Below, one piece after another: positions 1-55,075 of a stretch of 55,075 nucleotides of DNA (position 1 is the stretch's first letter; each line of letters opens with the position of its first letter). Under the pieces are notes generated by a model, which worked only from the letters and a program-made list of their open reading frames with translations, made no database searches and was not told the DNA's origin. The position numbers were made by a program, and so were the translations under genes. This DNA is from Chitinophagaceae bacterium (GTDB lineage: Bacteria > Bacteroidota > Bacteroidia > Chitinophagales > Chitinophagaceae): the NCBI GenBank assembly GCA_947455215.1, contig CANGNA010000026.1, forward strand, positions 1-55,075. Reading direction: 5' to 3'.

Positions 1-528
1 GCATCTATCGCACTGCGCACACAGCAGATCATTGCCTATGAAAGTGGCGCTACTGATACTGTAGACCCACTGGCAGGTTCGTACTACGTGGAAGCACTGA
101 CCAACGAAATAGAAGAAGCTGCTAAAAAACTGATGGATAAGATAGATGCCATGGGTGGCGCTGTTAAAGCCATAGAGCAGCATTTTATGCAAGATGAAAT
201 TGCGCGATCATCTTATGCATATAACAAGGCGATAGAAGATAAGAGCAAGATAATAGTAGGTGTGAATAAGTTTACTGCAAAGGAGACCAATGATACACCA
301 CTGTTAAAGATAGATGATTCGATCCGCCTGGTACAATCTGAAAAGCTGGCCAAGCTGCGTGCTGAGCGCGACAATGTAAAAGCCACAGCCAGTCTGGAAG
401 CTATAAAAACAGCTGCACTGGGCACCGACAACCTGATGCCTTACGTAATAGAAGCCGTAGAAAATCTTTGTACGCTGGGTGAAATATCGGATGTACTGCG
501 CGGTGTATGGGGTGAGTACAGGGGATAA
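1..528 (+). CDS. Methylmalonyl-CoA mutase, catalytic (large) subunit, C-terminal part
   Basis: The frame is open from the first base, so the 5' end lies outside the window; 175 residues are visible. The segment DPLAGSYYVE followed by a helical stretch and the terminal LRGVWGEYRG is characteristic of the catalytic TIM-barrel domain of methylmalonyl-CoA mutase, which interconverts (R)-methylmalonyl-CoA and succinyl-CoA. The protein stops right after that domain, so no cobalamin-binding domain (DxHxxG) follows on the same chain. This fits the two-polypeptide form in which a small B12-binding subunit is encoded separately. That partner is not in the window. A bidirectional hairpin at 551-579 ends the transcript. 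Family assignment is firm; the exact acyl-CoA substrate (methylmalonyl versus isobutyryl or ethylmalonyl) cannot be fixed from the tail. Confidence 0.85.
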   Translation, partial: ASIALRTQQIIAYESGATDTVDPLAGSYYVEALTNEIEEAAKKLMDKIDAMGGAVKAIEQHFMQDEIARSSYAYNKAIEDKSKIIVGVNKFTAKETNDTPLLKIDDSIRLVQSEKLAKLRAERDNVKATASLEAIKTAALGTDNLMPYVIEAVENLCTLGEISDVLRGVWGEYRG

Positions 529-550
529 AAAACTATACAAATAATTAGTC

Positions 551-579
551 AAAAGGTCAGCAGCTTCTGTTGACCTTTT
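551..579 (+). terminator. Bidirectional intrinsic terminator between convergent genes
   Basis: Perfect 9-bp inverted repeat AAAAGGTCA / TGACCTTTT with an 11-base loop, followed on the + strand by a T-rich stretch. It lies between the stop of the mutase gene (528) and the stop of the convergent DUF3810 gene (585), so it can serve both. Confidence 0.7.
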
Positions 580-584
580 ACTTT

Positions 585-1667
585 TTAAGGAATGTGGAAC
601 TTGGTTGGCGCCATTCCCTTTTGTCTTAAACGTTCCAGTTGCCAGGCATTAGCCGTAACGTTACCATAGCTTTTTATGCCTTCTTTCTGTTGCTGCATTT
701 TCAGGTAGCTATCATACATCTGCCCACTATACCTGGAAGCGTCGTTATCATAGAGCTTACTGCGTTCCTCCAGTATAGCTATGTGCCTTTGCGTGAGTGG
801 ATTCAGTTTATCTTCCCATGACTGGGCGGCAACAGAATCGCGCCGGCTGAGTCGGGCATTCACATATAACCATAAGTTCAGGTCGGCTGAATAATTAAAT
901 ACAGGATCAACGGACGATGTACCTATAGCATAAGCCAGCAAGTTGGCATCCCCCTCTGCTGCTATACCAGCCTGGTGTGCCATTTCGTGCGATACAACAA
1001 AGGGCAGCATGAACGCAGGTATATTGCTGCTTACCTGCCCCTCTCCGGTGAATGGATTATAATACCCGTCAATGGCTATACGATCGAGGAAATAACCAAA
1101 GTAAGAGTACTTTATTTGTAACCCGGCAGGCGCTATCTGAATATCCGTATAAACGCTGTAAGCCTTGCTGGCAGCAGTGTTCACTTCATCAAACGTCCTG
1201 TCTTTGTAAGCTGGGGCCAATTGATTGAGCCTGCTCACCAGCATGCTGTCAAATACCTTCAGATCAAGCGTATCCTTATTAGCTGACAGGTGCCATGTTG
1301 CATGCAATGGTTGCTGGTAATAATTAGCTCCCCATCCTACAAGAAACCACAGGTATACACAAAGCACGCCGGTAATTGCATTAAGCACAGATGCGAGCAA
1401 CCTCTGCCTATGTAAGTTCCAGCGATAGACATACCGTGCCCACTTGCTGAGCAAGTACAATAAATAAGCTCCGCCCAGTATATAAACAGCATCGCCAATA
1501 CTAAATGGGATATAGTTGAGCAGATAGCCCCGAACAGACTGCAACGGCACGTAGACGTATATGTAATAGCCATCCAGCCAGTAGGCATTGCCCGGCAACA
1601 AACCTACAAGCAGACATATGACCAGCGACAAGACGACAATAAGGGCTACTTTACGTTTGGGCTTCAT
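585..1667 (-). CDS. DUF3810 family membrane protein with HExxH metallopeptidase motif
   Basis: 360 residues starting at ATG (1667). The N-terminal third is membrane-embedded: segments near residues 8-25, 55-75 and 95-112. The soluble C-terminal part contains SHEMAHQAG, an HExxH zinc motif at H227-E228-H231, with E238 seven residues later as a plausible third ligand. This arrangement matches DUF3810, a Bacteroidota family of membrane-anchored predicted metalloproteases without an assigned substrate. The catalytic side probably faces the periplasm, by analogy. It converges with the mutase gene. Proteolytic activity is inferred from the motif only. Confidence 0.8.
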   Translation of the reverse strand: MKPKRKVALIVVLSLVICLLVGLLPGNAYWLDGYYIYVYVPLQSVRGYLLNYIPFSIGDAVYILGGAYLLYLLSKWARYVYRWNLHRQRLLASVLNAITGVLCVYLWFLVGWGANYYQQPLHATWHLSANKDTLDLKVFDSMLVSRLNQLAPAYKDRTFDEVNTAASKAYSVYTDIQIAPAGLQIKYSYFGYFLDRIAIDGYYNPFTGEGQVSSNIPAFMLPFVVSHEMAHQAGIAAEGDANLLAYAIGTSSVDPVFNYSADLNLWLYVNARLSRRDSVAAQSWEDKLNPLTQRHIAILEERSKLYDNDASRYSGQMYDSYLKMQQQKEGIKSYGNVTANAWQLERLRQKGMAPTKFHIP

Positions 1668-1695
1668 GCAAACTATATATGCTTAAAAATAACAA

Positions 1696-1717
1696 GAGCC
1701 GGTCATATAACCGGCTC
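1696..1717 (-). terminator. Intrinsic terminator downstream of the NHL/Ig-like T9SS gene
   Basis: Perfect 8-bp inverted repeat GAGCCGGT / ACCGGCTC with a 6-base loop, followed on the minus strand by a T-rich run. It sits just after the stop at 1738. Confidence 0.7.
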
Positions 1718-1737
1718 CTGATGATATTTTTCACAAC

Positions 1738-4700
1738 TTATTGTGCTATCGTTATCCTGGTCACACACTTGCCATGAGCAGTGTTGATGCTGACGAGGTA
1801 AACCCCTGCCGCACCGTTAATGTGTATCGGCACCTTATCATTGGTAGTACATTGTTGTGCCAGTATAGTTTTACCCACCATATCGGTCACCGTAATCACC
1901 GCAGGTTCGGTATACGTAGACACTACATTCAGGGTGCAATTTCCGGAAGAAGGATTAGGATAAACGTTTACCTCTTTGACACCGGCATTCACGTTAACGA
2001 CACCTGTTGGCACACTGTAATAAGTCTTCTGCATACACGTAAGATGCTCGGTGATGACCCAATAGTACTTATTCGCAAAATCAGGGCTCGAGTTACCGTA
2101 AGAAGAAGCCGTTTCTCCAGCCAGTATTGTAGAATCAAGTGTAGCCGCATCGTCATAACCCCATTGGTATGTAGCCATACCATTTGTTGCCATAAAGTTA
2201 CCTCCAAAGTAATCTATGCTCACCACCTCATTATTGGTCGGATCTACATACACGGTAAATGAGTCGCGGGTGCTGCAGGAATGCCCTGCTATAGAGCTGG
2301 ACAGGTAAATGGTTGCCAGACCATTCGATGGGAAGCTGATAACACTGTATTGATGATTATTGCCTTGCGCCCAAACTATTGCATTATCTGCGGTCCATTC
2401 GTACGTAACATTTGTATCCGGAGCGGTAGAGGTACCATAGTTCTGGAACATGGTATTCTTACACATCCATGATGGAGAATGCGTGGTGATGGCCGGTGGT
2501 GGTGGCCCTTGTGGTTCTACTGTAACATTAACTGTTTGCGGATTAACGCAGCCGGCGGCTGTAAGCGTAAATGCATAAACAACCGGCACAGAAGCGGTGC
2601 CGGGGTTATTCAGCACTTCGTGCACTGCACCTGTACCGCTGTTAGTAGCAGGCGTGATACCGGTTACCGCAGCCCTTGTCCATGCATACGTAGTTCCGGG
2701 GCTGGCGCTGGTTGGTATATAATCGAACGAACGACCTGAACAAGCCACAACCGACATACTGCCAGACAGTACAGGAATAGGGTTAACTGTTACCGTTACG
2801 TTTTGTATTACAGAGCAACCACCTGATGCTACAGCATAAACGTAAAGCACATCTATAGGGCTGGTAGTTGTATTGATCAATATTTCGTTAGGGTTACCTA
2901 CACTGGAAGCCCCGGGATTGAGAATACCTGTTATTACCGGGCGCGTCCAGTTGAACGTAGCACCTGTAGTAGAACTGGTTGGCGTATAACTGAACAAGGT
3001 ACCGCTGCATACATCGGGAGGTGTAGCAGAACTGGTAAATACCGGGAATGTACCAATTGAGATAAAATGCGTGGCAACATCAGTGCCGCAACTGTTGGTA
3101 ACATTATAAGTAATGGTGACGTTACCCGCTGCTAATGCAGTAACCACACCCGATGCACTTACTGTAGCCAGCGTATTGTTACTACTACTCCATACCCCTC
3201 CCGATGCCGTATCGGCAAGACTTATTTGGGTACCTGCACAAGCTATCAGCGCACCGGTAATAGTATCAGCAAAAGGCGGCGTTACTATCGCCACATCGTG
3301 CGTAGCAGTATCATTACCACACGCATTACCCACAATATACCTGATGGTAACCGTACCGGCAGCTAGGGCGCTTACATGCCCCGATGTGCTTACTGTGGCC
3401 AACGTATTGTTGACGGAGCTCCATACCCCACCCAATGTAGTATCTGTAAGCGTAATAGTAGCGCCTACACATGCTGCAGATGGTCCCGAAATAACTGCCG
3501 CATGTAATACAGGAAGCACCGTAATAGCATGGAATGCCGTATCCGGTGCGCAGCCACCGGTCACCACATAATATATGGTGGCATTACCCGCAGTAAGACC
3601 AGACACTGTACCAGCTGCGTTAACCGTGGCGATAGCCGGATCAGTAGTGTACCAAGCACCACCCGATGCCGTATCTGTCAAAGAAACAGCACTACCTGCA
3701 CACACCATAGCTGCACCGTTGATAGTTGCAGCAAATGAGGATGCACCAATGGCCAAAGTATGAGTGGCTGTATCGTAACCGCAAACATTACCATTGATGT
3801 AGCGGATAACTACAGTACCGGGAGACAGCACACTAACATTACCAGTTGAACTTACTATGGCCAAAGAATTATTAGTACTGCTCCAAACGCCGCCCGATGT
3901 TGTATCTGCGAGACTTATGGTTGTCCCTGAGCATGCTGTTGACGGCCCCGTTATAGTACCGGCATGTAATACGGGCAGCACAGTCATAGCGTGAAATGCC
4001 GTGTCCGGACTGCACCCGCTTGAAACTACATAGAAAATAGTTGCATTACCAGGTGCCAGACCTGAAACTATACCTGTTGCACTTACACTGGCAATAGTTG
4101 GTTCTGTTGTAGCCCAAAAACCACCCGTAGCTGTATCTGTGAGCGTTACTGAGCTGCCGGCACACACGGTAGCTGCACCCAGTATCGTATCCGCATCGTG
4201 TAACGAGCTTATGCCAACGGTCATAGGGAACCTGGCAACGGACGCACCGCACGTATTGTTAACCGTATATACCGCAGTATCGGCACCTGATGAAACACCG
4301 GTAACAGCACCCGTGGCTGATACTGTAGCACGCGAATTGGTCATACTCCATACACCGCCTGTTCCCGACGTAGTAAGCGAAACAGTGGTGCCAGGACAAA
4401 CCGAATTAAGGCCACTGATGACACCTGCAACCGCCGCAGCGTTAATAGTAACCGCACGGGTTGCTGTAGTGCTACCACAGGTAGCAGTTGTAACGGTGTA
4501 AGTGAATGTATCGATACCCGCACTTACCGCATGGATCGCACCGCCCGATGTTACCGTAGCCGTGGCATTGGAAGCTGTCCACGACCCGGAACCCACACTG
4601 CCTGTAACCGACAAAGAACTATTATCGCCGGGGCACAACGTAGTAGGACCCGAGATACTACCGGCTACCGGCAATGGATTTACCCGTATTACCCTATAGG

Positions 4701-6330
4701 CGCTGGTTGCCGTTGTTGTTGTGGCACATGCCGCGTTAGATGTCAACACTACCCTTATGGTATCGTTATTGGTGGGCAGGTAATTGAATGAACTACCCGT
4801 ACCACTAACAACTGTGCCTACCATCCATTGATAAGCAGGTGCAGAGCCACCGTTTGTTGGCGTAGCATTAAACGTTACGTGCGTTCCCGCACAAACTGTA
4901 TCTCCTGTAGTACTTGTGGTTACAGATGGGGTAACCGAGGGGGATACGGAAAGTGTTAAGGTATCCGATATAGCAAGTCTCAGGTTGAGACCATGCGTGG
5001 TGTCTACTATAGTGCAGCTTATCCTGTCGCCATTTGTAATGGTTGTTGGGTGGTATGTAGGCCCATAACCAACTAAAGTACCATTTACCCGCCAATTGTA
5101 CACATACGAATAGTAACTGGCAGTGGTATTAACAGAAAATGTAACCGTATCTGCCGAACAGAGTGATACGCCCGGACTGGCAACAAGATGGACTGTATCT
5201 ACCGTATATATCTGCCTGAGCCTGCGGCCTCCGCCTGTTCCCGAAAATCCTGGCCCCTTGTCTGAAATGAAAAAGCGCCCCTTGCGATCTATGAATATAT
5301 TGGTAGGCCAGTAGTACTTTACGGCCGTGGCATTATAGTTCCCGCCATCGCCGCCGTATCCCTGCGAGGCACCAGAAAAAGCATTAATGATTCCAGTTGT
5401 GGATACTACCCTTATCCTATTGTTAGCAATATCGCAGATATACAAGTTGCCCGCTGCATCTTTAGTTATACCACCAGGAGTGTTAAGTTTAGCTGCAGTG
5501 GCAGCTCCACCATTCCCCGCTGTGCCCGTCGTCATCGGCGTACCGGCCACTCTTGTAATAATACCCGATGTGCTTATTTTCCTCACCACATGGTTACCTT
5601 GTTCTGACACGTAGACAACACCAGATGCATCGACATAAACATCAGATACTCCATCCATAGCCGCTGCTGTTGCCTGGCCACCATCCCCCGAATAACCTAC
5701 GCCGGCAGTACCACCTGCAATAGTAGAGATGATACCCGCAGGAGTTACTTTGCGAACCCTGTCGTTGCCATTAGCAATATATAAGTTCCCTGAAAGATCG
5801 AAGGCCAAACCAGAACATGCACCCAACGGCGCATTGGTCGCAGGTCCGCCATCACCTCCACTACTTGATGTTAGCAGGGCATGGTCGCCAGCATAAGTTG
5901 TTATCACACCAAAGCCATCTACCTTCCGTACTACGTGGTTGCCGGCATCCGCTATATATACGTTACCAAGGGTATCGCAGGCAAGGCCCATTGGTGCATT
6001 GAGCTTGGCCGATATGGCGGGCCCGCCATCGCCGCTATAGCCAAGAGAACCGGTTCCTGCAAATGCTATGATAGTGCCATCCGGGCGTATTTTCCGCACC
6101 ACATTACTACCACTATGATTATCAGAAATATAGATATTGCCGTTCCTGTCTGCTGCTACGCCGTAGGGTATGGTCATCCTGGCGTATACTGATTGTCCAC
6201 CATTCCCATCAGAGGCACTCGTAGCCGTTGCTCCATCACCCAAAAGCGTCCTGATGATCTGCGCGTCTCCTTTTAAGGACAAAAAGACTATGCAGAGCAT
6301 CATGATGCCCTTTAATTTACTCCCCACCAT
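1738..6330 (-). CDS. Giant secreted NHL-repeat / Ig-like modular protein with type A T9SS sorting domain
   Basis: 1530 residues. An N-terminal signal peptide ends near KGDAQ (residue 24). Residues about 40-375 hold NHL-type repeats (recurring GYSGDGG, NVYIADAGNHVVRK), expected to fold as a beta-propeller. An Ig-like region follows and then seven modules of about 77 residues. Each module has two cysteines and a GG-x-W-S core, typical of BIG2-like bacterial Ig domains. Two PKD-like domains (FNWTRP, YAWTRA) come next. The C-terminus carries VYPNPSSGNCTL and a terminal beta-rich tail, the type A sorting signal for T9SS export. Expected location is the cell surface or medium, as an adhesin or scaffold. 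No catalytic motif was seen. A -7 box lies at 6367-6374 and a terminator at 1696-1717, so it is probably monocistronic. Confidence 0.88.
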   Translation of the reverse strand: MVGSKLKGIMMLCIVFLSLKGDAQIIRTLLGDGATATSASDGNGGQSVYARMTIPYGVAADRNGNIYISDNHSGSNVVRKIRPDGTIIAFAGTGSLGYSGDGGPAISAKLNAPMGLACDTLGNVYIADAGNHVVRKVDGFGVITTYAGDHALLTSSSGGDGGPATNAPLGACSGLAFDLSGNLYIANGNDRVRKVTPAGIISTIAGGTAGVGYSGDGGQATAAAMDGVSDVYVDASGVVYVSEQGNHVVRKISTSGIITRVAGTPMTTGTAGNGGAATAAKLNTPGGITKDAAGNLYICDIANNRIRVVSTTGIINAFSGASQGYGGDGGNYNATAVKYYWPTNIFIDRKGRFFISDKGPGFSGTGGGRRLRQIYTVDTVHLVASPGVSLCSADTVTFSVNTTASYYSYVYNWRVNGTLVGYGPTYHPTTITNGDRISCTIVDTTHGLNLRLAISDTLTLSVSPSVTPSVTTSTTGDTVCAGTHVTFNATPTNGGSAPAYQWMVGTVVSGTGSSFNYLPTNNDTIRVVLTSNAACATTTTATSAYRVIRVNPLPVAGSISGPTTLCPGDNSSLSVTGSVGSGSWTASNATATVTSGGAIHAVSAGIDTFTYTVTTATCGSTTATRAVTINAAAVAGVISGLNSVCPGTTVSLTTSGTGGVWSMTNSRATVSATGAVTGVSSGADTAVYTVNNTCGASVARFPMTVGISSLHDADTILGAATVCAGSSVTLTDTATGGFWATTEPTIASVSATGIVSGLAPGNATIFYVVSSGCSPDTAFHAMTVLPVLHAGTITGPSTACSGTTISLADTTSGGVWSSTNNSLAIVSSTGNVSVLSPGTVVIRYINGNVCGYDTATHTLAIGASSFAATINGAAMVCAGSAVSLTDTASGGAWYTTDPAIATVNAAGTVSGLTAGNATIYYVVTGGCAPDTAFHAITVLPVLHAAVISGPSAACVGATITLTDTTLGGVWSSVNNTLATVSTSGHVSALAAGTVTIRYIVGNACGNDTATHDVAIVTPPFADTITGALIACAGTQISLADTASGGVWSSSNNTLATVSASGVVTALAAGNVTITYNVTNSCGTDVATHFISIGTFPVFTSSATPPDVCSGTLFSYTPTSSTTGATFNWTRPVITGILNPGASSVGNPNEILINTTTSPIDVLYVYAVASGGCSVIQNVTVTVNPIPVLSGSMSVVACSGRSFDYIPTSASPGTTYAWTRAAVTGITPATNSGTGAVHEVLNNPGTASVPVVYAFTLTAAGCVNPQTVNVTVEPQGPPPPAITTHSPSWMCKNTMFQNYGTSTAPDTNVTYEWTADNAIVWAQGNNHQYSVISFPSNGLATIYLSSSIAGHSCSTRDSFTVYVDPTNNEVVSIDYFGGNFMATNGMATYQWGYDDAATLDSTILAGETASSYGNSSPDFANKYYWVITEHLTCMQKTYYSVPTGVVNVNAGVKEVNVYPNPSSGNCTLNVVSTYTEPAVITVTDMVGKTILAQQCTTNDKVPIHINGAAGVYLVSINTAHGKCVTRITIAQ
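3050..4678 (-). repeat. Array of seven in-frame Ig-like module repeats
   Basis: DNA encoding seven tandem modules of about 231 bp within the NHL/Ig-like protein. Modules 3+4 and 5+6 (about 3280-4215) match each other better than their direct neighbours. For example, the element beginning CATGTAATAC at 3501 recurs as CATGTAATAC at 3963, 462 bp (154 codons) away, and both encode the linker before the next module. Boundaries are approximate. Confidence 0.75.
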
Positions 6331-6366
6331 ATATCTATCTCTTTATTGCAATAAAAATGATCATTA

Positions 6367-6374
6367 CAAATGTA
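6367..6374 (-). promoter_or_regulatory. Candidate -7 promoter box (TACATTTG)
   Basis: Exact match to the Bacteroidota -7 consensus TAnnTTTG on the minus strand, about 37 bases above the ATG at 6330. No clear TTTG -33 box at the expected distance, so it is a candidate only. Confidence 0.4.
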
Positions 6375-6403
6375 AATAATTCTTAGTTATCAGCCATAAA
6401 AAC

Positions 6404-6428
6404 GATGGGCCGCCATTGGCAGCCCATC
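6404..6428 (-). terminator. Intrinsic terminator downstream of the lipoprotein gene
   Basis: 7-bp stem GATGGGC / GCCCATC around an 11-base loop, followed on the minus strand by GTTTTT. It lies 27 bases below the stop at 6455. Confidence 0.65.
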
Positions 6429-6454
6429 AATACAATATTTTACCTGTCAACTAT

Positions 6455-6967
6455 TTACAATGGCTTTACGTAACCATCTACATAAGAAGTAGAGTCTGGC
6501 AGCGCATGTATCACATTTAATTGCTTGTCAGAGGCATTGTCATAACGTACCCTTGCCAGTGTAACTACGCTGTTATTCAGATAATCATGCAGCAGGAAAC
6601 CCCTTACACTATCGTGAATAGGATAAAAAGAGAACACCTGTGCACTAGGTATCTGCATCCAGTTGATGTTATCGTCAAAGCTCGCATTCACCACGTAAGT
6701 AAGCGAATCCGGATAAGTATGAGATGTAATATCATACCTGTGAGACACCTCTGTAACTGTACCGTTGGCACGGAACAATACACGATCGGAGTCTAAGGTA
6801 GAAACACCACCTACAGTGCGCTGGAAGTAGAACATATAAGTTTTGTTATAAGCAAAACCCATGCTCGGAACAGCCTTAGAGTAAACAGCTTCTGTTCTTG
6901 TATCGTCTGTTTTCTTACAAGAGAAAAAAACAGTAACAAGGCAGAGTACAAGCAATGATCTTTTCAT
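6455..6967 (-). CDS. Predicted outer-envelope lipoprotein of unknown function
   Basis: 170 residues from the ATG at 6967. The frame extends upstream to 7015, but the internal Met gives a textbook lipoprotein signal (MKRSLLVLCLVTVFFSCKK, lipobox FFSC), so this start is preferred. The mature part has alternating hydrophobic residues consistent with a small beta-rich domain. I recognise no domain. It lies between icd (stop at 7025) and the NHL/Ig-like gene, all on the minus strand, with its own terminator at 6404-6428. No functional inference beyond envelope location. Confidence 0.7.
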   Translation of the reverse strand: MKRSLLVLCLVTVFFSCKKTDDTRTEAVYSKAVPSMGFAYNKTYMFYFQRTVGGVSTLDSDRVLFRANGTVTEVSHRYDITSHTYPDSLTYVVNASFDDNINWMQIPSAQVFSFYPIHDSVRGFLLHDYLNNSVVTLARVRYDNASDKQLNVIHALPDSTSYVDGYVKPL

Positions 6968-7024
6968 CGAAACGAAATTGTTCAGCAATATACTTATTAA
7001 TATGGCAAAATTCAAAAATCGGTC

Positions 7025-8251
7025 TTATCCCAGCTTAGCTACCAGGTTAGTATTGATGGCGTCCAGGAACTCCTCGGTGTACATATAGTCTTTACCGTGA
7101 CTTACTTTATTGCCGTGGATACATACAGCCAGATCCTTGGTCATTTTACCGCTTTCTACGGTTTCTATACATACCTGCTCCAGCGCTTCCGCAAAACGGA
7201 TCAGTTCCTGGTTGTTGTCCAGCTTACCACGAAAAGCCAGGCCACGTGTCCAGGCAAATATTGAAGCTATAGGATTGGTAGATGTTGGATTGCCCTTCTG
7301 GTGCTCACGATAGTGGCGGGTAACTGTACCATGTGCCGCCTCAGCCTCCATTGTTTTACCATCAGGAGTGATCAATACCGATGTCATCAGACCCAAAGAA
7401 CCGAAGCCCTGCGCTACCGTATCGCTCTGCACGTCGCCGTCGTAGTTCTTACAAGCCCATACAAAGTTGCCATGCCATTTCAGTGCGCTGGCCACCATGT
7501 CATCTATCAGGCGGTGCTCGTAAGTAATGTTTGCCTTTTCAAATTCAGCTTTGAACTCCTTCTGATAGATATCTTCAAAGATATCCTTGAAACGGCCATC
7601 ATATTTTTTAAGGATGGTGTTCTTTGTAGACAGGTACAAAGGCCAGCCCTTAGACAAGGCCAGATTGAAGCAAGAACGGGCAAAACCCATGATAGACTCA
7701 TCGGTATTGTACATAGCCAGCGCTACGCCATCGCCTTTGAAGTTGTATACTTCGTGCTCGATGGTTTCACCATTCTCACCTTCAAATTTGATCGTCAGCT
7801 TACCCTTGCCTTTAACTACAAAGTCGGTTGCACGGTACTGATCGCCGAATGCGTGACGGCCAATGCAAATAGGCGCGGTCCAGTTAGGCACCAGGCGTGG
7901 GATGTTAGACATAACAATAGGCTCGCGAAACACAGTACCATCCAGGATGTTACGGATAGTGCCGTTAGGGCTCTTCCACATCTGCTTCAGGTTGAATTCC
8001 TTTACACGGGCTTCATCAGGCGTGATCGTAGCGCACTTGATGCCTACGCCGTATTGCCTGATAGCATTAGCAGCATCAACAGTCACCTGGTCGTTGGTCT
8101 CATCCCTGTATTCCATACCCAGATCGTAGTACTTAATATCTATATCCAGGTAAGGCAGGATCAATTTCTCCTTAATATATTTCCAGATGATCCGCGTCAT
8201 CTCATCACCATCAAGCTCCACAACGGGATTTGCTACTTTTATCTTTGCCAT
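7025..8251 (-). CDS. icd: NADP-dependent isocitrate dehydrogenase, eukaryote-like homodimeric type
   Basis: 408 residues from ATG at 8251, normal length for the eukaryote-like (type II) subfamily. It oxidatively decarboxylates isocitrate to 2-oxoglutarate with NADP+ in the TCA cycle (cytosol). Hallmarks are [14 protein letters not shown] at the N-terminus, [18 protein letters not shown] (substrate loop), [23 protein letters not shown] (metal-binding Asp region) and [13 protein letters not shown] (nucleotide-binding loop). It closely resembles the cytosolic/mitochondrial eukaryotic enzymes rather than E. coli Icd, which is usual in this phylum. A perfect TAnnTTTG box lies at 8301-8308. Assignment is firm. 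Confidence 0.96.
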
Positions 8252-8300
8252 AATTATGTGTGTTTAAACTGATTGAGGGTCCTTTTTAACAAAGGATGGC

Positions 8301-8308
8301 CAAAAGTA
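8301..8308 (-). promoter_or_regulatory. Candidate -7 promoter box for icd (TACTTTTG)
   Basis: Exact TAnnTTTG on the minus strand, 50 bases above the icd ATG, just beyond the trxA terminator hairpin. The position after a terminator and before a gene supports it; no TTTG -33 element is evident. Confidence 0.5.
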
Positions 8309-8331
8309 GGGAGTTTTTTAAAATAATAATA

Positions 8332-8354
8332 GCCTTTTGCTATTCACAAAAGGC
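8332..8354 (-). terminator. Intrinsic terminator of trxA
   Basis: 8-bp stem GCCTTTTG / CAAAAGGC with a 7-base loop, followed on the minus strand by a T-rich run (CTATTATTATTTT). It lies 26 bases below the stop at 8380. Confidence 0.7.
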
Positions 8355-8379
8355 CATAACTATCCACACTTGCCGATTT

Positions 8380-8679
8380 TTACGCTATATGCTGTTGTAA
8401 TATCTGCTCAAGTTGCCGCGCCTGCACTACACCCGACTGACGCCATTTGGTTTGTCCATTTTTGAATACCATCAGCGTAGGCACCCCTTGTACGTTGAAT
8501 TGGGCAGCAAGCCGCTGGTTCTTGTCCACATCTATTTTTATCACCTTTATGCTATCCCCCATCCTGTCTTTCACGTCTTTTAGTATCGGTGCCATCATTT
8601 TACACGGACCGCACCAAGTGGCAAAAAAATCGACCAAAACCGGCTTATCAGCACTTATTAACGACTCAAACGTTTCCAT
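8380..8679 (-). CDS. trxA: Thioredoxin
   Basis: 99 residues, a single thioredoxin fold. The redox-active WCGPCK is at residues 22-27 and the cis-proline loop is VQGVPTLMVF. The protein reduces disulfides in cytosolic partners (ribonucleotide reductase, peroxiredoxins and others) and is recycled by thioredoxin reductase. No signal peptide, so cytoplasmic. Slightly shorter than E. coli TrxA (108 residues) because of a trimmed N-terminus, common in Bacteroidota. It stands alone between its own terminator and the divergent beta-barrel gene. Confidence 0.94.
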   Translation of the reverse strand: METFESLISADKPVLVDFFATWCGPCKMMAPILKDVKDRMGDSIKVIKIDVDKNQRLAAQFNVQGVPTLMVFKNGQTKWRQSGVVQARQLEQILQQHIA

Positions 8680-8783
8680 ATAATATCCTTTGAAACATAA
8701 TATACAAAAAGCAAACCACAGCCATTTACTGCCGCATTGGCACAGTGTTTTATGCTATCCTGTCAGAACCAAACTACGTGAAC

Positions 8784-9425
8784 ATGAAAAAGACACTTCT
8801 TTTAGCAGCAATGGCGATGATCGGTTTTGCGGCAAATGCACAGGATGTACAGAAAAAAAGCAATGCACAATATTTATCCATAGGCCCTGTGGCCGGAGTA
8901 GGTATGAGCTGGGTTAGCGGATTACCGGGCAATAATAAAGGCATGCGCTCAACCAACTTCGGCCTGGGCGTCATTTATGCAAAGAACGAGCATTGGGGAT
9001 GGGGCGGCCAGCTTATAGTTTCCGCTGAAGGGTACGATCTTACCTACGGTGGTAATGAATTTAAGGCAATGCCACTTTATCTGCGCATGCCTTTAAGGGC
9101 CTACTATTTCTTTGGCGACTTTAAAAACACTGTTCGTCCCAAGGTATACCTCGGCCCTTCCTTAGCCTTTAAGATGAGCGAAAACGACAACATGCCCGCG
9201 CGCGATCAGGACAATTTCATCAACAGAAATTCAGGACAATTCAACACATTTGATCTGGGAGTGAATGCAGGCGCAGGAGTAAATATAAAAATGGGCCGTG
9301 CACTATGGCTAAATCTTGACCTGGCTTATACGCAGGGCGTGCTGGATGCTGTGGACGACCTTGCAGGAAACTATAATACTAATATGAACCTCGGGTTCAA
9401 CGCTGGACTGCTTTTCGGACTTTAA
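8784..9425 (+). CDS. Predicted outer-membrane beta-barrel protein (porin/OmpW-like size)
   Basis: 213 residues from the ATG at 8784. The frame opens at 8745, but only the internal Met gives a clean Sec signal peptide (MKKTLLLAAMAMIGFAANAQ, cleavage after AQ). The mature part alternates aromatic and polar residues (GWGGQLIVSAEGYDLTYGG, LPLRAY-like strands) and ends in an aromatic-rich strand (GLLFGL), as expected of an outer-membrane beta-barrel with about eight strands. It belongs to the broad porin-family/outer-membrane beta-barrel proteins of Bacteroidota; substrate unknown. Transcription is probably divergent from trxA. Terminator at 9447-9470. Confidence 0.75.
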   Translation: MKKTLLLAAMAMIGFAANAQDVQKKSNAQYLSIGPVAGVGMSWVSGLPGNNKGMRSTNFGLGVIYAKNEHWGWGGQLIVSAEGYDLTYGGNEFKAMPLYLRMPLRAYYFFGDFKNTVRPKVYLGPSLAFKMSENDNMPARDQDNFINRNSGQFNTFDLGVNAGAGVNIKMGRALWLNLDLAYTQGVLDAVDDLAGNYNTNMNLGFNAGLLFGL

Positions 9426-9446
9426 TTATCAGATGCAGCAACTAAA

Positions 9447-9470
9447 TGCAATAAGCAACTGCTTATTGCA
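9447..9470 (+). terminator. Bidirectional terminator overlapping a stop codon
   Basis: Perfect 10-bp stem TGCAATAAGC / GCTTATTGCA with a 4-base loop, followed by TTTTTATTTG on the + strand. The right arm contains the TAA of the convergent gene (9463-9465), so one palindrome serves as terminator for the + gene and 3' end for the - gene. Confidence 0.75.
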
Positions 9471-9822
9471 TTTTTATTTGCTCAATATCGGGTTTCTGAC
9501 CAAGGATAGCTCTTACCAGCAAATAACCTCCAAAACCGCACATCATTATAGCAAGGAAATGAACGGGATTGCCAACCATAGCCTGGGTGAACTCGTAAGC
9601 CACCTGTTGATTGTACTGTACATCTTTTTCCAGTCTCGCCATATCGAGCGAGTTTTTAAACACAGCCGCAAATGAAATAAATATGCCCAACAGTAGCCCT
9701 ACCATAAAAAATATGAATGTAAGAATACCCCAAAGCGCCATACTGGCACCTTTGGTTTTCGCCCTCATGGCATTACGCAGACCAAGGAAAACCGGCAATA
9801 ATAAGAAAAGAGTAAAGTCCAT
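9463..9822 (-). CDS. Small integral membrane protein, DUF4199-like size, function unknown
   Basis: 119 residues from ATG at 9822. Hydrophobic segments near residues 2-15, 28-55 and 88-107 predict three membrane spans, with a charged loop (KDVQYNQQ) between spans 2 and 3. It is about the size and layout of DUF4199-like small membrane proteins, but I cannot confirm the family. The last codons lie inside the terminator palindrome at 9447-9470. No neighbour suggests a role. Confidence 0.65.
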   Translation of the reverse strand: MDFTLFLLLPVFLGLRNAMRAKTKGASMALWGILTFIFFMVGLLLGIFISFAAVFKNSLDMARLEKDVQYNQQVAYEFTQAMVGNPVHFLAIMMCGFGGYLLVRAILGQKPDIEQIKMQ

Positions 9823-9881
9823 TACTTAATAAACAGGGGTGCAAGATACATTAATCTTCTTTCTCTCCCTTTAAAAACAAG

Positions 9882-9906
9882 CAGGTGTGCATGATCTGCA
9901 CACCTG
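9882..9906 (-). terminator. Intrinsic terminator downstream of the DegT-fold gene
   Basis: Perfect 10-bp stem CAGGTGTGCA / TGCACACCTG with a 5-base loop, followed on the minus strand by CTTGTTTTTAAA. It lies 27 bases below the stop at 9934. Confidence 0.8.
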
Positions 9907-9933
9907 TCGTATTATCAAACAGATATTGTGTTG

Positions 9934-11142
9934 TTATTTGTATTGCTTCATAAAGGCTGTAACGCTCTCCATTACATGTGCTATCTGCTCTTCGCTAAGG
10001 CCATGATGACATGCCAGCAACATACCACCGCGCATTACCCTGTCAGACTCTGTATAACCGCCGCTTGCCTTCTTGCACTCAACATGCTTAAAGCCCGGCT
10101 GACGCAGGATGTTGCCTGTGAACACCGTACGCGTCTGGATGTTCCTCTTTTCCAGGAATATCTGCATATCGCGACGGATGAACGGAGCACTTTCGCGGAT
10201 AGTTGATGCATATGCCAGCCAGCCGGTACGTGAATCAGGCAGTTGCTTAGGCAGGATAAAGAACTCTTCGTACTGCTCGAAGAACTTACGCATCTTCTGG
10301 TAATTAGCAGTGCGGGTGTCGATGTTCTGCTTCAGCTTATTCAGCTGAACGATACCAAAAGCAGCACCCATTTCAGATGGCTCAATGTTATATCCCGGCT
10401 CTTCAAATACGAACTTAGCGTCGTAAGGAATACCGTCAACTTCTACATTGAAGCGGTTTTCGATCTTCTCAGACTCTACGAACAGAGAAGAGCTACGGCC
10501 CCAGCTACGCAGCAGGCGGCCACGATCATAAAACGCCTCGGTGTTCACACACAACATACCACCGTTACCGGCGCAGTTGATGATGTGAGAACCATAGAAA
10601 CTGGTAGTGCTCATATCGGTAAAGCGGCCAGATGAAGAACCACCTATTTCAGCACCCAGTGTATCGGCAGAATCTTCCAGCACAAACAAGTTGTACTTAT
10701 CTGCTATAGCACGCAGGGCAGCCCAGTCGGGCAGGTTACCCATCAGGTTAGGTATCACCATCGCCTTTGTTTTTGGCGTGATCATTTCCTCTACCTTGTT
10801 AGCATCAATATTATAAGTGCCTTCTTCAACATCTACAAAAGCGGGCACCCAGCCTTTTTTTACCAGCGGGGCTACAGTTGTAGAAAAAGTGAGGGCCGGG
10901 GTAATGATCTCCGCGCCTGGCTCATAGTTCAGAAGGTCGGCTGCCAGGTAAAGCGCAGACGAGCCGCTGTTTACCATGATACCGTACTTCTTGTTGTAAA
11001 GGGCGGCAATGCGTTCTTCCATTTCGCGAACGTTTTTGCCCATCTGGGTAGATGTGCGCAGCACATTTACCACTGCTTCAATTTCCTCTTCGCCGTGTAC
11101 GGTCCTGCCGTAAGGCACGTGTATAAAATCTGATTGTACCAT
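9934..11142 (-). CDS. DegT/DnrJ/EryC1-fold enzyme with His in place of the PLP lysine; likely PMP-dependent sugar dehydratase
   Basis: 402 residues from ATG at 11142. The fold is the DegT/DnrJ/EryC1/StrS aminotransferase type: VNSGSSALYLA near residue 57, ITPALTFSTTV near 80, LEDSADTLGA near 155. In aminotransferases of this family the SFxxxK loop supplies the lysine that binds PLP. Here the loop reads SFYGSH, so residue 186 is His (codon CAC on the minus strand), followed by the usual GNGGML. Known family members with this His are ColD (GDP-4-keto-6-deoxymannose 3-dehydratase) and the E1/RfbH-type CDP-hexulose 3-dehydratases. These use PMP to remove a 3-hydroxyl. I therefore favour deoxysugar dehydratase over aminotransferase. 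It stands alone with its own terminator; sugar-nucleotide substrate unknown. Confidence 0.8.
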   Translation of the reverse strand: MVQSDFIHVPYGRTVHGEEEIEAVVNVLRTSTQMGKNVREMEERIAALYNKKYGIMVNSGSSALYLAADLLNYEPGAEIITPALTFSTTVAPLVKKGWVPAFVDVEEGTYNIDANKVEEMITPKTKAMVIPNLMGNLPDWAALRAIADKYNLFVLEDSADTLGAEIGGSSSGRFTDMSTTSFYGSHIINCAGNGGMLCVNTEAFYDRGRLLRSWGRSSSLFVESEKIENRFNVEVDGIPYDAKFVFEEPGYNIEPSEMGAAFGIVQLNKLKQNIDTRTANYQKMRKFFEQYEEFFILPKQLPDSRTGWLAYASTIRESAPFIRRDMQIFLEKRNIQTRTVFTGNILRQPGFKHVECKKASGGYTESDRVMRGGMLLACHHGLSEEQIAHVMESVTAFMKQYK

Positions 11143-11237
11143 TTGGAAAAATTAGAATGCGAATGTAATGTATATAACAGACAACAGAAACATTTTGCAG
11201 GTTAAAAAATGTTAGCTAACACTGTATTACATAGTAA

Positions 11238-11261
11238 AGGCTACCTGTTTAAGGGCAGCCT
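11238..11261 (-). terminator. Possible terminator of the DUF7619-like T9SS gene
   Basis: Imperfect hairpin with outer arms AGGCT / AGCCT and an inner CC / GG pairing across one mismatch. It lies 24 bases below the stop at 11285. The following tract is only weakly T-rich, so support is moderate. Confidence 0.45.
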
Positions 11262-11284
11262 CCACAAATAAAATATAAAAATTA

Positions 11285-13000
11285 TTACATTTTTACAAAC
11301 TTCTTCACCTTTATGCCATCTGCGCCTTTCAGGGTCACAAAGTAGCTGCCTTTAGGCAATGCGTTCAGGTTTACCTTTCCGGCATTACCGGTAACAGCCT
11401 GCCTCAGTACTTCCTGGCCTACTGTATTGGTAATAGTTACCAAAGTATACCTACCCTTTTCCCAGGTTACATACAGTTCATTTTCAACCGGGTTAGGATA
11501 CAGGTTGATGCCGTCATCAGCTCCATTTACACCATTCACGCTAAATATCGGCAACCCTACCCTGTTTTCTGTTGTATTGGTAACAATTGGTGCGTTATAG
11601 TCGAAGTATATGCCCGCCCTGTTGCGGATATACGTACCCAGCGGTGGGTTATCTACAGTTTTTACGCTGTACATTACAAAACCATCGCACTGACCGTGAT
11701 GGCTGCTGTCTAACAGGTTGATATTCGGGAAGTCGAATTTCACAATGTTTTGTCCGCCAATATTCTGCACACCCAATTGTACTGGTGCAGTAGAGCCTAC
11801 CAGCTCTATTGTACGTGCATCGACATAGTCTGACAAAGTATCCATTACATGAATATTGAACGCAGTGTCATTACCTGTATTTTCAAAATTCACGGTGTAG
11901 ATGAGTTTGGAACCTGGACCGGACATGATCCAATAAGAATGATCGACCTTTTTGAAATTCGGATCAAAAGAGCTGTTAACTGTATCTATGATCACAACAT
12001 CATTGTCGGTAGTGTCAGCATCACCGGCAACAGGCGTAACCCGGTAATGACTCATTACGGTATCTCCGGCAGTAAGCCATGCGCCGGGCACCTCGCCATG
12101 TACATAAATATATGGCGTACTGAGTGCCGACACAGAAGGGAAAGACCACGTTAGTGTGTTGCCCGATATAGTAGTTGGGGCAGGATAAGCATCCATATAG
12201 CTATATTTAGGATTCATATTCATAGTTACAGTGGCAGCGGAGGCATTGCAAAATTGGTTGGTTACCAATATCTGCGCTACAAATCTATGACGACCGGCGC
12301 CAGACGCCACCAGCAACCCTGCATCATAACCGGCAGCGCCCGAACAAACAAAGCCAAGGTGTTTGGTCTGATAATCGTTAACTATAAACGACAATGTGTC
12401 TTCAACAAAACCGGAAGAAGGGCAGGTAAGCGTAAGACCCGCCGGTGCATTAATGACCGTAAACCTGTAAACGTCACCGGTATTGCCCCTGGCACCATAG
12501 GCAAATGCACTTCCTACGACAAAAGTATCCACCCGAACGCCGTTAGAATCTACAGCAAGCGTTACAGGTTCTAATATATGGATATCTGTTCCGCTATCAT
12601 ACATGCAATTGCTATTCACATCGTTGTACAAATCAACAACCAAAGTCTGGCAAAAATTGGTATGATACGAGAACTCAACTGAATCCATATTCACCCCACC
12701 GAGAGTAAGTACTTCCTTCACTGTGTACATACCTGCCGATGTATACGCATGACCAAAGCTGGCGGTACCGCCAATGAATGCCGGCATCAGCGGTGTAATA
12801 TCGTTGGTACCATCGCCATACCAGGTATGCACCGATAACCCCGAAGAGTAACCGCTTGAGTTGATAAGGAAATAGTCCTGGCTGCATATAGTATCAATAT
12901 AATGATTGACCATATGAGACGTAATGGTGTACTGTGCCCTGGCTTGTGAAGAGCACAGTAAACATCCCATCGAGAGAAGCGTGTAGAATATTTTTTTCAT
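11285..13000 (-). CDS. Secreted T9SS protein with DUF7619-like domain and type A sorting domain
   Basis: 571 residues. Signal peptide MKKIFYTLLSMGCLLCSSQ ending near ARAQ (residue 23). A PKD-like region follows (residues about 40-115, with GHAYTSAGMYTVKE). The C-terminal half contains DPNFKKV, LIYTVNFENTGNDTAFNI and RNRAGIYFDYNAP, the signature pattern of the DUF7619/conserved-repeat domain. It ends with INLYPNPVENELYV, a type A T9SS sorting domain. Expected to be exported across the outer membrane and surface-attached or released; ligand unknown. The ATG follows an almost abutting perfect hairpin at 13005-13028, which may control translation. Confidence 0.85.
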   Translation of the reverse strand: MKKIFYTLLSMGCLLCSSQARAQYTITSHMVNHYIDTICSQDYFLINSSGYSSGLSVHTWYGDGTNDITPLMPAFIGGTASFGHAYTSAGMYTVKEVLTLGGVNMDSVEFSYHTNFCQTLVVDLYNDVNSNCMYDSGTDIHILEPVTLAVDSNGVRVDTFVVGSAFAYGARGNTGDVYRFTVINAPAGLTLTCPSSGFVEDTLSFIVNDYQTKHLGFVCSGAAGYDAGLLVASGAGRHRFVAQILVTNQFCNASAATVTMNMNPKYSYMDAYPAPTTISGNTLTWSFPSVSALSTPYIYVHGEVPGAWLTAGDTVMSHYRVTPVAGDADTTDNDVVIIDTVNSSFDPNFKKVDHSYWIMSGPGSKLIYTVNFENTGNDTAFNIHVMDTLSDYVDARTIELVGSTAPVQLGVQNIGGQNIVKFDFPNINLLDSSHHGQCDGFVMYSVKTVDNPPLGTYIRNRAGIYFDYNAPIVTNTTENRVGLPIFSVNGVNGADDGINLYPNPVENELYVTWEKGRYTLVTITNTVGQEVLRQAVTGNAGKVNLNALPKGSYFVTLKGADGIKVKKFVKM

Positions 13001-13004
13001 GATC

Positions 13005-13028
13005 CACTATTGTTTAACAACAATAGTG
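13005..13028 (-). promoter_or_regulatory. Perfect 10-bp hairpin immediately upstream of a start codon
   Basis: CACTATTGTT / AACAATAGTG with a 4-base loop, ending 4 bases before the ATG at 13000 on the minus strand. It is not followed by a T-run, so it is not a normal terminator. It could be an operator or an mRNA structure masking the start region. Confidence 0.55.
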
Positions 13029-13099
13029 ACGAGTAAGCAGGCAATTTCGTTAGAGAACAGGGGAAATTATTCCTAAATATACCTGGCAATAAATAACGG

Positions 13100-13501
13100 T
13101 TAATTCTCCGGCGCACCCTCGTCAATCCACCTCTTGATCTTCTTTTGGTTGCATGTATCCAGTTCATAGGTAGGCGGCATAGGCAATGCCAGCTGAGCAT
13201 GCAGAATACAGTGAAACAACTTAGACCCATACACCCCATCGCCGCGAAAACCATACTGCAGATAGTTTTTAAGGGACGTAAAATTTTCCAGGTCAAGCCC
13301 TCCACCCACAGAATCTACTTGCGCTGTACCGTGGCATGAATAGCAATTATTCGCTAATATCGGTTGAACATCAGCATGATACGTCACGTTTGAGGTATCA
13401 CATCCCGTCGGAGCAACGGGAACCACCGGCACAACTACTAATGCCTTGTGCGTGCAGGCGGTTAACACACAACAGAGCCCGATCATCAGCAACTTATTCA
13501 T
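13100..13501 (-). CDS. Haem c-binding lipoprotein (single CxxCH)
   Basis: 133 residues. A lipoprotein signal with lipobox LTAC (Cys16) precedes a proline/valine-rich linker. CYSCH at residues 53-57 is a covalent haem c site, and M108 in LPMPP is a candidate distal ligand. Further cysteines at 34, 98 and 117 may form disulfides. The pattern YHADVQPILANNCYSCHG and the C-terminal IKRWIDEGAPEN match the small cytochrome c domain often found in Bacteroidota and Planctomycetes lipoproteins. Expected location is the periplasmic or outer face of the envelope. The neighbours on both sides are T9SS substrates, so a role in surface electron transfer or sensing is possible but unproven. Confidence 0.82.
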   Translation of the reverse strand: MNKLLMIGLCCVLTACTHKALVVVPVVPVAPTGCDTSNVTYHADVQPILANNCYSCHGTAQVDSVGGGLDLENFTSLKNYLQYGFRGDGVYGSKLFHCILHAQLALPMPPTYELDTCNQKKIKRWIDEGAPEN

Positions 13502-13528
13502 TACGAGGAGTTTCTACTAATAGCGAAA

Positions 13529-13550
13529 CGGCCGGGAATATTCCCGGCCG
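13529..13550 (-). terminator. GC-rich palindrome, terminator-like
   Basis: Perfect palindrome with arms CGGCCGGGA / TCCCGGCCG around ATAT, lying between the stop of the beta-helix-like T9SS gene (13583) and the start of the haem c gene (13501). The minus-strand sequence after it begins with GTTTCGC, only a short T tract. Confidence 0.6.
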
Positions 13551-13582
13551 CTCTATATTATTACACTGTTATTGAAAAAGCC

Positions 13583-15457
13583 TTATTTAATTACGCTCAG
13601 CTTAGTAATAGAATGCTTGCCATTAACCAGCACTGATATTACATACATACCGTTTGGCATGTCTTCAGTAGAGAACTCGTAAGAAGGAGTACCGGTAAGC
13701 GCACCACCGTTGTACACTTCCTTAACCACACGACCTGTACGATCAAGGATCATGATCTGAACAGTACCTGTCTGCTTAACTTCTACAGATATTGTAGCGT
13801 TAGACTGAGCTGGGTTAGGATAAACCTTAACCAGTGGAGCAGAAGTAGCATAAACGTTAGTTACACCTACATGGCTTGCGGTGTAGCAAGTAGTATCGTA
13901 ATTTTCATTCAGCGGATCGAAGTTGCACCAGCCGCTCATCCAGTTATCATTCACACCTGTGCGACCAAATGCACCTGCATAATTCACGCGGGTAAAGAAG
14001 CCGTCAGCAGCCTTTGTATTAGTGAAATCAGGAGCAAAACCTGGCACATTGTACGTAGCAGGGCTGGTAGTATCGTAGCTGATCGGTGAGTTCGGATCGA
14101 AGATGTCGTTCACACCTGTACCCCAGCTTGCAAAATGCTTAGAGCTATACACCAGCGGTGAAGTGCTGTTTGGTACCAGAACTGGATTCAGCATATAGAA
14201 TGGATTGCCCAGCTGAACACCACCTGAAACGGTAGCATAAGACCTGTTCTGATTAACAGCAGTAGTGCTGAACCATGTAAGCGGACCTGCATAACCAGCA
14301 AGAACTGACCAATCAGTACCTGTAGACGTAGTATCAGAGTTAGATGTTGTAGGTGTGAGGCTGCGTGCACCATCCCTTACAAATACTACATCTTTATTGA
14401 AAGACGCAGTTGCAGTACCTGCAATGATGTTATTCTTGAATTGGAGTATACCATTGCCAATGTTAGCCACTGTAGAACCAAATGAAGAAGAAGACTCATC
14501 AACCAGTACACCGCAAGGCCAACCAAGGATAAGGCTGTTCACGATGCTGATACCGCTACCGCGACGGATGTGCGCACCGGCAACATAGTTAGGATCGTAA
14601 CCCGTGAAAGATGGACTGTTCAGAGGGCCAACAAGCGTCACGTTAGAGAATACTGGCTTAGTGGCCATTGAAGTGTCACCTGCAAGACCGGTAGCAGTAC
14701 CAGACTGGTAGCTATCACTTTCAAAACCTTTAGAACCGCTCTGGTCAGCAGCGCCCGCATCGCGAACCGCTACTACAAACTGGTTCTTACCCTTATAACC
14801 GCAGTCTGTATCAAAGTCGTCATCCCATGTGCCGTAAGCAACCAGGTATTTAGCATTTACAGTACCACCAAACCACTCGTAGCTATCATCGCCGCTGTAA
14901 GCAACCATGATGTGATCGATCTGAGTACCAGAACCTACGCCGCAAAGTGTAAGACCATTCACCTCGTTGTTTGGAGAAAAAGCTATACCACCAAACTCGA
15001 TACGGCAGTAAGACATTACACCACTGTTATCGGCAGCATTAGTACCACCGTAGAAAGAACGTGGACCACCTTCAACCTGTGCCTGGCCAGCTGTCCAGTT
15101 TACAGGACCATTGCCACAAAGGATAACACCACCCCAGTCACCATAAGAACGGCTGCCTGCAGGCTGATTTGATGTGAACACGATAGGATGCATTGCTGTA
15201 CCCATAGCCATCAGTTTAGCGTTACGCTCAACGATCAGGGTACCTTTGGTCACCTTATCACCTTTAATAACAACGCCTGAATCGATAGTAAGCGTGTGGC
15301 CTGCAGTTACGTATACGTAACCTTTAAGCAGGTACTGATTGTCACAAGTCCAGTGCGTGTCAGTAGAGATACTGTCCTGAACTGTAACGGTATTATAAGC
15401 AAACGAAGTGCTTACGCTACCCAAAAGCAATGATGCTGCCAGTAAAAAATTTTTCAT
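13583..15457 (-). CDS. Secreted beta-helix-like protein with type A T9SS sorting domain, TonB-receptor neighbour
   Basis: 624 residues with signal peptide MKNFLLAASLLLGSVSTSFA. The body shows short repeated turns (GYVYVTAGHTLTIDSG, GDWGGVILCGNG, SYCRIEFGG) consistent with a right-handed parallel beta-helix. Acidic patches (YSGDDSYEWFGG, TWDDDFDTDCG) could bind metal ions. The C-terminus has VKVYPNPAQSNATI and the usual terminal strands of a type A T9SS signal. Proteins of this kind are commonly found beside CarboxypepD_reg-TonB receptors in Bacteroidota. The receptor gene starts upstream here and shares a promoter-region motif (15524-15554 and 18569-18604), suggesting joint regulation and possibly joint uptake of one nutrient. 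Ligand unknown. Confidence 0.85.
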   Translation of the reverse strand: MKNFLLAASLLLGSVSTSFAYNTVTVQDSISTDTHWTCDNQYLLKGYVYVTAGHTLTIDSGVVIKGDKVTKGTLIVERNAKLMAMGTAMHPIVFTSNQPAGSRSYGDWGGVILCGNGPVNWTAGQAQVEGGPRSFYGGTNAADNSGVMSYCRIEFGGIAFSPNNEVNGLTLCGVGSGTQIDHIMVAYSGDDSYEWFGGTVNAKYLVAYGTWDDDFDTDCGYKGKNQFVVAVRDAGAADQSGSKGFESDSYQSGTATGLAGDTSMATKPVFSNVTLVGPLNSPSFTGYDPNYVAGAHIRRGSGISIVNSLILGWPCGVLVDESSSSFGSTVANIGNGILQFKNNIIAGTATASFNKDVVFVRDGARSLTPTTSNSDTTSTGTDWSVLAGYAGPLTWFSTTAVNQNRSYATVSGGVQLGNPFYMLNPVLVPNSTSPLVYSSKHFASWGTGVNDIFDPNSPISYDTTSPATYNVPGFAPDFTNTKAADGFFTRVNYAGAFGRTGVNDNWMSGWCNFDPLNENYDTTCYTASHVGVTNVYATSAPLVKVYPNPAQSNATISVEVKQTGTVQIMILDRTGRVVKEVYNGGALTGTPSYEFSTEDMPNGMYVISVLVNGKHSITKLSVIK

Positions 15458-15477
15458 GAGTTGTTTTTAATTTTTAG

Positions 15478-15485
15478 CAAAGCTA
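15478..15485 (-). promoter_or_regulatory. Candidate -7 promoter box (TAGCTTTG)
   Basis: Exact TAnnTTTG on the minus strand, 21 bases above the ATG at 15457 and 38 bases below the shared motif at 15524-15554. Confidence 0.5.
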
Positions 15486-15523
15486 TCGGCGCTATGTTAC
15501 GGCATTATAACGCACTTGTTACG

Positions 15524-15554
15524 TTAATGTGAACTCTACATGTACGCAATGTTA
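15524..15554 (-). promoter_or_regulatory. Shared upstream motif, copy 1 (candidate Pho-box-like element)
   Basis: On the minus strand it begins TAACATTGCGT and ends ACATTAA. The same two blocks flank the element above the TonB receptor gene (18569-18604). It lies 67-97 bases upstream of the ATG. Just beyond, CACATT and TAACAA recur with an 11-base period, as in Pho boxes; the regulator is a guess. Confidence 0.45.
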
Positions 15555-15582
15555 AATACACATTGAGATAACAATCTGAAAC

Positions 15583-15615
15583 AAACAAGGGGCACTTTGT
15601 GAGTGCCCCTTGTTT
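15583..15615 (-). terminator. Strong intrinsic terminator of the TonB receptor gene
   Basis: Perfect 14-bp stem AAACAAGGGGCACT / AGTGCCCCTTGTTT with a 5-base loop, 20 bases below the stop at 15636. It separates the receptor transcript from the following T9SS gene. Confidence 0.85.
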
Positions 15616-15635
15616 AAAGATCCGGATCTTATACC

Positions 15636-18485
15636 TTAAAAATTGATTTTTACACCCAGCGTGTAATAACGGCCAGGCCTGTAGTTCGTAAAAGGACGAT
15701 CGATCTTAGAATCGAATTTACCATTCCTGTCGCTGTCTTTCACAAAAGACACTTCAGAATTGAGCAGGTTCTGTACGCCCAAATTGATGAGGTAGTGTTT
15801 CTTTATCAACTTAGACACCAGGATGTCCAGCGACTGGAATGGCAACTCACCAATACTTTCACCGCTGTTCATAATAGTACCGGTTGCATACAACCTTGCT
15901 CCATATACGTTATACAAAACAGAGCCCTTCAGACCAGACAGATCGTTTTGATAATACAATCCCATATTGACGAGGTAAGGCGACTGGCCCTGCATCGTAA
16001 ATACCGGTATCTGGTAGTGTTTAATTGTAGTATCCAGGCGCGACTTGCTTGTGGCTATTGTGAAGTTACCAACAAAGCTGATGTCTCTCAGGAAGTTTGT
16101 ACCCAGCTTACTATCCAGGAAGCCCAGGTTCTTCCTCATATCCAGTTCCAGGCCTGCGCAATAGCCATCCTTACTGTTCACATAAGTCACTGTCTTGTTG
16201 TCACCTACAGCCTGAGGATCTAACACGCGGATGATGGGCGCATTGATCATTTTATAAAAACCGCCGATATGGATCATTTCGCCGGCCGATGGATAAAACT
16301 CATAACGCAGATCGAAGTTCTGTATAGTGGCTGTTTTGAGTGTATCACCAACAGTATTTACATTGCTTCTCTGCAGCGATCCTTTGATGAACATAACATT
16401 TTCAAAGTCGTAGTAACCAACAGGTGCATATTCCCTGAATTCAGGCCTGTTCAGCGTCTTACCATAAGCGCCCCTGATCAGGCTCTTGTCAGAAAAGTTG
16501 TAAGAGATATTTACCGAAGGCAGGAAGTAGTTTGTGCGTATAACAGGCGTGAGCGTATCAGTACTGAAGAATGCTCGTAAAGACTGAGTATTGATCTCAT
16601 TCCTTACACCACCTACCACGTTTATCTTTTTGGTCACCGGTATGTTCAATGAAATGAAGCTGGCTACCAGGTCGTTCTTGGCACTATACCTGTCTGATGC
16701 ATCGTAATCCTCACTCACAATAAAGTCGTTCTTACCGCCGACATTCTGATCAGCGAATATGGTATTGATATCAGACTTCAACAAAGAATCTTTATGTTCA
16801 GGATTGGTGCCGATGCCCGACCTAAGTGTATAGGAGAATTTGCGAATATTCAGCGCCCTTCTCTTCAGTTCTATGTAGTTACCTGCGTTCAGCCAAAAAC
16901 TGAAATCCTTGTTTACTTTGATCTTCTGAGAAAACTGGTGATTGAAACTGTACACCTTCTCATACAGTGTAGAATAGTAACGTCCGCCGCCAAAGTTAGG
17001 GTCCACAGTATTAGCTACGTTTGCCCTAAAGAATGTATCTGTACCCTGTATATACTGGCTATACTTTATCCTCCTGAGATCCGGCTGATTTTTGAACAGG
17101 TCGTTATATCCCAGTGTCCAGGTATACTTCCTTGTTTCGTCGTTGTTCTTATGGCTGCCGCTAAGCTGCGTTGAGTATGTGGCTTTACTATCGTAGCCCA
17201 TTGCATAGCCCCTCATACCACCCTGGCTCGAATCCATAGGCGCATCTCTTACCAGCAACACTGATTTACCGATCTGACTGTACAGGTTCTTGAATTCTAT
17301 CTTGGTGTTACCCATAGAAAATCCTACGTTATCCAGTAAGCCGGCATTTACAGAATTGCTATAGTTGCGGTCGTTATAATTATAATTCCTGTTTTTGGTA
17401 GAATCCCAATCCTGCCTGTTTACAGACAATACAGAATAAGTATTAGAATAGGTAACACCAAACGTATTGCCCAGTCGGAATTTCTTAGCCTTTAACCCCG
17501 TGGTGTAGGCCATAGAAAAACGCATATCTGGCGATGTAGTTTTGCTATTAATTATCCAGTCGTTTTTAAACGCCCTGCTTATAGCTACGTTATCCTGCCC
17601 TGGTGTTGCCTTATCCAGGATAGCAGGTGTACCCGCCGGGATGTTGCGGCTGCCATCATCATACCCCAACCAGTCTGTTTTAGAGGGCTGATTATGTAAA
17701 AATGTAGTGCCGGTAGTGTATTCCCTGCTCGATGTTTGCAGGCTCACAGATATAGAGTTCTTATCCTGCAAAGATGTAGTGTACACCTTCACCATACCAC
17801 CTGCAAAATCGCCGGGCAGTTCCGGAGATGGAGTTTTAAATACCAGAACGCGGTCTATCAGGCCACTTGGAATGATATCAAAGGAAAAAGATTTTTTATC
17901 GGCCTCGCTGCTTGGCGCACCGGCGTCATTCAACCATACCGAGTTATAACGATCAGGCAAACCGCGTACTACCACAAAACGATCGTCCTGTATTGATACA
18001 CCGGGTATGCGCTTTACAACATCAGCTGCATTCCTGTCCATAGACTTAGATATCTGCGAAGAGCTGGTACCGCTTACTACGGCATTACTTGTTTTTATCT
18101 CATTGATAACCGCAGCTTCGGTATTGGTGGTCTTCTTGGCCTTTATCTCCACTGCCTGCATTTCCTGCACCTGCTCTTTCATGCGGATGTCCAGCACCAC
18201 ATCGCCACCCTCTACCTTTACAGCGCGGGTCTCTTTAGTAAAATTGATGTAGCTAAAGGTTACGACATAATCGCCTTTCTTCAGGCCAGTCAGTTCAAAC
18301 TTACCATCGATATCGCTTATACCGCCGCCATTGGAACCATTTAAAGAATCTACAGCCTTGTACGATATGACAACGCTTACCATTGGCGAATTGTTCTTAT
18401 CCTCGACCACAGAGCCTTTGATCACGCCCGCGAAAGAGCTAAATCCCAGGAAAAGAAACATTAGAGAAAGGTAATATTTTGCCAT
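15636..18485 (-). CDS. TonB-dependent outer-membrane receptor with CarboxypepD_reg-like N-terminal domain
   Basis: 949 residues from ATG at 18485. The frame extends to 18518, but only this start leads into the signal peptide (MAKYYLSLMFLFLGFSSFAG). Residues about 20-100 are a CarboxypepD_reg-like beta-sandwich (IKGSVVEDKNNSP, GKFELTGLKKGDYVV). The plug follows (KRIPGVSIQDDRFVVVRG, about 155-230), then a 22-stranded-type barrel ending in the aromatic YYTLGVKINF. Receptors of this kind import scarce large nutrients with energy from TonB-ExbBD. No SusD partner is adjacent, so it is not a classic Sus pair. The nearest partner is the beta-helix T9SS protein downstream. Substrate unknown; the upstream motif hints at nutrient-limitation control. 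Confidence 0.92.
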   Translation of the reverse strand: MAKYYLSLMFLFLGFSSFAGVIKGSVVEDKNNSPMVSVVISYKAVDSLNGSNGGGISDIDGKFELTGLKKGDYVVTFSYINFTKETRAVKVEGGDVVLDIRMKEQVQEMQAVEIKAKKTTNTEAAVINEIKTSNAVVSGTSSSQISKSMDRNAADVVKRIPGVSIQDDRFVVVRGLPDRYNSVWLNDAGAPSSEADKKSFSFDIIPSGLIDRVLVFKTPSPELPGDFAGGMVKVYTTSLQDKNSISVSLQTSSREYTTGTTFLHNQPSKTDWLGYDDGSRNIPAGTPAILDKATPGQDNVAISRAFKNDWIINSKTTSPDMRFSMAYTTGLKAKKFRLGNTFGVTYSNTYSVLSVNRQDWDSTKNRNYNYNDRNYSNSVNAGLLDNVGFSMGNTKIEFKNLYSQIGKSVLLVRDAPMDSSQGGMRGYAMGYDSKATYSTQLSGSHKNNDETRKYTWTLGYNDLFKNQPDLRRIKYSQYIQGTDTFFRANVANTVDPNFGGGRYYSTLYEKVYSFNHQFSQKIKVNKDFSFWLNAGNYIELKRRALNIRKFSYTLRSGIGTNPEHKDSLLKSDINTIFADQNVGGKNDFIVSEDYDASDRYSAKNDLVASFISLNIPVTKKINVVGGVRNEINTQSLRAFFSTDTLTPVIRTNYFLPSVNISYNFSDKSLIRGAYGKTLNRPEFREYAPVGYYDFENVMFIKGSLQRSNVNTVGDTLKTATIQNFDLRYEFYPSAGEMIHIGGFYKMINAPIIRVLDPQAVGDNKTVTYVNSKDGYCAGLELDMRKNLGFLDSKLGTNFLRDISFVGNFTIATSKSRLDTTIKHYQIPVFTMQGQSPYLVNMGLYYQNDLSGLKGSVLYNVYGARLYATGTIMNSGESIGELPFQSLDILVSKLIKKHYLINLGVQNLLNSEVSFVKDSDRNGKFDSKIDRPFTNYRPGRYYTLGVKINF

Positions 18486-18500
18486 CTTTTTATTTTTTGG

Positions 18501-18508
18501 CAAAATTA
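18501..18508 (-). promoter_or_regulatory. Candidate -7 promoter box (TAATTTTG)
   Basis: Exact TAnnTTTG on the minus strand, 16 bases above the receptor ATG, implying a leader of only about ten bases. It lies between the bshA terminator hairpin and the gene. Confidence 0.4.
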
Positions 18509-18512
18509 AAAC

Positions 18513-18537
18513 GGCCACCCCCGAAACGGGCGTGGCC
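18513..18537 (-). terminator. Intrinsic terminator of bshA
   Basis: Stem GGCCAC / GTGGCC continued by CCCG / CGGG across one C-C mismatch, triloop AAA, followed on the minus strand by GTTTTAATTTT. It lies 65 bases below the bshA stop. Confidence 0.75.
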
Positions 18538-18568
18538 TGTGTTATGAAATTGCGTCCTGAATATTACT

Positions 18569-18604
18569 TTAATGTTAACTACACTGTAGGTTAACGCAAT
18601 GTTA
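18569..18604 (-). promoter_or_regulatory. Shared upstream motif, copy 2 (candidate Pho-box-like element)
   Basis: Minus strand begins TAACATTGCGTTAACC and ends GTTAACATTAA. TAAC recurs with an 11-base period in the first part, the spacing seen in Pho boxes. The same end blocks occur at 15524-15554. It overlaps the stop codon of bshA by three bases (18602-18604). Confidence 0.45.
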
Positions 18605-19744
18605 TCGCTTATATCCTGCTACTACATCGGTGTATAGCTGCTCATACAGGGGAATGATGTGCTGTTTTTCAAATTTCTTTGCCTGTGTTAAGGCTGCTTT
18701 CTTAAAATGGGCCAATGTATCTTCATCTTTAAGGATACTGATAGCATTTGCAGCCATAGACCTTACATCGCCAACATCGCTCAGGTAACCGGTCTTACCA
18801 TTAAGATTTATCTCCGGCAATCCCCCGGTATTGGTTGATATTACGGGCACACCGCAGGCCATGGCCTCCAGCGCCGACAACCCAAAGCTCTCCGTAGCCG
18901 ATGGCAGTAAGAACAGGTCCGCAATGCTTAGTATCTCACTTATCTGCTCCTGCTTACCTAAAAAGCGTACATCATCAAATATGCCTCGTTCCCGGGCCAT
19001 TTCTTCCACCTTCAGCCGCTCAGGGCCATCTCCTATCATCAATAGCTTAGACGGTATCTCGGTGCGCACACTATCAAATATCCGGATCACATCTTCTACC
19101 CTCTTTACCGGCCTGAAGTTGGACACGTGCACTAATATCCGCTCACCATCGGGTGCCAGCATTTGCTTGAAGTGCTTTTTATCCGTTTGGTGGAAGCGCT
19201 TGACATCCACAAAATTGGGGATGACATGTATCGGCTTTTCTATAGGGAACGACCTCAATGTTTCCTCGCGTAGATTTTCAGACACCGCCGTGATGGCATC
19301 GCTCTCGTTGATAGAGAAGGTAACCACCGGCGCATAGGTTGTATCCCTGCCCACCAGCGTAATATCCGTACCGTGCAACGTGGTAATGAATGGTATATCT
19401 GCCCCGGATTTCTTTAGTATCTGCCGGGCAAAGAATGCGGCAGATGCATGCGGGATGGCATAGTGCAGGTGCAACAGGTCGAGCTTATTGTTATTGATCA
19501 CATTCACCATAGCGCTGGCAAGTGCCGTTTCGTATGGTGGGAATGCAAATAAAGGATAGGTAGGCACCTTTACCTCGTGGAAGTAAATATTAGGGTGAAA
19601 ACTCTGGCTCAGCCTTACGGGTTGCTCATAGGTAATAAAATGTACCTCGTACCCTTTATCAGACAATGCCATGCCCAGTTCAGTGGCCAGTACACCACTG
19701 CCGCCAAACGTAGGATAGCAGACTATTCCAATTTTCATGCTCAT
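18602..19744 (-). CDS. bshA: N-acetyl-alpha-D-glucosaminyl L-malate synthase, bacillithiol biosynthesis
   Basis: 380 residues, a complete GT4 (GT-B) glycosyltransferase. It joins UDP-GlcNAc and L-malate in the first step of bacillithiol synthesis, the low-molecular-weight thiol of many Firmicutes and Bacteroidota. BshA hallmarks are IGIVCYPTFGGSGVLATELG at the N-terminus, HEVKVPTYPLFAFPPYE, HYAIPHASAA, TTLHGTDITLVG and, in the C-terminal nucleotide domain, SNFRPVKRV and PSATESFGLSALEAMACG (E-x7-E). BshB and BshC are not in the window. ATG codons at 19744 and 19738 are both possible starts. Cytosolic. Confidence 0.93.
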   Translation of the reverse strand: MSMKIGIVCYPTFGGSGVLATELGMALSDKGYEVHFITYEQPVRLSQSFHPNIYFHEVKVPTYPLFAFPPYETALASAMVNVINNNKLDLLHLHYAIPHASAAFFARQILKKSGADIPFITTLHGTDITLVGRDTTYAPVVTFSINESDAITAVSENLREETLRSFPIEKPIHVIPNFVDVKRFHQTDKKHFKQMLAPDGERILVHVSNFRPVKRVEDVIRIFDSVRTEIPSKLLMIGDGPERLKVEEMARERGIFDDVRFLGKQEQISEILSIADLFLLPSATESFGLSALEAMACGVPVISTNTGGLPEINLNGKTGYLSDVGDVRSMAANAISILKDEDTLAHFKKAALTQAKKFEKQHIIPLYEQLYTDVVAGYKR

Positions 19745-19834
19745 TATATGGGCGCAAATATCCGTTTATAGTTTGAATGGCGCGTTATAACGATATAGGT
19801 TTTAATAATAAAACAACAACTCTGCATTATTCAG

Positions 19835-19880
19835 GCACCAATTTTCAAGAACCAAGCACCAAAAAACAAGAACCAAATAT
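19835..19880 (+). repeat. Low-complexity intergenic element, left arm
   Basis: CA/AA-rich run containing repeated units CACCAA, AGAACCAA and AGCACCAA. Its approximate reverse complement style (TTGGAATTTGGTTCC) appears at 19993-20020. Noncoding, between bshA and the DUF4292 gene. Confidence 0.45.
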
Positions 19881-19992
19881 CCCCATTCGAGTTTCCTTTT
19901 TTCCCGACCCTGACATGAAATCACAAAACGATACTCTGAAGCAGCGCATTAAAGTTGCACCTCAGCTATAAATTTTCAGTTGTTGTCACTGG

Positions 19993-20020
19993 ACTTTGGA
20001 ATTTGGTTCCTGGGATTTAA
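19993..20020 (-). repeat. Low-complexity intergenic element, right arm
   Basis: GGACTTTGGAATTTGGTTCC and the following GGGATTT mirror the CCAA-rich left arm at 19835-19880 in inverted orientation. About 110 bases without a convincing gene lie between the arms. Confidence 0.45.
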
Positions 20021-20025
20021 AAAAA

Positions 20026-20898
20026 TTATTTAACCGTGTAATTTTTAGGCACGTTGAACGGCATTTCAAACTGCTTTTCAAAAGCCGGATCTTCAATTTC
20101 CATTTCCAGGAGGAATTTGTCTGCCCCATTCTGTATGGTAACAGACCTTGATGTAGCTATTTTACGATCTCCTACCACGTCAAAATTATCGTACCGCAAT
20201 GTGGCCTGAGGGCCGTTTGGCGCAATAGTGTTGACCTGGTTGTTCAATAAGGCACTGTCCTTTTTACGATACTCCATATCCTGCTTGTAGCTGTCATCAG
20301 CCACAGTAAGCAACCAGGATGCATCGAGCGACACTACTTTGCGGATAGTTCCATCGCGCAAAGGCTCACCGGTTATCAACCGTTGCAGGGACTGAAAATC
20401 AACTTGTGTAGGTAGTATTTTAGCCACATCTTTCAGTGCAAGCTTATTCACCACCTTATCGTTATAAACGATCATAAAAAAACTATCAACAGTTATATAC
20501 ACACGCGCCGCATGATACATACCGCCGAGGGCAGTAATGTCTATCCAGATAGCGGAGTCCTTTTTCAACCGGATGTTGGCAGTAAAATCTTGCTTATTTT
20601 CAGGGCTTTCGAAATGCACTTTGGCCTTACCCGAAAAAGTGGTGTACTGCAACCTGTTATTAAAAACAGGCGATACCATATCTACCAGCTTCTTCATCAT
20701 ACCTGTAGTATCCGGGACATCAGCTAAAGTATCGGGCGCAGGCCATAACAAAGGGTGAGCTACCGTAACAACCGACTTAGTGGTATCAACAATAACAGCC
20801 GTGCCATCTTTTTTCTTTGGCGATAAACGCAACAAAGAACAGGAATGGAGCGTCATCATGAATACCACAGACAAACAACTCCATATTATTCTATTCAT
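20026..20898 (-). CDS. DUF4292 family lipoprotein
   Basis: 290 residues from the ATG at 20898. The frame opens at 20913, but this Met gives a clean lipoprotein signal (MNRIIWSCLSVVFMMTLHSC) and an 8-base overlap (ATGAATAG) with the preceding TPR gene. The mature part (AKVHFESPENKQDFTANIRLKKDSAIWI) matches DUF4292, a lipoprotein family with a LolA/LolB-like beta half-barrel look. The precise role is not established. In related genomes this gene commonly follows a TPR gene and precedes an M23 peptidoglycan hydrolase. Here the run ends after DUF4292, and no M23 gene follows. Confidence 0.8.
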   Translation of the reverse strand: MNRIIWSCLSVVFMMTLHSCSLLRLSPKKKDGTAVIVDTTKSVVTVAHPLLWPAPDTLADVPDTTGMMKKLVDMVSPVFNNRLQYTTFSGKAKVHFESPENKQDFTANIRLKKDSAIWIDITALGGMYHAARVYITVDSFFMIVYNDKVVNKLALKDVAKILPTQVDFQSLQRLITGEPLRDGTIRKVVSLDASWLLTVADDSYKQDMEYRKKDSALLNNQVNTIAPNGPQATLRYDNFDVVGDRKIATSRSVTIQNGADKFLLEMEIEDPAFEKQFEMPFNVPKNYTVK

Positions 20899-22615
20899 AC
20901 AATTTTTCTTCACTGATCTTTTTATCTAATAAGGGATTAGGTGCACCCTTTTGTTTGGCCAGCTTCCAGTTCTCAACTGCTTTGGCCCTGTTGTTCAATT
21001 TGAAGTAGATATCGCCCAGGTGGTCGAATATCGTGCCGTCAGCTCTTGGATTGGTTGCGGCCTTTTCAATATTTTCTTTGGCCTTGTCATAGTCACCCAT
21101 CTTATAAAGGATCCAGCCATAAGTATCCAGGAAGGTACTCTCATTCGGTCGGAGATTTAACGACTGCTCCGACATTTCTTTTGCCTTAGACAGACGCTCT
21201 CCCCTTTCAGACAGGAAGTAAGCGTAGTTGTTCAGCACAGATGCATTCTGGGGGTCATCCTTCAGCGACTGGTCGAATGCCTTATCCGATTCGGCGAACT
21301 GCTTTGCGGCATTGTATATCTCCCCGAGCATGGAATAAAACTCGGCTTGCTTCTTGGTATCATTATCGGGCAACATATCTATTGCCCGGTTCATGGCTTT
21401 AACGGCCGGTTGGTATTCCTTCTTGTTATAATGGCCGAGGCTATTATAGTAATGTACAATGGCCTGGTTGGGGAACAAGCGCATCACCTTTTCACTGTAT
21501 TTGATCAGCGAATCGGAGTTATTCTGAAACGCATAAGCATTAAGCAACCGGCTCCACACTTCAAAATCGGATGCTTTTAAGGCAATTGAACGCTTATACA
21601 AAACAATGGCACTGTCTATCCGCATATCCGATGCAAGAAAGTCGCCGTAAGTGCTCAATAACTTCGGATCATCCGGATGTTGCTGTAGCAGTACTGATAA
21701 TATTGACATGCCCTCAGATGTTTGCTCGCTCTCCTTAAGACTTTGTATGTATACATACAAGAATTGCAACTGGGTTGCAGTCTCCAGGCGGGGACTTGTT
21801 ACCGACTTCCGCACATACTTACGAAAATTGGCTGTATCCTTCATCTTCAGGTAGCCGTCTGCAAGACCTATTTCTATCAGCGGCTCATCAGGCATAAGTT
21901 TATTAGCATCCTGGTATACCTTCAATGCCTTTTCCGGCATATCGTTGCTTTCGTATACATCGCCCAGCAATTTATAATACCTGATATTTCGGGGATCAGC
22001 TGCTATCATTTGCTGTCCTACCTCGGCAGCTTTATCGTATTGCTTCATCTGCAGGTATATGCGGATCTTCATCACCAGCAGGTCTTCGTCGCTACCCAAC
22101 ACAAGGGCCTTATCTATGTATTTAAGTGCCGATCTGTAATCTTTAGCCCGCTCATAGTAGTCGGCCGCCTGTCCTGCATACGATGCGTCTCCGTTCTCTT
22201 TGTCAGCCAGCTCAGCAGCTATGGCAGCAGCATCGGCATATTTGCCCTGTCCCGCCAGGATGGCGGCATAAGATATACTGTACCATTTGTTGTCTTTGGC
22301 AAGCGCTACCGCCTTTTTTATATTGGCCTCCGCCTTATCCACCTTACGATCGTCGGCATATAGTTGCGATAATTCGTAAAAACTCACCGGATTCTTTGGG
22401 TCAAGTTTGGCCAATTCTTCAAACAGCTCCATCGCCTTCAGCACATCACCATGCTGCTTGGCCCTGGTTGCCTCAAAAAAGACATCGTTTATCTTCACGT
22501 AATTAATGTCGGGGCGATGAGCAAGGGTGTCTAATACTTCCTGGCTATGCGCATTGTTTGCAAATAATATTGCAAACAATGGCACAGCTATAAACCTTAA
22601 AAGGTGTGATCTCAT
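20891..22615 (-). CDS. Tetratricopeptide-repeat protein, exported
   Basis: 574 residues. Signal peptide MRSHLLRFIAVPLFAILFAN ending near AHSQ. From about residue 35 to 560 the chain is a succession of 34-residue TPR helices (AMELFEELAKLDPKNPVSFYE, ALKYIDKALVLGSDEDLL, AFDQSLKDDPQNASVLNNYA, ENIEKAATNPRADGTIFDHL). That is roughly a dozen repeats forming a solenoid for protein-protein contacts. Probably periplasmic. It overlaps the nucleotidyltransferase gene by ATGA (22612-22615) and the DUF4292 gene by 8 bases, so the three genes are translationally coupled. A partner for envelope assembly is likely, but none is identified. Confidence 0.85.
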   Translation of the reverse strand: MRSHLLRFIAVPLFAILFANNAHSQEVLDTLAHRPDINYVKINDVFFEATRAKQHGDVLKAMELFEELAKLDPKNPVSFYELSQLYADDRKVDKAEANIKKAVALAKDNKWYSISYAAILAGQGKYADAAAIAAELADKENGDASYAGQAADYYERAKDYRSALKYIDKALVLGSDEDLLVMKIRIYLQMKQYDKAAEVGQQMIAADPRNIRYYKLLGDVYESNDMPEKALKVYQDANKLMPDEPLIEIGLADGYLKMKDTANFRKYVRKSVTSPRLETATQLQFLYVYIQSLKESEQTSEGMSILSVLLQQHPDDPKLLSTYGDFLASDMRIDSAIVLYKRSIALKASDFEVWSRLLNAYAFQNNSDSLIKYSEKVMRLFPNQAIVHYYNSLGHYNKKEYQPAVKAMNRAIDMLPDNDTKKQAEFYSMLGEIYNAAKQFAESDKAFDQSLKDDPQNASVLNNYAYFLSERGERLSKAKEMSEQSLNLRPNESTFLDTYGWILYKMGDYDKAKENIEKAATNPRADGTIFDHLGDIYFKLNNRAKAVENWKLAKQKGAPNPLLDKKISEEKLYE

Positions 22616-23616
22616 ATTTGTGTTGAAAAATCACCAAGGCTCATTTCCCTTGGCTTCTCACTGTAATTTACCTCTTTTCCCAACATAGAATTGCTGAGGT
22701 TAGCATTTTTAACAATCGTCTTTTCACCTAATATGCTATTCACAATGCGGGAGTCTTCAACAACCACACCCTTACCCAGCGATACGTGCGGCCCTACCAC
22801 CGAATTACGGATAACCACACCATCGGCAATGAAACATGGCGCAATAACCGTTGAGTTCTCGAGGGTAACATTATCGGACACCATCTTTTCATTTTTCTTG
22901 ATCTCCAGGATACGCTGATTGGTGTAAACAGTAGCATCCTTATTGCCGCAATCCAGCCACTCCTGCACCTGGTCGGTATAGAATTTAACACCGTTCTGCA
23001 ACATGTGATCCATCGCATCAGTGATCTGGTATTCACCCTTCAGCATTATCTTGTTGTCTATCAGGCGCTGCAGTTCCTTCTTCAGGCCTTCACCATCACG
23101 GAAATAGTAAACACCAATGATCGCAAGGTCTGATACAAAGTCCTTAGGCTTTTCTACAAATGCTTCTATTTCGTTGTTCGCATTCAGCTTCACCACTCCA
23201 AATGCAGAAGGATCTTCTACTTTCTGTGTCCAAACGATAGCGTCTTTGCTGGCATCAATGCTGAATTTAGCATCGAATAGTGTGTCTGCAAAGGCAATGA
23301 ACACATTACCTTTCAACTGCTCTGATGCACAAAGAATAGCATGTGCTGTTCCCAATGCCTCTTGCTGGTAGCAAATAACACCCTTAGCACCAAGCGTTGC
23401 TGCCACCTGAACCAGGTGATTCTCTACTTCTTTACCGAAAGAAGGACCTATGATAAAAGCGATCTCTTCCACTTTTTCATTACTGGTAGCCAGTATGTCT
23501 TCAACAAGACGCTGAACAATTGGTTTGCCGGCAACATGCAGCAGCGGTTTTGCAGTAGTAAGCGTGTGCGGGCGCATACGCTTACCCATTCCTGCCATTG
23601 GGATAATAATATTCAT
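22612..23616 (-). CDS. Sugar-1-phosphate nucleotidyltransferase (NDP-sugar pyrophosphorylase)
   Basis: 334 residues. The N-terminal Rossmann-like domain begins MNIIIPMAGMGKRMRPHTLT followed by KPLLHVAGKPIVQ, the G-x-G-x-R...KP signature that binds NTP and sugar phosphate. FADTLFDA holds the metal Asp, and EAFVEKP is the sugar-binding segment. Residues about 240-320 form left-handed beta-helix hexapeptide repeats (VIAPCFIADGVVIRNSVVGP). The enzyme makes an NDP-hexose from NTP and hexose-1-phosphate. The base and sugar (dTDP/UDP-glucose or GDP-mannose) are not decidable by eye. It heads the coupled run with the TPR and DUF4292 genes, and may feed the polysaccharide genes beyond dut. Confidence 0.88.
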   Translation of the reverse strand: MNIIIPMAGMGKRMRPHTLTTAKPLLHVAGKPIVQRLVEDILATSNEKVEEIAFIIGPSFGKEVENHLVQVAATLGAKGVICYQQEALGTAHAILCASEQLKGNVFIAFADTLFDAKFSIDASKDAIVWTQKVEDPSAFGVVKLNANNEIEAFVEKPKDFVSDLAIIGVYYFRDGEGLKKELQRLIDNKIMLKGEYQITDAMDHMLQNGVKFYTDQVQEWLDCGNKDATVYTNQRILEIKKNEKMVSDNVTLENSTVIAPCFIADGVVIRNSVVGPHVSLGKGVVVEDSRIVNSILGEKTIVKNANLSNSMLGKEVNYSEKPREMSLGDFSTQI

Positions 23617-23652
23617 CTGTTAGTTTGTATTAAAATTTAAAATGATTTTTCA

Positions 23653-24087
23653 TTAAACGCCTGAATGGCCAAAGCCACCTGCGCCACGTTGCGTTTCCTC
23701 AAGTGTTTCTGCCTCGTTCCACACAACTTTCTCGTACTTGGCAACTATCATCTGGGCAATACGTTCACCGTCATTCACCACCTGGTCTTCTGTAGAAAGA
23801 TTGATCAAAGGTATCATGATCTCTCCGCGATAATCGCTGTCTATGGTTCCGGGAGTATTCACCAGCGTAAGGCCACGCTTTATAGACAATCCACTGCGTG
23901 GGCGTATCTGCGCCTCGTACATTTCCGGCAATGCCATATATAAACCAGTAGGTATTAACTTACGCTCCATGGGCTTAAGCGTCACCGGTTCCGGCAACCA
24001 TGCTCTCAGGTCCATACCGCTTGAGCCGGAGGTCTGGTAGGCCGGTGTCTCGTGCGGCGATTTATTAATTATAGAAACATGTACCAT
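23653..24087 (-). CDS. dut: dUTP diphosphatase
   Basis: 144 residues from ATG at 24087. A TTG in frame at 24096 is a less likely start. All trimeric dUTPase motifs are present: SSGMDLRA (motif 1), RPRSGLS (motif 2), [14 protein letters not shown] (motif 3, with catalytic Asp), GERIAQMIV (motif 4) and the C-terminal [10 protein letters not shown] (motif 5). It hydrolyses dUTP to dUMP and pyrophosphate, keeping uracil out of DNA and supplying thymidylate synthase. Cytosolic. A perfect -7 box lies at 24105-24112. Assignment is firm. Confidence 0.96.
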
Positions 24088-24104
24088 ATTTTTCAAAATG
24101 CGAA

Positions 24105-24112
24105 CAAAGGTA
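24105..24112 (-). promoter_or_regulatory. Candidate -7 promoter box for dut (TACCTTTG)
   Basis: Exact TAnnTTTG on the minus strand, 18 bases above the dut ATG, in the 47-base gap after the O-antigen ligase gene. Confidence 0.5.
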
Positions 24113-24134
24113 AAAAATAAGAGATAAGATTTAC

Positions 24135-25361
24135 CTACTCTTCCAATTCGGCCGGTTTATTATAAAAATATAACAGCGAGGTAAAGAAAGCCCATAAAAC
24201 CACGCCACGTTGTGTAGCACACACACTTTCTGTAAAAAATGTGATACACATCGTGAGTAGCAGGTAAAGATAAAGGTATTGCCTGCGGCTGATAGCCGAC
24301 CAAAAATGCATGAAAAGTGATACCAGGAACAATATTATCCCGGTCAGGCCAAAACTAAGCCAGTGATAAAAATATTCGTTGTGCGGATCGAACGCGCCTA
24401 CGTCGCGACCATAATACAGCGAATAGAATAAATATTTTATTCGCAATATATACCGCACCTTACCAGGCCCGCATCCCCAGAGCCAGTAGCGCTTTATCAT
24501 ATCCAGGTCGGCCTCCAGTATCATTTTACGCTCATGGATTGAGTTGTCAGTCACATTTTGCTTTACGCTTGCGGTTATCCCCGCCATCTCGTTCGCCCGC
24601 TGACTTACAAATGGGATGAACAGGTAAGATGCCGCCATGACCGCGATCATCCCCAGGAACAGGCATTTGTAACGTATCAGCTCTTTTCGCTTCAGCCATG
24701 CAGCATGCAGCATGATAACACCCAACGCCAATAGCGGAGACTTGGCCAGCAACGGCAATAACAACACCACCAATGTGTAGAATAGTATATACTTTATAGT
24801 ACGGTTGAGCCTGGCTGCATTGGTTAACAGTATACCTATAGAAAACACCAGGTACATACTTATGTAGGTAGGGTGTATCTGCGTCAGCTCCTCGAAGAAA
24901 ATACGATAAGTGACATGATTCACGCCCTTAAATCCGCCCGGAGACAGTGCAAAGTGGACAACGAACCAGGCATTGGCCAGCAGGCAGATACCAACTGAAA
25001 AGTAAACGAAGTATAACAACTGGCTGAAAATAGCCTTTAGCTTTTGCTGGCCTATTGCCGCAAAAACGAGCGGCAACAACAGATACCCTACACGTGTCTC
25101 CCTTAGTGAATTAGCGGATTGCAAATGAGCCGCAGGTATAAAAAACGGCGCAAACAGGTATAATATATATAACACACCTAGCGACAGCGCAGCCAGGTAG
25201 TTGCTGCGGGGTGTTGTTTGATTGTCTTTAATGGTACGATAAACAAAATAGGCACAGCCAGGGAATAGCACCAACACCTGCACGTGCATGGGCAGGAAGA
25301 ACGACAGCATCAGCAATATCGCCACATATCTATCCGCTGGGTGGCTACTTTGCTGTTCCAT
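24135..25361 (-). CDS. O-antigen ligase/polymerase (WaaL/Wzy_C-like) membrane protein
   Basis: 408 residues, strongly hydrophobic throughout, with about 11-12 predicted membrane spans and one larger periplasmic loop (residues about 265-325). That loop contains [17 protein letters not shown], the HNxY...GxxG pattern of the Wzy_C/O-antigen ligase family. Such proteins polymerise O-units or attach glycans to an acceptor on the periplasmic side of the inner membrane. It overlaps the upstream GT4 gene by 17 bases, so the two are cotranscribed. Ligase and polymerase cannot be told apart from sequence alone. Confidence 0.82.
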
Positions 25362-26472
25362 AAAACTCTTTGTAACAATTATCTACAAATCCGGAGAATT
25401 CACGCCTGAATCGCTCGTCAGAGAACCTTAACGAATTTTCCCTGATCGCATTATTATCTGTAAGCGGATGTTGCTCCAACTTCTTAACCACAGCTATCAC
25501 ATCTTCTTCTGTCTGTTCTGCAAAAAGATATCCGCTCACCCCGTCCTTCACTGTTTCCTTATAACCACCATAATCCAGCGCCAGCACCGGCGTGCCGCAG
25601 GCCTGCACTTCTACACACAAAATACCGAAGTCTTCTTTGGCGGCAAATATGCACGCGCGGGCCTCCTGTATGTATTTTATCATTTCTTCATCCTTGCGAT
25701 AACCCAGCCATTCTATATTATTTGAATGTTGCAGTATCTCGGTAAATTGTTGGGTGCCATACCCCTCGCCTATCAGCACTAACTTTTTGTCGGGCATCTG
25801 CTGAAAAGCACGTACGATCATATCTATCTTTTTGTACGGCACAAACCTGCCAAGACATAAATAATAGTCCTGGCGCGGGCCCTCGTTCAAAGTAAATTTT
25901 TCTGTTCGCACGGGTGGATAAATAACCGTTGCATCCCTGTTGTAGCTATCGCGGATGCGCTTTCTTATATGCTCTGAATTAGCGACAAAGTAATGCACAT
26001 TGGCAGCGGTTTTCAGGTCCCATTTTCTTATATAATGGATGAACCATTTGTATAGAAAAAATTTCCCCACTGCATGATGCGCTACATAATCGTCATACAT
26101 ATCCCATACATAGCGCATGGGTGAATGACAATAGCAGATGTTCAATATTCCGGGATCAGCACCAATACCCTTCGCAACCGCATGGCTGGTGGAAATAATG
26201 ACATCATAGTTTTTCAGGCGGAACTGCTTCATCAGCCATGGCATTACCGGCAACATATACCTGTATATCTTAGACACGAAGGGGATGTATTGCATCAAAG
26301 ATGTCTTCACTACCCTATCCTTCAATATTTCGTTCCTGTCTGCCTCGTTGAATTTATTGAACAATGTGTACACGGTCACATCATGCCCGGCGTAGATATC
26401 CAATATCTCACCGGCAACCTTTTCGGCACCACCATTAGCCTTAAACCAGTCGTGTACAAATGCTATTTTCAT
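25345..26472 (-). CDS. Glycosyltransferase family 4
   Basis: 375 residues from ATG at 26472 (MKIAFVHDWFKANGGAEKVA); a TTG further upstream is in frame but unlikely. Both GT-B Rossmann domains are visible. The acceptor half has DWFKANGGAEKV and ISTSHAVAKG. The donor half has LCLGRFVPYKKID, LIGEGYG and AAKEDFGILCVEVQACGTP with the E-x7-E retaining motif. It should transfer a sugar from an NDP donor to a lipid-linked glycan in the cytosol. The long overlap with the O-antigen ligase gene supports one polysaccharide operon. A -7 box lies at 26498-26505, so this pair may have its own promoter. Donor and acceptor unknown. Confidence 0.9.
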   Translation of the reverse strand: MKIAFVHDWFKANGGAEKVAGEILDIYAGHDVTVYTLFNKFNEADRNEILKDRVVKTSLMQYIPFVSKIYRYMLPVMPWLMKQFRLKNYDVIISTSHAVAKGIGADPGILNICYCHSPMRYVWDMYDDYVAHHAVGKFFLYKWFIHYIRKWDLKTAANVHYFVANSEHIRKRIRDSYNRDATVIYPPVRTEKFTLNEGPRQDYYLCLGRFVPYKKIDMIVRAFQQMPDKKLVLIGEGYGTQQFTEILQHSNNIEWLGYRKDEEMIKYIQEARACIFAAKEDFGILCVEVQACGTPVLALDYGGYKETVKDGVSGYLFAEQTEEDVIAVVKKLEQHPLTDNNAIRENSLRFSDERFRREFSGFVDNCYKEFYGTAK

Positions 26473-26497
26473 TAAAGCCTTTTCAAGCAAAGAGTCG

Positions 26498-26505
26498 CAA
26501 AGTTA
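26498..26505 (-). promoter_or_regulatory. Candidate -7 promoter box between two GT4 genes (TAACTTTG)
   Basis: Exact TAnnTTTG on the minus strand in the 35-base gap between the GT4 stop at 26508 and the next ATG at 26472. It suggests an internal promoter. Confidence 0.45.
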
Positions 26506-26507
26506 AT

Positions 26508-27551
26508 CTAACTCAGCTCTTTAAATTTATTTACAATCACTTCTGCTGCCCTTTTATAGTTATAATCATCTAATAGCCTGTCCACTGCTTCTTTGGGAGA
26601 CGCAGCTGAGCCTGTTACCTGCTCTAGTTTCACGGCAACGCCCGCCACGTCATTTTGCTCGCAAAACACTGCTACATCACTAAAGAGCTCTTTGTACACC
26701 GGAATATCTGAGCACAGCACCTTGCACCCAAAAAACAGACCTTCTATGATCGGTATCCCAAAACCTTCGTAGTTCGAGAGCGAGACCAGCACTTCGGCCC
26801 GTTGATACAGATCTACCAGGTCTATATCTGTGAGCTTCTCATATATTTTGATGCGATCGCCAGCCAGCTCATCTGTTATACCGCTGTCAGCGAATATCTT
26901 ATTTCGGTCGCCGGCCAGCACCAGCATATACTCATCTTTTATTTTGCTCTGCAGAAATGCCTTCACCAAAGTATGCTGGTTCTTCCGTTTGTTGAAAGTG
27001 CCTACGGATAATATTATCTTTTCTTTGGGGATATTGCGCTGTTTGATGAGCATGCGCTCCCCCACGCCATTATAGGTGACCGATACTTTATGCTCCGGTA
27101 CGTGGTAATACTGCACCAATTCTTGCCGTATGGTATTACTTACTGTAAAAATATGTCGGCTGCGTTGGGCCAAACGGGGTACCAGGTAATTATACCACAT
27201 AGCAAACCACCGGGAGTTCCACTCAGAATGATGAAAGAATGCCAGGTCGTGAATAACCACAAAATTATTCTTATACGACAATGGAGCTGTATTGGCAAGG
27301 TTCAGCAGAACGGCATCACCTTGTTTTTTCATATACGTTGCCAGATCCAACTGCTCCCACATATGCCCTTTACGGCTGCCTATGGTAATTGCACCCAGTT
27401 CATCCGCAATACTATGATGCACAATATTGTGCGGGCATAAAAACACAACCTGCGGGTAAATAGCTTTTATTTGCCTGCTACACTCAATTGCATACCTTTG
27501 CACCCCCGATATGGGTTGTGTTAGAAAGCGGGCATTTATAAAAAAATTCAT
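26508..27551 (-). CDS. Glycosyltransferase family 4
   Basis: 347 residues from ATG at 27551. The N-terminal acceptor domain starts NFFINARFLTQPISGVQRYA, typical of GT4 enzymes in O-antigen and exopolysaccharide clusters. The donor domain has ILSVGTFNKRKNQHTLVKAF, LVLAGDRNK and VSLSNYEGFGIPIIEGLFFG, where E-GFGIPIIE fits the E-x7-E motif. Retaining sugar transfer from an NDP-sugar is expected. It is divergent from the ABC permease gene, with only 54 bases between the starts, so that gap must hold both promoters. Specificity unknown. Confidence 0.88.
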   Translation of the reverse strand: MNFFINARFLTQPISGVQRYAIECSRQIKAIYPQVVFLCPHNIVHHSIADELGAITIGSRKGHMWEQLDLATYMKKQGDAVLLNLANTAPLSYKNNFVVIHDLAFFHHSEWNSRWFAMWYNYLVPRLAQRSRHIFTVSNTIRQELVQYYHVPEHKVSVTYNGVGERMLIKQRNIPKEKIILSVGTFNKRKNQHTLVKAFLQSKIKDEYMLVLAGDRNKIFADSGITDELAGDRIKIYEKLTDIDLVDLYQRAEVLVSLSNYEGFGIPIIEGLFFGCKVLCSDIPVYKELFSDVAVFCEQNDVAGVAVKLEQVTGSAASPKEAVDRLLDDYNYKRAAEVIVNKFKELS

Positions 27552-27605
27552 TTATTTTTAGCAGCGGTCTTTATCCGGGGTGTAAATATCAACAAAATAT
27601 TCAAG

Positions 27606-28352
27606 GTGCAGGAAATAACACGCCTATATGCGTTAAGCAAGCGTAACATTATTTTAAGGTATAAAAACTCCATCGCCGGTTTCCTGTGGGGCTTTTTTAA
27701 GCCATTGCTGTACCTTATGATATTTATCGTAGTATTCAGCAAGCAGGTATCTACTAATAACTATGTGTTGTATGCTACCTCTGGCCTCGTCTTCTGGTTT
27801 TTCTTTTCCAATATCACCAATCAGTCTATAGGCAGTATCATCAATTCAGCAGGCATCATCAAATCCATCAATGTGCCGGTCATGTTCTTTCCGCTGTCAG
27901 AAACGATCAGCGAACTGTTCAACCTGACATTGACCCTGGGTATTTTCTTTGTGGCCATGAACTGGTTTGGCATTATCTATTCGTTCAAGTTACTATTGGT
28001 CATCCCCATTGCTATTCTTTTCAGCATATTCTCGTTTGGGCTTACAATGATCTTATGTTCGCTTAATGTCTTTTTCCGCGACATCGGCATCCTGTGGACA
28101 ACCATACAGCCTGCTCTTTTTTACCTTACGCCTATAGCCTACCCTAAAGAGATCATCACCAAATTCCACCCGCTGCTACTGCAATTGAACCCGGTGTACT
28201 ATTTTATTGATGCAGAGCGGACCATCGTTCACGAGAATCAACTACCCTCGGCTACCATGTGGCTGCAGTGTATAGCTATATCATTTACCATGTTTGCCCT
28301 TGGCTATTTTATTTTCAACAAATTAAAACAGCAGTTCATTTCTGCCATATAG
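27606..28352 (+). CDS. ABC-2 type polysaccharide/teichoic-acid export permease (Wzm/KpsM/TagG-like)
   Basis: 248 residues, apparently from GTG at 27606; no in-frame ATG lies close upstream. The chain has six predicted spans with the ABC-2 signature RYKNSIAGFLWGFFKPLLYL near the N-terminus, then FWFFFSNIT and the periplasmic-end motif TPIAYP before the last span. It forms the inner-membrane channel that flips a lipid-linked glycan to the periplasm, powered by the ATPase encoded 11 bases downstream. Length and layout fit the Wzm/KpsM/TagG family. The final glycan is presumably built by the surrounding glycosyltransferases. Confidence 0.9.
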   Translation: MQEITRLYALSKRNIILRYKNSIAGFLWGFFKPLLYLMIFIVVFSKQVSTNNYVLYATSGLVFWFFFSNITNQSIGSIINSAGIIKSINVPVMFFPLSETISELFNLTLTLGIFFVAMNWFGIIYSFKLLLVIPIAILFSIFSFGLTMILCSLNVFFRDIGILWTTIQPALFYLTPIAYPKEIITKFHPLLLQLNPVYYFIDAERTIVHENQLPSATMWLQCIAISFTMFALGYFIFNKLKQQFISAI

Positions 28353-28363
28353 TGTAGCATAGC

Positions 28364-29095
28364 ATGAGTACAGATAGCCTCATATCGTTCGACAATGTCA
28401 CTGTCAGCTTCTGGCAGAATAATATGGGCATTCACTCCATAAAAGACCTTGCTACGCAGCGCAAAAACCCTTTTACCAACAAAGTGATATTGAAAAATAT
28501 CTCTTTCGAGGTGAAGCGTGGCGAATGTATGGGCGTGCTGGGACGCAACGGATCGGGCAAGAGTACATTGCTGCGTACCATTGCCGGGCTCATCAAACCA
28601 CAGGAAGGGAAAGTAACCATTAATGGCACCTTTGCCCCTATTCTTGCCATAGGCGCCGGTCTGGAACTGGAATTGACCGGGTATGAAAATATGAACCTGC
28701 TGCTGTCTCTTTATGGCAGGCCACGTAAGGGCAAGGCAGATGTGATAAAAAGCATAGCCGATTTCTCTGAACTGAGCGAAGAGGCCCTGCGCATGCCAGC
28801 CAAGCGCTATTCCTCCGGTATGTTAGCTCGCCTGGCCTTCTCTATTTCTGTTGCTAATGATGCTGACATCCTGATCATCGATGAAGTTTTAGCCGTAGGC
28901 GACCAGGGATTTCAGCAAAAATGCATGAAGAAGATATTCGATATCAAGGCCGAAGGCAAGACCATCCTCTTCGTATCGCACTTCCCCGACGACGTGCAGA
29001 AAATATGCAATAAAGCCATATTACTGGACGGCGGCACGCTGGTACACAGCGGCACTGCGGTAGAGATCTGCGAAAAATACAACCAGCTTTTCTGA
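28364..29095 (+). CDS. ABC transporter ATPase for polysaccharide export (Wzt/KpsT/TagH-like), short form
   Basis: 243 residues. Walker A is GRNGSGKST (about residues 60-68), the signature is YSSGMLARL, Walker B is ILIIDEVLAVGD and the switch His sits in FVSHF. Together with the permease it forms the exporter. The N-terminal extension before Walker A (FWQNNMGIHSIKD) is typical of the Wzt family. It ends soon after the nucleotide domain, so it lacks the C-terminal carbohydrate-binding domain of long Wzt proteins such as E. coli O9a. It therefore resembles KpsT-like ATPases, which do not read a capped chain end. Confidence 0.93.
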   Translation: MSTDSLISFDNVTVSFWQNNMGIHSIKDLATQRKNPFTNKVILKNISFEVKRGECMGVLGRNGSGKSTLLRTIAGLIKPQEGKVTINGTFAPILAIGAGLELELTGYENMNLLLSLYGRPRKGKADVIKSIADFSELSEEALRMPAKRYSSGMLARLAFSISVANDADILIIDEVLAVGDQGFQQKCMKKIFDIKAEGKTILFVSHFPDDVQKICNKAILLDGGTLVHSGTAVEICEKYNQLF

Positions 29096-29146
29096 TATTT
29101 CTTACATCTTACTTCTGCACCTTATCTTTATGCAGCCAGCGGCAGC

Positions 29147-30940
29147 ATGAAAAAACTACTCGACAAAATATCGTCTCCCGAAGAATCGCCCGTAAAAAGT
29201 GCGCTGAAGCTGGGTCATTTCCTGTTTACAAAGCCCGGTTTGGCATTTCTGTGGCGCAAAGTGAAAACTCTGAGCCAGAGATTCGGGCTGGAAAAGGAGC
29301 ATGAAATATCATTTAAGGATTGGCTGGCGACACAGGAAAAAGCAACTGAACCAGATCGGTTGACCACTCATCCTCTAATCAGCATATTGGTAGATAATGA
29401 AACATTTTCCTTTAACGCCAAGCCGTTGAGACGCATTTTAGATCAGCCCTACACTAACTGGGAAATGTTGATCTATAACTTCCCGGAGACAGAAAAAAAC
29501 ACACAAAGTTTTGTAGCAGGCTTGTGCGGCAAAGACAATAGAGTATACGTGGTAACAGGAAATTCGGAAGAGCCAGCTGCACAAATGGCCATATTGGCCC
29601 AGGCGGCAGAAGGCGATTTCCTCCTCTTCGCGGCGGATGCTGGCAACCTGACAACAAATGCGCTAACAGAATTTGCCCAATACGCCAACAACAACCCTGA
29701 TTGCGACGTACTTTATGCCGATGAGGTGGTGAATATGCACCGCAACCATCCGCAACCCTACTTTAAGCCCGGCTGGTCGCCAGATGCACTATTGTCAAGA
29801 AATTATATAGGTAACTGCTTCCTTGTAAAGACTGCATTGTATAATACAATAGGCGGCATTAATACAGCTTTTCCGTTTTACTACAACTACGACCTGTTGC
29901 TGAGAGCATCAGAAAAGGCTACTGAGATAGGGCATATAGCTAAAGTATTGTACCAAGAGGAATTGACCAGGAGTTTCCACAAGGAACAAAAACAAATATT
30001 AGAAGCTACGCTTATAAGGCGTGGCACGCCCGGCGAGGTAATCGCAGACTCGGCAGCAGAGGGTGTTTTCTTTATAGACTACGCAATAACCAAACCAGGC
30101 AAGGTCAGCATCATCATACCAACAAAAGACAATGTGCCGATGCTCCGAACGACCATTGAGTCTATTGTTGAGCTCACCCACTATAAAGATTTTGAGATCG
30201 TCCTGCTCAATAATAACAGTACAACACCAGCATTTTTCGATCTTGTAGAAGAGTACAAAGAAAAATATGCATCATTCTTCAAATGCATCGATGCCAGTTT
30301 TCCGTTCAACTTCTCAAAGCTCATCAACCTGGGTGTAGCGGAAAGCACCGGGGAATATATCCTGATGCTGAATAACGATGTGGAGATACTACAGGCTGAC
30401 TGGCTGGAGCGCATGATGGGTTATGCACAATTGCCGCATATAGGGGCTGTGGGTGTAAAACTGTTATTCCCCGATGAGACCATACAACATGCCGGTGTGG
30501 TGCTGGGCGTAGGCGATGGAGCGTCTCATTCGTTCATCAATTTCCCTAAAGAATCAGATGTATACTTTAATTATATACAGTCAGTAAATAATTGTTCGGC
30601 AGTAACTGCGGCCTGCCTTATGGTGCGCAGGGAGGTATACCGGGAAGTGAACGGCATGGACGAGGCGCTACCTGTAGAATTTAACGATGTTGACTTTTGC
30701 CTGAAGCTAACAGAACGGGGGTATTATAATGTATATATACCATCTGTTGAGCTATACCACTATGAATCGGCCACCAGGGGGCATCCTTTCCGCAGCCATA
30801 CCGCCTGGAAACAACATGAGCATGACATGACCTATTTTAAAAATAAGTGGGGAGAACTGATCAATAACGACCCTTTTTACAATCCCAACCTGACCACAGA
30901 GCATACTGACTTCCGCCAAAAGAAGCGCCTGAAGGCATAA
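29147..30940 (+). CDS. Tandem GT2-domain glycosyltransferase
   Basis: 597 residues. Residues about 60-315 resemble a GT-A fold (HPLISILVDNETF, then DVLYADEVVN at the DxD-like position) but look divergent. The second domain, about 320-560, is a complete GT2: KVSIIIPTKDNVPML, MLNNDVEILQ (DxD region), FNDVDFCLKL (catalytic-base region) and ELYHYES. Two-domain GT2 proteins of this type assemble rhamnan or O-antigen backbones by adding two residues or by pairing active sites. Here the first domain may serve acceptor binding. Start ATG at 29147 lies 51 bases after the ATPase gene; a TATCTTTA element in that gap is a weak -7 match. Confidence 0.85.
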   Translation: MKKLLDKISSPEESPVKSALKLGHFLFTKPGLAFLWRKVKTLSQRFGLEKEHEISFKDWLATQEKATEPDRLTTHPLISILVDNETFSFNAKPLRRILDQPYTNWEMLIYNFPETEKNTQSFVAGLCGKDNRVYVVTGNSEEPAAQMAILAQAAEGDFLLFAADAGNLTTNALTEFAQYANNNPDCDVLYADEVVNMHRNHPQPYFKPGWSPDALLSRNYIGNCFLVKTALYNTIGGINTAFPFYYNYDLLLRASEKATEIGHIAKVLYQEELTRSFHKEQKQILEATLIRRGTPGEVIADSAAEGVFFIDYAITKPGKVSIIIPTKDNVPMLRTTIESIVELTHYKDFEIVLLNNNSTTPAFFDLVEEYKEKYASFFKCIDASFPFNFSKLINLGVAESTGEYILMLNNDVEILQADWLERMMGYAQLPHIGAVGVKLLFPDETIQHAGVVLGVGDGASHSFINFPKESDVYFNYIQSVNNCSAVTAACLMVRREVYREVNGMDEALPVEFNDVDFCLKLTERGYYNVYIPSVELYHYESATRGHPFRSHTAWKQHEHDMTYFKNKWGELINNDPFYNPNLTTEHTDFRQKKRLKA

Positions 30941-30977
30941 TTGTGAACCCTATAACATAGCCTTGCACAAATTGAAA

Positions 30978-30985
30978 TATATTTG
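30978..30985 (+). promoter_or_regulatory. Candidate -7 promoter box (TATATTTG)
   Basis: Exact TAnnTTTG on the + strand, 52 bases before the ATG at 31037 and 38 bases after the preceding stop. Confidence 0.45.
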
Positions 30986-31036
30986 CAGCCATTTTCGTCG
31001 GAAATCCGCCTCGCCGACGCGTTAAAAAAAGTGCTG

Positions 31037-33184
31037 ATGATCAATAAGTTTAAAAAGTACATTTCATATATCGGAAAATTTGCCAAAAGCCCTAAAAAAG
31101 CGGAAAATCTCTCCATCCTGTTTGAAGAGATAAAAGAAAAAGGACTTTTGACCGGTATCAGGAGCGTACTGCACATCAAATCGGGCGCTACCGACGAAGC
31201 TGTGGGCTGGAGCTATGACTGGGCTGCTTTTTCTGTGGAATACGACAAGTCTGAAAAGCTGGTATTACCACAAACCACCGGTCCATTAGTTTCTATTATT
31301 ATCCCCACATACGGCCAGCTCGACTTTACCTATAACTGTATCCGGTCTATATACGAAGACAAAACCTTTTCGGATTTCGAAATAATTGTAACAGACGATC
31401 ATTCACCTGAAGACATGTCGGTTTTGCTTACCCAGTTCGAAAACCTGGTATTGATCAGGCAGCCGCAGAATATGGGGTTTCTGAAAAACTGCAATGCGGC
31501 GACAAAAAAGGCCAGGGGAAAATATATAATATTCCTAAACAACGATACGCGCATTACAGGAAACTGGCTACAGGAATTGCTGAATGTTTTCAAACGCTTC
31601 CCTAAAGCTGGTATAGTAGGTTCTATGCTCTTATACCCCGACGGCAAGCTGCAAGAGGCAGGCGGCGTGATATGGCAGAACGGCAGCGCCATTAATTACG
31701 GTCACCGGGATAATGCATCCAAGCCGGAATACAATTATGTAAAGCAGGTGGACTATGTTTCCGGGGCATCCCTGATGATCCGCAAAGAACTGTGGGACGA
31801 TATTGGCGGCTTTGATGAACGATACGCGCCTGCCTACTGCGAGGACAGCGATCTGTGCTTTGCAGTAAGAGACAAAGGCTACGAGGTATGGTATCAGCCC
31901 TTCTCCAGGGTCATTCATTACGAGGGCGTATCGCACGGCACCGACCTTAAATCGGGCGTAAAGCAGTACCAGGTGGTAAACACTAAAAAGTTTTACGATA
32001 AATGGCAGCACGTATTGCAGCATAAAGCGCCTAATATCAAGAGCATTTTCACGGAGCGGGAAAGGTCTGCCGGTAAAAAACACATCCTGATACTAGACCA
32101 TAATGTACCTACCGTTGATAAAGATGCAGGTTCCCGCACTATCAACAACTTTGTAGATTGCCTGCTGGACCTTGGCTATAATGTAAAATTCCTGGTACCC
32201 AATATGTACCCGGAGTATAGTTACACCAAGTTGTTGCAGGAAAAAGGTGTAGAGGTATTACACGGCGATGCATATGTGTACTTTCATCACGAATGGGAGG
32301 GCTTCTTCAGCGCAAACATGAATAAGTTTGACGCCATACTGCTGAGCAGGTCGTCTATCTGCATCCCTTATTTAAAATATCTGAACAATCACCACTATAA
32401 AGGCAAGACCATTTATTATGGCCACGACCTGGGCTACCTGCGCCTGGAAGCCGAAATAGAACGCGACGGCAAAGCAGAACTAAAACCGCTGCTGAAGAAA
32501 GTGAGGGCGGACGAGGACTTTATGTATGCTAACGTAGACCATGCGTTAATGATCAGCTACGACGAAATTAAATACCTGGAAAGTTCGACAAAAACACCAC
32601 TGCACTATATACCGCCCTACTTCTTTGATGTGCAAGACAACACACCGGGATACGATGAACGTAAAGGAATCTTGTTTGTGGGCGGATTTCATCACCCACC
32701 AAACCAGGATGCTATGAAATGGTTCATGGCAGAGATATACCCTACTATTGAGGCTGCGGGCATTCACATTACCATTGTCGGCTCTGAAATGCCGGAGTTT
32801 GTGCTCGATTATGGTCAACAGTTCAATTCGGTAACGGTGATGCCGGACGTAAGCATCGACAAGCTTGAAGAATTGTACCGTACCGCCCGTATTGCCGTAG
32901 TTCCGCTCACCAGTGGCGCAGGCGTAAAAGGCAAGGTAATAGAAGCCATGGCAAAGGGAGTACCAGTAGTAGGAACAAGCAAAGCATTTGAAGGCCTGAA
33001 CAAATCGGGTGAATTTCCCTATAAAGACCTGGACCAGGCACTACCTTTTGCTGAAGAAGTGATCCGGTTATACAACAACCAAGCTGCATGGGTACAGCTG
33101 GCTTCCTTCGGTAAAAACTATGTGCAGCACTTCTTCAACCGGCAGACAATGAAAACAACTTTGGAAAAGATCGTTAATTCATAA
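31037..33184 (+). CDS. GT2-GT4 fusion glycosyltransferase
   Basis: 715 residues from ATG at 31037. A TTG in frame at 30983 overlaps the -7 box and is not favoured. Residues about 70-325 are a GT2 domain: PLVSIIIPTYGQLDFTYNC, FLNNDTRITG (DxD region), YCEDSDLCFAV (base region) and VIHYEGVSHG. From about 355 a GT-B-like domain starts (HILILDHNVPTVDKDAGS). Its donor part is GILFVGGFHHPPNQDAM, MPDVSIDKLEELYRTA and SGAGVKGKVIEAMAKG. Such fusions place two transferase activities on one chain, probably adding successive sugars to one lipid-linked glycan. Specificities unknown. Confidence 0.87.
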   Translation: MINKFKKYISYIGKFAKSPKKAENLSILFEEIKEKGLLTGIRSVLHIKSGATDEAVGWSYDWAAFSVEYDKSEKLVLPQTTGPLVSIIIPTYGQLDFTYNCIRSIYEDKTFSDFEIIVTDDHSPEDMSVLLTQFENLVLIRQPQNMGFLKNCNAATKKARGKYIIFLNNDTRITGNWLQELLNVFKRFPKAGIVGSMLLYPDGKLQEAGGVIWQNGSAINYGHRDNASKPEYNYVKQVDYVSGASLMIRKELWDDIGGFDERYAPAYCEDSDLCFAVRDKGYEVWYQPFSRVIHYEGVSHGTDLKSGVKQYQVVNTKKFYDKWQHVLQHKAPNIKSIFTERERSAGKKHILILDHNVPTVDKDAGSRTINNFVDCLLDLGYNVKFLVPNMYPEYSYTKLLQEKGVEVLHGDAYVYFHHEWEGFFSANMNKFDAILLSRSSICIPYLKYLNNHHYKGKTIYYGHDLGYLRLEAEIERDGKAELKPLLKKVRADEDFMYANVDHALMISYDEIKYLESSTKTPLHYIPPYFFDVQDNTPGYDERKGILFVGGFHHPPNQDAMKWFMAEIYPTIEAAGIHITIVGSEMPEFVLDYGQQFNSVTVMPDVSIDKLEELYRTARIAVVPLTSGAGVKGKVIEAMAKGVPVVGTSKAFEGLNKSGEFPYKDLDQALPFAEEVIRLYNNQAAWVQLASFGKNYVQHFFNRQTMKTTLEKIVNS

Positions 33185-33240
33185 ATGTTTCGCCGTAGTT
33201 TCACGCAAACATTTTACTCTTTTCCTATTTACCTGCAATA

Positions 33241-34761
33241 ATGATACTAGCAGCAAACAAGAACAATGAATATATCAGCAACAAGCAGTTGTTGCTATTG
33301 TTCTTTCCACTGCTGGCAATTATTATACTATGGTTCGGGCATTGGCAAACACAGGTTATTTACGGCGATGATCTCGGCATATACGAATCATACAGAACTA
33401 AAACCGACCTGGACATCATACTTGAATCGCAAAAGTACAGGCCGGTAAATACCTGGCTGATCAGGTTACTCATCGCCACGCTGGGCAACCATGTCTCTCT
33501 ATATTTTTATTTCAATGCTGTAATGCAGACTCTCTGTGCATTGATATTCATTAAAATAGCAGACCTGTTTTTGAGGAACATTTTTTTCTCATGCCTTCTG
33601 GGTCTGCTCGTCGGGCTGTCTCGCTTCAATTTTTACAATATTACCCAGCTTTACAACGGCGGTGCTATGGAAGTAAGCGCCGTGTTATTTTTCCTCGGCA
33701 GTTTGTATTACTGGTTAAAAACTACCCGGCCCCAAAATACATATGATCAGAATTTTCGTAGCCTTTTAATGTCGATACTGCTCGCCAACCTATGTATCTA
33801 TACCCACGAGCGTTACATAGTTTTATTCCTATTCATGCTCGGCGCACTCTTCATTCCTACATTATCAAAACTAAAGGCGGTCCATAAACGCTCTTTAGCA
33901 ACGCTGTTAGTAGGATCGGTAGCTATAAACTACCTTATAAAACAGCAGGTATACCACATCTCCTTTTTCATGGGTACCGGCAATACGCACATCCGTTTTT
34001 CCCCTGCCAGTGCTGCAAAATACCTGCAAGATGCATTGCTCGACCTGATCCAGTTCAATTCCGGCCCGGAATACCTCTCGGGCTACCCATACCTTTGGCT
34101 TAGTGCATTTTATAAATCGCTGCCTATCATTACAACGCTCTTTATCTTACTTACTGTTACTGTTTACCTTGTAGTAAAAAATAAGAACAGGCCACAGTTC
34201 ATAGGCAATGCAAATTCCGGATATGTGGTATTAGCATTGTTTGGCCTGTTGCTGCTTACCATTGGGCCGGCCGTTGTTACTATAAGGCTGGAACAAAGAT
34301 GGTTGCAGGCCGCATTTGCGGTGTTGCTGATCATTGTAGCTGCCGCTATAGGATCGGTTGCTTACAATAAGATGGTTGCCGGTATAGGCATAACATTATT
34401 TGTAGCCATATTTCTTATCTCCGAACGAAATTACCTGGATGCCGGGGTGCCCAACATTTACCTGAGCAGCAGCGTACGTAAAGCAAAGCTATATAAGCAA
34501 GCAATAGACGGTGGTGTGATCAAGCCGCCAACCAAACATCTGATCATATCGGCAGATCACATGAGTCCCGATGATCAAGATGAACTACGGTGGGTACTAC
34601 AAAATGGTCAGTTTTTTGAATTCTACCATGTAGGCAGGAAAACGATACAGTTCGCTGACTCTTCAGCTCTAACTGGTATTCTTGCTCAACCTGCAATATT
34701 TCCGTCTGCTTCCCAAGTAATCGGACAAAGAGGAGACAGCGTGTGTAACATATATCCATAG
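33241..34761 (+). CDS. Polytopic membrane protein, GT-C glycosyltransferase-like, no assigned family
   Basis: 506 residues with about 11-12 predicted membrane spans and a soluble C-terminal tail from about residue 405. After the first span comes a periplasmic-side YGDDLGIYESY. Acidic pairs in the first extracytoplasmic loop are typical of GT-C enzymes that use polyprenyl-phosphate sugars. I cannot name the family with confidence. It follows the GT2-GT4 gene by 56 bases in the same direction, so it probably modifies the same glycan on the periplasmic side. A Wzy-like role is an alternative. Confidence 0.7.
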   Translation: MILAANKNNEYISNKQLLLLFFPLLAIIILWFGHWQTQVIYGDDLGIYESYRTKTDLDIILESQKYRPVNTWLIRLLIATLGNHVSLYFYFNAVMQTLCALIFIKIADLFLRNIFFSCLLGLLVGLSRFNFYNITQLYNGGAMEVSAVLFFLGSLYYWLKTTRPQNTYDQNFRSLLMSILLANLCIYTHERYIVLFLFMLGALFIPTLSKLKAVHKRSLATLLVGSVAINYLIKQQVYHISFFMGTGNTHIRFSPASAAKYLQDALLDLIQFNSGPEYLSGYPYLWLSAFYKSLPIITTLFILLTVTVYLVVKNKNRPQFIGNANSGYVVLALFGLLLLTIGPAVVTIRLEQRWLQAAFAVLLIIVAAAIGSVAYNKMVAGIGITLFVAIFLISERNYLDAGVPNIYLSSSVRKAKLYKQAIDGGVIKPPTKHLIISADHMSPDDQDELRWVLQNGQFFEFYHVGRKTIQFADSSALTGILAQPAIFPSASQVIGQRGDSVCNIYP

Positions 34762-34986
34762 GCATACCCAATACATAACAAAAGATAACACTATTTAAAT
34801 ATTATATAAAATAGGTGAAAATCTTCCTGATGGCTGCGTTTTCTGATTTTTTTAAAGCAATTTTGCAGCGTCTTACACAAAACATGCTGTAATTGATCAC
34901 TTTGGCTAAGAAAAAATGATTTTTTCATGCCGACGAAACAATTTAGCACGCTTTTTGATAAGTAGAGACTAGACATACCAAACTTA
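34762..34986 (+). other. Intergenic region with an AT hairpin before the sugar transferase gene
   Basis: 225 bases without a supported gene. It holds an AT-rich inverted repeat GAAAAAA / TTTTTTC at 34910-34926 (3-base loop), which could be a weak terminator for the upstream operon, and presumably the promoter of the sugar transferase gene. No JUMPStart/ops element was seen. Confidence 0.5.
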
Positions 34987-35727
34987 ATGAAGAACAGCAG
35001 TACTTTGGACTACACCCTGGAGCAATCTCCGGTTGCGCGTATACCGCAATCCAATATATCAAACATACGATATATGTTTGAGGAGATCAACCAATTGTAC
35101 CTGGAGCATCAGCCTGCATCTTATTATTACCCGATAAAGCGCGCTATTGACATAGTAACATCTTCTATCTTTATATTGGTTGTTATGTCGTGGCTTACGC
35201 CTATTCTCGCTATACTCATTAAACTCACATCAAAAGGACCCGTGTTTTTTATACAAAAACGTACAGGGCTGATGGGGGCTGAGTTCAATTGTTATAAGTT
35301 CCGTACCATGTACGTTAACGATGAAGCAGATATCCAGCAAGTATCTATCAATGACAAAAGGATAACTGCAGTAGGCAAATTTTTACGCATCAGTCACCTC
35401 GACGAAACAGCTCAGTTCTTCAATGTATTCCTCGGGGATATGAGTATTGTGGGTCCAAGGCCGCACATGGTGTACCATACCCAATACTATTCTGAAGTGA
35501 TCCCTTATTACAACCTGCGACTGGAAGTGAAGCCTGGCATGACCGGAATGGCCCAGATAAAGGACTATATTGGAGAGATAAACGGAGAGCGTGAATTGCG
35601 CAAGCGCATACAGTGGGATATCTACTATATGAAGCATCGCAGCTTGCTGTTAGATCTGCAGATACTGCTCACAACCGCCCGCAAAGTGGTTACCAAGGTT
35701 GCCGGTTTTATCCACGGCGACAAATAA
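34987..35727 (+). CDS. Initiating sugar-phosphate transferase (polyprenyl-phosphate, WcaJ/PglC superfamily), short form
   Basis: 246 residues. A 48-residue hydrophilic N-terminus precedes a single hydrophobic re-entrant/membrane segment (about 52-80, KRAIDIVTSSIFILVVMSWL). The bacterial-transferase core follows: KGPVFFIQKRTG, CYKFRTM, the catalytic Asp-Glu pair D139-E140 in SHLDETAQF, and IVGPRPHM. These enzymes start glycan assembly by moving a sugar-1-phosphate from an NDP-sugar onto undecaprenyl phosphate. The four-span N-terminal domain of WcaJ is absent, so it is of the compact PglC/WbaP-core kind. It is separated from the glycosyltransferase block by 225 noncoding bases, implying its own promoter. 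Confidence 0.92.
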   Translation: MKNSSTLDYTLEQSPVARIPQSNISNIRYMFEEINQLYLEHQPASYYYPIKRAIDIVTSSIFILVVMSWLTPILAILIKLTSKGPVFFIQKRTGLMGAEFNCYKFRTMYVNDEADIQQVSINDKRITAVGKFLRISHLDETAQFFNVFLGDMSIVGPRPHMVYHTQYYSEVIPYYNLRLEVKPGMTGMAQIKDYIGEINGERELRKRIQWDIYYMKHRSLLLDLQILLTTARKVVTKVAGFIHGDK

Positions 35728-35761
35728 CAATTTCTTTCGCTGCATTTTACTTACTGAGCGG

Positions 35762-35792
35762 AATGGTTTTTATATCTTTATATAAAACCATT
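35762..35792 (+). promoter_or_regulatory. 9-bp inverted repeat around a promoter-like TATCTTTA before the stress-protein gene
   Basis: AATGGTTTT (35762-35770) and AAAACCATT (35784-35792) flank TATATCTTTATAT. The repeat ends 2 bases before the ATG at 35795. It could be an operator over the -7 region or, if transcribed, a hairpin at the ribosome site. Confidence 0.45.
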
Positions 35793-35794
35793 TT

Positions 35795-36610
35795 ATGCCT
35801 GTCATTCTTGTTGCTACTGATTATTCCAAGGTTGCCGATAACGCGTTGCAATACGCCTGCGAACTGGCCCTGACCCAAAATGCAGACATTGCGATTGTAC
35901 ATACGTATGTTGTGCCGATAGCCCTGGGGGACCTGTCTATAACTATGCCTGTTAATGACTTCAGGCTGGAGGCAGAAGCGGGGATGAAAAGAACATTGGC
36001 GTGGACACGGGAAATGTATCCGCAGATCAATTTTACCAGTACCATTTTATATGGAGACATTGTAGACGGCATCAACCAATTTACCGAGCAGTATGAAACA
36101 CCTATGATGGTCGTAACGGGTAACAGCTATACCCCTGAAAAGCCGGCGTGGATGGACAGTACACTTCTGGAAGCATTCCGGGAATTGCAATACCCGGTAT
36201 TAGCAATACCCGCAGAAACTGCTTATGCACAAGTAAGAAAAATAGGTTTTGTGTACGACAACAAGCCCGAGGGCAGCAAGACTGCATTATTGCAGTTAAC
36301 GGCAATAGCTGCGCAAATAGGTGCAGAGCTGCATGTGTACCATGCATACACGGACGCAGACAAGGACGCTACAATAAATGAAGAAGCTACAACACTGCTG
36401 GCACCTGCCAATCCACTTTACCACTACAGCCAGGTAACCGATATAAACGATGACATACTCACCTTTATTGGCAAGTATCAACTGGACTGGCTGATACTTA
36501 TGCCCAGGAAACACTCATTCTTTGAAAGTCTTTTTCACAAGAGCCATACCCGGGCGCTTGTCAACAATGCTTTCATTCCCGTACTGGCATTGCACGAAAC
36601 TGATGATTAG
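35795..36610 (+). CDS. Tandem-domain universal stress protein (UspA family)
   Basis: 271 residues made of two UspA-like domains. The first, about 1-145, starts PVILVATDYSKVADNALQYA; the second, about 148-268, starts RKIGFVYDNKPEGSKTALLQL. UspA proteins are small cytosolic alpha/beta proteins induced by starvation, anoxia and stress. The ATP-binding G-2x-G-9x-G-S/T signature is not evident in either domain, so ATP binding is doubtful. The stop overlaps that of the convergent mqnA gene by four bases (36607-36610). A 9-bp inverted repeat sits right at the start. Confidence 0.87.
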   Translation: MPVILVATDYSKVADNALQYACELALTQNADIAIVHTYVVPIALGDLSITMPVNDFRLEAEAGMKRTLAWTREMYPQINFTSTILYGDIVDGINQFTEQYETPMMVVTGNSYTPEKPAWMDSTLLEAFRELQYPVLAIPAETAYAQVRKIGFVYDNKPEGSKTALLQLTAIAAQIGAELHVYHAYTDADKDATINEEATTLLAPANPLYHYSQVTDINDDILTFIGKYQLDWLILMPRKHSFFESLFHKSHTRALVNNAFIPVLALHETDD

Positions 36611-37338
36611 ATCAGCTCTAGAAATTTCTGCAAGCCAGCCTTTTTCTGTTCATCAAGTACATACTTTATGTTTTTGGTGTAGTAAGTATGCAAGCTATAG
36701 TCGGGGAATGGATTTGCCGCAATGATCTCGTCCAGGTGATCAAAGCCTTCTGAATTAGCCTTGTCGAAACGCTCGATAAAATCGGCCGGCAGATCTTTGT
36801 TTGCTATCCACGCAGCAAATATAAAATCGAGACCGGTGTACGCTTTCCAGGCCGCCGAAAGATCATATACATACTTGAAATTATCCAGCTGTTGCAGCGC
36901 TCTGTCGCCTATTATCACACCCGCCTCGGTGCCCTGTATCTTATTTATGTAGTCGTTGTCTGCCGACAGGTAAGTAACATCTTTTTTCCAGTAGTTGGCC
37001 AATAGCACCTGTGCCAGGCGAACGGATGTGCGCGATTGATAATCGAGGTAGACCGAGCTGATCTCTTCTATGGGCACGTGGCTAAACAAAGCGACAGATA
37101 CAACATCACCATCCGCGGCAATGCCATAGTTGCTGACTATACGCGCACCGGGTATCTCCGGCATAGCGGCCACCGGCAGCAGCGCCATGTCTATAGCACC
37201 GCTTTTCAACAAGCGGGCCAGGTTGGAGGGATAATCGACAATAAGGTCTATCTCGTCAATTATACTGCTACGTTCTATCCCATACAACAACGGTTTGGTA
37301 TTAAGGTAGCTGACGGCGGCTATCTTTATCTTCTGCAT
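36607..37338 (-). CDS. mqnA: Chorismate dehydratase, futalosine menaquinone pathway
   Basis: 243 residues from ATG at 37338; a TTG at 37395 is in frame but would add an unrelated N-terminus. The family start IKIAAVSYLNTKPLLYGIE is clear, followed by VDYPSNLARLLKSGAIDMALLPVAA and YGIAADGDVVSVALFS, a periplasmic-binding-protein-like fold. MqnA dehydrates chorismate to 3-enolpyruvylbenzoate, the first step of menaquinone synthesis through futalosine. MqnB, MqnC and MqnD are not in the window. MqnD has a similar fold but lacks the SYLNTKPL start. A -7 box and a tandem repeat lie upstream. Confidence 0.92.
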   Translation of the reverse strand: MQKIKIAAVSYLNTKPLLYGIERSSIIDEIDLIVDYPSNLARLLKSGAIDMALLPVAAMPEIPGARIVSNYGIAADGDVVSVALFSHVPIEEISSVYLDYQSRTSVRLAQVLLANYWKKDVTYLSADNDYINKIQGTEAGVIIGDRALQQLDNFKYVYDLSAAWKAYTGLDFIFAAWIANKDLPADFIERFDKANSEGFDHLDEIIAANPFPDYSLHTYYTKNIKYVLDEQKKAGLQKFLELI

Positions 37339-37361
37339 CAGAACTTTTCGGTTAAGCGTGG

Positions 37362-37369
37362 CAAAGATA
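37362..37369 (-). promoter_or_regulatory. Candidate -7 promoter box for mqnA (TATCTTTG)
   Basis: Exact TAnnTTTG on the minus strand, 24 bases above the mqnA ATG. A 10-bp tandem repeat directly abuts it upstream. Confidence 0.5.
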
Positions 37370-37371
37370 GG

Positions 37372-37391
37372 CCACCATACACCACCATACA
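37372..37391 (-). repeat. 10-bp perfect tandem repeat beside the mqnA promoter box
   Basis: TGTATGGTGG occurs twice in direct tandem on the minus strand, two bases above the -7 box. The position is right for an operator, but two copies can also arise by slippage. Confidence 0.5.
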
Positions 37392-37399
37392 GCAATATA

Positions 37400-38665
37400 T
37401 TATTTTCTAATAAACGCTATTATCGCATCGGTGAGGCCGGTCGTAAGTGGCATGGTAGCATTGTGATAGGCAGCACCATTTTCGTCATCATTAGCCACAT
37501 CTCTCAACACATGGTTCATACTGCTGAATGTAAGCAACTGTGCTGACGGCTGGGCCTTCTTCAACTGCTCTGCATGTATTTCGGCCACCTGCATGTCCTT
37601 ATGTCCCTGTATGATCATCACGGGCATTTTCAGCTTTTTTATTTCTTTAGAAGGATCGTATTTGAACCACGAGCGCATATATGGCTGAATAGATGGCCGG
37701 AATACGGTCATCAGTTTAGGGTGGACGTACCGGACATCGTAACCCATTTTAAGACTATCCATAATTACTGCAGCGTTTTGAGCTACATCAGCACCAAGCC
37801 CTGCCACCTGCACCTGTAATACCTTATCTGCCGACTCTGATATACCGGCCAGGGAAATGTATTTCTTCACATTTTCCTTTTGGGCGGCCAGCATACCTAC
37901 CAGGGAACCCTCGCTATGGCCTATCACATATACGCCAGAGAAGCGGCTATCAGCATTCAGCATTTTTATGAACACTTCAGCATCACCCACCATATCCTCG
38001 AAGCGGGCATCAGCTTCATTGATATTTGCAGCCTGGCTGGCACCTATGCCACGCTTATCGTACCGTACACAGGCGATACCTGCATTGCGCAACGAATCGG
38101 CGAGAATGCGATATATATAGGTAGTCATGCCCATATTATTGTTGCCGTTCCTGTCCGTAGGGCCGGAACCTGCTATTAATAACACTACCGGTACTTTGCC
38201 GGCGGATTCCGGCATTGTAAGCGTGCCGTGCAATATAACATTCCCATTGGTTGCGGTCACCTCAGATGCGCCCTTTTCAGGTATTATGGAATCTTCCCTT
38301 TTATCAGGCACAAAACGGAACACATCCAACTTATCCAACGAATCAATGGAGGCAATCAGCACGAGGCTGGCGCCTTCACTGAACAGCGACCGGTAATATA
38401 TCATCTTACCATCCTGCCTCATATACTCATATCCGCTAAAAACACCCACCCTTTCGTGCAACTGGGCAACCATTTCCTTCACCTTTTCCAGCGGCATTAG
38501 TTGCTTTATGCGCGGCGACATCAGGTTAAACAGGCTATCGGCTTGTTTGGTGTTATAGAATTTCTGAAACTGCTTTACTGCATAGTCGGCCTTGCGGTGG
38601 TCCTGGGCAGCAACATTAATAACAAAACCGGCAAAAAGCACTATTGTAGTGATCAGTTTTTTCAT
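37400..38665 (-). CDS. Exported alpha/beta hydrolase with DUF3887-like N-terminal domain
   Basis: 421 residues from ATG at 38665; the TTG two codons upstream is ignored. Signal peptide MKKLITTIVLFAGFVINVAA, then residues about 22-115 form a DUF3887-like domain (FNTKQADSLFNLM type helix-strand pattern). The rest is an alpha/beta hydrolase. The oxyanion region is LLIAGSGPTDRNGNN, the nucleophile elbow GHSEGS, and the late His is in SSMNHVLRD. It is expected to hydrolyse an ester or peptide in the periplasm; substrate unknown. It is divergent from the lipoprotein gene at 38760, with a -7 box at 38694-38701. Confidence 0.87.
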   Translation of the reverse strand: MKKLITTIVLFAGFVINVAAQDHRKADYAVKQFQKFYNTKQADSLFNLMSPRIKQLMPLEKVKEMVAQLHERVGVFSGYEYMRQDGKMIYYRSLFSEGASLVLIASIDSLDKLDVFRFVPDKREDSIIPEKGASEVTATNGNVILHGTLTMPESAGKVPVVLLIAGSGPTDRNGNNNMGMTTYIYRILADSLRNAGIACVRYDKRGIGASQAANINEADARFEDMVGDAEVFIKMLNADSRFSGVYVIGHSEGSLVGMLAAQKENVKKYISLAGISESADKVLQVQVAGLGADVAQNAAVIMDSLKMGYDVRYVHPKLMTVFRPSIQPYMRSWFKYDPSKEIKKLKMPVMIIQGHKDMQVAEIHAEQLKKAQPSAQLLTFSSMNHVLRDVANDDENGAAYHNATMPLTTGLTDAIIAFIRK

Positions 38666-38693
38666 TTGCAAAAATTATCTTTGAGCGGAAACG

Positions 38694-38701
38694 CAAAAGT
38701 A
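38694..38701 (-). promoter_or_regulatory. Candidate -7 promoter box for the hydrolase gene (TACTTTTG)
   Basis: Exact TAnnTTTG on the minus strand, 29 bases above the ATG at 38665, in the 94-base divergent gap. Confidence 0.5.
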
Positions 38702-38759
38702 GCTAATGTTAACCATCTCTGATATTGGTTAGTTCTACCCAATTTGCTAAACACATAAC

Positions 38760-39335
38760 ATGAGCGTACGATATATCATTACTATTCTCCTTGCGATCAC
38801 CTTTTGGTCGTGTAACAATAACCCTGATCCTAACAAGGGCATCAACCTTATAGAAAACCCTAATATTAAACTGCGTGATACCGCGTTCGAGCAATATCAT
38901 AAAGGCAATCTTTTCTCCCCTCATATTGTCAGGATAGATAACAATAAGCAGCCGGCTTACATGAAGATCGATTCGATATATTTTAATGTAAAAAGCCTGG
39001 ACAAGAATACAAGAGCTGATTATTACAAACAGGTAATTGCACTACAACCTGAAGATGAACTGGAAGCGCATCGGCGTGTATGGGGGATAAAAGAAGTGCG
39101 GGCGATGCAGCAGAGCGATGGCGGACCGGGTACCATAGTTAGCTGGACAAAAGATATCCTGGATGCAAAAAGCGGTTATTACCTTATAGAACTGAAAAGG
39201 AACGATGTTGAAGAAATGTCGCAGGTATATGGCATTTCTGTATTCCGGGTAAGATTGCATCCCGCATCAATGGAGATAGGCGATGAAAGCGGGTACTTTG
39301 TATCGCTTGAAGCATGGCGGCGCACACAGAAATAA
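38760..39335 (+). CDS. Predicted lipoprotein of unknown function
   Basis: 191 residues. Signal MSVRYIITILLAITFWSC with lipobox FWSC (Cys18). The mature protein is mixed alpha/beta with a central YYKQVIALQPEDELEAHRRVWG and a C-terminal VYGISVFRVRLHPASMEIG strand pair. I recognise no domain. It is followed after 61 bases by the YfhO-like gene in the same direction and could share its transcript, although a promoter-like TTTTACTTTG just before that gene suggests otherwise. Confidence 0.7.
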   Translation: MSVRYIITILLAITFWSCNNNPDPNKGINLIENPNIKLRDTAFEQYHKGNLFSPHIVRIDNNKQPAYMKIDSIYFNVKSLDKNTRADYYKQVIALQPEDELEAHRRVWGIKEVRAMQQSDGGPGTIVSWTKDILDAKSGYYLIELKRNDVEEMSQVYGISVFRVRLHPASMEIGDESGYFVSLEAWRRTQK

Positions 39336-39396
39336 CAACCGGACAACTGTATTTTCGGGGATTTGCTATTGTTATAAATCGTTTTTACTTTGCGGT

Positions 39397-41898
39397 ATGG
39401 CAAAACAGAAAAAGGCCGATGGGGCAAAAAAGCAAGAACAGGCTCCTGCCCCCCAACCTGCCAGGGCACCTCAACCGCAGGTATCTGCCCCTGAACAAAG
39501 AACACAAGTGAATAACCAGCTTTTAGAGAAGCTGAAAGGTAAAGAATTGCCATTGCTACTCTTTACGGCTGTATTGAGTTGCATTATCATATTCTATGAT
39601 TTCATTGCAGGAGACAAAGTATATCTGTATAAGGATATAGGTAGCGATTCTGTGAATATCTACTACCCCTGGCTGGTGCAAATAAGCGACTATATAAAAA
39701 ACAATGGCGTACCCACCTGGTCGTTCTCGCAGGGGATGGGGCAAAATATGTTTCCCTTATGGCTAGGCGATTTCTTTTCTAACCTGATCACGCTCTTTTT
39801 TAGCAAAGAGAAATTGCCGTATCTATTAGCTATTGTTGAGATAGTAAAAATAATACTCAGCAGTTTTGTGTTCTTTAAATACCTGTGCGAGCTAAAGATG
39901 AGCAGGTTTGTTGCTGGTATTGGAGGGTTTCTTTTTGCTTTTTGCGGCTATATCATACTTGGTGGTTGCTGGACGATCTTTTCATCAGAGGCACTATATG
40001 TTGCGGTGATCTTATATGGTTTTGAAAGGTGGCTTAACCATAACAAGATACTTTGGTTTGTGCTGGGTATTTGTGCACTGGCTTTTCTGCAACCATTCTT
40101 TTTATATCCATACACGCTTTTCCTTGCTGCCTACATCCCTGTTCGCTATAACGACGTAAATGACGGTCAGTGGAACAAGTTTCCATTGTTTATTGCTAAG
40201 ACAATAGGGCTTGCAGTAGTTGCTGTAGCCATTAGCGCCTACCAGCTTTTCCCAGACCTGTTGCAATATATTGAAAGCCCCAGGGTTGGCGGCGACGCAT
40301 CGCTGGTGAGTGCGTTGAAGACCCAGCCGATGTTTGGCATAACCGATCCGGCCCTGCGCTTTACCACCACATTCCGCGCATTTGGCAGCGACATGCTGGG
40401 CACAGGCAGCGATTTTAAAGGCTGGCAGAACTACCTGGAAGCGCCGCTATTCTATTGCGGTATATTGTGCCTTGTAGCTTTCCCTCAGGCATTTCTTGCC
40501 TTTAATAAAAAGCAAAAGATCGCCTGGAGCATTTTTGCGGCACTGTTCGTTCTACCCATTTTCTTCCCTTACTTCAGATACATTTTCTGGGCGTTTAGCG
40601 GTAATTACTTCAGGGCATATTCACTGGTGGTAACACTCATGTTGCTCATCTTTGCGATTAAGGGTCTTGATCATGTCATCAAAACAAAGAAGATCAATCT
40701 TATTGTGCTCGGGGTTACTGTAGCTTTCCTGCTGATGTTGCTGTTCAGCCCTGCGGCAGATTTCGAGCCTGCTATCAACCAGGGCATGCGCTCTACCTCA
40801 ACCCTGCTGGTGCTGCTGTATGCCGGCATTCTGTGGGCGTTGACCAGGGACAATCTGCGTGTGATCAGTTCTTTACTGTTGATCGTATTTTGCTTCGGAG
40901 AGATGATCTTTTACTCTTCTACGACCATTAACCAAAGAGAAAATGTTACAGGGCAAGAGCTGACCGAAAAAGTGGGCTATAACGACTACAGCATAGAAGC
41001 AATAAAATATATAAGAGACCACGATAAAGGATTTTATAGGATCAATAAAGACTACCGCTCAGGGCCGGCAATACATGCCAGTTTCAATGACGCCAAAATG
41101 CAGGGTTACTACGGCACCCAATCTTACCATTCATTCAACCAGATCAATTATGTCCGCTTTCTCGGGATCATGGGCATCATCGACACGAAAGACGAATTGC
41201 AAACACGCTGGATAAATGGATTCCTTGAACGGCCGCTGATGCTATCGATCACATCAGGAAAATATATCTTGGCAAAAAAAACCGAACCTCTACGTAAAAT
41301 GTTCGGGTACGATTCTCTGACGAAGATCGGAGACGTAAGCATATTCAGAAACAAATACTCCCAGCCATTGGCGGTAGCTTATGAGCAGGGGCTGGATGAA
41401 ACAACATTTAAAACCCTGAGCCAGGGTCAAAAGGATATTTACCTCTTCAAAGGATGTGTTATAGACTCCGGCGACAATGAGGCATCCACTGCTGTTAAGA
41501 AATACAACATAGCAGACACAGCAGTGCCAACGACCATGGACCTGTACTATCAATCGGCAGACGCACTCGCTAAAAAAGGCCTTACTATCACTCAGTTCAA
41601 AGAAGACCATATCACCGGAACCATTACCACCCAGGTATCATCAATACTGTTCTATTCGATCCCATTCGATGCAGGTTGGACAGCAAAGGTGAATGGCAAA
41701 GAAGTGAAACTGCACAGGGTGAATTGTGGTTTTATCGGCGTGGTATTACCAGCCGGCAACAATACTATTGAACTGTCGTTTACACCGCGCTACATGAAGA
41801 TGGGAGGAATGGTTTCTTTAATCTCTATTCTTGTGTTCATAGCGCTGCTGGCACTTGCCCGTAAATTTACTACGTCAAATAAACCAGCTGCGGAATAA
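39397..41898 (+). CDS. YfhO-like polytopic membrane protein (GT-C superfamily)
   Basis: 833 residues from ATG at 39397. The frame opens at 39283, overlapping the lipoprotein gene, but the internal Met begins a natural lysine/alanine/proline-rich cytosolic tail (MAKQKKADG). About 12-13 spans follow from residue 50, with a first loop (YLYKDIGSDSVNIYYPW, FSQGMGQNMFP) typical of YfhO family proteins, and a soluble C-terminal domain from about 530. Bacillus YfhO acts in cell-wall polymer glycosylation with polyprenyl-phosphate sugars; a similar role is likely here. Its TAA overlaps the next ATG by one base, placing it at the head of the sugar operon. Confidence 0.87.
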   Translation: MAKQKKADGAKKQEQAPAPQPARAPQPQVSAPEQRTQVNNQLLEKLKGKELPLLLFTAVLSCIIIFYDFIAGDKVYLYKDIGSDSVNIYYPWLVQISDYIKNNGVPTWSFSQGMGQNMFPLWLGDFFSNLITLFFSKEKLPYLLAIVEIVKIILSSFVFFKYLCELKMSRFVAGIGGFLFAFCGYIILGGCWTIFSSEALYVAVILYGFERWLNHNKILWFVLGICALAFLQPFFLYPYTLFLAAYIPVRYNDVNDGQWNKFPLFIAKTIGLAVVAVAISAYQLFPDLLQYIESPRVGGDASLVSALKTQPMFGITDPALRFTTTFRAFGSDMLGTGSDFKGWQNYLEAPLFYCGILCLVAFPQAFLAFNKKQKIAWSIFAALFVLPIFFPYFRYIFWAFSGNYFRAYSLVVTLMLLIFAIKGLDHVIKTKKINLIVLGVTVAFLLMLLFSPAADFEPAINQGMRSTSTLLVLLYAGILWALTRDNLRVISSLLLIVFCFGEMIFYSSTTINQRENVTGQELTEKVGYNDYSIEAIKYIRDHDKGFYRINKDYRSGPAIHASFNDAKMQGYYGTQSYHSFNQINYVRFLGIMGIIDTKDELQTRWINGFLERPLMLSITSGKYILAKKTEPLRKMFGYDSLTKIGDVSIFRNKYSQPLAVAYEQGLDETTFKTLSQGQKDIYLFKGCVIDSGDNEASTAVKKYNIADTAVPTTMDLYYQSADALAKKGLTITQFKEDHITGTITTQVSSILFYSIPFDAGWTAKVNGKEVKLHRVNCGFIGVVLPAGNNTIELSFTPRYMKMGGMVSLISILVFIALLALARKFTTSNKPAAE

Positions 41899-42782
41899 TG
41901 AAAAAGATACTCATCACTGGCGGCACTGGGTTCATAGGCCGTAACATTACCGAATCGTACCTTGTCAATAAGTATGAACTTGTTGCCCCGCGACGCAGCG
42001 AGCTAAACCTTGCTGACGACGACAGTATTCAACAGTACTTCGCTAAGCACAGCTTCGATGTCGTGATCCATTCGGCAGCCAAACCGGGGCACCGCAACGC
42101 GGGCGATACATCGAGCCTGTTGCTCACCAATTCCCGGATGATGTCGTGGTTGCTTAAGTACCAGGACAGATGGGGTAAATTGCTAAACATGGGCAGCGGT
42201 GCGGTATACGATATGCGCAATTATCAGCCGAAAATGAAGGAGTCGTACTTTGGCACCAACATACCGGCTGATGAGCATGGCTATAACAAATACATGTTCG
42301 GCAAACTATTGCCCACGCTGGAACATGTCTACGATTTCAGGATATTCGGCATATATGGTAAGTATGAAGATTACGCGATAAGATTTATATCAAATGCCAT
42401 CTGCAAAGCCCTGTTCGATCAGCCAATAACACTGAGGCAAAACAGGAAATTCGATTATCTGTTTATTGACGACCTGATGCCCATACTGGAGTACTTTATT
42501 GAACATGACCCTACCGATAAGGCGTTCAATATTACACCCGACAGCTCAGTTGGTCTGCTCGACATAGCGCATACTGTACAAAACATAGATGGCAATAAAG
42601 TACAAGTAAAGGTAGCGCAGGAGGGCATCGGCATGGAATATAGTGGCGATAACCGCCTGCTGCGTTCCACCATGAAAACAGTTAATTTTACCCCGATAGA
42701 GTACGGAATAAAAAAACTCTACGATTGGTATGCAGCCAATAAAGAGACATTGAATAAAGAGTTGCTCATTTCTGACAAGTAA
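41898..42782 (+). CDS. NAD-dependent nucleotide-sugar epimerase/dehydratase (extended SDR)
   Basis: 294 residues. The NAD-binding motif GGTGFIG is near residue 8, the Ser region is NMGSGAVYD and the catalytic YxxxK is in YNKYMFGK. The core is SDR, shorter than GalE/RmlB enzymes (about 330). It should act on an NDP-sugar at C4 or by 4,6-dehydration, epimerisation or reduction. It lies one base into the YfhO-like stop and five bases before the TPP enzyme, so all are translated from one message. Substrate unknown; context suggests the first or last redox step of an unusual sugar. Confidence 0.87.
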   Translation: MKKILITGGTGFIGRNITESYLVNKYELVAPRRSELNLADDDSIQQYFAKHSFDVVIHSAAKPGHRNAGDTSSLLLTNSRMMSWLLKYQDRWGKLLNMGSGAVYDMRNYQPKMKESYFGTNIPADEHGYNKYMFGKLLPTLEHVYDFRIFGIYGKYEDYAIRFISNAICKALFDQPITLRQNRKFDYLFIDDLMPILEYFIEHDPTDKAFNITPDSSVGLLDIAHTVQNIDGNKVQVKVAQEGIGMEYSGDNRLLRSTMKTVNFTPIEYGIKKLYDWYAANKETLNKELLISDK

Positions 42783-42787
42783 GACAA

Positions 42788-44584
42788 ATGATAAAAGTTA
42801 CCGAATATATAGCCCAGCGATTAAAAGAGTATGGTGTGGAACACGTATTTATGGTTACGGGCGGCGGAGCCATGCACCTGAACGATTCCCTGGGTAAACA
42901 TCTTACCTACATTTGCAACCACCACGAACAGGCCTGCGCCATAGCTGCCGAAGGATATGCCCGCACCGGCAACAGGCTGGCCGTTGTGAACGTGACCACC
43001 GGCCCCGGTGGGCTGAATGCACTGAACGGTGTAATGGGACAGTGGACAGATTCTGTTCCTGTACTTTACTTGTCGGGCCAGGTGAAATTTGAGACCACCA
43101 TACATGCCTGCCCGGAAATAAAAGGATTAAGGCAACTGGGAGACCAGGAGGTGGACATCATAAAAGTGGTCTCTCCTATCACTAAGTTCTCCAAAATGAT
43201 AACGGATGCCAACGACATACGTTACTACCTGGAGAAGGCCATTCATGAAGCAACAACCGGCCGCCCGGGTCCCGTTTGGCTGGATGTGCCCATGAATATA
43301 CAGGGAGCTATTATTGATGAGACACAACTAAAGGGCTACACGCCCGAAGCTGCTAATACAACTACAGGACTGGAAAACATACCGGCAATAGTTGAAAAGC
43401 TGAAGGCCGCTAAACGACCAGTGATACTTGCCGGCCATGGCATCCGCATAGCAGGGGCAGTAAAAGACCTGATGGATCTGCTTGCTGTTGCAGACATACC
43501 GGTGGTAACTACTTTTAATGGTATAGACGTCATCGGCGAGGACCATAAAAACTATATTGGCCGCTTTGGTACTCTGGGCAACCGTGCCGGCAACTTCTGC
43601 GTGCAAAATGCAGATGTACTGCTGACCATAGGCACCAGGAACAACATAAGGCAGGTAAGCTACAACTGGGAGTATTTTGCCCGGGAAGCTTATAAGATAA
43701 TTGTAGACATAGACCCGGCTGAACTGCAAAAACCTACGGTAAAACCAGACATGCCTGTTTGTGCCGATGCCGGAGCATTCCTTAAGGCTTTAGTAGCCGA
43801 AGCGGGGAACTCTTTGGCAGGAAAAGACGCAGAATGGCTTGCCTGGAATAAAGTAAGAAAAAACAAATATCCAACTGTTCTGCCAGCCTACCTGCAGGCG
43901 ACAGATGGCGTACACCCCTATGTATTTATGGATATATTAGGAAATTGCCTGCCTGAAGGTGCGGTTTGCGTAACAGCAGATGGTACTGCATGTGTAGGCC
44001 CATTCCAGGCGATGCCGGTAAAAAGTAAGTTCCGCATTTTCTGGAACAGTGGCTGTGCCTCTATGGGCTATGAGCTGCCCGCAGCGGTAGGTGCCTGCGT
44101 GGCCAACGGGATGAAGGATGTGGTGTGTATTGCCGGTGATGGCAGCATACAAATGAACATACAGGAGCTGCAGACCATCATACACTACCAGATGCCGGTA
44201 AAGATCATTTACCTGAACAACGACGGCTACATATCTATAAAACAAACACAGGATGGCTTCTTTGGCGGCCACCGAGTAGGCAGCGACCCACGGTCGGGCG
44301 TAAGCTTCCCGGACATTACCAAACTCGGCAATGCGTACGGGTTCACCATGGCGCGGATCACAGGGCATACCGATCTTGAAAAACAAATAAAAGATTTCCT
44401 GGCAACACCCGGTCCTGCCATATGCGAGGTGATACTTACGGAAGATTATAAATTCCTGCCAAAAGTATCATCAAAAAAGCTGGACGATGGCCGTATGGTA
44501 TCGGCACCGCTGGAAGACCTGGCACCGTTTATGGACAGGGAGGAATTCCGCAGTAATCTGTTTATTAAAGAGGTAAATTCTTAA
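42788..44584 (+). CDS. Thiamine-diphosphate enzyme of the acetolactate synthase family, polysaccharide-cluster type
   Basis: 598 residues with the three domains of this family: N-terminal PYR (catalytic Glu47 in YICNHHEQACA), central (about 190-335, VILAGHGIRIAG) and C-terminal PP domain with GDGSIQMN (G450-G452) and NND, which bind ThDP-Mg. Length fits IlvB-like catalytic subunits, but no regulatory subunit (ilvN) or branched-chain amino-acid gene is nearby. Related precedents include YerE, which adds an acetyl branch to a 4-keto-deoxysugar, and IolD, which opens a cyclohexanedione ring. In this operon an activity on sugar or cyclitol carbon skeletons is more likely than acetolactate synthesis. 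That is inference. Confidence 0.88.
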   Translation: MIKVTEYIAQRLKEYGVEHVFMVTGGGAMHLNDSLGKHLTYICNHHEQACAIAAEGYARTGNRLAVVNVTTGPGGLNALNGVMGQWTDSVPVLYLSGQVKFETTIHACPEIKGLRQLGDQEVDIIKVVSPITKFSKMITDANDIRYYLEKAIHEATTGRPGPVWLDVPMNIQGAIIDETQLKGYTPEAANTTTGLENIPAIVEKLKAAKRPVILAGHGIRIAGAVKDLMDLLAVADIPVVTTFNGIDVIGEDHKNYIGRFGTLGNRAGNFCVQNADVLLTIGTRNNIRQVSYNWEYFAREAYKIIVDIDPAELQKPTVKPDMPVCADAGAFLKALVAEAGNSLAGKDAEWLAWNKVRKNKYPTVLPAYLQATDGVHPYVFMDILGNCLPEGAVCVTADGTACVGPFQAMPVKSKFRIFWNSGCASMGYELPAAVGACVANGMKDVVCIAGDGSIQMNIQELQTIIHYQMPVKIIYLNNDGYISIKQTQDGFFGGHRVGSDPRSGVSFPDITKLGNAYGFTMARITGHTDLEKQIKDFLATPGPAICEVILTEDYKFLPKVSSKKLDDGRMVSAPLEDLAPFMDREEFRSNLFIKEVNS

Positions 44585-44632
44585 AATTTACTACTTTAGT
44601 GGTTCATTTAATAATATAAAACACACCCCAAC

Positions 44633-45454
44633 GTGAATCTATTAGAAAGGAAAATGGTTGACCAATTGAAGGATTTGAAAGAAAATCACTTCGCAATTGG
44701 CATAAAAGCTGAGTTTGAAGCTGAAGGAACCCGTTTGGAAGAAGCCCTGCGCCTGAAGGAAGTTATTACAAAAGCAGGCCTGGACCTGACTATTAAAATA
44801 GGTGGCTGCGAAGCATTGAAGGACATGTATGATTCGCGTTCTATCGGTGTTACACGGATAGTAGGCCCCATGATAGAAACACCATATGCGCTGAAGAAAT
44901 TTTTGGCATGCGCTAACCTAGCTTTCCCTGAAGATGAAAGAAAAGAAGTTGATTTCCTGATCAATGTAGAAACTATCTCTACTGTTAAGAATTTCGACGA
45001 AATGCTGCAGCTGCCTAACATCAGCGAACTGAAAGGTGTTGTAGTAGGCCGCGTGGACATGACAGGTTCTATGGGGCTGACACGAAACGACATCAACTCT
45101 GACGCTATCCTGAAGATATGTGACGAGGTATTGGTAAAAGCCAAGAAGTTCAACGGTATGGAGTGCGTAATAGGAGGCGGTGTTTCTGCTGATTCGCTTC
45201 CATTCTTCGACAACCTGACGGCTAACCACCTCGATAAGTTCGAAACACGTAAGGTATTGTTCGATGCGCGCCAGGCAACTTTAGCCAATGGTGGTGATAA
45301 GGGCATACTGAAAGCAGTAGGCTTCGAACTGATGTGGCTGAAGAATAAGCGTAACTTCTACGGTATGATCTACAAAGAAGATGAGAACCGCATAGAAATG
45401 CTGCAGGCACGTTACGATAAGCTGATAGCACAAGCAGGTGGCAAATATGAATAA
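44633..45454 (+). CDS. HpcH/HpaI-type aldolase
   Basis: 273 residues, GTG start at 44633; ATG eight codons later is the alternative. TIM-barrel class II aldolase family: IKAEFEAEGTR, KIGGCEALKD, GVTRIVGPMIETPYA, metal ligand E113 in NVETIST and D142 in VVGRVDMTGSMG, which replaces the usual GPxDLS loop. Family members join or cleave pyruvate (or oxaloacetate) and an aldehyde. It lies 48 bases after the TPP gene and overlaps the SDR gene by 8 bases (ATGAATAA). In this setting it could form a 2-keto-3-deoxy sugar acid or feed the cyclase. Substrate unknown. Confidence 0.87.
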   Translation: MNLLERKMVDQLKDLKENHFAIGIKAEFEAEGTRLEEALRLKEVITKAGLDLTIKIGGCEALKDMYDSRSIGVTRIVGPMIETPYALKKFLACANLAFPEDERKEVDFLINVETISTVKNFDEMLQLPNISELKGVVVGRVDMTGSMGLTRNDINSDAILKICDEVLVKAKKFNGMECVIGGGVSADSLPFFDNLTANHLDKFETRKVLFDARQATLANGGDKGILKAVGFELMWLKNKRNFYGMIYKEDENRIEMLQARYDKLIAQAGGKYE

Positions 45455-46112
45455 AACGGTATTGATAACAGGAGCCAGCCGGGGAATTGGCAAAGCTTGT
45501 GCAGAAAAATTCCGGGAATACGGATATAATGTACTGGCCCCCACCCGAACGGAGATGGACCTGGCCTCTGAAAATAGCATACATGATTATATTGGGAGCA
45601 TCACTGCTCCCATTCATGCTTTGGTGAACAACGCAGGGATCAATCCATTGGCTACAGTAGGCAATCTGAACTTTGATGATGCGCACGCGATGATGGCCAC
45701 CAACTTCTGGGCACCGGTATTGCTCACCAATCTACTGGCCCCCAGGATGAAGGAGCAATGCTATGGCCGTATCGTCAATATCAGCTCCATATGGAGTGGC
45801 GTTACCAAGAGCGGCAGATCTATGTATGCATCATCTAAGGCGGCTATCAATGCGTTTACACGCACCGCTGCTGTAGAATACGCCGAATACAATGTACTGG
45901 TGAATGCTGTTGCCCCCGGCTATGTGAACACAGAACTGACGCAGATCAACAACACACCGGAACAAATAGAAACCATTAAGAACAATTTACCTATCCGCAG
46001 ACTTGCGGAGCCATCAGAAATAGCAGAACTGATCTTCTTTATGGCATCAGAAAAAAATTCTTTTGTTACAGGGCAGACCATTTTTGCAGACGGAGGATAT
46101 AGTATAATATGA
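45447..46112 (+). CDS. Short-chain dehydrogenase/reductase
   Basis: 221 residues from ATG at 45447, within the last codons of the aldolase gene; a GTG at 45438 is also in frame. Classical SDR: TGASRGIG cofactor motif, NNAG, Ser in NISSIW and the catalytic YASSK. NADH or NADPH-dependent oxidoreduction of a hydroxyl or ketone on a small carbohydrate or cyclitol is expected. It overlaps the cyclase-like gene by ATGA (46109-46112). FabG-like by family, but the operon makes a fatty-acid role improbable. Confidence 0.88.
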   Translation: MNKTVLITGASRGIGKACAEKFREYGYNVLAPTRTEMDLASENSIHDYIGSITAPIHALVNNAGINPLATVGNLNFDDAHAMMATNFWAPVLLTNLLAPRMKEQCYGRIVNISSIWSGVTKSGRSMYASSKAAINAFTRTAAVEYAEYNVLVNAVAPGYVNTELTQINNTPEQIETIKNNLPIRRLAEPSEIAELIFFMASEKNSFVTGQTIFADGGYSII

Positions 46113-47185
46113 CCGCAGTAAAGAACATAACATCGAGTGTACACAACTACACTATCAGCTTCGAGGCATCTGTTGATTTTCTGAAAGATCTCATCAACGA
46201 CCCGGCAGCTATATATATTGTAGATGAACAGGTGTTCCACATATACAAGGCTCAACTCAGCGACCTGCAGCACAGCAAGCGCTTGATATTGTTAAAAGCT
46301 GTCGAAGAAAACAAAACCCTCGCAGCAGCCGAGCATGTCTACGACAAGATAATTGAGTTGAAGCCCACCAAGAAAACCAAAATAGTTTCAATAGGCGGTG
46401 GTATCACGCAGGATGTCAGCGGGTTTGTGGCCAGTACATTTTATCGCGGGCTGAAGTGGATATACGTACCCACTACCCTGCTGGCACAGGCCGATAGCTG
46501 CATGGGTAGCAAAACATCACTCAATTATAAATCTTATAAAAATATACTGGGCACGTTCTACCCGCCGCACGAAATATACATCAGCGCGGCCTTTACAGCC
46601 ACGCTGAAGGAAGAAGATTACTACAGCGGTCTTGGCGAAGTAGCTAAACTACATACCATGGGCGGGCAAAAGACGCTCGACTACCTATTCTCCATACTTC
46701 CGGGCATCCATGGCCGCGATGAAGCTGTTATTACTGCAGCAACAAAATCATCGCTCGATATTAAATGGACGTATATGGAGCACGACGAGTTTGATCAGGG
46801 AATAAGGAACATGCTCAACTTCGGTCACGAATATGGCCACGCCATAGAGACCGCGACAAATTATACCATACCGCATGGACAAGCCGTGATAATTGGCATG
46901 ATAATGGCTAACGATGTGGCGGTGAGAAAAGGGCAGCTATCTGCTGCGCTCAACGAGCGACTCAATACCATGTACTTCAGCATGCTTAAGTGCGACTACA
47001 AACAGTTGGCTATTACCGATACCAACCTGGTAATAGGCGCCATGAAGCAAGACAAGAAACGCGCAGGAACCGGCCTTCCGCTTATTATGATGAACAATGA
47101 TTTTGTTTTCAGCAAGATCACAGACCTGACAGAGGCTGAGGCCACAGAAACACTTACCTATTTTCAAAACACATATTGCAGGTAA
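46109..47185 (+). CDS. 3-Dehydroquinate synthase-like sugar-phosphate cyclase
   Basis: 358 residues. The AroB fold is clear: IGGGITQDVSGFVASTFYRG (NAD/phosphate region), VPTTLLAQADS, GSKTSLN, KNILGTFYPPHE. Zinc ligands fit E177 (SGLGEVAK), H240 (LNFGHEYGH) and H256 (IPHGQAV), with the same spacing as in AroB. K135, K144, R233, N237, H244 and the C-terminal DKK also match catalytic positions. The family closes 7-carbon sugar phosphates into carbocycles (dehydroquinate from DAHP, epi-valiolones from sedoheptulose-7-phosphate). Being between an SDR and a glycosyltransferase, it is probably a dedicated cyclase, not the housekeeping AroB; that is inferred from context. Confidence 0.87.
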   Translation: MTAVKNITSSVHNYTISFEASVDFLKDLINDPAAIYIVDEQVFHIYKAQLSDLQHSKRLILLKAVEENKTLAAAEHVYDKIIELKPTKKTKIVSIGGGITQDVSGFVASTFYRGLKWIYVPTTLLAQADSCMGSKTSLNYKSYKNILGTFYPPHEIYISAAFTATLKEEDYYSGLGEVAKLHTMGGQKTLDYLFSILPGIHGRDEAVITAATKSSLDIKWTYMEHDEFDQGIRNMLNFGHEYGHAIETATNYTIPHGQAVIIGMIMANDVAVRKGQLSAALNERLNTMYFSMLKCDYKQLAITDTNLVIGAMKQDKKRAGTGLPLIMMNNDFVFSKITDLTEAEATETLTYFQNTYCR

Positions 47186-47188
47186 CAC

Positions 47189-48136
47189 TTGGAACCCACT
47201 AAAAAACATATCTCCGTAATAACTGCCTGCTACAACGAGGAAGAAAATGTAGCCGCGCTTATTAAAGCAGTAAGGGCCGTTTTCGAAAAACTGCCTCAAT
47301 ATACCTATGAGCATGTTTTTATAGACAACTCTTCCGTCGATAATACAGTAGCTATATTGAAAGAAATAGCCGCTACCGACAAAAACGTAAAAGTAATTGT
47401 CAATGCCCGCAACTTTGGCCATATCCGCTCACCGTTTCACGGCATGCTTCAATGCAAAGGTGACGCAGTGATCTCGATGGTAGCCGATTTTCAGGACCCA
47501 CCTGAGATGATCGCTAGTTTCCTGGCCAAATGGGACGAGGGCTATAAGATCGTCATTGGCGTAAAAAAGCAAAGCGAAGAAAATCGATTGATGTTCATGA
47601 TCCGGAGCTTCTTTTATAATTTGCTCAGCAAGATGTCGGATACGGGCGAAAAACCTATAAAAAATTTTACTGGCTTTGGCTTATACGACAAACAATTTAT
47701 CGATGTTATAAGAGAACTGGAAGATCCTTATCCTTACTTCAGGGGAATGATCACTGATCTCGGATTTGGCAGATGTGAAATCGATTATATACAACGAGAC
47801 AGGGGAAAGGGGAAGAGTAAGAACAACTTTTTTACTCTTTACGACCTTGCCATGTTAGGCTTCACCAACCACTCAAAATTACCGTTAAGATTATCGGTAT
47901 TTATTGGTATATTTTCTTCAATAATTAGCTTAATAGTAGCAGTAGGCTATTTTATTTATAAGCTGATCTATTGGGACAGGTTTTCAGTGGGCATGGCTCC
48001 ATTAGTAATTGGAGTTTTTTTCTTTTCTTCAGTTCAGCTGTTTTTTATTGGAATTATAGGTGAATATATAGGAGCTATTCACACACAGGTGCGGAAACGG
48101 CCATTAGTTATTGAAAAAGAACGGATCAATTTTTAA
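47189..48136 (+). CDS. GT2 glycosyltransferase with C-terminal membrane spans (DPM1/GtrB-like)
   Basis: 315 residues, beginning at TTG (47189) three bases after the cyclase stop; the next Met would remove the N-terminal strand, so TTG is the best start. GT2 core: ISVITACYNEEENVAAL, NARNFGHIRSPFHGML, SMVADFQDPPEM (DxD-like), FTGFGLYDKQF. Two spans near residues 238-260 and 272-295 follow, as in GtrB/ArnC proteins that load a sugar onto polyprenyl phosphate. It could load the sugar made by the operon for later use by the YfhO-like GT-C protein. Its stop overlaps the convergent methyltransferase stop by four bases. Confidence 0.9.
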   Translation: MEPTKKHISVITACYNEEENVAALIKAVRAVFEKLPQYTYEHVFIDNSSVDNTVAILKEIAATDKNVKVIVNARNFGHIRSPFHGMLQCKGDAVISMVADFQDPPEMIASFLAKWDEGYKIVIGVKKQSEENRLMFMIRSFFYNLLSKMSDTGEKPIKNFTGFGLYDKQFIDVIRELEDPYPYFRGMITDLGFGRCEIDYIQRDRGKGKSKNNFFTLYDLAMLGFTNHSKLPLRLSVFIGIFSSIISLIVAVGYFIYKLIYWDRFSVGMAPLVIGVFFFSSVQLFFIGIIGEYIGAIHTQVRKRPLVIEKERINF

Positions 48137-49371
48137 TGATCCGTTCTTCTTAACACCCGAGAAAATCCCACAATATCCGGAAAATGATTCTTCTCTTTGA
48201 ATCTTGCTTCAATGCTGTTCCTGATCGGCATTTCATGGATCAGAGATGATACCACAATTGTAAATTTCTCTTTCTCATATTCCTGCAACAATTCGTCACC
48301 ATGTTGAACGGCAATGCGACCGATTGTATTTCCGACATTGATCTTATTATTGTCAAAAAACTTAAGTTTAGTTCTGTGTGCCAATTCGTATGTACTCAGT
48401 AATTTGAAAGAAAATTGCCCCATGCCATACAATGCAATTGTGGTGTCTTGAGGTATCTCCTTTAACAAATCTGCAATCTCCGCAAACATCCTCTTCGATT
48501 CAAAAATATAGTTACCGATCGCCTTTGATATACTTGTGTCAAATTCGAACGCAAAATTGTTTACTTCAGCACCTTTCCTGGAAAGTGCATAAACTGCATG
48601 ATAATCCTGATCTGATGCTATTTTAAAAACCTTTTCCCCGATCTGTATTTCTTCAAAACCTTTGGATAACACCAGGTTTCTGAATGAATTAACTGAAAAA
48701 TGATTTATATGCTCACTATTGAACTCTTGCAGTGGAGCATGAATAACCTTGTAATAATGCTGAGCATCGGGACACTCAATATAAGCCACCCCTCCATCCA
48801 CCAATAGATGACGGACAATGGCCATTGCCTTATCAATATCAAAAACATGTTCGAGAACGTGCGAAAGGATAACGACATCAAATTTGCCAATATTATCCGG
48901 AATGTCGAATAATGAATATTGGAGCACTTCACACCCAACTTCTTCGCGAGCCATAACAACGCAGGCATGCGAAGGATCAACTCCTACGACATTCTCAAAA
49001 CCCAGGTTTTTCAACTCTTTCAGAAGTCCTCCGTTTGCACACCCCAGGTCTAAAATACGAGCCGACTTATTCGCAATATTTTGATCTAAAAATTTCGCAA
49101 CGGCAAATAATCTATCTCTATCATTTTGGCTATACCCGCTGCCTGTTGACACAACTTTGTCCTCATATTTAGATAACTCAGTATAATAAATATCCAGTTG
49201 ACCTTGTGTCACATTTGTATTTGCATAAATGAAGCCGCACTTGCCGCATTGAACAAGCGCATATCCCCCATTCATCGGATGGCCGTCAAATAAAGTGAAC
49301 CTTATTTGTTCTAAAATCTTCTTTTCATCCGAGCTACAGATCGGACATAACCTGTCGTGAGTATTAATCAT
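48133..49371 (-). CDS. SAM-dependent methyltransferase with N-terminal zinc motif, sugar C-methyltransferase-like
   Basis: 412 residues. The N-terminus has two CxxC pairs (C9-C12, C42-C45) forming a zinc site. A class I SAM domain follows (ILDLGCANGG near 93-102; VILSHVLEHV). A C-terminal Rossmann-like domain (IALYGMGQFS near 312, VVSSLIHEM) completes the TylC3/NovU-like layout known from sugar C-methyltransferases that act on NDP-4-keto sugars. It converges on the sugar operon with a four-base stop overlap and may modify the same sugar. The DNA is visibly AT-richer than the TPP-to-cyclase genes, which may indicate separate acquisition. Substrate and exact subfamily are uncertain. Confidence 0.82.
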   Translation of the reverse strand: MINTHDRLCPICSSDEKKILEQIRFTLFDGHPMNGGYALVQCGKCGFIYANTNVTQGQLDIYYTELSKYEDKVVSTGSGYSQNDRDRLFAVAKFLDQNIANKSARILDLGCANGGLLKELKNLGFENVVGVDPSHACVVMAREEVGCEVLQYSLFDIPDNIGKFDVVILSHVLEHVFDIDKAMAIVRHLLVDGGVAYIECPDAQHYYKVIHAPLQEFNSEHINHFSVNSFRNLVLSKGFEEIQIGEKVFKIASDQDYHAVYALSRKGAEVNNFAFEFDTSISKAIGNYIFESKRMFAEIADLLKEIPQDTTIALYGMGQFSFKLLSTYELAHRTKLKFFDNNKINVGNTIGRIAVQHGDELLQEYEKEKFTIVVSSLIHEMPIRNSIEARFKEKNHFPDIVGFSRVLRRTDH

Positions 49372-49420
49372 TATTACTAAAATTACTGCTGTAATGTAAT
49401 CAATAAATGATACCGAATAA

Positions 49421-52400
49421 CTATCGCTTTATCAAAAGCTGCCCTTTCAATATCTTATCGTCCACCTTTACTAAATAGAAATAGGTACCATCAGGCAACT
49501 TCCCTCCATCCCAATTATTGTTGTATCCTACCTCGGCAAACACTACGTTTCCCCATTTATCAAAAACCTTCACATCTCCGGCTGGATAGTGCTCGATATT
49601 ATCTATCAGCCATCGCTCATTATACCCATCTCCGTTGGGTGTTATTACGTTGTGTACTACAACAATATCACAACTATCCTCATTGATCAACACATTATTG
49701 CGGACTACACATAAATTAGCATCAGTTATTGTCAACGTATAAAGCCCCTGCTGTAAGCCCGTAAGAGACAAACCAGTACCTCCCGTGGACCATAAGTAAG
49801 AATACGGAGTCTGCCCTCCTGCCACGTTAATGATAGCTACCGCACCATTGCCTGCATTACACCTGTCTGGTTCAATGGTCAACTCTGCCGTAATGATCCC
49901 TGGCATATCCAGTACATAAACACCAGTATCCTTACAGCCGCTGTTGATATCAACGACAGTAACAGAATAACTACCGGCGGCCACTCCCGATATTGATGGA
50001 GTAACACTTCCTTCAGACCACTGATATTGATAAAAACCGGATCCACCGGTTATAGTAACCGCAACTCCACCATTGCTGTTTCCATTACATTTTATAGACG
50101 TAATATCTGCACTCAACAATAATGGGCTGTTTGGAGATATTACTAGCGGGACGGTAGTAAGATTGTTACAGCCATTGCCATCAGTCACCGAGTAAGTAAT
50201 AATAGTACTTCCAGCCGACACTGGAGTCACTACTCCAGATGCATCTATGGTGGCCACCGATGGCGTACTGCTGCTCCAAATGCCTCCTGTAATTACATCA
50301 TTTACTGTAACAGTTCCACCAGAACACAATGTCGACACCGGGCTTGTTATTGTTCCGGCATCAGGCAAAGAAAGAACCGTTACCAATTGTGTATCGGCAG
50401 CGGCACCACAACTGTTGGCAACTGAATATGAAATAACAGAACTACCTGAGGATATTCCCCAAACTACACCCGCCAAAGCATCGATCGTAGCCACGGCAAT
50501 ATTAGAACTACTCCACGAGCCTCCGCTTGCAGGGTCTACCAAAGTGATTTGTTGCCCGGCGCATACCTGGTGCAGTCCGCTGATGACCCCGGGAGCAGGT
50601 AACGGCAATACTGTTACCATCTGTGTATCTGTAGCTGTGCCACAACTGTTAGTCAGCGTATACGATATAATTGCAGTACCGCTGCTAACCCCTCCTGAAA
50701 TACCCGAGGCAACAGTTGCTATACCTACATTACTGCTACTCCACGTGCCTCCTAAAACTACTCCGGAAAGAGATATAACCGACCCAATACATACAGAAGC
50801 AGGCCCAGTTATGGCACCCGCGTAAGGAATAGTACTCACCGTAAGCATTTGCGTATCAGTAGCGCTCCCGCAAGCATTACTTACCGAATAAGAGATTACA
50901 GACATTCCTGTAACAATACCACCAGCCAGGCCCGAAGTGCTATTTATAGTAGCTATGGAAGGACTACTACTCGTCCATGTGCCACCGGATACACCTGACG
51001 TAAAATTACCTGTACTGCCAGGACATAAAAATGCCGGACCAGATACCACTCCGGCATACGGCGAAGGAGCGACGGTAACAAGTTGGGTATCAGTTGAACT
51101 GCCACAAGCATTACTAACCGTATAAGATATGATGGAGTTTCCAGGGGAAACACCACCAGCCAAGCCTGAAGCGCTATTGATGGTTGCAACTGATGGATTA
51201 CTACTGATCCATACACCACCGCCAATAGTTGCAGCAAGGATGTGACTGCTGCCTATACAAAATAATGGAGATCCAGATATTAGACCTGCCGAAGGCAAAG
51301 GAAGGATATTAAGTAATTGTGTATCTGTAGCAGTGCCGCAGGCATTGCTGACGGTATAGGATATGATTGAGCTCCCCGAAGCAACTCCACCGGACAATCC
51401 GGAAGCACTATTAATAGTAGCGACCGACGGACTGCTGCTAACCCAACTTCCAGAGCCAGGAGAACCGACAAAACTGACCGAACCACCTACACATGCACTG
51501 TGACTGCCCGAAATTGAGGCGCTTGGCGCGCTTGTTACAGTTATAGACTGAGTATCCGAAATAGAACTGCATCCGTTTACAATTGAGTAGGATATAATGG
51601 CTGTACCTGCCGATATGCCAGTAATGACCCCGGCAGTAACAGATACAATTGCCGAATTACTGCTACTCCATGCACCTCCTGAAGGGGTAGCAGTTAACGT
51701 AGCCAATGTAGACTGACAGATAGCATTGGTGCCAGTTATCAATGGAGTGCCACTACCGGAGGAAGACCCTCCACCTGTCCATATCTGAAGCACTTCAGTA
51801 GCTGTTAGTTCCCTATTCCATACTCCGATATCATCAAGGTAACCAGTCCAGCTATCATTGTATCCAGGTAAATAATAAATATTACCACCTATCCCATGCC
51901 AGGAGCCGGAAGGCGTGTTAAAGGAGCTTGTCGGCAAATAGACACTGGTAGCGACCAGATTGCCATCCAGATATAATTTTACAGCAGATGATCCGCCACC
52001 AGTAGCCGGATACGTAGCAGTAAGGTTGTGCCAGCAAGAGTCAACCGTATAGGATGCAACGCGTACATATCCATTTACATATTCAACGCCGACAAAAGCA
52101 TCCGCTGCGAAGAGATTAAACCTACCGGCAAAAATATTATTTCCCCAGCCAAAGAACGCTCGTCCACCACCGGCATAGGGAAGCTTATATTTATAAAAAA
52201 GGCTTATTGTCCTGGCACCATTACCCGTAGGGAAATTATTAACTGGTATGTCACCCTCTCCGCTACCATTACCTTTGTAGCTGCTGGAAGCTATACCATA
52301 ACGGTTCGTTCCGTAAGCTACTGAACCATAAGCGACCCCATTATTACCGAAACCACTAACATCATTAAGATTACCATCCAAGGGGTAATAGGCTACCAGA

Positions 52401-52483
52401 CCGGCAGTAGGCACATAGGAGGGCACTTGGCACCAACTGCTACAGGCCAGAAAAGTCGACAAAAAAGCAACAATATATCTCAT
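49421..52483 (-). CDS. Secreted LamG / Ig-like / SprB-repeat protein with type B T9SS (gliding-motility CHU_C) sorting domain
   Basis: 1020 residues from ATG at 52483; TTG at 52513 is in frame but precedes the signal peptide (MRYIVAFLSTFLACSSWCQ). Residues about 25-240 are a LamG/concanavalin-like domain (GLVAYYPLDGNLNDVSG, GYLDDIGVWNREL). Seven Ig-like modules of about 77 residues follow, each with two Cys and GG-x-W-S-S. Two SprB-type repeats come next (SIKCNGNSNGGVAV, RCNAGNGAVAI). The end (VHNVITPNGDGYNERW, VFDKWGNVVF, LPDGTYFYLVKV) is the CHU_C/type B sorting domain. Expected to be a surface adhesin secreted by T9SS. It parallels the protein at 1738-6330 but with a different head and tail. 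Confidence 0.88.
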   Translation of the reverse strand: MRYIVAFLSTFLACSSWCQVPSYVPTAGLVAYYPLDGNLNDVSGFGNNGVAYGSVAYGTNRYGIASSSYKGNGSGEGDIPVNNFPTGNGARTISLFYKYKLPYAGGGRAFFGWGNNIFAGRFNLFAADAFVGVEYVNGYVRVASYTVDSCWHNLTATYPATGGGSSAVKLYLDGNLVATSVYLPTSSFNTPSGSWHGIGGNIYYLPGYNDSWTGYLDDIGVWNRELTATEVLQIWTGGGSSSGSGTPLITGTNAICQSTLATLTATPSGGAWSSSNSAIVSVTAGVITGISAGTAIISYSIVNGCSSISDTQSITVTSAPSASISGSHSACVGGSVSFVGSPGSGSWVSSSPSVATINSASGLSGGVASGSSIISYTVSNACGTATDTQLLNILPLPSAGLISGSPLFCIGSSHILAATIGGGVWISSNPSVATINSASGLAGGVSPGNSIISYTVSNACGSSTDTQLVTVAPSPYAGVVSGPAFLCPGSTGNFTSGVSGGTWTSSSPSIATINSTSGLAGGIVTGMSVISYSVSNACGSATDTQMLTVSTIPYAGAITGPASVCIGSVISLSGVVLGGTWSSSNVGIATVASGISGGVSSGTAIISYTLTNSCGTATDTQMVTVLPLPAPGVISGLHQVCAGQQITLVDPASGGSWSSSNIAVATIDALAGVVWGISSGSSVISYSVANSCGAAADTQLVTVLSLPDAGTITSPVSTLCSGGTVTVNDVITGGIWSSSTPSVATIDASGVVTPVSAGSTIITYSVTDGNGCNNLTTVPLVISPNSPLLLSADITSIKCNGNSNGGVAVTITGGSGFYQYQWSEGSVTPSISGVAAGSYSVTVVDINSGCKDTGVYVLDMPGIITAELTIEPDRCNAGNGAVAIINVAGGQTPYSYLWSTGGTGLSLTGLQQGLYTLTITDANLCVVRNNVLINEDSCDIVVVHNVITPNGDGYNERWLIDNIEHYPAGDVKVFDKWGNVVFAEVGYNNNWDGGKLPDGTYFYLVKVDDKILKGQLLIKR
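50130..51752 (-). repeat. Array of seven in-frame Ig-like module repeats (second protein)
   Basis: Seven tandem modules of about 230 bp inside the LamG/SprB protein, recognisable by recurring SVATINSASGL and TDTQ segments. Modules 2 and 3 share the longest identical stretches. Boundaries are approximate. Confidence 0.7.
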
Positions 52484-52581
52484 AGATAAAGAGCAGGGAT
52501 AAATTTTCGACAATTTAAAATATATTTTTAATAATTATCAACTTTCCTTTACTAACAACCCAAATATTTCACAAACGGCGA

Positions 52582-54204
52582 CTAACTTACCCGCTTCAAC
52601 TGCGCTGTAAGCCTTGTCTCTTCAATATCCAGTTCGCTCTCCAGCTTCTTTAATATGGTACTGCTGGCGCCATCTTCTTTATGCATCTGTACCAGTAGCG
52701 CCCGCTCAAAGTCTAAAAGCGCTTTCTGTAGATTAGCATACTGGGTGTATATATCTATTACGGAATTGACTCCGTTTGCATCTCCATGTTGCTCCTGCTC
52801 TGCCATGCCCCCGGCAAGCTTCAGCCGCGCAGCATATTTGTTACGCAACCGGCGGATGACCTTATCATCGGTTTCCCCTTTTGTTAACTCCTGGTCTATG
52901 AAGGCAACTGTTTGCAATGCCAGTAACTTACGCACCTTAAGTTCTTCTTCCCGTAGTCGGCTGTCATCTGCGCTTATCTTCAGCAGCCGGATAAGCAGTG
53001 GCAAAGACAAGCCCTGCACTACCAGCGTAAAGAAAATAACAAAGAAGGTAATGAACAGTATCATATTGCGCTCAGGAAACGCTTCACCATTTGCCAGTGT
53101 CAGTGGTATGGCCATAGCAGCCGCCAACGATACAACTCCACGCATCCCCGTCCAGGCAATAATAGTTATGTAGCGCCAATCTATTTTTCGGGCATTGCGT
53201 TGCCCTCTTTTACTTAGCGCTACTGGCAAATATGCGCCCGGGAACACCCACAATATCCGCACGAATATGGCAACGCCTGTGATCAATAATCCATAACCCG
53301 CAGCACCAGCCAAAGAGCTCTTCTCAATGTTGGTAAGAATAACGGGCAGTTGCATACCTATTAATATGAACACAAAACCATTCAGCAGAAACTCTATGGT
53401 ATTCCAGAAATTGTTGGTCTGTATACGGGTCTTATAAGAGAACGCCTCCGGTGCCTGGAATGACATGAACAGGCCCGCAGCAACCACGGCCAATACCCCT
53501 GACAAATGAAAGTGCTCGGCCAGCAGGTATGCTGTATATGGCGTCAGGATGGTCAGCGCTACCTCCAGCGTGGTATTATCCTTTATCCGCCTGAGCGCCC
53601 ACAATACCGCCCAGCCTATGACCAATCCGATAAACAAACCGCCCCCAGCTACCCATACAAACTGCAGGCTGGCTTTCCAGAAAACAAAACCACCGGTCAC
53701 AATACCCGCAATGGCATACCTGTAGGCAACCAGTGCCGATGCATCATTCAGCAGACTCTCTCCTTCCAATATGGTGATCACACGCCGGTTGAGGTTGAGA
53801 CCTTTGGTTACCGACATTGCCGCCATAGCATCGGGCGGAGAGATAATAGCCCCCAACACAAACGCCAGTTGCCACGAAAACCCGGGAATAAAATAGTGTG
53901 CGACAACCGCGATAGCCAACGTTGTAAAAAACACCAGCCCCGTAGCCAACGATATAATGGCGCCCTTTTCGGCCTTCACATCATGCCACGATAGTTTAAG
54001 CGCGGCGGTGAACAGCAAAGGTGGTAAAAAAATAAGGAACACGGTATCGGGACTCAAAGCTACATCGGGCAGCTGCGGCGTGAACCCTATGGCCAGGCCT
54101 GCCACCACCAGCATTATAGACTGGGGTATCTTTAGCCGTTCCACTATAGCCGAAAACACCACCAACACCACCAGCAGAAATATGATCACCTCAATAGTAG
54201 GCAT
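52582..54204 (-). CDS. Na+/H+ antiporter, CPA1 (NhaP-like) family
   Basis: 540 residues from ATG at 54204; TTG at 54291 is in frame but overlaps the radical SAM gene and adds a hydrophilic, unlikely N-terminus. About 12 spans follow, with GAIISPPDAMAA (ion-binding Asp) and EGESLLNDASAL (ND motif), diagnostic of CPA1 exchangers. A cytosolic helical tail of about 130 residues completes it. It exchanges protons for Na+ (or K+) across the inner membrane and controls pH and salt. An exact -7 box at 54210-54217 lies so close to the start that a leaderless message is possible. Confidence 0.92.
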   Translation of the reverse strand: MPTIEVIIFLLVVLVVFSAIVERLKIPQSIMLVVAGLAIGFTPQLPDVALSPDTVFLIFLPPLLFTAALKLSWHDVKAEKGAIISLATGLVFFTTLAIAVVAHYFIPGFSWQLAFVLGAIISPPDAMAAMSVTKGLNLNRRVITILEGESLLNDASALVAYRYAIAGIVTGGFVFWKASLQFVWVAGGGLFIGLVIGWAVLWALRRIKDNTTLEVALTILTPYTAYLLAEHFHLSGVLAVVAAGLFMSFQAPEAFSYKTRIQTNNFWNTIEFLLNGFVFILIGMQLPVILTNIEKSSLAGAAGYGLLITGVAIFVRILWVFPGAYLPVALSKRGQRNARKIDWRYITIIAWTGMRGVVSLAAAMAIPLTLANGEAFPERNMILFITFFVIFFTLVVQGLSLPLLIRLLKISADDSRLREEELKVRKLLALQTVAFIDQELTKGETDDKVIRRLRNKYAARLKLAGGMAEQEQHGDANGVNSVIDIYTQYANLQKALLDFERALLVQMHKEDGASSTILKKLESELDIEETRLTAQLKRVS

Positions 54205-54209
54205 ATGAC

Positions 54210-54217
54210 CAAAGTTA
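54210..54217 (-). promoter_or_regulatory. Candidate -7 promoter box at the antiporter start (TAACTTTG)
   Basis: Exact TAnnTTTG on the minus strand, only 5 bases above the ATG at 54204, which would put the transcription start at or near the start codon. It could be coincidence. Confidence 0.35.
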
Positions 54218-54283
54218 ACCTTCCGCCACCGTAAATAGACTAAAGAAATGTCAAAAGATGGTCTTGAAACCCGGGAACCAAAA

Positions 54284-55075
54284 CTAACCAAACAAAGACA
54301 TCTGCACCTGCTTTACACGCCTGAAGTCTGACAGGTTATACTCCATCTTCTCCTTATTCAGCCCATATTTACGGCAATACAGCTGGAACTGGTCTTTTAT
54401 CAGCTCTGCAAATTTGCCGTCGCCCACTATCCGATTACCGAAGCGACTATCGTTCACCTCGCCGCCGTGGCACTCACATATCTGGTGCCATACCTTGGCA
54501 GCCCTATCCGGGAAAGCCTTGTACAGCCAATCTTTGAATATAGGGCCTATGGCACCATTTAGCCTTACCACAGTGTAGCCTGCCCATCTGGCGCCTGCAT
54601 TGCTGGCGGCCTTAAGCACATCATGTATATGCATATCATTAAGGCCGGGTATCAGCGGGGCATTCATAATACCGGTGGGCACACCGGCCTTTGAGAATGT
54701 TTCTATCATCTTCAGCCTGCTCCTGTACGATGCAGTACGAGGCTCCAGCACCCGCCGCAGGTCTTCGTCGGTAGATGTAATAGAAGAGAATACTCTTACC
54801 AGGTTCAGTTTAGCCAACTCCTGTATAACATCTATATCTCGCAACACCAATGCGTTTTTACTTAACACCCCTACGGGGTTGCGATACTCCAGGCATATCT
54901 CCAACAGCTGCCTGGTTATCTTCATCTTGCGTTCTATAGGCTGGTAACAGTCGGTATTACCCGATAGCGAGATGGGCGCAGGCACCCAATTCTTGTTATC
55001 AAAGAACTTACGCAACAGGGCCGGCGCGTTGCGCTTTACCACTATCCGGCTCTCAAAATCCAGCCCCGCGCTATA
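54284..55075 (-). CDS. Radical SAM protein, PA0069/Rv2578c-like, C-terminal part
   Basis: The frame continues past the right edge, so the N-terminus with the radical SAM CxxxCxxC cluster is outside; 263 residues are visible. Visible features: GLDFESRIVVKRNAP, ISLSGNTDCYQPIE, LEICLEYRNPVGVLSKNAL, ITSTDEDLRRVLEPRTAS, and the C-terminal YTVVRLNGAIGPIFKDW. These match the PA0069-like radical SAM family, which resembles spore photoproduct lyase, and has no established substrate. The start of the antiporter gene lies 79 bases downstream of the stop in the same direction. Confidence 0.85.
   Translation of the reverse strand, partial: YSAGLDFESRIVVKRNAPALLRKFFDNKNWVPAPISLSGNTDCYQPIERKMKITRQLLEICLEYRNPVGVLSKNALVLRDIDVIQELAKLNLVRVFSSITSTDEDLRRVLEPRTASYRSRLKMIETFSKAGVPTGIMNAPLIPGLNDMHIHDVLKAASNAGARWAGYTVVRLNGAIGPIFKDWLYKAFPDRAAKVWHQICECHGGEVNDSRFGNRIVGDGKFAELIKDQFQLYCRKYGLNKEKMEYNLSDFRRVKQVQMSLFG

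Follow-up and report, generated by a model that had tools for sequence, protein, structure and literature searches.

A putative pathway to a C-branched, carbocycle-bearing CDP-sugar in a Chitinophagaceae glycan locus

The probable product of a compact operon in the genome of a Chitinophagaceae bacterium is a CDP-activated deoxyhexose with a C4 branch that has been closed into a cyclohexane ring, a reading of the sequence to which we give a probability of about 0.6. The operon lies in the window, the whole 55,075-nucleotide stretch of contig CANGNA010000026.1 that was analysed. A preliminary description of this DNA had proposed that its TPP enzyme, aldolase, SDR and cyclase (the quartet) build a carbocyclic or C-branched sugar. 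The gene families and the recurrence of the quartet support this direction, and the evidence points to both alternatives at once, a C-branched sugar that then becomes carbocyclic. The free seven-carbon sugar phosphate suggested there as a substrate fares less well, and a DAHP-like branch is preferred in its place.

Operon layout and recurrence

Open reading frame calls place six close-packed rightward genes at 41898-48136, adjoining a YfhO-type glycosyltransferase gene (Table 1). The SDR is given from an inner ATG, its longest frame opening with GTG at 45438, and the GT2 gene starts with TTG. The true start of the YfhO gene probably lies inside its frame. Because that frame ends at 41898, the successive junctions are a 1-base overlap, 5 bases, 48 bases, an 8-base overlap, a 4-base overlap and 3 bases, which reproduces the gene order and junctions described earlier.

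Table 1. Features of the window discussed in the text, with the matches on which their naming rests.
Feature	Coordinates	Strand	Basis
RfbH/ColD-like DegT enzyme, candidate sugar 3-dehydratase	9934..11142	-	NF011936 301.9 bits, cut-off 423
YfhO-family membrane glycosyltransferase	39283..41898	+	PF09586 240.9 bits
Epimerase-like gene (extended SDR, NAD(P)-dependent epimerase/reductase)	41898..42782	+	PF01370 Epimerase 85.5 bits
TPP enzyme (YerE/JanthE-like ThDP carboligase, predicted)	42788..44584	+	Pfam TPP_enzyme_N/M/C; PDB match 8rph
Aldolase, divergent HpcH/HpaI superfamily	44633..45454	+	PF03328 30 bits, weak (cut-off 25)
Short-chain dehydrogenase/reductase (SDR)	45447..46112	+	PF13561 adh_short_C2 160 bits
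AroB-like sugar-phosphate cyclase (TIGR04425 kind)	46109..47185	+	Pfam DHQ_synthase + DHQS_C
GT2, PgfS/ArnC kind	47189..48136	+	PF00535 Glycos_transf_2 89.5 bits
SAM methyltransferase, converging	48133..49371	-	PF13489 Methyltransf_23 81.9 bits

The aldolase is found in 9 of 296 sampled genomes of the phylum, one of which (G077; E 2.5e-18, 31% identity) was set aside as distant. At E <= 1e-130 the TPP enzyme is also found in 9 of the 296, namely the eight other aldolase genomes, the window's own included, and G062. With G077 set aside, 8 of 8 aldolase genomes carry the TPP enzyme (Fisher test across the 296 genomes, 7e-15). The two enzymes are found together in many phyla, and the complete quartet turns up as a unit in phyla other than this one, a point on which the preliminary description had made its proposal depend. 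The Chlorobiaceae found to carry the cyclase set are MAGs.

Gene neighborhoods were compared for the best 80 of 102 aldolase relatives. Two loci with no called aldolase ORF (L090, L093) were dropped; of the remaining 78, we left out 12 in which no same-strand TPP gene lies inside 4.5 kb (contig ends truncate some of these) and 9 with less than 1.5 kb on one side. The 57 informative loci to which we refer below are thus drawn from the best 80 of 102 relatives.

Predicted enzymes for branching and ring closure

By sequence, the TPP enzyme belongs to the YerE/JanthE kind and is not an acetolactate synthase. It carries HHEQ at 45, GDG at 450 and NND at 477, which we take to be the catalytic glutamate and the GDG...NN of the ThDP site, together with FLPK and PLEDL; the C-terminal PLEDL-like motif is no family signature, with one pattern matching it in 34 of 65 TPP relatives. 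The best PDB sequence match is 8rph (395 bits over 2-587), which is JanthE (PMC12188165), and the next is an acetolactate synthase (244). Against the acetolactate synthase model TIGR00118 the enzyme scores 364.7, below the cut-off of 538. In the genome profile search that model matched no other enzyme, and the best ilvC score was 24 bits, short of the 226-bit cut-off. The TIGR00118 score, the lack of an ilvC over cut-off and the closeness to JanthE led us to reject an ordinary acetolactate synthase.

In the yersiniose A pathway of Yersinia pseudotuberculosis, as presumably here, a ThDP enzyme decarboxylates a 2-oxo acid and joins it to the keto group of a CDP-sugar, which a review of YerE-like enzymes gives as CDP-3,6-dideoxy-4-ketoglucose. 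However, YerE uses pyruvate and builds a C2 branch, whereas the aldolase of the window operon leads us to expect a longer, phosphorylated donor, followed by the action of a cyclase. A closer likeness is with ErwE (erwiniose) and MMAR_2332 (caryophyllose), which take longer, hydroxylated 2-oxo acids; ErwE does not use pyruvate and prefers 4-hydroxy-2-oxo acids, i.e. aldol products (same review).

The aldolase scores above the PF03328 cut-off, and its AlphaFold model (pLDDT 95.5) has HpaI class II pyruvate aldolases as its nearest solved folds (Foldseek TM ~0.53, 12% identity), followed by pyruvate kinases. On score and modelled fold it would count as a member of the HpcH/HpaI superfamily, distantly related to HpaI. 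Lys55, Glu113 and Asp142 are invariant in 39 sequences. Acidic residues stand at the positions presumed by eye to bind the metal, as in the HpaI/HpcH enzymes, and Lys55 falls, also by eye, where we assume HpaI to have Arg70.

Both reductases have the expected motifs, GGTGFIG and YxxxK in the epimerase-like protein and GASRGIG and YASSK in the SDR. A strong match to the former is present in 39 of the 57 informative loci, and it is perhaps a keto reductase. The SDR and cyclase are inseparable (23 of 23 informative loci, from the best 80 of 102).

The cyclase resembles AroB, an enzyme of the plant and microbial route to aromatic amino acids, and other sugar-phosphate cyclases in family, in its metal-ligand residues and in the pocket for DAHP. 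Eleven pocket residues, listed in PMC6262012 and located by motif and spacing, are all kept in the window's cyclase; 27 of 27 cyclases and 24 of 24 AroB share them without change, the latter set comprising all 24 AroB loci with no motif filter. Yet the cyclase differs from AroB in forming a separate group, in its coupling to an SDR, in its place in a glycan operon and at three positions. Position 131 is Cys in 27 of 27 cyclases (AroB: Ser 16, Ala 8), position 137 is Ser in 27 of 27 (AroB: Gly 19, Ala 5) and position 229 is Asp in 27 of 27, whereas all 24 AroB have Glu. On the tree, a single branch with full support separates the 27 cyclases from the 24 AroB. The window's cyclase scores 394.8 bits with TIGR04425 (cut-off 400), with which two relatives reach 425 and 398.7, and 256.9 with the aroB model TIGR01357 (cut-off 305). 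The genome's own AroB is a separate gene elsewhere (C35) and is over cut-off; with the separate grouping on the tree, this led us to reject an ordinary AroB.

Because the pocket is of the DAHP kind, we do not take a free sedoheptulose-type phosphate as the default substrate and favor a DAHP-like branch in its stead. One residue argues against cyclization of a branch: Arg233 (Arg235 in S. aureus), which we take to be the ligand of the DAHP carboxylate, is kept, and so suits a substrate that still bears one.

Exchange of the cyclase and a HAD-type gene

For the most part, a locus has either the SDR-cyclase pair or a HAD-type gene, each standing in for the other. Among the 57 informative loci (from the best 80 of 102), 21 have only the cyclase and SDR, 26 only a HAD gene, 2 both (L038, L089) and 8 neither (Fisher test, 4e-7). 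Removing a small HAD kind recognized by eye gives 21, 24, 2 and 10 (3e-6). Of 26 HAD genes, 25 are no more than 300 bases from the aldolase.

The exchange was also traced on trees from which loci with both or neither were left out. The aldolase tree has 49 rows (27 HAD and 22 cyclase, window included; L113 is labelled HAD from its own HAD_2 gene) and the TPP tree has 47. Each shows 12 changes of label, at least 6 of them forced by well-supported branches in the aldolase tree and at least 8 in the TPP tree, compared to shuffled means of ~16, and the labels are thus somewhat clustered. With correction for relatedness, 8 independent pairs remain (4.9 with, 0.1 against and 3.0 uninformative; median sign-test p 0.0625), which weakly support the exchange.

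Among near relatives, L037, whose aldolase is the nearest to that of the window (92% identical), has only a 140 aa HAD-like gene with no Pfam match, and a HAD gene of 212-215 aa lies between the epimerase and TPP genes both with the cyclase (L038) and without it (L041). The aldolase itself is replaced by NeuB (PF03102) in two additional loci, L154, which has the SDR and cyclase, and L168. The YerE/JanthE subclass of the TPP enzyme, the genes for a CDP-3,6-dideoxyhexose, the cyclase/phosphatase exchange and the NeuB replacement all go beyond the preliminary description.

Proposed pathway and its alternatives

From the observed gene content, families, conservation, exchange and pocket residues, we infer the reactions, their order and the identity of the aldehyde as follows. 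RfbF, RfbG and an RfbH/ColD-like His-dehydratase would convert CDP-glucose to a CDP-4-keto-6-deoxy (and 3,6-dideoxy) sugar. The aldolase, for which we predict pyruvate aldolase activity, is thought to supply a phosphorylated 2-keto-3-deoxy acid, joining pyruvate (or PEP) to an aldehyde phosphate (erythrose 4-phosphate is the likeliest) to give a DAHP-like 2-keto-3-deoxy-7-phospho acid. The TPP enzyme, of the YerE/ErwE type, would decarboxylate this acid and attach the resulting six-carbon acyl unit at the C4 ketone of the CDP-deoxysugar, making the branch equivalent to DAHP with the sugar in place of the carboxylate. The AroB-like cyclase would then oxidize the branch, eliminate phosphate and close it by an aldol reaction, giving a cyclohexanone by the chemistry of 3-dehydroquinate formation, and the SDR would reduce the ring ketone. 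If the acceptor is a 3,6-dideoxy sugar, the predicted free sugar is C12H22O8 (294.131; residue 276.121).

In the sister loci, a phosphatase would take the place of the cyclase and SDR steps and leave an open, caryophyllose-like branch; with the branch ketone reduced, the free sugar would be C12H24O9 (312.142). Caryophyllose bears a six-carbon 1,3,4,5-tetrahydroxyhexyl branch at C4, and because the TPP enzyme's donor would be the product of pyruvate and a C4 aldehyde, the skeleton would be that of the caryophyllose branch. The oxygen pattern is also alike, but the caryophyllose branch is an open chain. The cyclase and phosphatase loci form a natural swap experiment that makes the intermediate testable. 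More broadly, at what we would call even odds, a portable module in at least seven named phyla would use an AroB-related cyclase to close the branch of a nucleotide-activated C-branched sugar into a polyhydroxycyclohexane joined C-C to C4 of the dideoxyhexose; any of several phosphatases swapped for the SDR-cyclase pair would shunt the phosphorylated intermediate to an open chain, and the acid precursor would come from an HpaI-like aldolase or a NeuB-type synthase.

The rfbF, rfbG and rfbH genes make CDP-3,6-dideoxy-4-ketohexose. At least one of them is present in 37 of the 57 informative loci (from the best 80 of 102), all three in 22 and, within the fetched stretch, none in 20; one or more occur in 17 of 21 cyclase-only versus 16 of 26 HAD-only loci. 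The window's genome has rfbF and rfbG over their cut-offs on another contig than the operon, followed by an rfbC-like gene (named by sequence reading), and its profile search found no RfbH over cut-off. An RfbH/ColD-like DegT enzyme lies 31 kb from the operon and has the motif SFYGSHI, with His at the aligned PLP-lysine position. It is 47% identical to a counterpart adjoining RfbG in the TPP/aldolase locus L105. Just two of nine informative near relatives, L039 and L042, have rfbF/G/H within 10 kb; in the close relative L039, rfbF-rfbG-rfbH lie downstream of its operon, and in L042 the RfbH is cut by the stretch end.

Because the RfbH-like enzyme is non-canonical, the same pathway might instead use CDP-4-keto-6-deoxyglucose, with its 3-OH kept, or another 4-ketosugar as acceptor. 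This would fit the lack of an RfbH over cut-off, the rfbC-like gene and the 20 loci that have none of the three genes. The His-for-Lys enzyme of the window, its resemblance to the L105 protein and the gene order behind the L039 operon point the other way, and we consider a different acceptor doubtful, though a serious minority prospect. We think it unlikely that the cyclase precedes the TPP enzyme or works independently of it. The aldolase product (DAHP or an isomer) would then become a 3-dehydroquinate-like ring acid, which the SDR would turn into a quinate-like acid on the glycan, and the TPP enzyme would use pyruvate to form a yersiniose-like sugar. Such a scheme suits the full conservation of the listed DHQS pocket residues, including the arginine that we assume holds the carboxylate. 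It also suits L150-L153, where SDR-cyclase pairs occur with neither the TPP enzyme nor this aldolase, accompanied by SIS, Gfo/Idh and CTP_transf_3 genes (checked with Pfam for L150 alone); the SIS isomerase is seen only in this setting, where 4 of 4 cyclases have K180H and L236F. However, it leaves unexplained both the coincidence of aldolase and TPP enzyme in 8 of 8 sampled genomes (G077 set aside) and the exchange of cyclase and HAD genes between loci whose aldolases and TPP enzymes are close relatives. The preference of the YerE-like ErwE, with its long donors, for aldol products also speaks against it, and an unsystematic look noticed no acyl-activating enzyme adjoining the quartet.

It is very improbable that ordinary shikimate, acetolactate or pyruvate-pathway enzymes came together by chance in a glycan locus. 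The families are indeed those of AroB, AHAS and HpaI, but the genome has its own AroB over cut-off elsewhere and no ilvC over cut-off, the TPP enzyme is far nearer JanthE than AHAS, the quartet is kept in many phyla, and the cyclases and AroB are fully separated on the tree.

C-branched sugars of the YerE/caryophyllose class are already known. The ring-closing variant is not described in the part of the literature that our searches covered; the review of YerE/ErwE-type pathways mentions no cyclase, and 'dehydroquinate' has 0 occurrences in its main text. The O-antigen of Bradyrhizobium ORS285 contains bradyrhizose, likewise a bacterial sugar bearing a carbocycle, but its cluster differs in having 11 genes, with a dTDP-glucose 4,6-dehydratase, and in the part of the source available its biosynthesis is not worked out. 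If the proposed branch cyclization is correct, it would predict a new class of monosaccharide of definite mass and skeleton, allow a substrate to be assigned to TIGR04425, an AroB-related family still named 'putative', and possibly provide a new C-C bond-forming enzyme for biocatalysis. It would also join YerE-type branching with dehydroquinate-synthase ring closure, which to our knowledge have not been seen to meet, and we know of no surface sugar with a polyhydroxycyclohexane joined C-C to C4 of a dideoxyhexose.

The flanking genes suggest how the sugar might be used. The GT2 is likely a polyprenyl-phosphate sugar transferase, at 182 bits with the PgfS model NF047588 (below the cut-off of 500) and 121 versus 529 with a second PgfS/ArnC-type model. 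The YfhO protein, whose similarity to PgfM2/PgfM1 is far under cut-off, likely uses a polyprenyl-phosphate-sugar. Loading of the sugar onto polyprenyl phosphate by the GT2, followed by its transfer by the YfhO protein, is plausible on family grounds. The Methyltransf_23 match bears out the methyltransferase family named earlier for the converging gene; relatives of it are present in L013, L017, L038 and L041, and it appears to be an accessory in some loci.

A YerE-like enzyme and its putative donor

Our ORF reading of the window bears out the preliminary description of the six genes in order, strands and junctions, with the SDR starting from the inner ATG at 45447, and Pfam and NCBIfam searches named their families. 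The host genome comprises 4.2 Mb in 118 contigs, the window being contig C26.

The TPP enzyme scores 364.7 bits against the acetolactate synthase model (cut-off 538). Its best PDB sequence match is 8rph, at 395 bits over nearly the full length (runner-up 244 bits), described in PMC12188165 as JanthE, a YerE-like enzyme. Because profile searches of the window's genome gave no second enzyme matching TIGR00118, and for ilvC only a 24-bit match (cut-off 226), branched-chain amino acid synthesis appears an unlikely job for it. YerE-like lyases are presented in a review (PMC12247030) as the sole decarboxylase subclass known to take isolated ketones as substrates. As described there, YerE transfers the two-carbon unit of pyruvate to CDP-3,6-dideoxy-4-ketoglucose, and ErwE refuses pyruvate, favouring longer 2-oxo acids that bear hydroxyl groups, for example 4-hydroxy-2-oxopentanoate (PMC12247030).

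The AlphaFold model of the aldolase (pLDDT 95.5) is nearest in fold to HpaI class II pyruvate aldolases (TM ~0.53, 12% identity), then to pyruvate kinases, which makes pyruvate or PEP a likely but not certain donor. Donors of the ErwE type are aldol products of pyruvate, so an aldolase adjoining the TPP gene has an obvious role. The residues K55, E113 and D142 show no variation among 39 sequences; what they do is guessed by eye. Four relatives about 50% identical (L094, L095, L096, L108) lack a TPP gene of the YerE/JanthE kind within 4.5 kb; the aldolase family may thus also serve a second purpose outside this pathway.

Sugar branching by YerE-like enzymes is already documented, and the review puts the enzymes of this type recognised from similar gene clusters at more than 200, for most of which no sugar is known (PMC12247030). 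No description of a cyclase in a YerE-type pathway turned up among the papers listed in our literature searches, and the main text of the review PMC12247030 has no occurrence of 'dehydroquinate'.

The cyclase pocket and the branch it would close

The cyclase matches TIGR04425 at 394.8 bits (cut-off 400) and aroB at 256.9, and the genome has a separate AroB on contig C35. Eleven S. aureus residues are reported to form the DAHP pocket (PMC6262012). Located in the window's cyclase from motifs and spacing alone, they are D129, K135, N145, E177, K180, K219, R233, N237, H240, H244 and K316 (or K317). All 11 are identical in 27/27 cyclases (the window's plus 26 from fetched loci) and in 24/24 AroB sequences. 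A single fully supported branch separates the two groups, which differ at D229 (Glu in all 24 AroB), S137 (Gly in 19, Ala in 5) and C131 (Ser in 16, Ala in 8), with I99 nearly distinguishing (Val in 22, Ile in 2).

This shared pocket makes it very likely, as judged from sequence, that the substrate has the core of DAHP: a hemiketal carbonyl, a CH2, three hydroxylated carbons and a CH2-O-phosphate. With such a core, the aldol acceptor would need to be a four-carbon aldehyde phosphate, and decarboxylative coupling would then give a six-carbon branch. The main point against a branch that has lost its carboxylate is that the cyclases keep R233, which we take to be the arginine that holds the carboxylate in AroB. 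For this reason another explanation keeps some weight, in which the cyclase works before or apart from the TPP enzyme, on an acid retaining its carboxylate, to give a quinate-like acid that decorates the glycan; we consider it rather improbable. The branched sugar proposed here would share a six-carbon branch with caryophyllose, 3,6-dideoxy-4-C-(D-altro-1,3,4,5-tetrahydroxyhexyl)-D-xylo-hexose, although the branch described for caryophyllose is open and lacks the terminal oxygen (PMC5706390).

Exchange of SDR and cyclase for HAD-type genes

An aldolase-profile scan of genome contigs gave 102 relatives. The best 80 include 57 informative loci, with a TPP gene within 4.5 kb on the same strand and at least 1.5 kb of sequence on each side. 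SDR plus cyclase occur in 21, a HAD-type gene in 26, both in 2 and neither in 8 (one of the last, L113, carries a different HAD_2 gene); the SDR accompanies the cyclase in 23/23. The HAD representatives tested fall into two Pfam-supported kinds, HAD-IIA and HAD_2. A third kind, of 137-140 aa in L037, L041 and L091, is HAD by eye only, and the L037 copy, the sole one tested, has no Pfam match; leaving this kind uncounted gives 21, 24, 2 and 10 (Fisher 3e-6). Of the 26 HAD genes, all but one sit no more than 300 bases from the aldolase; that of L104 is 1.1 kb away.

Cyclase and HAD labels change 12 times on each of the aldolase and TPP trees, somewhat below the shuffled means (~16), with at least 6 and at least 8 changes, respectively, forced by well-supported branches. 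These repeated changes suggest that aldolases and TPP enzymes of common descent serve two different fates. The swap would naturally point to a shared phosphorylated intermediate with two outlets: hydrolysis, or consumption by an enzyme that expels phosphate during catalysis, in the manner of dehydroquinate synthase. Two results count against the swap. Only eight independent pairs are left on supported branches, with means of 4.9 for, 0.1 against and 3.0 uninformative (median p 0.0625). In addition, a HAD gene sits between the epimerase and TPP genes in both L038 and L041, with the cyclase only in L038.

L038 and L089 combine the cyclase-SDR pair with a HAD_2-type gene, which would mean either that a second phosphate is taken off or that both fates coexist. 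In L052, L077, L075, L076 and L081 the aldolase adjoins the TPP gene with neither cyclase nor recognised phosphatase, perhaps because the donor carries no phosphate or the phosphatase is encoded elsewhere.

The cyclase occurs in 11/395 genomes, 6 of them with the window-type aldolase, and the other five loci were fetched. One, L154, reads rfbF-rfbG-rfbH-reductase-EPIM-like-TPP-methyltransferase-SDR-cyclase, then a NeuB-family gene (PF03102, 121.9 bits). L168, from the genome with the TPP enzyme and no aldolase (G062), reads rfbF-rfbG-rfbH-NeuB (147 bits), a 198 aa gene that is HAD-like by eye with no Pfam match, TPP and EPIM. NeuB-type enzymes make 2-keto-3-deoxy acids from PEP; thus aldolase and NeuB, unrelated enzymes with a similar product, seem to replace one another in these two loci. 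L150-L153 (genomes G099, G185, G139, G393) place an SDR and TIGR04425-type cyclase in a second setting, without this kind of TPP enzyme or aldolase; L152 and L153 have a clear HpcH/HpaI aldolase. Pfam matches in L150 are a SIS_2 isomerase, Gfo/Idh and 2-hydroxyacid dehydrogenases, CTP_transf_3 (CMP-sugar type) and YhcH/DUF386. All four cyclases have K180 replaced by His and L236 by Phe, and the product is possibly a CMP-activated carbocycle.

Acceptor-sugar genes and distribution

At least one of RfbF, RfbG and RfbH is encoded in 37/57 informative loci from the best 80 of 102 relatives (17/21 cyclase-only, 16/26 HAD-only), and all three in 11/21 and 8/26, respectively. Nine near relatives were informative: L039 has rfbF-rfbG-rfbH following the operon, L042 has rfbF, rfbG and an rfbH truncated where the stretch ends, and seven have none over 165 bits. 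The rfbF and rfbG of the window's genome, both on contig C1, exceed their cut-offs (366.6 and 423.7 bits). Histidine in place of the PLP lysine, as in the window's DegT enzyme, is a hallmark of sugar 3-dehydratases (E1, ColD).

Features located outside the operon
Feature	Location	Remark
rfbF-rfbG, then rfbC-like gene	window's genome (G000), contig C1 76272-78677 (= L035 9273-11677)	rfbC-like by sequence reading only; apart from other pathway genes
DegT enzyme	window 9934-11142	His replaces PLP lysine
Surface-type protein	window 49421-52513 (-)	1030 aa; many similar repeats; Bacteroidetes-type C-terminal sorting look (by eye)
RNase Z-like metallo-beta-lactamase gene	L014 13479-14231	amid rfbF/G/H; contig shared with L106

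Nine of 296 genomes of the phylum carry the aldolase: the window's own, seven of one family (45-50% identical) and one distant (31%), the last left out of co-occurrence. The TPP enzyme (E <= 1e-130) is found in eight aldolase genomes and G062 among the 296 (Fisher 7e-15). RfbH exceeds its cut-off in 19/296, namely 5/7 non-own aldolase genomes versus 14/288 others (Fisher 1e-5).

Among the best 80 of 102 relatives, the nearest named ones are Chitinophagaceae, 'Flavobacteriales' and Bacteroidetes MAGs. The 80 span Bacteroidota, Chlorobi, Elusimicrobia, Gastranaerophilales and kin, Margulisiibacteriota, Lentisphaerae, Verrucomicrobia, Planctomycetota, Patescibacteria groups, Leptolyngbya and several proteobacterial groups; most of the genomes are MAGs, so single taxon placements may be contamination. 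Cyclase-bearing loci carry seven phylum labels on the aldolase tree. The RNase Z-like gene amid rfbF/G/H recurs in L098, L107 and L111, and the loci with it are from Chlorobi, plus one from Patescibacteria.
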